Virus record (IMG/VR): IMGVR_UViG_3300023174_000378
Location: 1-36,466 of that record
Strand: one strand, 5' to 3'
Source: a virus
DNA: 36,466 nt
Within the stretch, counting starts at the first letter, position 1, and each line of letters begins with the position of its first letter. A program made the translations under genes and the position numbers. This document shows positions 1-36,466 of the stretch, piece by piece. A model generated the notes under the pieces. That model saw only the letters and a program-made list of their open reading frames with translations. It was not told the origin of the DNA and searched no databases.

Positions 1-13
1 GCAGAAAAAGAAT

Positions 14-439
14 ATGGCTACCTCTATACATCTTAAACTCCTCGCGGTATTGTTCTTGTTCGCGGGTTGCGGCAAGAAGACCATCACTCAGATTGAGTAC
101 CGGACCCGGGTTGACATTCAGCGCGACACCGTGCAGATGCCGACGTATGTGGAGACCATTGTGCCATCGCCGTGCGACACCAATGGCATCCTAAAGGACT
201 TTAAGTTCGAGACCCAGGCCGGTCCGGCGAAGGTGAAGCTAGAGACCGACGGAACCAAAATAATTGTCAGGGTAAAGACCGACACTATTGTCAAGAGCTA
301 CCGGGCGTTGTCGGACACGGTCTATGTGAACACAACGGAAATTCAAGTCAAGAGGGTCACGCCGAGGTGGGCCTGGCAGCTGTTGGTGTCCAATATAATT
401 GTGGCTCTTGGGATTTTACTATATTTGCGTTTGAAATGA
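14..439 (+). CDS. Predicted unimolecular spanin (u-spanin) lipoprotein
   Basis: 141 aa. Residues 1-19 form a lipoprotein signal: a hydrophobic stretch ending in FAGC, with Cys19 as the likely lipidated residue. Residues 119-138 form one C-terminal transmembrane helix followed by the basic tail RLK. The region between is predicted beta-rich, with alternating polar and Val/Thr/Ile residues and no long coiled coil. An outer-membrane lipid anchor plus an inner-membrane helix in one chain is the known architecture of u-spanins such as phage T1 gp11, of similar length, which fuse the two membranes at the last step of lysis. The stop overlaps the next start (ATGA at 436). No holin or endolysin is visible in the window; they may lie upstream. 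An ordinary phage lipoprotein is the alternative. Confidence 0.7.
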   Translation: MATSIHLKLLAVLFLFAGCGKKTITQIEYRTRVDIQRDTVQMPTYVETIVPSPCDTNGILKDFKFETQAGPAKVKLETDGTKIIVRVKTDTIVKSYRALSDTVYVNTTEIQVKRVTPRWAWQLLVSNIIVALGILLYLRLK

Positions 440-684
440 AAAAGTCAAGGGTATACTTGAAGGAATTGCTTTCGGTGCCAAAGGTGACGCCAGGGCGATT
501 CTCTCACAAGTACAACCCCATCGACATCATGGCCAACGGGCGCAAGATTGCCGAGGCGACCGGTGGAGAGTATATCTTTAACCCAAAGCAAGTATCAACC
601 ATAAAGAGGCTTGTCTCGAAGAACGACAAGACAGGTCTCCATTCCTATGTTCGTTCACTCATCCAAAAATTTGAAAAACCATGA
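436..684 (+). CDS. Small conserved phage protein, function unknown
   Basis: 82 aa when started at the ATG at 436, which overlaps the spanin stop as ATGA. The reading frame is open from 367, but that start would overlap the upstream gene by 73 bases. The protein is basic. It carries a central segment NPIDIMANGRKIAEATGGEY followed by IFNPKQ, of a style I have seen in small proteins of phage structural regions, and a Lys/Arg-rich helical C-terminus. No signal peptide or membrane segment is visible. Its stop overlaps the next small gene by four bases (ATGA at 681), so translation is probably coupled. It may be a minor virion protein, but that rests on context only. Confidence 0.6.
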   Translation: MKKSRVYLKELLSVPKVTPGRFSHKYNPIDIMANGRKIAEATGGEYIFNPKQVSTIKRLVSKNDKTGLHSYVRSLIQKFEKP

Positions 685-794
685 AAAAGAAGCCAGCACC
701 CAAAAAGAAAATGTCCGCTAAAGAAATGGAGGCTATGAAGAAAGCCCAAATGTCTACCATGAAGTATGGTGGTAAAATGAAGAAGTCATGCTAA
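681..794 (+). CDS. Very small Lys/Met-rich protein (37 aa)
   Basis: This 37-codon ORF starts with MKKKPAPKKKM and ends KYGGKMKKSC. It fills an otherwise unoccupied gap between two genes. It overlaps the upstream gene by ATGA and the downstream gene by seven bases, which is what a translationally coupled gene would look like. The protein is extremely basic and has seven methionines. Short KYGG-type Lys-rich proteins occur near the structural genes of other environmental phages, but no function is known to me. It could bind nucleic acid or be a minor capsid component. Only the overlaps and position support it being a gene. Confidence 0.55.
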   Translation: MKKKPAPKKKMSAKEMEAMKKAQMSTMKYGGKMKKSC

Positions 795-1033
795 ATAAGA
801 AGAACCCATTAGCGAAATGCTATCAAAATGGGGGCAAATTAAAAGGCAAGTCAAAGACCGCATGGTCTGATGACGTTCGTAATCCGGAGAACAGGGAGTA
901 TGTCAATGAAACGGCAAATGACCTTGGGGTAAAGAAAAGGAAAGTCACACAAAGGCAGTTCAATGAGCGCTATGCTGAAACTTTGGATAGCTCTTATGCC
1001 GCTAGTTTGCCCTATCTCAAAAAGAAAAAGTAA
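788..1033 (+). CDS. Small basic hypothetical protein (81 aa)
   Basis: 81 aa, Lys/Arg-rich, ending LPYLKKKK. It has no membrane segment or recognised motif. The N-terminus MLNKKNPLAKCYQNGGKL has a KCYQNGG element resembling short Gly/Lys-rich leaders in neighbouring small proteins. The gene overlaps its upstream neighbour by seven bases, and its TAA shares a base with the next ATG (TAATG at 1031-1035), which supports it being a real member of this packed operon. I do not recognise the family. The opposite-strand ORF covering it is a shadow. Confidence 0.6.
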   Translation: MLNKKNPLAKCYQNGGKLKGKSKTAWSDDVRNPENREYVNETANDLGVKKRKVTQRQFNERYAETLDSSYAASLPYLKKKK

Positions 1034-1593
1034 TGCCCAAGATAAGCACATACCCAACCGTAACTCCTGCGGACAGCGACCTTATTCTTATTAGTGACGC
1101 TAATGATAGTAGCAATACTAAGAATGTTACTATATCCTCGCTGAGGTCCGGATTGTCAGCCTATACCGAGATTTACAACAATTCAACCGGAAACTCTACG
1201 AGTATTGCTGTTCAAGGGTTTTTTTACAAAATGGCCGCAAGTACAGCTCAAGGGCTAACCAATGACGCGTCATTGACTATGGACGTAGCAGGGCGAGTTA
1301 CCAACACCGGAGCAACAAGGACTTTTGCCATTACCTATTCCGCTTCGGCAACAACTGCATCTGGAAACAATCAACATATCATGTTTCGATTGGCCAAAAA
1401 TGGAACCACAATAAGTTATAGCGAAACAGACACAGTAACAATTAGTGGCCCTAACTCAAAAGCTTCAAGCGTTTCTAATACTGTTCTTGTTCAATTATTA
1501 GCAAACGACTATATTGAAATTTGGTGCACAAACAACACGTCAACAAATGCCGTCGTTTTGGAGCATCTTAATCTAGTACTAAGACAAATCTAA
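1033..1593 (+). CDS. Beta-rich virion surface protein, head-fibre or fibre-like candidate
   Basis: 186 aa. The N-terminal 35 residues follow a recurrent pattern in phage fibre and surface proteins: a Pro/Ala/Asp stretch leading to DLILISDAN, a Thr/Lys spacer and VTISSL, thought to be a capsid- or tail-attachment segment. The remaining ~140 residues are Ser/Thr/Asn-rich with alternating hydrophobic residues and end in a beta-strand pattern (VLEHLNLVLRQI), consistent with a trimeric jelly-roll (TNF/C1q-like) head. It overlaps both neighbours by TAATG. Its position upstream of the terminase, not with the tail genes, favours a capsid-attached fibre or decoration. This is inference from composition and the N-terminal motif. 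Confidence 0.55.
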   Translation: MPKISTYPTVTPADSDLILISDANDSSNTKNVTISSLRSGLSAYTEIYNNSTGNSTSIAVQGFFYKMAASTAQGLTNDASLTMDVAGRVTNTGATRTFAITYSASATTASGNNQHIMFRLAKNGTTISYSETDTVTISGPNSKASSVSNTVLVQLLANDYIEIWCTNNTSTNAVVLEHLNLVLRQI

Positions 1594-1814
1594 TGGACAT
1601 CCGGAAAATCTCAATCGGGCAGGACTACAAGACTGCCATGCACTACATTGTCAATCAACCGGTGCTTAATGGCGACTATCTAGTCCACTTGATTAAGATG
1701 TCCGATGGAGGTGGGGCCAAGGTCTTTATTTGCTCAAAAAAGAACGAGATTTTTCTTTGGAAAGAGTTTTCCGCATCAATGCCTATTTCATTTGAATACA
1801 ATATTTCATTTTAA
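1593..1814 (+). CDS. Conserved small hypothetical protein (73 aa)
   Basis: 73 aa, starting MDIRKISIGQDYKTAMHYIV. It contains a hydrophobic beta-like core around residues 28-60, a Gly-rich turn (SDGGGAKVF) and an aromatic C-terminus. It has no signal peptide, transmembrane helix or catalytic motif. Its start overlaps the upstream stop as TAATG, and its own TAA overlaps the next ATG the same way, so it is embedded in a coupled series. I do not recognise a function. The DYKTAMHYIV segment looks like one I associate with short proteins beside terminase genes in Bacteroidota phages, but I cannot verify that here. Confidence 0.6.
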   Translation: MDIRKISIGQDYKTAMHYIVNQPVLNGDYLVHLIKMSDGGGAKVFICSKKNEIFLWKEFSASMPISFEYNISF

Positions 1815-2380
1815 TGCGTTCACCGTTTCAGTTCATCGTGCGTCCGCGCGATACGAAACGATACGATAATACCCGTAAATACGGCGATATTGACTTTATC
1901 GTAAGCGTTTCTCAAGAGGACCACCGATTTTCAAATCGCTATGCGGAAGTAGTAAGCACTCCGCTTATGTACGATGGCCCCATAAAAGCCGGGGACACTC
2001 TCATTGTGCATCACAATGTTTTCCGGTTTTATTATGACATGTATGGTCGCCAAAAAAGCGGTAAGTCATTTTTATTTGATGACTTGTTTATTTTGGATGA
2101 AGACCAATTTTATCTTTTTAAAGGCAATGATGGAGAGTGGAAAGCTCACTCTAAATACTGCTTTGTAAAACCGGCCGAGGTAAAAAAAGACTTTATTGCT
2201 AAAGTAAACAAGGAAGAAGACCTTGTTGGAACAATCCGATATATCAACGATGAATTATTGGCCGCCGGACTTTGTCCGGGCGATGAGGTCATTTACCAAC
2301 CGGAAAGTGAATATGAGTTCAATGTTGATGGCGAAAAGTTGTACCGCATGTTTACTAGTAATATCGCTGTATTACTATGA
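1814..2380 (+). CDS. Double GroES-like protein, possible phage co-chaperonin
   Basis: 188 aa with two halves that each resemble the GroES beta-barrel. Half 1 (residues ~42-102) has EVVSTP, then GPIKAGDTLIVHHNVF, then FLFDDLFIL. Half 2 (~138-188) has VGTIRY, then LCPGDEVIYQP, then FNVDGEKLYRMFTSNIAVLL. This matches the GroES order: a strand, the GD-x-V turn, a beta hairpin with a DGEE-like turn, and a terminal S-D-I-L-A-like strand. Phages such as T4 (gp31) encode their own GroES-like factor to help the host chaperonin fold the large capsid protein. The gene sits just before the terminase genes, overlapping the next by ATGA. The mobile-loop sequence for GroEL contact is not obvious. A structural beta-barrel protein unrelated to chaperonins is the alternative. 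Confidence 0.5.
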   Translation: MRSPFQFIVRPRDTKRYDNTRKYGDIDFIVSVSQEDHRFSNRYAEVVSTPLMYDGPIKAGDTLIVHHNVFRFYYDMYGRQKSGKSFLFDDLFILDEDQFYLFKGNDGEWKAHSKYCFVKPAEVKKDFIAKVNKEEDLVGTIRYINDELLAAGLCPGDEVIYQPESEYEFNVDGEKLYRMFTSNIAVLL

Positions 2381-2655
2381 GAAATCAATCTGAAGAACTT
2401 AAAAGGCAAATCATTGCTGCCGGATACAAGGCGGTCAAGCACTTGATAAAAGTAGCCGAAGAGGACATCATTACCGGCGGCGAAGGAGACATTAGCGCCG
2501 ACCGATTGAAGAACGCGGCGGCCACAAAGAAACTCGCTATTGTTGATGCCTTTGACATCTTGGCGCGAATACAATCCGAGCAAGAGATACTTGACTCTCC
2601 GTCGTTAAGGGCCAACGCTCAAAAACAGGGCTTTGCAGAAGGTAGAGCAAAATAG
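2377..2655 (+). CDS. terS: Probable terminase small subunit
   Basis: 92 aa, highly helical and charged, with a central segment (residues ~35-65) containing DRLKNAAATKKLAIVDAFDI. This is the type of short helical protein placed immediately before TerL in many Bacteroidota phages and annotated as the small terminase subunit, which recognises viral DNA and regulates TerL. It overlaps the GroES-like gene by ATGA and TerL by 23 bases. No classic helix-turn-helix is obvious by eye, so the call relies on position, size and the helical Lys/Ala-rich segment. Confidence 0.6.
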   Translation: MRNQSEELKRQIIAAGYKAVKHLIKVAEEDIITGGEGDISADRLKNAAATKKLAIVDAFDILARIQSEQEILDSPSLRANAQKQGFAEGRAK

Positions 2656-4873
2656 CGCGCTGTACAGGGTATTGCCCGCCCCTTCTACCGGTAAGAGGAA
2701 GAGGCGGTGGGACTATGGCTACGACCCGGAGTACGACATGGTCGTTATATCAAGGGACGGGACCATCGGGGACGTCTATGAAATCAGCGGATTAAAAATA
2801 GCGCTACCGGAAGCACCCGAAACATGCTACGAGAGAAGCACCAGGCCGGCAGACCAGTATTGGGAGCGATTTGCTTATCCACCTCAGCTCGAGAAGATAA
2901 AGACCATTTTCCAATGGCATGACATGCCTCGGGAGTTCAAGAGCATGTGGGTTGACTACATCGAGCGAGAGTTTGACCGGAGAGAGCAGGGATTTTGGTT
3001 TATGAACAATGGCATTAAGACCTACATGCCGGGCAGCTACTACATGTACCTGCAATGGACAAAGATTGACATCGGGCAGCCGGAATACCGGGAAGCCAAC
3101 CGGTTGTTCTTCATATTCTGGGAAGCATGCCTAGCGGACCCGAGGTGCTTTGGGATGTGCTATCTGAAGATTCGCCGTTCCGGGTTTTCATTTATGAGTT
3201 CGGCCATTGCGGTTCACATTGCTACGCTCTCGAGGGATTCCCGGGTGGGTATCCTTTCAAAGACCGGTACGGATGCCAAGAAGATGTTTACGGACAAAGT
3301 TGTCCCTATATCCGGAAACTATCCGTTCTTTTTCAAGCCTATTCAGGACGGCATGGACAAGCCAAAAACGGAGCTCGCGTTTAGGGTTCCGGCCTCAAAA
3401 ATCACGAAGAAGAACATGCACGAAGCATTTTCGGCTGACGACCCCGATGGCTTGAACACGACGATTGACTGGAGAAACACCGCGGACAACAGCTATGACG
3501 GGGAGAAGTTGGTTCTCTTGGTTCATGACGAATCCGGAAAGTGGGAAAAGCCGGAGAACATCCTCAACAACTGGCGCGTCACAAAGACGACGCTTAGGGT
3601 TGGTAGCCGGATTGTCGGTAAGTGCTTGATGGGCTCTACGGTAAACGCGCTGTCCAAAGGCGGCGGCAATTTCAAAGAGCTGTACGACGATTCTTGCGCC
3701 AGCAAAAGAAACGCCAATGGACAGACAAAGAGTGGACTCTATAAGTTTTTCGTGCCTATGGAGTGGAACTTTGAGGGGTACATTGACCAACACGGGTTTC
3801 CTGTTATGGAAACACCAAAAAAGAAAATCGTTGACCATTCCGGTCGGCAGATAGTCCTGGGCGCCATTAATTATTGGGAGAACGAGGTCAGTTCCTTGAA
3901 GCACGACCAAGATGCGTTGAACGAGTTTTACCGGCAGTTTCCCAGGACGGAGGCTCATGCGTTTCGCGATGAAAGCCGGCAGGCGTTGTTTAACCTCGCG
4001 AAAATCTATCAGCAAATTGACCATAACGACGGAATGATAAAGGGCCAACTCTTAACGAGGGGTGGCTTCCAATGGGAGAACGGAGTAAAGGACACAAAGG
4101 TCATTTGGGTCCCAAGCAACAACGGGAGATTCCTAGTGAGTTGGATTCCGCCGGCAAACCTGCAAAACCGGTTTACGGAAAAAAACGGCCGTAGGTATCC
4201 CGGAAACGAACATCTTGGCGCGTTTGGATGCGACTCCTATGACATTTCCGGGGTAGTTGGCGGCGGTGGTTCAAACGGGGCACTGCATGGCCTGACCAAG
4301 TTTCATATGGATTCTGATGCGCCAACCAATATGTTTTTCTTGGAATACATTGCCCGACCTCAAACCGCGGAGATATTCTTTGAAGACGTCTTGATGGCCC
4401 TTGTGTTTTATGGAATGCCAATGCTTGCGGAGAACAACAAAGCCAGGCTTTTGTACCACTTAAAGAACCGGGGGTACAGGGCTTACTCGCTGAATAGGCC
4501 GGACCGGCCGACGGCAAAGTTGTCAAAAACAGAGCTAGAACTCGGAGGAATACCGAATAGCAGTGAGGAAGTACGACAAGCGCATGCTTCAGCTATTGAG
4601 TCCTACATTGAAAAATACGTCGGATATGACACCGATGGGGTGTTCAGACACCCCTCTGAATGTGGGGATATGCCCTTTAACCGGACTTTATACGACTGGG
4701 CAATGTTCAATATAATGGACAGAACCAAGCATGACGCATCAATTAGCTCAGGTTTAGCCATCATGGCAACCCAAAAGCACCTGTATGTGCCTGAAATGAA
4801 GAGCTCCAAAATAAGTGTTAACTTTACGCGATACAACAACTCCGGCCGATTAAGCCAAATCATAACTAAATGA
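2633..4873 (+). CDS. terL: Terminase large subunit (packaging ATPase/nuclease)
   Basis: 746 aa, normal for the crAss-like type. The N-terminal ATPase shows a Walker-A-like KIRRSGFSF (residues 179-187) in which the usual lysine is replaced by Phe, Walker B LVLLVHDE (293-300) with catalytic Glu300, and a coupling motif MGSTVN (333-338). The C-terminal RNase-H-type nuclease shows FGCDSYD (531-537, Asp534), AENN (Glu600) and LYDW (Asp689) as likely metal ligands. The enzyme translocates DNA through the portal and cuts it. The only start that keeps the conserved-looking RRWDYGYDPEYD segment is a TTG at 2633, inside terS; the next ATG, at 2738, would delete it. The stop overlaps the portal start (ATGA). 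Confidence 0.93.
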   Translation: MQKVEQNSALYRVLPAPSTGKRKRRWDYGYDPEYDMVVISRDGTIGDVYEISGLKIALPEAPETCYERSTRPADQYWERFAYPPQLEKIKTIFQWHDMPREFKSMWVDYIEREFDRREQGFWFMNNGIKTYMPGSYYMYLQWTKIDIGQPEYREANRLFFIFWEACLADPRCFGMCYLKIRRSGFSFMSSAIAVHIATLSRDSRVGILSKTGTDAKKMFTDKVVPISGNYPFFFKPIQDGMDKPKTELAFRVPASKITKKNMHEAFSADDPDGLNTTIDWRNTADNSYDGEKLVLLVHDESGKWEKPENILNNWRVTKTTLRVGSRIVGKCLMGSTVNALSKGGGNFKELYDDSCASKRNANGQTKSGLYKFFVPMEWNFEGYIDQHGFPVMETPKKKIVDHSGRQIVLGAINYWENEVSSLKHDQDALNEFYRQFPRTEAHAFRDESRQALFNLAKIYQQIDHNDGMIKGQLLTRGGFQWENGVKDTKVIWVPSNNGRFLVSWIPPANLQNRFTEKNGRRYPGNEHLGAFGCDSYDISGVVGGGGSNGALHGLTKFHMDSDAPTNMFFLEYIARPQTAEIFFEDVLMALVFYGMPMLAENNKARLLYHLKNRGYRAYSLNRPDRPTAKLSKTELELGGIPNSSEEVRQAHASAIESYIEKYVGYDTDGVFRHPSECGDMPFNRTLYDWAMFNIMDRTKHDASISSGLAIMATQKHLYVPEMKSSKISVNFTRYNNSGRLSQIITK
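4637..4654. repeat. Copy 1 of the GGGGTGT/ACACCCC hairpin (inside terL)
   Basis: GGGGTGT, loop TCAG, ACACCCC: a seven-base-pair perfect stem with a four-base loop, encoding DGVFRHPS near the TerL C-terminus. No T-tract follows. The same stem occurs at 9923, 26912 and 35538. Confidence 0.8.
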
Positions 4874-7305
4874 GCGACATTCAGCCCATCATAAACGCGC
4901 AGTATTTCCCTAATCAGTTTGTTTCTGACGCGGAAAAGAGCACCGAGGCGTTTGGGTTAAGAATTGGCCAAGCCATTCAGTACGAATGGTTTAGGAGGGA
5001 CTCTCGCTCCGGAAGGTTTTACTCTCAATGGAGGGACTTTCACTACCTAAGGCTTTATGCGAGGGGCGAGCAATCGGTTGAAAAGTATAAAAATGAAATG
5101 TCCACAAATGGGGATTTGTCCTATCTAAATCTAGACTGGACGCCGGTTCCTATTTTGCCAAAATTTGTTGACATCGTTGTAAACGGCATGTCGGATAGGT
5201 TTTTCAAGATTAAGGCTTTTGCCCAAGACGGCATGTCTTCTTCTCGGAGAAACCGGTATCAAGACATGATTGAAACTCAGATGGCCGGTAAAGAGCTATT
5301 TATGAGTCTTCAAAAAAACATGGGCATTAATGGATTTGCCATTAATCCAGAAGATTTGCCGGAAAACGACCAAGAGCTGCAACTCTACATGCAACTCAAC
5401 TATAAGCCGGCTATTGAGATTGCCGAAGAAGAGGCTATTTCCACTGTTTTAGAAGACAACCGGTACAGCGACCTAAGAAAAAGAGTTGACTACGACCTTA
5501 CCGTTTTAGGTATTGGGATGTGTAAGCATCAATTTTATCCCGGTGACGGCATACGAGTTGAGTATGTTGACCCAGCAAATGTGGTTTACAGCTATACCGA
5601 AGACCCTTATTTTAGGGATTGCTTTTATTGGGGTGAAATCAAAACAGTTCCATTGACTGAACTTCCTAAAATAAAACCGGGTTTAAGCAACGAGCAACTT
5701 GAAGAAATATCCAAGTACAGTCAAGCTTGGTACGACTACTATAATGTATCTCAATTTTATGACAATAGCCTTTTTAAAAGCGATACCGCTACACTTCTTT
5801 TCTTTAATTACAAGACCACTAAGACGTTTGTTTACAAAAAGAAAAAGCTTGACAACGGCGGAGAAAGAATAATCGAGAAAGACGAAAACTTTAATCCTCC
5901 CGAAGAAATGATGGAGGAGCAAGGATTTGAGCGCGTCACAAAGACTATTGACGTTTGGTATGAGGGCATTATGGTTATGGGGACCAACATCATGCTTAAA
6001 TGGCAGGTGATGGAGAACATGGTACGCCCTAAGTCCGCATCCCAGAATGCTGTTCCAAATTATGTAGCATGTGCTCCGAGGATGTACAAAGGCAATATTG
6101 AGTCCTTAGTACGCCGGATGATTCCGTTTGCAGACCTTATCCAGCTGACGCACCTAAAGCTCCAGCAGGTAGTTGCCCGTATGGTTCCGGACGGTGTTTT
6201 TCTTGATGCTGATGGCGTCAACGACGTTGACCTCGGAAACGGCCAGGCATACAATCCGGAGGACGCTTTGAGGCTTTACTTCCAAACCGGTAGTGTCGTA
6301 GGGCGTAGTTATACGCAAGATGGCGAGTTCAACAATGCCCGGATTCCCATTCAGGAACTTAACTCAAGTTCCGGCCAGCAAAAAATGGCGGCTCTTATCG
6401 GGAACTATAACCATTACTTAGGAATGATTAGGGCCGTAACCGGCCTTAATGAAGCGAGGGATGGCACTGTCCCCGATTCTCGGTCGTTGGTTGGTGTGCA
6501 GAAACTTGCCGCAATGAACTCCAATACGGCAACACGGCACATCCTGGATGCGTCTGTGTACATAACAAAAAGCCTTTCAGAAGCTTTGACATGCCGAATC
6601 TCGGATGTGCTTGAGTATGCCCCATTTAAGGAAGAGTTTATTTCTCAGATAGGTCGCTACAACGTGGCGTTGCTTGATGAAATAAAGGACTTGTACATTT
6701 ATGACTTTGGCATATTCATTGAGGTTGCTCCGGACGAAGAAGAAAGAAGCCAAATGGAGGCCAATATTCAGATGGCGTTACAAAAAGGCGACATTAATCT
6801 TGAAGACGCGATTGATATTCGCGAGATAAAGAATATCAAGATGGCCAATCAGCTTCTCAAGCTGAAACGCCGAAAGAACCTTGAGAACCTTCAGGCCAAC
6901 GAAATGCAAAAGCAACAAATGGCTATTCAAGGGAATATGGAAACTCAACGGATGGCTGCTCAAACGACTATGATGAAGGTCAATGCGCAGGCCGAGGCCG
7001 ACATGAAGGTCAAACAAGCGGAGGTTGCTTTTGAGATTGAGCGAATGAAGGCCGAGGTTGAGGCGAAGAGCTTGCTAATGCAGCGAGAGTTCGAGTATAA
7101 TATTCAACTCGCTGAAATGCAGGGCAAAACTTTGTCCGAACGAGAATCTGCCAGAGAAAGGGAAAAGGCAAAACGCATAGGTCTTCAGAATACGCAACAA
7201 TCAAAGCTTATTGACCAACGTAAGAATAATCTACCCCCAGTATCATTTGAATCAAACGAGGATAGCCTAGATGGCTTTGATTTGGCCGAATTTAGCCCTC
7301 GTTAA
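4870..7305 (+). CDS. Portal protein
   Basis: 811 aa, directly after TerL with an ATGA overlap. The protein forms the dodecameric ring at the capsid vertex through which DNA passes. The first ~140 residues hold the segment WTPVPILPKFVDIVVNGMSD, typical of large crAss-like/podoviral portals. The middle contains alternating beta segments (for example RVEYVDPANVVYSYTEDPYF) of the wing and stem region. A conserved-looking LTHLKLQQVVARMVPDGVFL precedes a Gly/Asn-rich stretch and an RAVTGLNEARDG motif. Residues ~660-780 are a long Gln/Met/Glu/Lys coiled coil, suited to the helical barrel reaching into the capsid. No membrane segment or truncation is seen. Confidence 0.9.
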   Translation: MSDIQPIINAQYFPNQFVSDAEKSTEAFGLRIGQAIQYEWFRRDSRSGRFYSQWRDFHYLRLYARGEQSVEKYKNEMSTNGDLSYLNLDWTPVPILPKFVDIVVNGMSDRFFKIKAFAQDGMSSSRRNRYQDMIETQMAGKELFMSLQKNMGINGFAINPEDLPENDQELQLYMQLNYKPAIEIAEEEAISTVLEDNRYSDLRKRVDYDLTVLGIGMCKHQFYPGDGIRVEYVDPANVVYSYTEDPYFRDCFYWGEIKTVPLTELPKIKPGLSNEQLEEISKYSQAWYDYYNVSQFYDNSLFKSDTATLLFFNYKTTKTFVYKKKKLDNGGERIIEKDENFNPPEEMMEEQGFERVTKTIDVWYEGIMVMGTNIMLKWQVMENMVRPKSASQNAVPNYVACAPRMYKGNIESLVRRMIPFADLIQLTHLKLQQVVARMVPDGVFLDADGVNDVDLGNGQAYNPEDALRLYFQTGSVVGRSYTQDGEFNNARIPIQELNSSSGQQKMAALIGNYNHYLGMIRAVTGLNEARDGTVPDSRSLVGVQKLAAMNSNTATRHILDASVYITKSLSEALTCRISDVLEYAPFKEEFISQIGRYNVALLDEIKDLYIYDFGIFIEVAPDEEERSQMEANIQMALQKGDINLEDAIDIREIKNIKMANQLLKLKRRKNLENLQANEMQKQQMAIQGNMETQRMAAQTTMMKVNAQAEADMKVKQAEVAFEIERMKAEVEAKSLLMQREFEYNIQLAEMQGKTLSERESAREREKAKRIGLQNTQQSKLIDQRKNNLPPVSFESNEDSLDGFDLAEFSPR

Positions 7306-7320
7306 TTTTTTATATCTTTG
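7291..7320 (+). promoter_or_regulatory. Bacteroidota-type promoter before the scaffold gene
   Basis: The -7 element TATCTTTG (7313-7320) matches TAnnTTTG exactly, and a partial -33 element TTTAG lies at 7291, 18 bases upstream. The scaffold ATG begins 17 bases after the box, so the mRNA leader would be about 10-14 nt. It would give extra transcription of scaffold and capsid genes. Confidence 0.65.
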
Positions 7321-7337
7321 CAACTTAATTTAATCTT

Positions 7338-8408
7338 ATGAGTGAATTTAAAGTCAGAGCACTTGATTCTGATGGGCAACCATCCATTCAAGAAAAGGAA
7401 CAGCAAAATCAAGCTCAGCTTGAGTTGCAACAACAACAGCAGACTCCGCCCGCCCCGGAGCCCCCTGCAAAACCAACTATCGAAGAGGGCGACGTTCTTT
7501 CATTTATTAAAGAAAGGTACAAAAAAGAGATTTCCTCTATTGACGACCTTCTTGTTGCGCCTCAACAGCCAGAGCAATTACCCGAGGACGTGTCTGCATT
7601 TCTCAAGTATAAGAAAGAGACCGGTCGGGGAATTAGCGATTTCATGAAGCTCAATCAAGACTTTGACTCGGCTGACCCCGACCAACTTCTTTTGGACTAC
7701 ACCATAGCCCAAGAAGAGTATTTGGACCGGGAAGACGCTGTCGGAATCCTAGCTGACAAGTTTGGATACGATGAAGATTTAGACCAAGAGTCGGATGTCA
7801 AAAAGAAAAAGGCCGCCAAGAAGAGGGAATTAGCCAAAGCAAAAAAGTACTTTAACGATTTAAAAGAGCAATACAAAGTTCCGCTTGAGTCAAGAGGGAG
7901 CTTGCCCGAAGAATCGCCAGAGTATAAACAATACAAAGAGTACCTTGACAGAGCCAATAGCGAGCAGCAAGAGGCAAAGCGAAAAGGAGAGTGGTTCCAA
8001 AAAAAGACGGAAGAACTTTTCTCACCCGAGTTCAAAGGTTTTGAGTTCGGTATCGGTGAAAAAAAGTACACTTTCATGCCCGGTGAAGCTTCTGAAATCA
8101 AGAGTCAAAACTCTACTCCGGTAAACCTTATTTCAAAGTTTATCGACGAGCAGGGATTGATTAAGGATGCTGCTGGTTATCATAAGGCTCTTTCAATCGC
8201 GATGAACCCGGATAAGTTTGCGAAGTTCTTCTACGAGCAAGGCGTGGCCTCTGCTACGGAAGACATGGCAAAAAGAAGCAAGAATATCAACATGGATATT
8301 CGGACTACTGGACAGCCAATCGGAACAAGTGGGGGAATCAAGGTTGCGGATGTAAGCCCAACATCGTCAGGAATGGGATTGAAAATTAGACCTTTTAAAA
8401 CCTCTTAA
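7338..8408 (+). CDS. Scaffold-like protein between portal and capsid genes
   Basis: 356 aa. Residues ~15-48 are Gln/Pro-rich low complexity. Residues ~50-240 are highly charged and helical, with a Lys-rich patch near 153-175 (KKKKAAKKRELAKAKKYF). The C-terminal ~50 residues are Gly/Ser-rich and end KIRPFKTS. The location between portal and major capsid protein, and the acidic/basic helical composition, are those of head-assembly scaffolds, which fill the procapsid and are lost or cleaved before packaging. No protease motif is visible, so the scaffold may leave whole or be cleaved by another factor. It has its own promoter and lies two bases before the capsid gene. Confidence 0.75.
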   Translation: MSEFKVRALDSDGQPSIQEKEQQNQAQLELQQQQQTPPAPEPPAKPTIEEGDVLSFIKERYKKEISSIDDLLVAPQQPEQLPEDVSAFLKYKKETGRGISDFMKLNQDFDSADPDQLLLDYTIAQEEYLDREDAVGILADKFGYDEDLDQESDVKKKKAAKKRELAKAKKYFNDLKEQYKVPLESRGSLPEESPEYKQYKEYLDRANSEQQEAKRKGEWFQKKTEELFSPEFKGFEFGIGEKKYTFMPGEASEIKSQNSTPVNLISKFIDEQGLIKDAAGYHKALSIAMNPDKFAKFFYEQGVASATEDMAKRSKNINMDIRTTGQPIGTSGGIKVADVSPTSSGMGLKIRPFKTS

Positions 8409-8410
8409 AA

Positions 8411-9910
8411 ATGCCAGTTAACGCATCCCCCTCATTTGCCTTACAGCCAGCGGCTTATAGGCAGATATTGTCTACCAACTACATTGGTAGCTCTTCTTTC
8501 AATTTTGCAAACCAATATTTGCCAGACATCTACGAAAAAGAGTTTGAGCGCTATGGTAATCGCAGCATCACCGGCTTTATGCGCATGGTAGGCGCTGAAA
8601 TGCCTTGTGCTTCTGACCTTATCAAGTGGGCGGAGCAGGGCCGTCTACACTCAAAATTTACGACCTGTACTTGTACCGACCACGCCTCCGGCGTGACTAC
8701 ACTTACAATTCCCGTGTCAAACAACAACGCTACTTCCGGTTATCCTCAAGCCGCCCAGCAGGCTTTGACAAACTCAGCCGCTCCCGGAACGAACTTCAAT
8801 ATTCGTATTGGTCAGACTTTGTTGCTTCAGCGTGAGAATGGAGCTGGAACTTTCCACGCTTATGTTTCGGCAATCGGTGCTGGCGCTTATGCCAACTCTC
8901 TTGCCGCTCAGCAGGCTACTCTTCAGATTTATGAAGACGCATCTGCTATTGCTGGTGGTGTTTTGTCTACCGGTACTTGGTCAGTTTGGGTATATGGTTC
9001 AGAGTTCAAGAAAGGGACTACCGGAATGGGCGAATCAACAATGCCTTATGACTTCATTTTTGAGAATAACCCCATTATTCTTAAAGACAAATATTCCGTA
9101 ACAGGTTCTGACATGACTCAGATTGGCTGGGTTGAAGTGACTACCGAAAATGGTGCTTCCGGATACCTATGGTACATGAAGGCCGAGCACGAAGCTCGCT
9201 TGCGTTTTGATGACTATTTAGAGTCTTCTATGCTTGAAGCAATTCCTGTTGTTTCTTCCGTAAACAGTGGTGCTAATGCGCAAGGGTTTAAAGGTACTAG
9301 CGGTGTATTCCACGCCGTAGCAAACCGTGGTAACGTATTTAGTGGCGGATTCCCAAGTCAACTTGTTGACTTTGATGCAATCGTTCAGCGACTTGATAAG
9401 CAGGGCGCCATTGAAGAAAACGCTATCTTCGTAAACCGCGCTGCTTCTTTTGCCATTGATGATTTCTTGGCCGCTCAGAACTCCTATGGAACTGGCGGAA
9501 CGTCTTATGGCCTGTTTAACAACAGCGAGCAGATGGCGTTGAATCTTGGCTTCCGTGGATTCCGTCGTGGTTACGACTTCTATAAGACCGACTGGAAATA
9601 CCTGAATGACCCCACTATGCGCGGCCAGGGTACTGCAAGCGGTACTGTTGGTGGTGCAATCAATGGTATGATTGTTCCCGTTGGTTCTACCAATGTCTAT
9701 GACGAGGTAATGGGTCAAAACGCCAAGCGTCCATTCTTGCACGTTCGTTATCGTGAAACCGAAGCCGAAAGCCGCAAGTACAAGACTTGGGCGACTGGTT
9801 CTGCCGGTGGCGCTGCAACAAGCGACCTTGATGCCTTGGAGGTACATTACTTGTCCGAGCGCTGCGTATGTACTTTGGGAGCAAACAACTTCTTTTTGTT
9901 CCAAAGCTAA
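8411..9910 (+). CDS. Major capsid protein (HK97-fold, crAss-like type)
   Basis: 499 aa. The N-terminal region carries the segment ERYGNRSITGFMRMVGAEMP and then IKWAEQGRLH, a pattern I associate with crAss-like and related Bacteroidota phage capsid proteins. Beta-rich segments and a Gly/Ala-rich middle follow, with a C-terminal HVRYRETEAESRKYKTW. Length and position (portal, scaffold, capsid) are right for the protein that forms the icosahedral shell. No cleavable delta domain is seen, consistent with the separate scaffold gene. It starts two bases after the scaffold stop and is followed at once by a strong terminator, so it probably ends a highly expressed transcript. The 253-aa ORF on the other strand is a shadow. 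Confidence 0.9.
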   Translation: MPVNASPSFALQPAAYRQILSTNYIGSSSFNFANQYLPDIYEKEFERYGNRSITGFMRMVGAEMPCASDLIKWAEQGRLHSKFTTCTCTDHASGVTTLTIPVSNNNATSGYPQAAQQALTNSAAPGTNFNIRIGQTLLLQRENGAGTFHAYVSAIGAGAYANSLAAQQATLQIYEDASAIAGGVLSTGTWSVWVYGSEFKKGTTGMGESTMPYDFIFENNPIILKDKYSVTGSDMTQIGWVEVTTENGASGYLWYMKAEHEARLRFDDYLESSMLEAIPVVSSVNSGANAQGFKGTSGVFHAVANRGNVFSGGFPSQLVDFDAIVQRLDKQGAIEENAIFVNRAASFAIDDFLAAQNSYGTGGTSYGLFNNSEQMALNLGFRGFRRGYDFYKTDWKYLNDPTMRGQGTASGTVGGAINGMIVPVGSTNVYDEVMGQNAKRPFLHVRYRETEAESRKYKTWATGSAGGAATSDLDALEVHYLSERCVCTLGANNFFLFQS

Positions 9911-9917
9911 ATTGTGT

Positions 9918-9950
9918 GAGAGGGGGTGTTTGAACACCCCCTCTTTTTTT
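9918..9950 (+). terminator. Intrinsic terminator after the capsid gene (hairpin copy 2)
   Basis: Arms GAGGGGGTGTT (9920-9930) and AACACCCCCTC (9933-9943) pair perfectly over at least ten bases and are followed by seven T (9944-9950). It is a textbook rho-independent terminator just past the capsid stop. Its core GGGGTGT/ACACCCC stem is shared with three other sites in the window. Confidence 0.92.
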
Positions 9951-9972
9951 ATTTCACTTAAATCCAAATAAA

Positions 9973-10689
9973 ATGTCAAAAACCTATAAGTTAATCGGAG
10001 GCTCTGCGCCTATGAGCTTTATGCTTGCAAGCAGAAACACAGTAGCAAAACGTCTTTACCACTTTGACGGCAAAGTCAATCGTGAGTTACGTTATGCTCG
10101 AAATCAAAAAAGCCCTTTTGTTGATGAACAAGATGGCAATTTCATTCTTGAGCCTATTATTTTTGAAGATGGCTTTTTAAAAGTTGAGGACTCAAACCCT
10201 GTTCTTCAGAAGTTTTTAGAGGTTCATCCAGATAATGGAAGTCTATTCGTAGAGGTAGACAACAAGAGGGACGCTCAAAAAGAACTGGACTATTTAGAGC
10301 TTGAAGCTGACGCTTTGGCAAAGGCGCGGACTTTGGATTACTCAATGATGGAGAACGTGGCTCGTATAGCGCTTAGCATTGACCCTTCCAGGATTAGCAC
10401 AAGCGAATTGAAGCGTGACATTATTGTTTATGCAAAAAACAATCCGGAAGAGTTTTTGTCAATCGTTAACGACCCAAATGTCGCTCACGATGGCTTAATC
10501 GCTAGGTTGTTTAGCTATGGAACTCTTGTTGTGAAGAGAAACGCGGTTCATTACAATTTGTCCAACAACAAGTCAAAATTGCTCATCATTCCGGCCGGTC
10601 AAGATGCCCATGAGGCGGTTAGTTCTTACTTTATGACCGAAGAAGGGGCTCAAGTGATGGCTACGCTTGAAAAATATATTGCCGAATAA
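9973..10689 (+). CDS. Conserved capsid-proximal protein, function unknown
   Basis: 238 aa. The N-terminus GGSAPMSFMLASRNT is followed by LRYARNQKSPFVDEQDGNFI, patterns I associate with the gene directly after the capsid gene in Bacteroidota phages. Residues ~85-170 are Glu/Leu-rich helical and the C-terminus is mixed. There is no transmembrane segment or enzymatic motif. It lies downstream of the capsid terminator, so it is expressed by read-through or from a promoter I could not pinpoint. It is likely a minor head component or head-assembly factor; that is inferred from position and conservation of layout only. Confidence 0.7.
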   Translation: MSKTYKLIGGSAPMSFMLASRNTVAKRLYHFDGKVNRELRYARNQKSPFVDEQDGNFILEPIIFEDGFLKVEDSNPVLQKFLEVHPDNGSLFVEVDNKRDAQKELDYLELEADALAKARTLDYSMMENVARIALSIDPSRISTSELKRDIIVYAKNNPEEFLSIVNDPNVAHDGLIARLFSYGTLVVKRNAVHYNLSNNKSKLLIIPAGQDAHEAVSSYFMTEEGAQVMATLEKYIAE

Positions 10690-10693
10690 TTTG

Positions 10694-10701
10694 TATATTT
10701 G
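10694..10701 (+). promoter_or_regulatory. Promoter -7 element before the first paralogue
   Basis: TATATTTG matches TAnnTTTG, 14 bases before the ATG at 10716. A TTG at 10667 could be a poor -33 element with long spacing. It starts just after the upstream stop. Confidence 0.55.
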
Positions 10702-10715
10702 TTCAAATTTTAGAC

Positions 10716-11396
10716 ATGGTTACATTTTTGCAGATTCCGGGAAGAATTTTTTCGGATTCTAGTCTTCAACTCGTTGATTACTATTTATCAGTTGACTTTA
10801 TTGGAGAATTAGCCGCGTCATCCGTTGGCGCTGGAGCCGCTGAAACTGGTAATACCACGGCTGGAAATTCAAATGTTAGGCTATTTTCAAGGCCAACTAT
10901 TTCAAGCTATGAGCATGTTGATATTACACTTCTTTCGGCTGATATTTCTAGAAACTTCCATTTGCTAATGGCTAATGCTTTAATTGCAGCTAAATCCCCA
11001 AAAGCTAATGGGTCTTTTTATTCATTGCCATTGGATTTGTTTTACAATGATGGAGCTGGAGTTGCGTTTCGGGATTTATCCGTAGGCTCTGGAACATTCA
11101 ATAGTGGGACTCAAATTACAAATGTCAACTACAATGGTGTAACTGATACGCTTCCATTTACAACATCCGCTAACCACAACTTGAAGGTTGGCGACAGGGT
11201 TCAGTGTACTTTTGGCGACCTATCAAATGCGCCTCTTGTGGCAATTAGCGGATACTATGATGTAGTAGCCGTTGACAGCGCCACCATTTTTAGGATTATC
11301 CCAAGAGCAGTAACAGGGGCGACCTCTGGAGCATTAAGTGCTACTACGGTACTGATTAAAGCTAATAACCTTATCTCATCAATTACTTGGAACTAA
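10716..11396 (+). CDS. Beta-rich structural protein, paralogue 1 of 4
   Basis: 226 aa. The N-terminal core (~1-115) starts MVTFLQIPGR and contains VDITLLSADISRNFHLLMANALIAA, parallel to the other three paralogues. A C-terminal module (~143-205) has TDTLPF, then ANHNLKVGDRV, then SGYYDVVAVDSATIFRIIP. This is a small beta module seen repeatedly in phage structural proteins (pattern H-x-L-x-V-G, then G-x-Y-x-V, then F-x-I-x-P). The protein is Ser/Thr/Asn-rich with no signal peptide. With its neighbours it forms a tandem family between the capsid and tail-adaptor genes, so a head-decoration or head-to-tail role is plausible but unproven. Confidence 0.7.
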   Translation: MVTFLQIPGRIFSDSSLQLVDYYLSVDFIGELAASSVGAGAAETGNTTAGNSNVRLFSRPTISSYEHVDITLLSADISRNFHLLMANALIAAKSPKANGSFYSLPLDLFYNDGAGVAFRDLSVGSGTFNSGTQITNVNYNGVTDTLPFTTSANHNLKVGDRVQCTFGDLSNAPLVAISGYYDVVAVDSATIFRIIPRAVTGATSGALSATTVLIKANNLISSITWN

Positions 11397-11397
11397 T

Positions 11398-11706
11398 ATG
11401 GCTAATTTTTTAAAAATACCACAGGCAATCATTACGGGCAGTACAACTGGTAATGTGTACATAAATTTAGACCTTGTTTTGGATATTCGTGTTTCTAGTA
11501 CTAGCACTGTTGTTTTTCGTATTGGAACGGGAGAAGCTGGAAATGACGTAATTACCTTTACATTTAGTTTTGCTGATACAGCAGCGATGAAGGACTTTAT
11601 TGACAAAGTCGTCGCCATGAAAGCTCCCGGAAAAACCCCTCCACTTGGGCAATATGAATTGCCTACCCTAGTAAATAACAGAACATTAACTATTGCTATC
11701 GCTTAA
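11398..11706 (+). CDS. Small beta-rich structural protein, paralogue 2 of 4
   Basis: 102 aa, essentially the bare core: MANFLKIPQA, then LVLDIRVSSTSTVVFRIGTG, then TFSFADTAAMKDFIDKVV, and a closing strand LVNNRTLTIAIA. The STVVF and TFS-x-x-D landmarks recur in the 96-aa paralogue at 12387. It starts one base after the previous stop, so translation is coupled. The Gly/Thr-rich beta pattern and lack of enzymatic residues suggest a virion component. Function is otherwise unknown. Confidence 0.65.
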   Translation: MANFLKIPQAIITGSTTGNVYINLDLVLDIRVSSTSTVVFRIGTGEAGNDVITFTFSFADTAAMKDFIDKVVAMKAPGKTPPLGQYELPTLVNNRTLTIAIA

Positions 11707-11710
11707 TAAT

Positions 11711-12319
11711 ATGGCTAAGTATATCAATTTCACATCTGCGGTTCAGGGCGTTGGCGCTGCAAATACAACCGTGACAGTAACGACCCAACCGACACTTGCT
11801 ACAACTAACGGGTCTACCGATACTCTTCAAATTAACTGTGATGCACACGGATTATCAGTCGGTTCTCCGATTTCTATTTTTTGGAGTACCGTTGGCACTG
11901 CAAATGCCGCTGCTTTAGGGCTTGCTGGTGATTATTATGTATTTTCAGTACAAGATGTAAATAACTTTACCATTATTCCTACGGCAGCAACTAGCCCAAG
12001 TCGTGGTACTGGAGTGCTTGATGTTCGTAGGCGTATTGCTTCTCCAGTGTTGATTGACCCAAATAAGATTATTTATATCTCAAATCCAACGACTTCTGCT
12101 GTTGAGTTAAGATTGGCAACATCAAATCAATCAACCGAAACCATTCGAATTGTATTTAGTTCAGCGGATGCCGCTTATGCAACGCATGAGTTTATTGCCC
12201 AGGCAATTACTAAAGCCGCATCCGATAGTATGGGATATTCTGGTGCTGCTCTTGAGATGCCTTTATTGCCTAATAATACCGCTGGTGCCCAGAGAGTCGT
12301 AGGTTTTACTCGTTTCTAA
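11711..12319 (+). CDS. Beta-rich structural protein, paralogue 3 of 4
   Basis: 202 aa from the ATG at 11711, four bases after the previous stop. The frame is open from 11693, but that ATG lies inside the upstream gene and gives a tail (MLSLNN) absent from the paralogues. Residues ~37-100 are the beta module (TDTLQI, DAHGLSVGSPI, AGDYYVFSVQDVNNFTIIP). Residues ~110-202 are the paralogue core (AVELRLAT, then VFSSADAAYATHEFIAQAI, then LPNNTAG). The order, module then core, is the reverse of paralogue 1. It is followed by a terminator. Confidence 0.68.
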   Translation: MAKYINFTSAVQGVGAANTTVTVTTQPTLATTNGSTDTLQINCDAHGLSVGSPISIFWSTVGTANAAALGLAGDYYVFSVQDVNNFTIIPTAATSPSRGTGVLDVRRRIASPVLIDPNKIIYISNPTTSAVELRLATSNQSTETIRIVFSSADAAYATHEFIAQAITKAASDSMGYSGAALEMPLLPNNTAGAQRVVGFTRF

Positions 12320-12336
12320 TAAGACCATAATTATTT

Positions 12337-12373
12337 AAAGCCACCCCCTGGAACTCAGGAGGGTGGCTTTTTT
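12337..12373 (+). terminator. Intrinsic terminator after paralogue 3
   Basis: Outer arms AAAGCCACCC (12337-12346) and GGGTGGCTTT (12361-12370) pair, with an inner CCTG/CAGG stem, loop GAACT and one bulged A. The T-rich run continues to 12373. It sits three bases before the next promoter box. Confidence 0.9.
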
Positions 12374-12375
12374 AT

Positions 12376-12383
12376 TACCTTTG
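12376..12383 (+). promoter_or_regulatory. Promoter -7 element before paralogue 4
   Basis: TACCTTTG matches TAnnTTTG and abuts the preceding terminator. Only three bases separate it from the ATG at 12387, so transcription would begin at about the start codon. No clear -33 element is present. Confidence 0.6.
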
Positions 12384-12386
12384 TGT

Positions 12387-12677
12387 ATGGCTGACTTTAT
12401 GCAAATCAACACTTCGGCGGGGGTTCCATCCCTGCTGAACATCAAGGATGCAAAATCAGTTTTAGCCACGACAAGCACCGTTGTTTTTCACTATGGTGGC
12501 ACAAATACGGCCACGGTTACTTTTTCAGTTACAGACTCCAGCTATAACCTACAACGATGGTTTTTAGGGCAAGTAACTTTAGCCAGTCAATCAGATGTTT
12601 CTTATTACGTCTTGGGGCCATTGCCAAAAGTCCCCAACAATGACGCTGTAACCATTAGTTCCGTGCTATTTGTATAA
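12387..12677 (+). CDS. Small beta-rich structural protein, paralogue 4 of 4
   Basis: 96 aa starting MADFMQINTSAG. It shares STVVFHYGGT and TFSVTD with paralogue 2 and ends in a beta strand AVTISSVLFV. The frame is open from 12363, but that start lies in the terminator hairpin and upstream of the promoter. The ATG at 12387 also gives an N-terminus (MADF) like MANF in paralogue 2. It is the only paralogue with both a terminator and a promoter directly in front, so its dose is probably set separately. Confidence 0.65.
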   Translation: MADFMQINTSAGVPSLLNIKDAKSVLATTSTVVFHYGGTNTATVTFSVTDSSYNLQRWFLGQVTLASQSDVSYYVLGPLPKVPNNDAVTISSVLFV

Positions 12678-12682
12678 TAAAG

Positions 12683-12690
12683 TATCTTTG
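12683..12690 (+). promoter_or_regulatory. Promoter -7 element before the tail-adaptor genes
   Basis: TATCTTTG followed by CA (TATCTTTGCA), five bases before the ATG at 12696. It is identical to the boxes at 7313 and 20752. It would start the tail-gene transcript with almost no leader. Confidence 0.65.
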
Positions 12691-12695
12691 CATTT

Positions 12696-13415
12696 ATGAT
12701 TGACGACGTTAGAAATGCGGTACTCGCCGTTGCAAACAAGAACAACTACGGATACATAACTCCGTCGGATTTTAACCTATACGCTCAGCAAGCGCAGCTT
12801 GATGTGTTTGAGGGTTATTTTCAGTTGTATAACGACCAAATCCGCAAGGAGAATGCCCGGCAATCCGGCACGGGATACGCCGACCTAAGGCAGATAACCG
12901 AAGAGGTCATTGATACCTTTAGCACAACGTCTGTGTTGACGCATAATGGAGCAACATTTTCAGTGCCATCGGATTGTTACATCATGATGAATGTCCTATA
13001 TTTCACGAAGCCTATTGACCGGGTTTCTCTGAATAAAATCAATCAACTTTTAGCCTCAAACCTTACGGCGCCATCGACTTCATTTCCGGCCTATTTAATG
13101 ACTGGGACGGGAACCGGTTCAAGTCTGTCTCAAAGAATCACTGTGTATCCGAGCACTATAACTCAAAATGTTTCTGCTCAGTACATTCGATACCCTAAAG
13201 TCCCCAAGTGGACATGGCTTTCGTTTGGCACCAATGGCGACCCTATCTTTAACCAAGGCGCCGCCGATTATATGGACTTTGAACTTCCGCAATCGGACAT
13301 GCCGGCGCTTATTGCAAGGATTCTTCAGTATGCCGGAATATCTATTCGCGAAGGCGACGTCTATCAGTTCGGTCAGGCAACCGAAACGGAAACCCTACAA
13401 AAAGAGCGCTCATAA
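12696..13415 (+). CDS. Tail adaptor / ring-type protein
   Basis: 239 aa. The helical N-terminus (~1-65) contains YITPSDFNLYAQQAQLDVFE. It is followed by a beta-rich section with SVPSDCYIM and ITVYPS, then QYIRYPKVPKWTW, and a C-terminal helical part with DFELPQSDMPALIARILQYA. This arrangement matches the ring/adaptor proteins that join portal to tail in crAss-like podoviruses. Its stop overlaps the next start (TAATG at 13413-13417). Assignment to a particular ring is not possible by eye. Confidence 0.75.
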   Translation: MIDDVRNAVLAVANKNNYGYITPSDFNLYAQQAQLDVFEGYFQLYNDQIRKENARQSGTGYADLRQITEEVIDTFSTTSVLTHNGATFSVPSDCYIMMNVLYFTKPIDRVSLNKINQLLASNLTAPSTSFPAYLMTGTGTGSSLSQRITVYPSTITQNVSAQYIRYPKVPKWTWLSFGTNGDPIFNQGAADYMDFELPQSDMPALIARILQYAGISIREGDVYQFGQATETETLQKERS

Positions 13416-14338
13416 TGGCATACATAACTCAGTATCAGTATTACGACAATGGGGGCAATTCCCCTCAGGACGCTAATTGGGGCAGCTATCAGTATGTGTC
13501 GCTAGAAGACATCGTCAACAACTTCATGTTGATGTATCAGGGCAACCATGAGCTCATCAACAATATCAACCGGTATCAGGTATTGTTTTTCGCAAAGCGC
13601 GCGATACAGGAGCTGAATTATGACGCTCTCAAGGAGATTAAAGTATTGGAGTTACCGGTTGGCAGCGACTTGAAAATTTTTCTTCCGTCTGATTATGTGA
13701 ATTGGGTCCGGATTTCCGCAGAGGTAAATGGTGTCTTGTTTCCGCTTAGCGAAAACTTTCAGACCAACTTCGCGACGGCTTATCTACAAGACCAAAGCGG
13801 AGCGTTGCTCTACGACCAAAATGGCAACGTGCTATCTCCGCAGTATTCGGACTTGGACCTCGGCAGAATAAACAATACGGCGCCAAGTTTGTACGTTAAT
13901 CCATCAAGCCCATACGATGGTAACTACGGATGGTGCATTGACGACGTTTGGTATTTCCGATGGGGCATTGGTGGCAATTATGGACTGAATACAGAAACGG
14001 CCAATGGCAACCCTGTTTTCAAGATTGACAAGCAGAGCGGGGTCATTAATTTCAGCTCAAATATGAGCGGACTTCTTTGCGTCATTGAGTATGTGTCCGA
14101 TGGCATGGAAAATGGCAATGACGGCTCCGTTAAAGTCAACAAGCTTTTCGAGGATTACATATACGCTGCAATCAAATACGCCATCTTGAACAATCGTTTT
14201 GGTGTTCAGGAATATATCGTGAACCGGGCCAAAAAAGACCGAAGGGCTCTTTTGATGAATGCAAAAATTAGACTTAGCAACATTCACCCGGGTCGCCTCT
14301 TGATGAATATGAGGGGCCGCGATAAATGGATTAAATGA
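13415..14338 (+). CDS. Tail tube / adaptor protein, crAss-like type
   Basis: 307 aa. The N-terminus has ITQYQYYDNGG, then WGSYQYVSLEDIVNNFMLMY, then the helical AKRAIQELNYDALKEIKVLE, and VGSDLKIFLPSDYVNWVRIS. I recognise this order as a well-conserved tail/head-completion protein of crAss-like phages. The C-terminal ~60 residues are helical and basic (ILNNRFGVQEYIVNRAKKDR). It probably forms part of the tail tube or a neck ring. It overlaps the next gene by ATGA, so synthesis of the 1554-aa protein is probably coupled to it. Confidence 0.8.
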   Translation: MAYITQYQYYDNGGNSPQDANWGSYQYVSLEDIVNNFMLMYQGNHELINNINRYQVLFFAKRAIQELNYDALKEIKVLELPVGSDLKIFLPSDYVNWVRISAEVNGVLFPLSENFQTNFATAYLQDQSGALLYDQNGNVLSPQYSDLDLGRINNTAPSLYVNPSSPYDGNYGWCIDDVWYFRWGIGGNYGLNTETANGNPVFKIDKQSGVINFSSNMSGLLCVIEYVSDGMENGNDGSVKVNKLFEDYIYAAIKYAILNNRFGVQEYIVNRAKKDRRALLMNAKIRLSNIHPGRLLMNMRGRDKWIK

Positions 14339-17300
14339 AGACAGTAATAAACTATACCGGTGGCAAAATGAACAAAGACCTCGACGAGAGGCTTGTTCCA
14401 CCCGGCGACTATGTTGATGCCTTAAATGTAAGGACCGGCTCTACCGAGTCTACTGAGATTGGTTCGGTTGAAAAAGTCCGTGGCAATTCGTTGGTCACGG
14501 ATATTTTTTATGACCCATCTACCGAGGCCAAAATATCAATAAACGCAAAGTGTATAGGCGTATTCAAGGATGAATCAAAAGAGGTTATTTATTGGTTCAT
14601 TCATGATTTTAATCCGGGCGGAAGCTATCCGGTTAACGATACATGCGACCTTATCGTTTCATACGACACCAATCTTGGAACTTTGACATATCATGTCATT
14701 GACTTAAATGGCGTTTTGAATTTTTCCAATGATTATCCAATCACTGGAATTAGCATTGTTGAGAATTTGCTTTTTTGGACGGATAACTTAAATCCACCAA
14801 GACGCATAGATATTACGTCGGCTTACTCCGGCATTACTAGTGGAGAAGTATTCAATGTGATTGTTAAGCCACCGAGCGAGGCTCCGCAAATTTCGCTTAC
14901 ATATATTTCAACGGTTGGAAATTTTTTAGAAGAAAACTTCATATCATTTGCATATCGTTATAGATACGAGAATGGAGAGTATAGCGCTCTTTCTCAATTT
15001 AGCGAAATAGCTTTTGTCCCATCAGATTTTGCTATTGACCCAAGCACATACCTCAACGAAGGCATGATTAATCAATATAATGCCGCTTACATTTCATATA
15101 ATTCAGGGAGCGATTTAGTCAAAGAAATAGATATATGTTACAAAAAAGGAAGCGGAAATGAAATTAAAGTAATTCAGCGAATCAACAAGCAGCAGTCCTC
15201 TATTGGTGACAATACCATTAAAACTTTTTTGTTTTCAAATAACAAAATATACACAACACTCCCTTCGTCGGAGTGGTTTAGGTTGTACGACAACGTGCCA
15301 CACAAAGCAAAAGCTCAAGCAATTATGGGCAATAGGCTTATGTATGGTAATTATGTTGAGGGATATAATCTTATTGACAGCGATAATAATAAAGTAAACA
15401 TTGATTACGGGGTTCAACCATTGTCTGAAGAGATTTTGTCCGAGCCATTAACAACATCATTGCTTTCTCACTTTTATCCAGCGGGTTGGTACACGTCAGC
15501 TCCGTCGGCGACAATAATTGGCGCAAAGTTTAGAATAAATATTCCGGTTGCGTATCAGAATAATATTCCCGAAGGTCTTATATTTTCGTTTACGCTAACG
15601 CTAGAAAGCGCTCAGGTGCATACTGCCGGATTTCCTCCTCAATCCGCATTTTCTATCAACTTTACGTTTACTACGCAAAAGACCTATCCATCTTGGCTTC
15701 TTTTAGTGGCTTCTGTTGAATTTCAGCAAAAGCTTGGCAACTCATTAATATATTATCAAAGCGCTAACGGCTTGCCAAATGTGTGTAATGGATTTTCTTT
15801 AACGGACAGATTTGCCTGCGCAATATCTAACAAAACAACCCTTTCTCCTAATTACAACAAATTTGCCGTTGGCTCAACTTCAATATTAAAGACCGGGTTC
15901 CAAATTGTTTCAAATCCTTTTGAAAACACCTTTTTAGAGATTGTCGTACCAGCAATGGCATATAGAAATGTCAGTACGCTTAATGTAGATAGATTTGAAT
16001 GGTTTAGAGTTCAACAAATAACCGCTACAATCTCAAAGTCCGGCGTTCCAAAAAGCCTACATAGCAATCGCGATTACCAAGTCGGTATTGTCTATATGGA
16101 CGAATACAACCGGTCAACTACTGCGCTCACAAGCCAAGCTAATACGGTATTTTTCCCGGCCGGAAACTCAAATACAAGGAATAGGATTAAGGTCACAATA
16201 CCTATATCTCAAAAAGCCCCATCGTGGGCGAAGAGGTATAAGTTTGTGATAAAGCCAACAAAAGAACGCTACGACACGATTTACGCAAATATCTTTTACA
16301 ACGACCCATTGGATAGCGGTATATGGGTGAAGCTTGATGGTGAATCTCAAAACAAAGTTCAAGTCGGAGATACGCTTATTGTGAAATCTGACACGCAAGG
16401 CGCATTGCAGAATTATGTCACTACTGTCGTTCTTGATAAAGAGGCTAAGCTTGAAAATTGGATTTCCGGAAACCAAACGACGACCGGGCAGCCTATCCAA
16501 GAACTGTCTGGCGTTTACATGCGCTTGAAAAACGATGGATGGTCGGCTAATTTTAATCCGAACAATTATATTGACACCGGTTCATTAACGGCCGAGTCGA
16601 CCGATACAGGTGGCGGGAATGCCAATTCTTATGCTTCGTTAAGAATACCATGCTTTAATACTGTTAATGGCGTTATTACTCGTTGGGATATACCGGCCGG
16701 TTCAGTTGTAAGTATTAACCTTTGGGTCTTCCGATTTGGAAGAAACTGTGGAGGAAACAGCAATAAATGCGGAAGGGTTGATTCTCTGTTATCCTTAAAA
16801 ATAGTTGCATCACAAAACTATTCGGACTTTAAAGCTTTTTGGACAGGTGAAGCAGTAAATGTTCAGGAGGCAATTCATCCTGATTATGGTTGTCCCGATG
16901 ATTCTGGTCAGAACCAAGATTCGTATGACAACAGTACGCTTGTTGGTGTAGGCGCTGTTCCTGGATTTTTGCAAGGTACAAACAGATACCAATTTGCTTC
17001 AGACACAGCTGCTTCGGCATCAACCAATCCTCTTTACTTGACTATTAGACACGGAAGTCCCGCTTGCTCTTGGCCTAACGTGAAGACATCACGCATTGAG
17101 GCTCGAATAATTATTCAAAAAGCCGGAGGAGCACTTGTCTTTGAAACAGAGCCAACTGATGCTCTTCCCGATTTGTACTATGAGAACCATGAGTCTTTTG
17201 GGATTGATACTTCAGGCAATCACCTATGTAATGATGTCAGTCAGGATATTGCGGGAGGAGTGTCTGGGGTTAGCATTTTGGATTTCTATAATTGTTATTC

Positions 17301-18999
17301 TTTTGGCAATGGTGTCGAGAGCTTTAGGATAAAAGACTCAATAGTTGGCGATTCGTTTCTGCTTGGTCAGCGTGTTACGTCTGTTGCTGAAACAGACTTT
17401 AGCGAGGTGCATCGTTTTTCGGACATAACATACAGCGGCGTTTACAATCGCGAGTCAAATGTCAATAAGCTCAATGAGTTTAACCTTGGATTGCTTAACT
17501 TCAAAAACCTAGAGGCTCTTTATGCAAGCATTCAGCGAATGCACCCAAGGCAAACGGACTTGTTAGTGTTTCAAGAAGACAGAGTGTCTAGGGTCCTTGT
17601 TGGCAAAAATATTCTTGCCGACTCAACCGGCGGTGGAGTTGTTGCAAGTGTGCCAGAAGTATTGGGAAATCAGATTGCAAGAACAGAAGAGTTTGGTATT
17701 TGCAAGCAGCCCGAAAGCTTTGCGTCTTTTGGCAATGACATATACTTTACTGACATCAAAAGAGGCGCCGTGCTGAAATTATCAGGTGAGCAACTATTGG
17801 TGATTTCAGACATTGGAATGCGGTCTTATTTCCGAGATTCGTTTTCTCCAATCAAAAACGCTCCAGTTAGAGGCGCATACGACCCCTTTGTAAAAGACTA
17901 CGTTTTGCACGTTGGTGATGAGCCCGGAAGTCAAGTAACATACGTTAATTGCGGAACGGAGAAATACTACGGAAACATTACAGAACCAACAATAATTAGG
18001 GTTTATTATCCAACGAATATCGGTGATGTAAATATTTACGTTACCGGACCAATAATTGGTGATGGAAACATAGACGTGATTTACAACACCGTAACTGTTG
18101 GGAACATAAGCATTTTTACGGGAGGCACGGTAACTTTCAATAAAGACCTTCCGAATGTTAATTATGCTGACATCGTTGTGACTCCATCAGGAGAAGCTGG
18201 TTTTTTATTGACGACGACTTGCCCCCTTGGAGCTCCTCCAATTACGGTCTACGCAATGGTTCTCACGAACGCAAATGATGCGGAATTAGATGGTCAAATT
18301 GCGTATGGGACATATCCTAATCAAATGAATAAGGAGTCTTTTACGGCTCAAAAAAGCGCTTCGTATCCAATTATTTCTCATTTATCAACATTTAGCGTTT
18401 CTCCGGGCTCGCTTTTCTTGCCACCGGATGGAAATCCAATACAAATGTTTGGCATTGAAAACGGGACTTTTCTTATCAATACCGCTCTTGATAGATTTAG
18501 ATTACTTAGGACGAACACTTCTTACAATTTCAACACCGCAGCTGGGCTTAATAGCTTAATAACGGCTTCGACGTCAAGTGTTTTAAGCGGGCCGGGCGCA
18601 AAGTATGAGCCAGACGCGTCTTATAGCGCGTCAATGAGTATAGGCTCATCGGGTCAATACCTTTATTTGATTTGGGATTACAGAAGAATTATCTCATTGG
18701 ATATGTGTTATCACGCAACAATCCCTGCTTCTGCTTGCTGTAATTGCAATGTTCCATGCCCAACTTGTATTGAGGTGCAAACCACGGGCGTTTTCACGAG
18801 TCCCGTAGACGCTTGTGGTGCGAGAATCGTTATGTCACTTTACTATGAAGGCGGCGGAATAGCTATCGGAAAGCAGTTTTATTATGACAATAGCTGCACA
18901 TTTACCGCTTATCTTGGATTTTACAGTTATTACGATACGGCTTTCAGGTGGTTTGAATTAAATTCTTCTGGCGTTGTAACTAAAATTGGAACCTGCTAA
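14335..18999 (+). CDS. Large tail stabilisation-type protein
   Basis: 1554 aa. The N-terminus has GGKMNKDLDERLVPPGDYVD and ALNVRTG, a signature of phage stabilisation proteins that close the tail and hold the packaged DNA (the P22 gp10-type role; in crAss-like phages part of the distal tail). The body is long, beta-rich and Ser/Asn-rich. Near the C-terminus a cysteine cluster ACCNCNVPCPTC (~1467-1478) is followed by a repeat ending VVTKIGTC, shared with the next gene. The gene is AT-richer than the terminase region. The C-terminal 80 residues may be exposed and host-contacting. It overlaps both neighbours (ATGA, TAATG). Confidence 0.78.
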   Translation: MKTVINYTGGKMNKDLDERLVPPGDYVDALNVRTGSTESTEIGSVEKVRGNSLVTDIFYDPSTEAKISINAKCIGVFKDESKEVIYWFIHDFNPGGSYPVNDTCDLIVSYDTNLGTLTYHVIDLNGVLNFSNDYPITGISIVENLLFWTDNLNPPRRIDITSAYSGITSGEVFNVIVKPPSEAPQISLTYISTVGNFLEENFISFAYRYRYENGEYSALSQFSEIAFVPSDFAIDPSTYLNEGMINQYNAAYISYNSGSDLVKEIDICYKKGSGNEIKVIQRINKQQSSIGDNTIKTFLFSNNKIYTTLPSSEWFRLYDNVPHKAKAQAIMGNRLMYGNYVEGYNLIDSDNNKVNIDYGVQPLSEEILSEPLTTSLLSHFYPAGWYTSAPSATIIGAKFRINIPVAYQNNIPEGLIFSFTLTLESAQVHTAGFPPQSAFSINFTFTTQKTYPSWLLLVASVEFQQKLGNSLIYYQSANGLPNVCNGFSLTDRFACAISNKTTLSPNYNKFAVGSTSILKTGFQIVSNPFENTFLEIVVPAMAYRNVSTLNVDRFEWFRVQQITATISKSGVPKSLHSNRDYQVGIVYMDEYNRSTTALTSQANTVFFPAGNSNTRNRIKVTIPISQKAPSWAKRYKFVIKPTKERYDTIYANIFYNDPLDSGIWVKLDGESQNKVQVGDTLIVKSDTQGALQNYVTTVVLDKEAKLENWISGNQTTTGQPIQELSGVYMRLKNDGWSANFNPNNYIDTGSLTAESTDTGGGNANSYASLRIPCFNTVNGVITRWDIPAGSVVSINLWVFRFGRNCGGNSNKCGRVDSLLSLKIVASQNYSDFKAFWTGEAVNVQEAIHPDYGCPDDSGQNQDSYDNSTLVGVGAVPGFLQGTNRYQFASDTAASASTNPLYLTIRHGSPACSWPNVKTSRIEARIIIQKAGGALVFETEPTDALPDLYYENHESFGIDTSGNHLCNDVSQDIAGGVSGVSILDFYNCYSFGNGVESFRIKDSIVGDSFLLGQRVTSVAETDFSEVHRFSDITYSGVYNRESNVNKLNEFNLGLLNFKNLEALYASIQRMHPRQTDLLVFQEDRVSRVLVGKNILADSTGGGVVASVPEVLGNQIARTEEFGICKQPESFASFGNDIYFTDIKRGAVLKLSGEQLLVISDIGMRSYFRDSFSPIKNAPVRGAYDPFVKDYVLHVGDEPGSQVTYVNCGTEKYYGNITEPTIIRVYYPTNIGDVNIYVTGPIIGDGNIDVIYNTVTVGNISIFTGGTVTFNKDLPNVNYADIVVTPSGEAGFLLTTTCPLGAPPITVYAMVLTNANDAELDGQIAYGTYPNQMNKESFTAQKSASYPIISHLSTFSVSPGSLFLPPDGNPIQMFGIENGTFLINTALDRFRLLRTNTSYNFNTAAGLNSLITASTSSVLSGPGAKYEPDASYSASMSIGSSGQYLYLIWDYRRIISLDMCYHATIPASACCNCNVPCPTCIEVQTTGVFTSPVDACGARIVMSLYYEGGGIAIGKQFYYDNSCTFTAYLGFYSYYDTAFRWFELNSSGVVTKIGTC

Positions 19000-19964
19000 T
19001 GGCTATTTATTTTATTGATTCTAAAAATTTCTCAACCGCTACGGCGGTGTACACTTCGTCGGCTTTAACTATAAAAGCGGATGATGGATTTTATCAGTAT
19101 TGTGGAGTTTTAAGACAACAATCTGGAGGACTCTTATTGCCCGCGTTATCCTGCGATGAACTTTCCATCGGGTGCGTTGTTCCTTGTGGGACGACTGTAT
19201 CAACAGCTCTTAGCGGAAATAATAGTGGAATGTACGACTTTGAGGTTGAACTATCAAGCGCAACCGGGGCCGTCCGTGTTGAAATGAATGTTTCGCTTGC
19301 ACAATCGTCAACAGCATTTATCTTTCAGCTAGGTGAAGACGCTTACCCAAATCCGGTATATGGAGTCAGAGGTAGACGAAGTGCTCAAAATCTACTTGCA
19401 GCATACGGCTCTGCTACTCCCATTGTGGAGCGATACACTTTTGGCACAGCGGGGAATCCGTGTAATGCGGCCGCAACTATTGTGACTAATCTCAAGTTGT
19501 TTCAGTACTACAATTCGGGATGGAGTTGGACAAATAATATTAACTCCGAGTACATAACGGAGGCAACTAGCATTGCCGCAGACCCGGGGACAATGGTTTT
19601 GTATATTCCAAAGACAAGCCCTGACATAAACCTATTGCGTGGACGAATTGTTGAGGCTTGTAATGTCGGCGGATATAGTTCTACCGCTACCGTTTTTTGT
19701 CCAGCGCTGCTCAACGGGTTTACCTCAACAACCATGTATGCGTCGTCCGGGGCCGCTTGTGCAGCGTCTAGAAATAACGTGATTTATCAAGGCCATGTGA
19801 ACGGCGTAGCTGGTGCTTCGTTTGGTTTATATGACTGGGTGTTTGCGGATGAGTATTCTCAAAATCTTGTAGCCGATGGGTATTACGCGCTTGATTACGG
19901 AACGCCCAAGGCCTGGATTAGAGTTCAAAATGGCATAGTCACACAAATAGGAACCTGTCCATAA
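18999..19964 (+). CDS. Cys-repeat tail protein, candidate receptor-binding protein
   Basis: 321 aa. Residues ~5-52 (VYTSSALTIKADDGFYQY, then LLLPALSC) and the C-terminal ~40 residues (ADGYYALDYG, then WIRVQNGIVTQIGTC) are copies of a repeat: a residue run, A-x-D-G-[FY]-Y, an aromatic/Arg stretch and a closing Cys. A third copy ends the upstream 1554-aa protein. A cluster CDELSIGCVVPCG follows copy one. Similar units occur in tail-tip proteins of Bacteroidota phages, in my recollection. The middle is beta-rich. Location after the stabilisation protein and the variable-looking composition fit a tail-tip adhesin. It is translationally coupled on both sides by TAATG. Confidence 0.6.
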   Translation: MAIYFIDSKNFSTATAVYTSSALTIKADDGFYQYCGVLRQQSGGLLLPALSCDELSIGCVVPCGTTVSTALSGNNSGMYDFEVELSSATGAVRVEMNVSLAQSSTAFIFQLGEDAYPNPVYGVRGRRSAQNLLAAYGSATPIVERYTFGTAGNPCNAAATIVTNLKLFQYYNSGWSWTNNINSEYITEATSIAADPGTMVLYIPKTSPDINLLRGRIVEACNVGGYSSTATVFCPALLNGFTSTTMYASSGAACAASRNNVIYQGHVNGVAGASFGLYDWVFADEYSQNLVADGYYALDYGTPKAWIRVQNGIVTQIGTCP

Positions 19965-20746
19965 TGGCATTTACAGTATCATACAACGAGCCGACCCAAG
20001 GATGGTCGTCGTTCTTCAGTTACAACCCGGAGTTCATGATTGGCATGAACAATACCTTTTACAGCTTTAACAACGGCCAACTTTATGTGCATAACTCGGG
20101 CAATGCGCCGGTTTGTAATTTTTACGGCCAGCAAAGCCTGTCCTTTATTACGTCCATGGTGAATGAAAGACCATTGGAGCGAAAGCTGTTTAAGGCGGTA
20201 GCGCTTGAGAGTGATGCTCCATGGTCTGCCGATTTCTCCACGGACGAATCACAACAAACGGCTGTCGTATCAACGGCTCAATATGTATTGAAGGAAGGGA
20301 TGTATTTCTCAAACATCAAGCATGATTCAGCCCTGGTGACTACGCCTAATTTTAAGAACCGGTCAACGATAGGCGTTGGCATTATTGCCTCAGCCGTAAC
20401 TGGCTCCGGAACGTTGAGGACTTTTACGTTTGCCGCCAATATAGAACTGAGCACGTCTATCTCTATTGGGGACCGGATTTGGTACGGCACACCATCGGGG
20501 TCGACAGTCAGCACTTTGTTGATTGGCGGAACGATAAACGCTATCTCCGGAAACACGATTACAGCGACCGGTTCTGCTTTTCCGGCAGTTACTTCTACGG
20601 GGCTTTTTATCGTGGTGGTCAAAAACGCCCAGGCCGAATCGTATGGTATATCCGGCGGCTATGCGCAAATGACTCTTTCAAACTCAACGCCGGCTCAGTC
20701 CGAGCTTTTCTCCGTTGAGATTGATTATATGAAGAGCTTTCCATAA
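19964..20746 (+). CDS. Tail-associated structural protein
   Basis: 260 aa. The N-terminal segment GWSSFFSYNPEFMIGMNNTF followed by YSFNNGQLYVHN is a pattern I associate with a conserved protein next to the stabilisation gene in Bacteroidota podoviruses. A central part has KLFKAVALESDAPWSADFST, and residues ~130-215 are a Ser/Thr/Ile beta region around SIGDRIWYG. The last residues are YMKSFP. It has no membrane helix. The gene ends the tail transcript and is followed at once by a promoter box at 20752. A role as tail knob or tip component is inferred from position. Confidence 0.68.
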   Translation: MAFTVSYNEPTQGWSSFFSYNPEFMIGMNNTFYSFNNGQLYVHNSGNAPVCNFYGQQSLSFITSMVNERPLERKLFKAVALESDAPWSADFSTDESQQTAVVSTAQYVLKEGMYFSNIKHDSALVTTPNFKNRSTIGVGIIASAVTGSGTLRTFTFAANIELSTSISIGDRIWYGTPSGSTVSTLLIGGTINAISGNTITATGSAFPAVTSTGLFIVVVKNAQAESYGISGGYAQMTLSNSTPAQSELFSVEIDYMKSFP

Positions 20747-20751
20747 AATAA

Positions 20752-20759
20752 TATCTTTG
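20752..20759 (+). promoter_or_regulatory. Promoter -7 element before the ejection-gene operon
   Basis: TATCTTTG followed by CA, seven bases before the ATG at 20767 and six bases after the upstream stop. It is the same ten-base string as at 7313 and 12683. It would drive the GNAT gene through the phosphoesterase gene. No convincing -33 element is seen at normal spacing. Confidence 0.62.
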
Positions 20760-20766
20760 CATACGC

Positions 20767-21168
20767 ATGAAAATTAGGCAAATTCAAGACGGAGATTACG
20801 AGAACATCCTCACCAAGTGGTGGGGGGAGTGGGGTTTTGAATCTGCGCCTCCAAAAGAAATGCTTCCTGATACTGGCTTTATTGCTTTTGACGAAGACGT
20901 TCCTGTATGCTCCTGCATGGTTTACATGACTAATTCAAAAATAGCTTGGATAACATGGGTTCTGTCAAATCGGGAATATCGCAAAAAACCAAATCGTAGG
21001 TTAATTCTCAAGGACATGCTTGAAGAGGCGTGTCAAAGCGCTAAAAGAGCAGGATATAACGCGGTCTTTACCGTCACAAATAACGCACATGCAATCCGGA
21101 ATTTTAAAGATGCCGGATTTATTACATCATCAACCAATGCACATGAACTTGTAAGATTATGGGACTAG
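20767..21168 (+). CDS. GNAT-family N-acetyltransferase
   Basis: 133 aa. The fold order is visible: an N-terminal strand (IRQIQDGDYENI), central strands (GFIAFDEDVPVCSCMVYMTN, then IAWITWVLSNREY), the acetyl-CoA-binding turn and helix (RKKPNRRLILKDMLEEACQS), then AVFTVTNN and FKDAGF. GNAT enzymes move an acetyl group from acetyl-CoA to an amine. The usual Q/R-x-x-G-x-G/A pyrophosphate loop is degenerate here (RKKPNR), so activity is uncertain. Phage genomes often carry such a gene among virion genes; its substrate is unknown. It is first in the ejection operon and overlaps the next gene by ten bases. Confidence 0.8.
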   Translation: MKIRQIQDGDYENILTKWWGEWGFESAPPKEMLPDTGFIAFDEDVPVCSCMVYMTNSKIAWITWVLSNREYRKKPNRRLILKDMLEEACQSAKRAGYNAVFTVTNNAHAIRNFKDAGFITSSTNAHELVRLWD

Positions 21169-21944
21169 AAACAGCAGCAATTATCGCTTTATCGGCAAGC
21201 GCAGCGGCAACAACCGCCGGCACGGCTATGTCTTTCGCTCAGGCCGGCAAGCAGCGCAAGGCCGCGGAAAAAGCTAGAGAGTCAGCGCAGCGCGCAGTCA
21301 ACGAAGCCAAAGCTCAACTTGGCGTCAATTACCTAGATGCGCTATCCCTCCCGACGACCGCATACGAGGCCCAACGCGAGGCCGTAGGGCAGCAGGCGGC
21401 AGATATATTAGCCGAGGCAACTCAAGGCGAACAGCGGGGCGTTGGTGCAGCCGCAGGGCGCGTTATGGCGGCCCGCACGGAGGCCGAACGCCAACTGAAT
21501 ACACAGATAGCCCAAGACATGTTCCAGCTTGAGCAAATGAAGAAAGCTGAAGACGCAAGGCTTGGAAGCGCATTGGCCGGGCTTTCACTTGGAGAGGCCG
21601 AAGGTGCTCAGCTCGCGGTCAGAGAACAAGAGGCGGCCCGGGCGAGGTCTATTGCGCAGGGAGTGGCGGGTCTTGGCGATTTAGCAAAGCTTGGGATGCA
21701 AGCTGCTCCTTTGTATCCTAAAACCGACACGACTACAACTGCAAAAAATTCTGCGCCTATCAACTTAGAGCAACCGGCGTCCCTTGGCTCGCCTGTTGTT
21801 GCGGCTCCCGCTCCGGCTCCGGATGCTCAATTCCCGTCTATGGATAGGCAGAATGCAATTTTGAATTATTACAACTCAATTTTTGACACCGGTAGCGCCG
21901 GGCAATATTCTCCAATTTTTGGTTCAGTTACAATGCCTAAATAA
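21159..21944 (+). CDS. Probable internal virion (ejection) protein with N-terminal membrane segment
   Basis: 261 aa. Residues ~4-28 are an Ala/Ser/Thr/Gly hydrophobic segment (ETAAIIALSASAAATTAGTA), followed by a long Ala/Glu/Gln/Arg helical region to ~175 that would form a coiled coil. The C-terminus is Pro/Ala-rich (~195-225) and ends SVTMPK. This resembles T7 gp14-type internal core proteins, which insert in the outer membrane to begin the ejection channel. It sits between the GNAT gene and two larger internal-protein candidates, overlapping the next ORF by TAATG. A minor structural protein without an ejection role is the alternative. Confidence 0.65.
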   Translation: MGLETAAIIALSASAAATTAGTAMSFAQAGKQRKAAEKARESAQRAVNEAKAQLGVNYLDALSLPTTAYEAQREAVGQQAADILAEATQGEQRGVGAAAGRVMAARTEAERQLNTQIAQDMFQLEQMKKAEDARLGSALAGLSLGEAEGAQLAVREQEAARARSIAQGVAGLGDLAKLGMQAAPLYPKTDTTTTAKNSAPINLEQPASLGSPVVAAPAPAPDAQFPSMDRQNAILNYYNSIFDTGSAGQYSPIFGSVTMPK

Positions 21945-23593
21945 TGACATACTACAAATACGCGGAACGTACCGCTGACCAATTTATTAATTGGCGAGAG
22001 ATAGGTAAGAGCATAAGCGACACGATTCAGGAGCAGAGCAAGATTCGGGAGGAGAAGAAAGCCACTCTCGACAAGGAGTTCCGTGAAACGATGAAGGCCG
22101 TCGTTGATTCGCCCCAGGGGACGGACAACGAGGTCAACTCATGGACTTTAAACGTCACGAACAATGCCGCCGAGTATCTTCGGACTATCAATAACGAGCT
22201 AAAGGCCGGGCGCATGAGCCCAAAGGATTTCACCATTGCGAGGCAGAATGTGACGGACGACGTAAATGGTTTGTTCGCCCAGATTAAGTCGTATCAAGAG
22301 TGGCACAAAGGCCGTCTTGCTCGCATTCAATCTGGGAAGGCTTCAGGCCTTGAGTTATCGCTTAATGAACAAGCGGAAAAAATTGCCGACCTGAAGAACA
22401 CTTCTGGATACTTTGACCCCATGACTGGCAGTTTGTTCTTTTCAAAGACCGACGAAAGCGGTAAGCCAGATAGGTCGAGCTTGCTTTCGGCAAAAAACAT
22501 GTTCAAGATTACCGGGACGCAAGTTGATAAATACGACTTGAACTCCGAGTTGGTCAAGATGGGTAAGATGTTCGCGCCATATAAAAGAGTCATCGGAAGG
22601 TCCGGCGTTCAGACAAAGGATGACGTGACTCTTCGTAAGGGGTTTGATGAAGTAAAGAACAGCACCTTTGGCGCCATATTAGACAACCCCTATACGGCTG
22701 CGAGCATTCTCACCGACAATGGTCTTGACGGCTATACCTACACGACCGGTGAACCGAAAAGCGATAAGGAAATCAAGATAGTTCAAACGCCAAACGGTTA
22801 TCAGCCTCAGATTACCGACACTCAACGGAAAGCCGCCATGGACTTTATGGAGCGCCAATTATCCGTCTACCTACCTTACGAGGAAACACCTATGCCAAAG
22901 GCATCTACAACGACTGGCGATAAAGAAGATAAAATGACAGACAATGAGAAAGCGGCTCTTGGGACAATAAAAAGCTTATACTCAGGGACACCGGCTCAGA
23001 AAAAAGTCGCCGCAGATAGGCTCGCCAAGAAACTAGGAGTGACAAAGATTGACTACACAAATGAGGGAATTATTGCTACAAAGCAAGTCGTAGAAGGTGG
23101 TAAGACAAAAACCATAAAGACAACGTATCCCTACGGAAATTCATTGAGTGAATTTGCCTCAAGTGGTCTTGCAGACGTTTTGGGCGCTGGTGGCCTTCTT
23201 GCTCGCCCCGAGCTTGAAATGGGGGCAAAGAGGTCTTCCGGAACGGGTAGTGTTTCGGGAACGAAAGTTATGGTTTCACCACCATCAAAGTCTCAACACG
23301 AAGGAATTATTGAAACAATTACCAAAAATTTGGAAGGCGCTTCTTTTGACACAAGAGATGGGGATGAGCTTGCAAAAGCCGTTGATGCTTACAAATCTAA
23401 ACTCAAAGAGTTCGGATTAGACTACAATGTGGTAAAGGATTCAAAAAATCCGGCTCTCAGGAAGTTTTTTGACCGAAATTCAGGGGCCATTGTAGTAATT
23501 AATGTTGAAAAGGGAGAGGGCAATATAGGCGAGCAATACGCCGAAGCATTCAGAGCGCTTAACGAAAAAGTCCAACAAAAAATTAACGAATAA
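21944..23593 (+). CDS. Probable internal virion / cargo protein (549 aa)
   Basis: 549 aa, soluble and charged. The N-terminal ~170 residues are helical (DQFINWREIGKSISDTIQEQ). The mid region mixes helical and beta segments. A Thr/Asp/Lys linker (~315-330) precedes a second part with LAKKLGVTKIDYTNEGIIAT, a Gly-rich stretch (LGAGG near 405) and a C-terminal helix. No transmembrane helix or catalytic signature is visible. The order small membrane-active protein, medium soluble protein, giant protein parallels the internal-protein cassettes of podoviruses (T7 gp14, gp15, gp16), which is the main reason for the call. It overlaps the giant gene by TAATG. Confidence 0.6.
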   Translation: MTYYKYAERTADQFINWREIGKSISDTIQEQSKIREEKKATLDKEFRETMKAVVDSPQGTDNEVNSWTLNVTNNAAEYLRTINNELKAGRMSPKDFTIARQNVTDDVNGLFAQIKSYQEWHKGRLARIQSGKASGLELSLNEQAEKIADLKNTSGYFDPMTGSLFFSKTDESGKPDRSSLLSAKNMFKITGTQVDKYDLNSELVKMGKMFAPYKRVIGRSGVQTKDDVTLRKGFDEVKNSTFGAILDNPYTAASILTDNGLDGYTYTTGEPKSDKEIKIVQTPNGYQPQITDTQRKAAMDFMERQLSVYLPYEETPMPKASTTTGDKEDKMTDNEKAALGTIKSLYSGTPAQKKVAADRLAKKLGVTKIDYTNEGIIATKQVVEGGKTKTIKTTYPYGNSLSEFASSGLADVLGAGGLLARPELEMGAKRSSGTGSVSGTKVMVSPPSKSQHEGIIETITKNLEGASFDTRDGDELAKAVDAYKSKLKEFGLDYNVVKDSKNPALRKFFDRNSGAIVVINVEKGEGNIGEQYAEAFRALNEKVQQKINE

Positions 23594-26500
23594 TGGCTAA
23601 ACAGCAGAATGACCTTTTACGGGCATTGAAACAAGCAGAGCCCGTGAAGGGCGCTGTTAAGGTTGACCTCAATGCCATATACAGAGCGCAGCAGCAAGCC
23701 AAGACTCCGTACTTGGCATCGGAGGCCGCTGCCATTCCGAGTGAAGAGCTAGAGCTCAAAACCGAGGAACTTCTCACGCCTGAGTTCTCTGAGCAAATCA
23801 AGTCAAAAACCGAAGCGTTTAGAGAGCAGTTCGCTGAAGAACTGGCCACCGGTGCGGCGGCAAAGTATCGCGAGGAATCGGATGCGCAGCCGGCCGAGGA
23901 AACGGCGTTAGTCCCATTGTCTGAGCTCGCTATGATTAGCGGGTCAATCTTGGATATGACCAAAGACGTACCGGGCGAAACCAATGCGTTTGGCTATGAT
24001 GCTACGGCTCGTCTTCGGAAGAAGGAGCGCGTCTTGGATGAGCTGAAGAAGAATTACGGGAAGTACGGGTTTTCTTTTGATTTGACACCCATGGGCAACT
24101 ATGTCGCCCGAAGCAGTAGCGGAAACATTGAGGTTGATTTGTACGGCGATGGAGCACAGGCGGCCGATAAGCTGAAAGGCTTTATCGCAAAAAACGCCAA
24201 AAAAACGCAGTACCAAAACGAGGAGTTTGTTGACCTATCATTAAAGGCTCAGGAAACAAGGCCGGCCGCCCGAATTAATCCTGACGGAACTAGGTCTACG
24301 CATTTGTTTACGACTATGGAGGTTGACGGCAAACATTACGCTGTTCCAACCCTATACCAAAAGACACCAAATTCTCAATCGTCCGACCCGAATGATTGGG
24401 TTGAGTACAAGAATCCGGAGGAGGCTTTTAAGGAAGCGGTTCGGAGAGGCGAGTTGTATCAGTTTGACACCAAGGGGCAGGCGGAGTCTTTTGCGAAAGG
24501 TTCGTGGAAGAGTATTAATCAAGGCGACTTGATTCGCAAACAAGTAGCGGAGCAGAACGGCATTGAGTACGGGGTAATGAAGCAGAACGAGCTCGAGCGA
24601 AAGTATAGTCGTGAAGAAATTAATAGCCTAGAAGATGCTATTGATATTTTGTCGTCTAATCGCCCGGGGCTTGAGCCCCAAAAGGCTCGACTAGCCGCTA
24701 AGATGAAGAAGGCTTACGGCGTAGGGACCGTTGATGGTTTAGAGAAGGTCCTTGACGAAAAGCGCAAACAGAAAGATTCCATAGAGGATTATTTTCAGTC
24801 ATTGTCCGGCATTCGTCAGGAGGCCGACCGGCAGCTTGAGGTAGAGCGCAAGAAGGTTGAACAACAAGCGATTGCTTTGAATCGTGAAGTGAAAACCATT
24901 CAAGGAAATCTCAACCAAAAATTCCATGACTATTTCGGTGTTCCATTTCTTACCGAAGAGGGAACTATCAATCCGGAAATCAAGAATATCAAGCCATCGG
25001 ATGCGGCTTCGGCGAGGGTGTTTAACGAATCCATTGACGCCTACAATCTTTTAGCTCAACGGCAAAAGCAAGCGGCTCAGGCATATCTCAAAGAGCGTAC
25101 TTATTTTGATGCCAAATACGACAAGGAGGCCCAAGATAAATATGTGGGTGAATGGCGGGGATTATGGAACTCCATTCGCTCTGGGTGGAATGAGGGAAAG
25201 ATGTCAAACGTGGTCTTAGATGCGCAAGCCGCAAAGATTGCAGGCGATGAGGAAAAGCTTGCGATATACAACGAGCAGATGTTCAAAATGATGAACGACC
25301 CGGCTATATCAACGGCGATGTCGGTTGGTCAGGAAAGAATTGCCGAAGCGACAGAGTCAGGAGAGTTCGGTGATTATTTGCGCGCTCTTGGGGCAAATCC
25401 TTCGACGTTTATTTCGGGCGTAGCAAATATGATGTTAAACTCTATGGCCCGGATGTTCCCGATTTTATGGAAGACTGGCTCGGTCATTGTCCCCGTGTCA
25501 ACGGCTATCGGCGGAGCTGTTGGCGGTGTACCGGGCGCTAGGGCCGCTTTTTCTACCAGTATGAAAATCGTCAATGCCGCTAGCGGTTTTTCGCTAGAGT
25601 ACACGGCGTCTGTTCTTGATGCCATCCGCAAAAAATACAACACACTCGAGAAAGCCCAAGAGGGCGAATGGCTTAACGACCCTGAGGTATGGGAAGAGGC
25701 CAGAAACATCGGCGTAAAGCGCGGATTGACCATTGCTGCTGTTGACGCCATTACGGCCGGGGTGCTCGGCAAAATAGCGCCGTCTTCGCTTGCGTCAACG
25801 GCTCGCAGGACGACTCAAGCTGTCGGTCAGGCTTTGGCTATTGAACCGGTATCGGAGGCTTTTGGTGAAGCAGCGGCTCAGTTCGTGTCAGGCCAAGAGT
25901 TAAATTCGGTTGAGATACTTGGTGAAGCGCTCGGAGCCGGAGGTATGTCGAGCAACCCGCTCACCCTTGCGGACGTGGTATACCAACAGACCCGAAAGGA
26001 TTACTATACGAACCTTGCTGAGAAAATGGCCAATAGCCGTTCGTTTCTCAACGACATGGACGAAGACCTAGGCAAGGTCACTCAATGGGCGAACAACATG
26101 CGGACGACCGGTCAGATTACCGGCGTGACCGAGCAGCAGATTCTCGAGAATGTGTCTGTGGTCAGGGAGGCCCGGCAGATGATGTCGGCTACGGCTCCAA
26201 CAAACGCCCAACGGTTGTCGCAGCTTGCGCTTGGTACTAGCAGTCGTGCTGAGTCCCGATTGGCGGACTTGATTGCGGCAAAGAGGCAGTTGGACAGAAC
26301 GCCAACGATTAATCAACCCATGCAGCAGGCCGTTCAGGATGAAATGAACTACATCCTTCAGAACAAAAAGGTTCCCGAGCAGCGCGTGGACTTGGCGCCA
26401 ATCATTGGTCTTACACCAAAGTACTACATCAACGGGAAGGCTTCATTGCGTGAGGACGTGGCGGCTCTTTTAGACCCAGCAAAGGGGGCAGATGACCAGC

Positions 26501-29500
26501 TCAAGGACTTGAACATTTCCATTGAAGGGGATGAAGAGCTATTGGATAAGTACGTCACCCGGATGGAGTCAATCTTTGACAAAGAAGATTACGAGGACGG
26601 CAAGGTTATGCTTGCCGCTGAAGACATCAATGAGATTCCGGCGGAGTTCAGGCCGGAAGCGGTCTTTAATGAAGAAACCGGCCGGCATGAGGTTACTGTG
26701 CCGGCGGATAAGGTGGAGAACAAAGACATCGCCAACATAGCCGTGCGCCCGAAGTCGCAACTCGAAGCCGCTACGGCTGCTATGAAGGAAGGCAAGCCCG
26801 TGTACGCGAAGGACACGAAGAGCGGCAATGTTTATTTATTGGAAGACCAAGCCAAGATTGACGACGCATACTCGAGAGGTATGTCGTTGCTGCTTGGTGG
26901 TCCAAGCACAAGGGGTGTTCAAACACCCCTCCCATTGCCGAAGATTAAGACCGACAAGATTAAGGCCATCAAGGACTCGCTCAAGAGCATGAGAGCCGAC
27001 ATCGGAACGATGAACAGCTTTGGAGCTGGTATGGGTAAAAGCGTGTGGAATTTCGCTATTGACTCAGCGATTCTTGCAATCGAGGCCGGAGAAAGTGTAT
27101 CCGCTGCGGTTGAGAAGGCGGCAGATTATATTGACTCAAAAGTTACCGACTTTAAGCGCTCGGACTTCGTGGCTTATATGACAGGTCAGCTCACAGAAAA
27201 AGAGAAAGAGATTGTACGTCAAGCAAGAAGCACAGACTTGCCTAGCGGTTTAAAAGTTATCAAAGGTTTTTATTCAACTATTGAACGACGACTGCTTACA
27301 TCAACGGTTGAAAAACAAAGTGCAACCAAGTGGTTGCAGAGCGGAATTTTTGGTGGCGATGAAGGAGAGTTTACCGGTGCAAGAGCGTTCCTTCAAGCCA
27401 AGCGTCCTGACGAGCAGGTTGAAAAGAAAGAACTGCTTGATTACATTAAGAAAAATCGCGTCAAGATTAGCGTAAAAAAAGACAAAAACAAAGAGTTTGA
27501 AGACTATACAGTAGAGCAGGGCGGTGAATATCAAGAGATAATCATTGAATGGGATGACGCCAATTTTCCAGATTCATTTGATTTTGGCTCTCATTATACC
27601 AACAAAACTATTGCCCATTTAAGATATGTTATCAGAAAAGACAAAGACGGAAACAATGTCTTGTTTATTGAAGAGGTTCAAAGCGATTTAGCGCAACATA
27701 TAAGAAAGGAACGACAAAAACAAAAGGAAGACCCAGGCTATACGCCAAATGTAGTTTCCGCCCCATACGTCGACAACACCAACACATGGGTGAAGTTGGT
27801 TTTAAAAGTCGCCTTACAAGAAGCTGTTAAAAAGAATGTAACAAAAGTAGCATGGACAACAGGGGAACAACAGAAGGCTAGATATAATCTATCCGACAAA
27901 ATAAGTTTTATATTGTATACAAAAACCGACTCCGGGTATAAAATATATGCAGCCGATGAGAGTGGAAATCCCATTATTGAGGACTATCCTTTTCAAGAGA
28001 ATGAATTACAAGCAGCCGTTGGCGATGAAATTTCAAAAAAAATCATAAATGGAGACGGCGAAAAACAAAGCGACGGACGTATGCTGTTGCATGGTTTGGA
28101 CTTAGAATCAGATGTTCGTGGTAAAGGCATGGTTGCTTTTTATGGCTCAATAGATGAAGGAAAAGCCGGAACGGTTGAAAACATGATGTACGCCCTTGTT
28201 GAAGAGATAACCGGCAAAAAGCAAGACGCAAAAACTATTGAGTTTTCAACTACAAAGAAAGTAAGGGGGGAAGTAAGTGATGAGGACAAGGATTTTTATA
28301 GGGCGGAAGCAAAAGAAAAACTCGGCAATTACCTCAAGGATGAGTATTTAGAAAGGGACTTATACGAATTAATTAATGATAATTCTGATTTTTATTATGA
28401 ACAAACCCTTTATGAGGATGGAGAGCCAAATAATTTTAAAAAGTTTTTCAAAAAAGGAACTCAAATGGCCAAGGTTGAAGATGCTTTGGCAGAATTGGAT
28501 GAATTATACGTCGAAACTTTAAACAATGTAGCAACAGAAACAAAAACGATTTACACCAAGCACCGCTCAGTAGATATTACCCCTCAAATCGTTGAGAAGG
28601 TTAAGTCGGGTATCCCCGCATTCAACGACGAGAAGCTGTCGATTGAGCAGAGAGCCGAGAAGATTCGCCAGAAGATGTTTGCGATGAAGCAGAAGATTGG
28701 CGAATCCGAGAAGAGGAAGTCCTTAAATGGCCCTGAAAGAATGGCGATAGAAACGCTTGTTCGCAGATTAGCGTGGAGGATAGGCATGAAAATTGACGAT
28801 AGCAATTTCATAGCCAACCCAAACGAAAGATGGAAAGGGAAATATGACCCAAGGACTCATAGTGTAATGATAAATTTTGCGTATGTAACAAAAGACACAC
28901 CATTTCACGAAATCCTTGGACACCCGATAATATACGCCTTAAAGAACGGCAGTCCTGAGTCAAGAGAATTATACGAAAATCTTGTAAAAGAATTGCAAGA
29001 TAGTCCTGAAGGAATTGCTGCATACAACATGGTATCGCAACTTTATCCAGAGCTAACTGAAGACCAAAAGATTGAAGAAGCGTTGGTGACATTGCTCGGA
29101 CAACTTGCTAGCGAGAGTTTTGATAAGAAGTCAAAACTTGGAATGTTGCTTGAGAGACTTTGGAATTTTATCAGCGAATATGTAAGGGAGCTTCTTGGGA
29201 AAGACGTGATAAAGGTTGGGGAATTGAAGCCGACCACTACGATTCAAGACTTAGCAGATATAATGGGGTATGGAGAAAACCTTATTGCATTGCCGGGAGC
29301 AGAAATGAGTTTTAGAACTCCATTCGGAGAAACATACACTTCCATTGAAGAGGTAAAGCAAGACATGGCTAGGGCCGGAGCGGCAACAACGCTAGAGTTC
29401 CCAAATGAACCCGCTGTTGGCGCTAGAATAAAGCGGCTTATTTTATCATACCTATCCGAAGAAAATAGGTCAAGGGCCGAGAACGTAATGAGCTCTATAA

Positions 29501-32500
29501 AGGAGTTATTAAGTGAGATAACGGCTTTTAATTATTATGACTCTATAACGGGTAAGACTTTTGAGTATAAACTTACTCCTGCTGAAATAGGTGAAGGATT
29601 ATACTGGAAAGTAACCGATAAGGAGTCAGGGCAAGTCAACTTTACAAGAAAACACGAAAAAAACTTTGAAACTTCTATTGCATTTGGTTTAGATGGCGAC
29701 CCTAGGCATTTGATAACTGAATATATCAGAATGCTAGAGAAATATTATTCGAAAGAAGAGCAATTTGCTACGTCAAAAATGATTATTGACAAATGGAAAT
29801 CTAACTATCGCATTAAATACAACCCTCAAGAAGCTTACGACCGAGGCTATGGTTTTTATCATTACATAGGAACTGGTATGTCAGGGAACGGAGTAGACGC
29901 ATTACCTGTTTTACAGAATATTATCCGTTTTTTAGATTTACAAGAGTCTATTGGGGGCGAATACTCCTTGTCGTGCCTAAACAAGTTAGCGTCTCTTCCG
30001 ATAATGCCACAGGGGGCAAACCCATCACATCATTTTAAAAGCGGAATAAGGATTGCTATTTATCCAAATAGTGAAGATATTATTTTTGCGGCTAATGATG
30101 ATGTTTATTCTGGCGCAGCTGGGTATGAGGCGTCATCGGCGTCCCCTGCATTTATGATGTATCGAGATACACCATTAAAGGTAAGGGGTAGGATTGGTAT
30201 ATCGTTATTGACATATCCAGAATCTCACTCATTTAGCGCCGTAAAAAATAGCATACTAGAAGCCATCATTGGCCCAGATGGCATGGGCGACATCAATGAG
30301 CAAAAAGGAATGCACGGCTATAATGAGGTCGGAATAAAACTAAAGAAAGGCCGATTTAAAATTGAGTACGACGAATCGGTTAGTCCGGAAGTAAAAAAAA
30401 TGATTGACTACATAAATAAAAGTCACGGCATTTCAAACGACCAAATTCCTCAAATAAAAGAAAATGTGTTATACGGGATTACACCCGGGAGCTATGTGCG
30501 TTTAATGATTGACCCAGCCAATCAAATTCTTAGTCAAGGTTATGAGCCTGCTTTAATAAATGTGACAAATGTTCACAAAAATCCAGACCCTAAAAGGATA
30601 GCTAGTCTTGAAGAAGAATTGGCTGAAATAGCAAAAAACATTGAGTCATCTTTAAACAAAGAAGCCCTAAAGCGTTTTCAAAATGCCGCGTCTTTAATAA
30701 AAGACAAAGGCTTTATTGATAATTTTAAAACGTTTTTGGTTTCGTACCCTTTTGATGAAGATGCGGCTTCTTTTTTGTCGGAGTACATAAACAAAAAAGT
30801 ATCCCCGATAGACTTTCAAAACCTAATAGACGATTACAACTCGGTTGTAAGACAAATTGAAGACATCAAGACTAATAGGGTGATGTTTGATGGAATAATT
30901 ATGAACAACGATTATAGCAATGTAATTGTTGAAACAGAATCCGGAATAAGAGAATACAATAATGTAAAAAAGGGTAAGATTTTTGTATCAAACATAAGTG
31001 ATAAGTTTGTTGATAAAAGCGCTCTTATTAATTATCAATACGCCCAAGGGGAAAAGGCTGTATTTCCCAAAGAATCAGAGAAACTTAAAAATCAACCATA
31101 CGACAACGACATATTAAATAATAGGAAAGCATTAGAAAAAAACAAAAAGAAAGCACTTACACAAACCTTAAAATTCGTTGAGGCTCTTGCTCAAGCAAAC
31201 CGAGAGTTCCCGCTAGCGCTACTCGAAACAAGCGTCAGTTTTGCCGGCTTTCAACCAAACGAAGACACGGACGTTCGTTTTTCTCGCGTTCCAGAGAACG
31301 ACCAAACTTTGTATGGCGCAATAAACGACGCAAGAAACGAGGGCCTGACAGACGGGGAGATTAAGCGCAGAATGCAACAAGAAGGCTATTCATCCTCAGA
31401 CATCAATGAGGCAATGACGATTAACGTCGGTGATAAGGAGAAATTGCCGCGCGCATTTACTATGGTCGAGGGCGGGGCGTTCGCCGGGTACAGCATGTAC
31501 ACCAATGTTCAGCAGAAGATACGGCGCTTTGCGAAAAAGGAAGTCAACGGAGAGAAACCATCGAGCGCAAAAATCCGGGAGTTCGCAATGCAAGAGCTGT
31601 CCAAGCATCCTTTGTTCTTGTCGTCGTCGGATTACCTGCAAATGAGCCTTATGGCTGACCTTGACGCAACGCTGAACACCACGGCGAACACGGCCATTCA
31701 GGCGCAGATGAAGCGCATTCGTGAGGCCATGCGTAACATCAACAAGGGCGCCCGTGAGCTGAACGAAATCAGAAGGCAGTTAACTATACTCATCAAGTCA
31801 AGTCTGCCTAGGACGATGTACGCTAAGGCTGAGGTGATGGCTTTGCTGAAGAAGGTATCCTCAGCAAATCGCGAGAACATCGCCGAGATTCGCCGAGAGG
31901 TCGCTGACTTTGTGATTGGCGTCAGAGTGCGCGCTACGAGGGCCAAGTTGCTCAAGCAGCTTGCCGCTGAAACCACCAAGAAGGAAGGCGGTAGGGTAAA
32001 GGGCAATTTCAGCACGGCCATGCAGGAGCGAATCGCTAAGATTAAGGGGATGTTGCCGGACGAAAAAGCCTCCGTAGAAGAGATTCAAAAAGCCATTGTC
32101 GCATTGAACTCCGAGTACACCCGGCTTACCGAGTTGGTTATTGACGAAGGGAAGGACGAGTACGCCGAAGACCTTGCCGATGTTGAGTTCGCATTGAAGT
32201 TTGCGGCCACGATGCTTATGGACGACATTGAGGAAAATAAACTCATCGCTCTTGATGAATTGTATTCCTACATGAAGGACTTTCTCAAGACCGGGCGGGC
32301 AGCGTTCAAGGACGAACTGAAGGCGCAATCAGAGTACTACAACAAGCTCAAGAGGCAGCTCCTCAAGGACATCACCGGCGGCGATTACAACGTCAATTTC
32401 AACGACAAGAAAGCCGTTGATAAGGTGGAGAGAGCGCTTATGGGTGAGTCGGTCCAAAAGGAAAAACAGCGTTCTTTCGGGAAGGTTCTTCGCTCATTTG

Positions 32501-34647
32501 TAGATGACACCATTGGCGCTATGCTAAGGCGGACAGAAGACCTTGCCGGTCTTGTCGATAGAATATCAAACATGACGGGCGAGTTTTTCGGTGGTGTCAG
32601 TAAAAAACTTATCGTTGACCGAGTGCGTGAATCTCGCGCAAACTTGAATAAGTTGAACAACGACGCAATGGCGTATCTCCAAACCAACGCCGAGCAAATC
32701 TTCGGCAAGGGCTGGAAGAAGATAATGATTCAAAACGGCAAGAAGAAGTTCACCTACATAATGGACCCCAAGGGGTATCAAAAGGTCTTGAAGACCGGTG
32801 ATAAGGTCGCCATACAGGCGTTCTTGCTTCAGAATGAAGCGCCTATCAGCCAGAACGAAATGTACTATCTGTACAATCAGTTCAAAGACCCCGCCAATCA
32901 CCCCGGCTTTGAGACAAAGTTCGGCCCCCAGTACAAGGAGATAATGGCTGAAATAACATCGAAGCTTGACCCGAAGGTGAAAGAGTGGGCCGATTGGCAG
33001 GTTGAGGAGTTTTATCCAAATATGTACCCGATTTACAACGAGGTTTATCGTCGTGTTTATCGCACCGACTTGCCTTGGAATCAGTTTTATGCCGGTCGGC
33101 TGTATCGGGAATCCGCCGATGGGCAGGAGGCGCCAAGTCTACTTGAGAAGCCCAGCGAATTTATCACAGCGGTTGGGGGAGCGTCAACGAAAGAACGCGT
33201 CAGAAACAACAAAGCCGTCAAGACAATGGACGGCGATAAAGTGCTCACGTCTTATGTGCGCGACATGAATTTCTTTGCGTCTTACGCTGAGTCAATTCGC
33301 GACATCAAGAAGATGCTGAACAACATCACGATTCGTAAGGCGATTGAAACCCGTGTCGGCAAGGACATTTACAGCCTCTTGAACATAATGACCGATAGGC
33401 TTATCACGGATGGCTTCGGGAAAGGAAAAGAGAATGACATTCTTGACGCCGGGTTTAAGACCTTCGTTTACGCGAAACTTGGACTTAACCCAAAAATTAT
33501 GCTCGCTCAGGCAAGCAGTTTTGTAGGGTTTATTCCATTCATTGGATATGGCTCTTATGCTAAATACGCCACTAGAGCATTCTCTGATTTAAGAAAGGGC
33601 AAAGAGTCTACGGCTTACAAAACTTGGGCCGAAATGATGGAAAACTCAGAATATTTGAAAGCGAGGTTTTCAACTTCAAATATTATGGAGATAATGTCCA
33701 CCTTTTCGGACTCCAAGAGAGACGTTGTTCTTGGGGGGGACAAGGGGTTATCCATTGATAACTACGCGAATGTCATGATGTACTTCATCAAGCAAGGTGA
33801 CAAGGCCGGTGTTATGGGTAGCGTTCCAAATTACTTGTTCTACAAAGAGCAGTATATCAATAAGCAAAAAGCAGCCAAGAAAAAAGTTTCCGAACAGGAC
33901 GCCATCAAATACGCGCTCAAGAAAATTGAGGCTCAGGTTAAGTCCGTTGCTCAAAGTAATGACGTTGAAGATAAAGACTTTTTCCAGACGGGCTCTACGG
34001 CATGGAGGATGTTTGGAGTATTCCAATCTCAGCCAAAGCAATATTTCCGTTTGGAAATGTACGCCATCCGTAACATCTACAAGCAACTGATGGGGCTTAG
34101 CGGCGCGAAGGGAACGCTAGGGCAAAACATAAGGCTCTTTGTGACCGTTCACTTGGTCGCTCCGGTCCTGTTCCAATATCTCATGCTTGGCTTACCCGGG
34201 ATACTCACGGACTTTGACGATGACGATGACGAGGAGTTGGTATGGGCCGGAGTTCTTGGTAACTTGAACGCAATATTCGTTATTGGTGATATTTTCCAAA
34301 AAATTCGAGACATCGCTCTTGGCAAGCCTTGGGCGAAGGATACAACGAGTATATCCGCTTTTAGCGTTATCGCCGACTTAGCCAAAGAAGGAAAGGCTAT
34401 TTTTGATGCCAAGACTGATGAAACAAGGACTAAGCACATCGTTCAGTTCTCTCTTCTTCTTAGCGAATTGTCCGGTATACCTGCTGCTACGCTATTCAAG
34501 CTGTCACAGAACTGGTATAAAGTAGCAACTGGCGATGTTGACAATTTTGGTGAGGCTTTGTTGAGGCTTTTCAATTACAGCGAATACACCATAAAAGGCA
34601 AAGAAAAAAAGGCGAAAAGCTTTGAAGAACTTAAATTTGAAGAATGA
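23593..34647 (+). CDS. Giant polyvalent virion protein (3684 aa)
   Basis: One uninterrupted frame. Residues 227-306: a domain with NPDGTRSTHLF and FAKGSWK, seen in other phage structural proteins. Residues ~606-735: two hydrophobic Gly/Ala-rich segments, possibly membrane-inserting (TAIGGAVGGVPGARAAF). Residues ~1225-1525: a phage polyvalent-protein domain with FIEEVQSDLAQ (1358-1368), VAWTTGEQQ and GKGMVAFYG. Residues ~1715-1860: a zincin-like domain with HEILGH (1772-1777) and Glu1828/1829. Residues ~2080-2540: an unrecognised module ending DVRFSR. Residues ~2700-3100: coiled coil. Residues ~3110-3684: a C-terminal region like large polyvalent-protein domain 38, with a hydrophobic segment (3515-3537) and a run of Asp. 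It is likely packaged in the head and ejected with DNA. Residues ~1200-2540 are AT-richer than the flanks. Confidence 0.75.
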   Translation: MAKQQNDLLRALKQAEPVKGAVKVDLNAIYRAQQQAKTPYLASEAAAIPSEELELKTEELLTPEFSEQIKSKTEAFREQFAEELATGAAAKYREESDAQPAEETALVPLSELAMISGSILDMTKDVPGETNAFGYDATARLRKKERVLDELKKNYGKYGFSFDLTPMGNYVARSSSGNIEVDLYGDGAQAADKLKGFIAKNAKKTQYQNEEFVDLSLKAQETRPAARINPDGTRSTHLFTTMEVDGKHYAVPTLYQKTPNSQSSDPNDWVEYKNPEEAFKEAVRRGELYQFDTKGQAESFAKGSWKSINQGDLIRKQVAEQNGIEYGVMKQNELERKYSREEINSLEDAIDILSSNRPGLEPQKARLAAKMKKAYGVGTVDGLEKVLDEKRKQKDSIEDYFQSLSGIRQEADRQLEVERKKVEQQAIALNREVKTIQGNLNQKFHDYFGVPFLTEEGTINPEIKNIKPSDAASARVFNESIDAYNLLAQRQKQAAQAYLKERTYFDAKYDKEAQDKYVGEWRGLWNSIRSGWNEGKMSNVVLDAQAAKIAGDEEKLAIYNEQMFKMMNDPAISTAMSVGQERIAEATESGEFGDYLRALGANPSTFISGVANMMLNSMARMFPILWKTGSVIVPVSTAIGGAVGGVPGARAAFSTSMKIVNAASGFSLEYTASVLDAIRKKYNTLEKAQEGEWLNDPEVWEEARNIGVKRGLTIAAVDAITAGVLGKIAPSSLASTARRTTQAVGQALAIEPVSEAFGEAAAQFVSGQELNSVEILGEALGAGGMSSNPLTLADVVYQQTRKDYYTNLAEKMANSRSFLNDMDEDLGKVTQWANNMRTTGQITGVTEQQILENVSVVREARQMMSATAPTNAQRLSQLALGTSSRAESRLADLIAAKRQLDRTPTINQPMQQAVQDEMNYILQNKKVPEQRVDLAPIIGLTPKYYINGKASLREDVAALLDPAKGADDQLKDLNISIEGDEELLDKYVTRMESIFDKEDYEDGKVMLAAEDINEIPAEFRPEAVFNEETGRHEVTVPADKVENKDIANIAVRPKSQLEAATAAMKEGKPVYAKDTKSGNVYLLEDQAKIDDAYSRGMSLLLGGPSTRGVQTPLPLPKIKTDKIKAIKDSLKSMRADIGTMNSFGAGMGKSVWNFAIDSAILAIEAGESVSAAVEKAADYIDSKVTDFKRSDFVAYMTGQLTEKEKEIVRQARSTDLPSGLKVIKGFYSTIERRLLTSTVEKQSATKWLQSGIFGGDEGEFTGARAFLQAKRPDEQVEKKELLDYIKKNRVKISVKKDKNKEFEDYTVEQGGEYQEIIIEWDDANFPDSFDFGSHYTNKTIAHLRYVIRKDKDGNNVLFIEEVQSDLAQHIRKERQKQKEDPGYTPNVVSAPYVDNTNTWVKLVLKVALQEAVKKNVTKVAWTTGEQQKARYNLSDKISFILYTKTDSGYKIYAADESGNPIIEDYPFQENELQAAVGDEISKKIINGDGEKQSDGRMLLHGLDLESDVRGKGMVAFYGSIDEGKAGTVENMMYALVEEITGKKQDAKTIEFSTTKKVRGEVSDEDKDFYRAEAKEKLGNYLKDEYLERDLYELINDNSDFYYEQTLYEDGEPNNFKKFFKKGTQMAKVEDALAELDELYVETLNNVATETKTIYTKHRSVDITPQIVEKVKSGIPAFNDEKLSIEQRAEKIRQKMFAMKQKIGESEKRKSLNGPERMAIETLVRRLAWRIGMKIDDSNFIANPNERWKGKYDPRTHSVMINFAYVTKDTPFHEILGHPIIYALKNGSPESRELYENLVKELQDSPEGIAAYNMVSQLYPELTEDQKIEEALVTLLGQLASESFDKKSKLGMLLERLWNFISEYVRELLGKDVIKVGELKPTTTIQDLADIMGYGENLIALPGAEMSFRTPFGETYTSIEEVKQDMARAGAATTLEFPNEPAVGARIKRLILSYLSEENRSRAENVMSSIKELLSEITAFNYYDSITGKTFEYKLTPAEIGEGLYWKVTDKESGQVNFTRKHEKNFETSIAFGLDGDPRHLITEYIRMLEKYYSKEEQFATSKMIIDKWKSNYRIKYNPQEAYDRGYGFYHYIGTGMSGNGVDALPVLQNIIRFLDLQESIGGEYSLSCLNKLASLPIMPQGANPSHHFKSGIRIAIYPNSEDIIFAANDDVYSGAAGYEASSASPAFMMYRDTPLKVRGRIGISLLTYPESHSFSAVKNSILEAIIGPDGMGDINEQKGMHGYNEVGIKLKKGRFKIEYDESVSPEVKKMIDYINKSHGISNDQIPQIKENVLYGITPGSYVRLMIDPANQILSQGYEPALINVTNVHKNPDPKRIASLEEELAEIAKNIESSLNKEALKRFQNAASLIKDKGFIDNFKTFLVSYPFDEDAASFLSEYINKKVSPIDFQNLIDDYNSVVRQIEDIKTNRVMFDGIIMNNDYSNVIVETESGIREYNNVKKGKIFVSNISDKFVDKSALINYQYAQGEKAVFPKESEKLKNQPYDNDILNNRKALEKNKKKALTQTLKFVEALAQANREFPLALLETSVSFAGFQPNEDTDVRFSRVPENDQTLYGAINDARNEGLTDGEIKRRMQQEGYSSSDINEAMTINVGDKEKLPRAFTMVEGGAFAGYSMYTNVQQKIRRFAKKEVNGEKPSSAKIREFAMQELSKHPLFLSSSDYLQMSLMADLDATLNTTANTAIQAQMKRIREAMRNINKGARELNEIRRQLTILIKSSLPRTMYAKAEVMALLKKVSSANRENIAEIRREVADFVIGVRVRATRAKLLKQLAAETTKKEGGRVKGNFSTAMQERIAKIKGMLPDEKASVEEIQKAIVALNSEYTRLTELVIDEGKDEYAEDLADVEFALKFAATMLMDDIEENKLIALDELYSYMKDFLKTGRAAFKDELKAQSEYYNKLKRQLLKDITGGDYNVNFNDKKAVDKVERALMGESVQKEKQRSFGKVLRSFVDDTIGAMLRRTEDLAGLVDRISNMTGEFFGGVSKKLIVDRVRESRANLNKLNNDAMAYLQTNAEQIFGKGWKKIMIQNGKKKFTYIMDPKGYQKVLKTGDKVAIQAFLLQNEAPISQNEMYYLYNQFKDPANHPGFETKFGPQYKEIMAEITSKLDPKVKEWADWQVEEFYPNMYPIYNEVYRRVYRTDLPWNQFYAGRLYRESADGQEAPSLLEKPSEFITAVGGASTKERVRNNKAVKTMDGDKVLTSYVRDMNFFASYAESIRDIKKMLNNITIRKAIETRVGKDIYSLLNIMTDRLITDGFGKGKENDILDAGFKTFVYAKLGLNPKIMLAQASSFVGFIPFIGYGSYAKYATRAFSDLRKGKESTAYKTWAEMMENSEYLKARFSTSNIMEIMSTFSDSKRDVVLGGDKGLSIDNYANVMMYFIKQGDKAGVMGSVPNYLFYKEQYINKQKAAKKKVSEQDAIKYALKKIEAQVKSVAQSNDVEDKDFFQTGSTAWRMFGVFQSQPKQYFRLEMYAIRNIYKQLMGLSGAKGTLGQNIRLFVTVHLVAPVLFQYLMLGLPGILTDFDDDDDEELVWAGVLGNLNAIFVIGDIFQKIRDIALGKPWAKDTTSISAFSVIADLAKEGKAIFDAKTDETRTKHIVQFSLLLSELSGIPAATLFKLSQNWYKVATGDVDNFGEALLRLFNYSEYTIKGKEKKAKSFEELKFEE
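26911..26930. repeat. Copy 3 of the GGGGTGT/ACACCCC hairpin (inside the giant gene)
   Basis: AGGGGTGTT, CA, AACACCCCT: nine-base-pair arms. It is read through as RGVQTPL in a Ser/Pro/Leu linker (residues ~1107-1113), about 280 bases before the AT-rich part of the gene. There is no T-tract downstream. Confidence 0.8.
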
Positions 34648-35537
34648 TAAACATTACGAGAATAAGCTCAAACATCCACGTCTTTGAGGCGTATGGAGAA
34701 GTTGAATTTCTGTTGATTTCGGACCTCCATTGGGACAACCCCCATTGCGACCGGCAACTCCTGAAAAACCACTTGGACGAAGCCGTCAGGAGAGGGGCCT
34801 ACATTATTATCAACGGGGACCTGTTTTGCGCTATGCAAGGAAAGGGCGATTTCCGGGCTAGCAAGGACGACATTCGCCCAGAACACAATAACGGACGCTA
34901 CCTTGACTCTATCGTTGACACGGCGGTTGATTGGTTTAAGCCATACGCCCAGAACATCGTTCTAGTAGGCTACGGCAACCACGAAACCGGCGTCATCAAG
35001 CACAAAGAAACCGACATCCTCGAGCGTTTTGTGGCGACCCTCAACTACGCTTGCAAGAGCAACGTGCAATTAGGGGGATACGGAGGCGTGTTGCATGTGA
35101 ACCTAGCGTGGATGCCTCTCAAAGAGGGGGAGCCGCACGGGAACAACTTGTCCTATATCATTCACTACTTCCACGGCTCAGGCGGGGGCGGGCCGGTAAC
35201 GAAAGGCGTCATCCAAGACCAACGTCTGCTTGCCTCTATTGAGAACTATGACATGACATGGATGGGCCACGTTCATGAGTTATACGAACACACCAATATT
35301 GTAAACAGGTATGAGCCTCGCTTTAAAAAGATTAAGCAAAAGCCTGTGCGACAGATACGCACGGCGACGTACAAGGAAGAGTGGAACGACGGCAAAATGG
35401 GCTTTCACGTTGAACGCGGAAGAGGCCCGAAACCTCTGGGAGGCTATTGGCTGAAGCTGAGCATTGAGCGCGACGTGCGGAGCGACTTTGTCCGGTACAT
35501 CTACGCCGAAGTCACTCCTTGTACTCGATTTTACTAG
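34644..35537 (+). CDS. Calcineurin-like metallophosphoesterase
   Basis: 297 aa with the full two-metal signature in order: SDLHWD (D-x-H), NGDLF (G-D), YGNHE (G-N-H-E), HYFHGSGGGG and GHVHE (G-H-x-H). Such enzymes hydrolyse phosphoesters (nucleic acids, cyclic nucleotides or proteins), so the substrate cannot be named. Position overlapping the giant gene by ATGA means it is translated from the same operon; a DNA-repair or nucleotide role in late infection, or a packaged enzyme, are both possible. The C-terminal ~60 residues are basic. The stop TAG overlaps the opposite-strand gene's stop (CTAG at 35534-35537). No truncation is seen. Confidence 0.85.
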   Translation: MINITRISSNIHVFEAYGEVEFLLISDLHWDNPHCDRQLLKNHLDEAVRRGAYIIINGDLFCAMQGKGDFRASKDDIRPEHNNGRYLDSIVDTAVDWFKPYAQNIVLVGYGNHETGVIKHKETDILERFVATLNYACKSNVQLGGYGGVLHVNLAWMPLKEGEPHGNNLSYIIHYFHGSGGGGPVTKGVIQDQRLLASIENYDMTWMGHVHELYEHTNIVNRYEPRFKKIKQKPVRQIRTATYKEEWNDGKMGFHVERGRGPKPLGGYWLKLSIERDVRSDFVRYIYAEVTPCTRFY

Positions 35538-35686
35538 GGGGTGTTCGAACACCCCTTCAGTTGCTCTTGCTCCATCTGAAGGGCTTTCTCAATCGTTTCG
35601 GATAGAAAGGTGTGACCTTTCTGGAGCTCCATGGCTTCCAAACGCCGTAGCTCAGTGGTTTCTATGAACCACTCAAGCGCGGTCAT
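35534..35686 (-). CDS. Small phage protein (50 aa), last gene of the minus-strand operon
   Basis: 50 aa from the ATG at 35686, one base after the MazG-like stop. The frame stays open back to 35767, but that start would overlap the MazG gene by 80 bases. The protein starts MTALEWFIETTELRRL, a form common among short phage proteins of unknown function. It is helical, Glu/Leu-rich, and ends KGCSNTP. The last codons are made by hairpin copy 4, so the gene ends in the palindrome and shares CTAG with the phosphoesterase stop. Confidence 0.6.
   Translation of the reverse strand: MTALEWFIETTELRRLEAMELQKGHTFLSETIEKALQMEQEQLKGCSNTP
35538..35555. repeat. Copy 4: perfect 18-bp palindrome at the convergent junction
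   Basis: GGGGTGTTCGAACACCCC, fully symmetric, starting right after the phosphoesterase stop and lying inside the last codons of the minus-strand gene. It could act as a terminator for either strand, but no T-tract follows on either side. It matches the stems at 4637, 9923 and 26912. Confidence 0.85.
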
Positions 35687-35687
35687 G

Positions 35688-35993
35688 TTATTCTTTGACG
35701 AAGGTTCCATCGATTGTTTTACCGGTTCTTTCTTTGATTTCTTCATACGCAAGGTGTAGTGCTTCAACGATGTTTACTCCTCTCTGTTCGGCGAGGATGA
35801 TAATGGTGACGAGCACATCGCCGAATGCGTCGTACTCTTCGCGGCGTTTGCCTTTCAAGATAGCCGAAGAAAGCTCTCCGAGCTCTTCGACGACCTTCAT
35901 GAATTGCTTGGGGAAATTATGCGAATCGCTTATCGCTTTTTCCTCGGCCCATAGGGCGATTTTGTCTTGTAGTTGTTCAAATGTTTGGTTCAT
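35688..35993 (-). CDS. MazG-like nucleotide pyrophosphohydrolase
   Basis: 101 aa. The all-alpha NTP-PPase signature is visible: KVVEELGELSSAIL (E-E-x-G-E) followed by KRREEYDAFGDVLVTIIILA (E-x-x-D-x-x-x-D), the acidic cluster that binds Mg-nucleotide. Such enzymes hydrolyse NTPs or dNTPs to the monophosphate. Phage copies are thought to affect nucleotide pools or host alarmone signalling. It overlaps the upstream 68-aa gene by ATGA and lies one base before the next gene, so the minus-strand genes form one operon. No specificity can be read from sequence. Confidence 0.87.
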   Translation of the reverse strand: MNQTFEQLQDKIALWAEEKAISDSHNFPKQFMKVVEELGELSSAILKGKRREEYDAFGDVLVTIIILAEQRGVNIVEALHLAYEEIKERTGKTIDGTFVKE

Positions 35994-36196
35994 TGATTTG
36001 GGGTTGTGATTTTCTTGTAATGGTCTTCTAAATAGATTCGCTCAACTTTGGTCAATCCCCATCGGTCTATCGCTGCTTCGGCAAACTCAAAGGCAAACTC
36101 CTCCATGGCTTTAATAAGCCACTCCCTATCAACTTGGTGGAAGTGCATTTCGTTAGCGTCTTCGTGTTCTGCGAGTATTTGGTCTGCGTTTTTCAT
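35990..36196 (-). CDS. Hypothetical 68-aa protein
   Basis: 68 aa, starting MKNADQILAEHED, then a helical segment WLIKAMEEFAFEFAEAAIDR, ending DHYKKITTPNQ. It is acidic, without a membrane helix. Similar short helical proteins occur in early/metabolic operons of Bacteroidota phages but have no known function. Its stop overlaps the MazG start (ATGA). A ~95-base gap with no recognised promoter element separates it from the next gene upstream. Confidence 0.6.
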   Translation of the reverse strand: MKNADQILAEHEDANEMHFHQVDREWLIKAMEEFAFEFAEAAIDRWGLTKVERIYLEDHYKKITTPNQ

Positions 36197-36291
36197 GGGG
36201 TTAGCATTTTGTTCGTGTCAACGAAATGGTCTTTTATGGGACAATTTGCGTGGTTTTGGATATTTTATGACAGGTTAGATGTTTAATAAAA

Positions 36292-36456
36292 CTAAATATC
36301 AAACCCCTCCAATTTTAATTTTTGATGTAACAATTCAATAGTTTCTCTCATGCCAAATATTCTGACAAGTAAATCATATTTTGCCCCGCAAATCAATTCA
36401 GACAAATCTTTTAAGTTTATCCGTTGTTGGATTGTTAGTTTTTGATACCAATGCAT
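36292..36456 (-). CDS. Small hypothetical protein (54 aa), possibly continuing past the window
   Basis: 54 codons from the ATG at 36456. The protein runs MHWYQKLTIQQRINLKDL, then LVRIFGMRETIELL, and ends KLKLEGFDI. The pattern (short basic helix, then a -KLKLEGF end) is one I associate with small proteins in Bacteroidota phages. The frame has no stop before the window edge upstream, so an earlier start is possible. It is AT-rich like the region around it. Confidence 0.5.
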   Translation of the reverse strand: MHWYQKLTIQQRINLKDLSELICGAKYDLLVRIFGMRETIELLHQKLKLEGFDI

Positions 36457-36466
36457 AGGTTTTGGG

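Follow-up and report, generated by a model that had tools for sequence, protein, structure and literature searches.

A 3684-residue phage protein with a conserved C-terminal chassis and an exchangeable internal slot is a candidate ejection protein

We analyzed a 36,466-base IMG/VR virus record (IMGVR_UViG_3300023174_000378; hereafter the window), in which a single giant open reading frame occupies 11,055 bases (30.3%). The encoded protein is built of modules that vary in a regular pattern: one internal segment between a zincin-like domain and a long helical C-terminal chassis has been exchanged among close relatives. We consider it probable, at about two chances in three, that the giant serves a short-tailed phage as a large ejection protein of the N4 and T7 gp16 type, with an exchangeable effector. 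An earlier note made from the sequence of the window had proposed a polyvalent virion protein at this locus and had missed the exchange slot, an unusual HExxxH motif, an ejection-type gene trio and the resemblance to N4 vRNAP. The giant gene, its parts and the two genes before it lie on the plus strand.

Results

The giant open reading frame is conserved

The giant gene, P0001 (positions 23593 to 34647), starts with ATG and runs for 3684 uninterrupted codons in one frame, exactly as the earlier note had described it. A second IMG/VR contig of 62 kb (L001), with a tail gene 93% identical to that of the window, encodes a 3609-residue homolog to which the giant aligned over its full length. Comparison of the two giants yielded dN/dS values of 0.05 to 0.16 in most conserved segments, indicative of purifying selection. 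With this full-length homolog and these dN/dS values, sequence comparison indicates that the giant frame is real and conserved and not a chance occurrence.

Pfam and PHROGs searches of the protein returned nearly nothing above cut-off, and its parts were delimited through relatives, most of which are metagenomic. A match to DUF6715 (E=1.7e-4) fell below cut-off and was set aside. The protein was clearly modular and did not present as a single long structural fold, and about half of the domains listed in the earlier note were recovered: a polyvalent-type block, a zincin-like domain and a module lacking recognizable relatives stood, and a C-terminal LPD38-like region was not supported by sequence.

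One segment is exchanged between near-identical flanks

The giants of the window and L001 are 95 to 100% identical over most of both ends and only 25 to 65% identical across residues 1501 to 2530 (28093 to 31182). Synonymous divergence broke in the same way, with dS of 0.1 to 0.2 in most of the flanks and of 0.74 to saturation within the segment. Because dS is saturated inside and low outside, residues 1501 to 2530 appear to be a replaced cassette. Fast point evolution under positive selection could also lower identity here, and the zincin core within the segment is indeed less diverged than its surroundings. Saturated synonymous sites bounded by low values argue against such an origin, as do other groups of relatives in which flanks are 90 to 100% identical and slots are only 13 to 22% identical with different families inside; we regard it as very improbable.

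Exchange at the same slot was also observed within independent close groups of giant loci (L010/L011, L020/L024/L027, and L033/L038/L039). Relative to L038 and L039, L033 carries about 300 extra residues overlapping an ART-PolyVal match above cut-off, and the L020 slot contains a GNAT domain, also above cut-off. Slots did not differ in every pair, as L007/L008 and L028/L029 retain theirs, and slot types recur on divergent chassis, as with L027 and L010, which share theirs with Flavobacterium phage elemo. A comparably abrupt break occurs in Cellulophaga phages phi19:3 and phi46:3, where identity is confined to residues 1 to 915. From these sequence patterns, the slot appears to hold an interchangeable segment, for which close relatives carry a predicted ADP-ribosyltransferase, a predicted GNAT acetyltransferase or unknown modules.

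The slot of the window matched none of the other slot types compared, and no enzyme fold was assigned to it. Its module at residues 1930 to 2550 (29380 to 31242), part of which (about 2080 to 2540) the earlier note had singled out as unrecognized, has one relative, in L001, at 51% identity; searches of IMG/VR, GTDB genomes, phages and the other slot types found no relative beyond it. AlphaFold2 (AF2) modeled the module mostly at pLDDT below 50. A model of the zincin-like domain with the module reached pLDDT 51 and was usable only in the helices of the zincin and in one small alpha-beta portion. A combined alignment (A7) intended for one long model was dropped due to misaligned zincin rows.

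A different content was seen in the middle of another giant (L040, positions 899 to 8551), where we detected a C5 cytosine DNA methylase (E=1.8e-24), GNAT, DUF7178 and three HExxH sites. On sequence grounds, this protein is a candidate injected DNA-modifying polyvalent protein.

A polyvalent-type block precedes a zincin-like domain with an HExxxH motif

Residues 1100 to 1700 (26890 to 28692) form a block common to phage polyvalent proteins. Its core (residues 1333 to 1525), with the motifs AHxR, EExQSD, AWTTGEQ and GMxxFY, was found in at least 229 confirmed viral stretches, which supports the polyvalent-protein domain proposed earlier, although no Pfam model matches this block. The block also occurs in a giant protein of a Dolichospermum phage that bears four ART-PolyVal matches. 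This 2387-residue hypothetical protein of phage Dfl-JY45 (L046, positions 5193 to 12356) combines the four ART-PolyVal stretches (266.8 bits) with the AWTTGEQ block.

A zincin-like metallopeptidase domain, likewise anticipated in the earlier note, was identified at residues 1690 to 1930 (28660 to 29382) by alignment with relatives, in which the HE pair and a downstream EE are invariant. The relatives share the consensus (I/V)NL-x-T-x-HExxH followed by the downstream EE. The motif of the window is HEILGH (HExxxH; residues 1772 to 1777, 28906 to 28923) and that of L001 is HEILAH, whereas the other full-length relatives carrying the domain have HExxH. Measured against the zincin signature of HExxH with a downstream Glu on the next helix, the downstream EE is conserved and the window motif is one residue longer. 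Both motif helices were modeled by AF2 at pLDDT 76 to 85. The longer spacing may mean that the zincin of the giant is inactive, but it is no proof of inactivity, since the active site of dipeptidyl peptidase III is HExxGH.

The C-terminal chassis is conserved and helical

Residues 2555 to 3680 (31255 to 34632) constitute a helical chassis of about 1,100 residues that is supported by IMG/VR relatives, HMM searches, AF2 and searches of BFVD. The chassis is present in about 38 IMG/VR loci, and its identity in IMG/VR relatives was 29 to 40%. The AF2 model (pLDDT 67) was nearly all helix. In a BFVD fold search, it resembled the C-terminal portions of further giant phage proteins, many of them labeled after ART-PolyVal or large polyvalent domains; we take this likeness as a family resemblance and not as proof, because the TM-scores were modest (0.2 to 0.6). 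PDB searches by sequence and by fold gave nothing significant.

The earlier note had likened this region to large polyvalent-protein domain 38 (LPD38; PF18857). This label was rejected, as the profile had no match in P0001 or in 11 relatives, whereas the same search was positive in 7 of 29 other giant-protein loci. Whole-length profile comparison of the chassis with LPD38-type C termini was also negative. Weak profile similarity to these C termini appeared in a sub-region, and whole-length hhalign against the C2 part of the N4 virion RNA polymerase (vRNAP) was negative while a sub-region scored weakly (24.7, against 20.9 for the best of 40 decoys). Since the regions were picked by eye, we treat sub-region matches as leads only.

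Separately, the region preceding LPD38 in other loci (L136-L142), a sub-region likewise chosen by eye, aligned with the C terminus of N4 gp50 and other Schitoviridae vRNAPs (hhalign E=1.6e-4; score of 31.8 versus a decoy maximum of 13.4). This alignment suggests a common C-terminal part in LPD38-type proteins and in N4 vRNAP.

N-terminal part and hydrophobic segments

Residues 590 to 940 (25360 to 26412) form a conserved N-terminal part, consistent with the earlier proposal, with profile matches in L040, phage ctfjg026, L013 and L016; one N-terminal profile scan matched L001 and L045 only. Hydropathy analysis located two Gly/Ala segments within this part (residues 628 to 646 and 711 to 729). 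The Gly/Ala segments that the earlier note had suggested are thus present as two marginal ones, and its list lacked a stronger pair near the C terminus (residues 3515 to 3533 and 3549 to 3567). These two hydrophobic helices flank an acidic run (DDDDDEE) and are a candidate membrane hairpin (residues 3515 to 3567, 34135 to 34293). Overall, the hydrophobic segments of the giant are short and marginal, which counts against an ejection role.

The giant gene closes a trio within the late virion genes

Terminase, portal, capsid-type and tail-type genes and structural phrogs lie upstream, so that the giant is encoded among late virion genes. It is the last gene of a small-medium-giant trio. The first gene (261 residues, 21159 to 21944) matches phrog_13764, a virion structural protein (E=1.8e-13), and is a candidate small ejection protein, gp14- or gp52-like by position only. 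The second (549 residues, 21944 to 23593) matches phrog_35506 and is a candidate tunnel protein, gp15- or gp51-like by position only; its homolog adjoins the giant gene in ctfjg026. In five phages (the window, phi18:3 as gp120, phi38:1, Gundel_1 and ctfjg026), phrog_13764 occupies the same position. The same trio is found in Pachyviridae, as gp120-gp121-gp123 of Cellulophaga phage phi18:3 and gp72-gp73-gp74 of Tenacibaculum phage Gundel_1. The Gundel_1 giant has a zincin and a C terminus in common with the window giant. Both giants are shorter than that of the window (1935 residues in phi18:3 and 2482 in Gundel_1), and that of phi18:3 has no HExxH.

GenBank marks the trio counterparts of 227, 499 and 1935 residues in phi18:3 with the remark "annotation based on experimental MS/MS proteomics analysis." Virion presence is thereby established for the phi18:3 trio only, and together with the phrog_13764 virion protein two genes upstream of the giant it supports the virion role proposed in the earlier note. 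The window giant had no direct sequence match to phi18:3 gp123; the two are linked by position, by the small gene and by Gundel_1, which matches phi18:3 in its N-terminal part and the window in its C-terminal part.

The 1554-residue tail protein of the window matches Cellulophaga, Flavobacterium and Tenacibaculum phages. With such relatives, we infer a Bacteroidetes host for this virus.

Other genes of the window were also annotated. A stand-alone GNAT acetyltransferase gene (20767 to 21168; PF00583, 21.4 bits with a cut-off of 20.7) lies among the structural genes, and an acetyltransferase is annotated at the equivalent site in ctfjg026. A 141-residue ORF (14 to 439), which by eye has a lipoprotein-like signal (LFAGC) at its start and a hydrophobic helix at its end, could be a one-piece spanin. 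A 188-residue ORF (1814 to 2380) matched Cpn10/GroES weakly, below cut-off; phages phi19:3 and elemo have GroES-like genes ahead of the terminase. After the late genes, a 101-residue ORF on the opposite strand (35688 to 35993, minus strand) appears MazG-like by eye.

Discussion

The conserved chassis and variable middle of the giant support an ejection role, and the layout of the protein and its gene trio match those of N4 vRNAP and T7-type operons, which leads us to propose ejection of the giant along with the DNA and an effector in the slot. Most likely, the giant is carried inside the virus particle and driven into the bacterium together with the genome, and it likely works like N4 vRNAP. 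N4 vRNAP is ordered as a membrane N-terminal domain, cargo, an HExxH domain and a helical C2 part of about 1,120 residues (PMC12633501). Coliphage N4 gp50 (Schitoviridae) and the window giant are alike in a length of about 3,500 residues, a hydrophobic N-terminal part, cargo, an HExxH-type domain and a helical C-terminal part of about 1,100 residues, and both are encoded last in a small-medium-giant trio. No segment of the window giant matched an RNA polymerase domain in Pfam or PHROGs. We do not claim membership in the N4 vRNAP family because of this absence and the negative whole-length profile comparison. Podovirus ejection genes are ordered small, medium and large, and domain swapping between ejection proteins is known (PMC8954989). 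The T7 gp14-gp15-gp16 operon has this order, although the last protein of the window trio is much larger.

For the giant of the window, we infer ejection, membrane insertion, proteolysis and effector activity as follows. The giant would be packaged in the virion together with the products of the two preceding genes and would exit through the tail, with its hydrophobic parts helping it to traverse the inner membrane or to anchor there. Packaging and delivery would be the task of the conserved C-terminal chassis, and the middle would be cargo consisting of the polyvalent-type block, the zincin and one exchangeable effector between zincin and chassis. The zincin might either cut the chain to free cargo or attack host proteins. 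Recombination among related viruses would replace one effector by another, as an arms race against host defense would predict.

The giant could instead be a virion structural or scaffold protein, for instance part of an internal core or of the tail, that remains with the particle and bears its variable middle as structural decoration. The chassis is long and helical, relatives are annotated as structural proteins only, and the MS/MS data that place the phi18:3 counterpart in virions are silent on its destination. Such a role is nonetheless unlikely, since the middles of relatives bear enzyme domains (ART-PolyVal, GNAT and C5 methylase) and wholesale swapping between near-identical flanks is unexpected for a structural element. 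We find it less likely still that the middle works chiefly within the cell that makes it, or against rival phages (superinfection exclusion), and that its packaging is incidental. The late-gene position would lead to synthesis late in infection, and swapping is typical of inter-phage competition too, but fusion to the large protein of the trio and MS/MS detection of its counterpart in virions favor delivery with the DNA.

The giant also resembles the large polyvalent proteins, in which zincins occur with a proposed processing role (Iyer et al. 2017, PMC5512222). Shared properties are several apparently unlike domains per chain, a zincin-like domain, a late virion gene context and a similar C-terminal fold, together with ART-PolyVal and other effectors in relatives of the giant. 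By homology, the window giant combines a zincin-like domain with the polyvalent-type block, which may differ in activity, and several enzymes are recognized in its relatives. It differs in lacking a Pfam polyvalent domain above cut-off and in its constant chassis with one hot-spot slot, its module without relatives and its HExxxH motif. The pairing of a constant delivery part with an exchanged effector part is also the concept of polymorphic toxin systems, although here it is found in a candidate phage ejection protein and the putative effector is internal rather than C-terminal. More tentatively, and with the odds somewhat against it, the family may be a virion-borne launcher, in which a constant delivery chain and a protease are combined with a recombination hot spot that loads effectors, the slot of the window holding an effector family uncharacterized in both fold and activity beside a zincin with a six-residue HExxxH motif.

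Polyvalent and ejection proteins have mostly been described singly, and relatives that differ almost only in one segment provide a natural experiment. The N4-like layout bears on how proteins of about 3,500 residues pass through a short tail, and delivery and processing could be tested in the cultured relatives (Cellulophaga phage phi18:3, Tenacibaculum phage Gundel_1 and the Flavobacterium elemo phages). Comparing slots points toward new enzyme families and toward the earliest phage cargo to reach hosts of the Bacteroidetes type.
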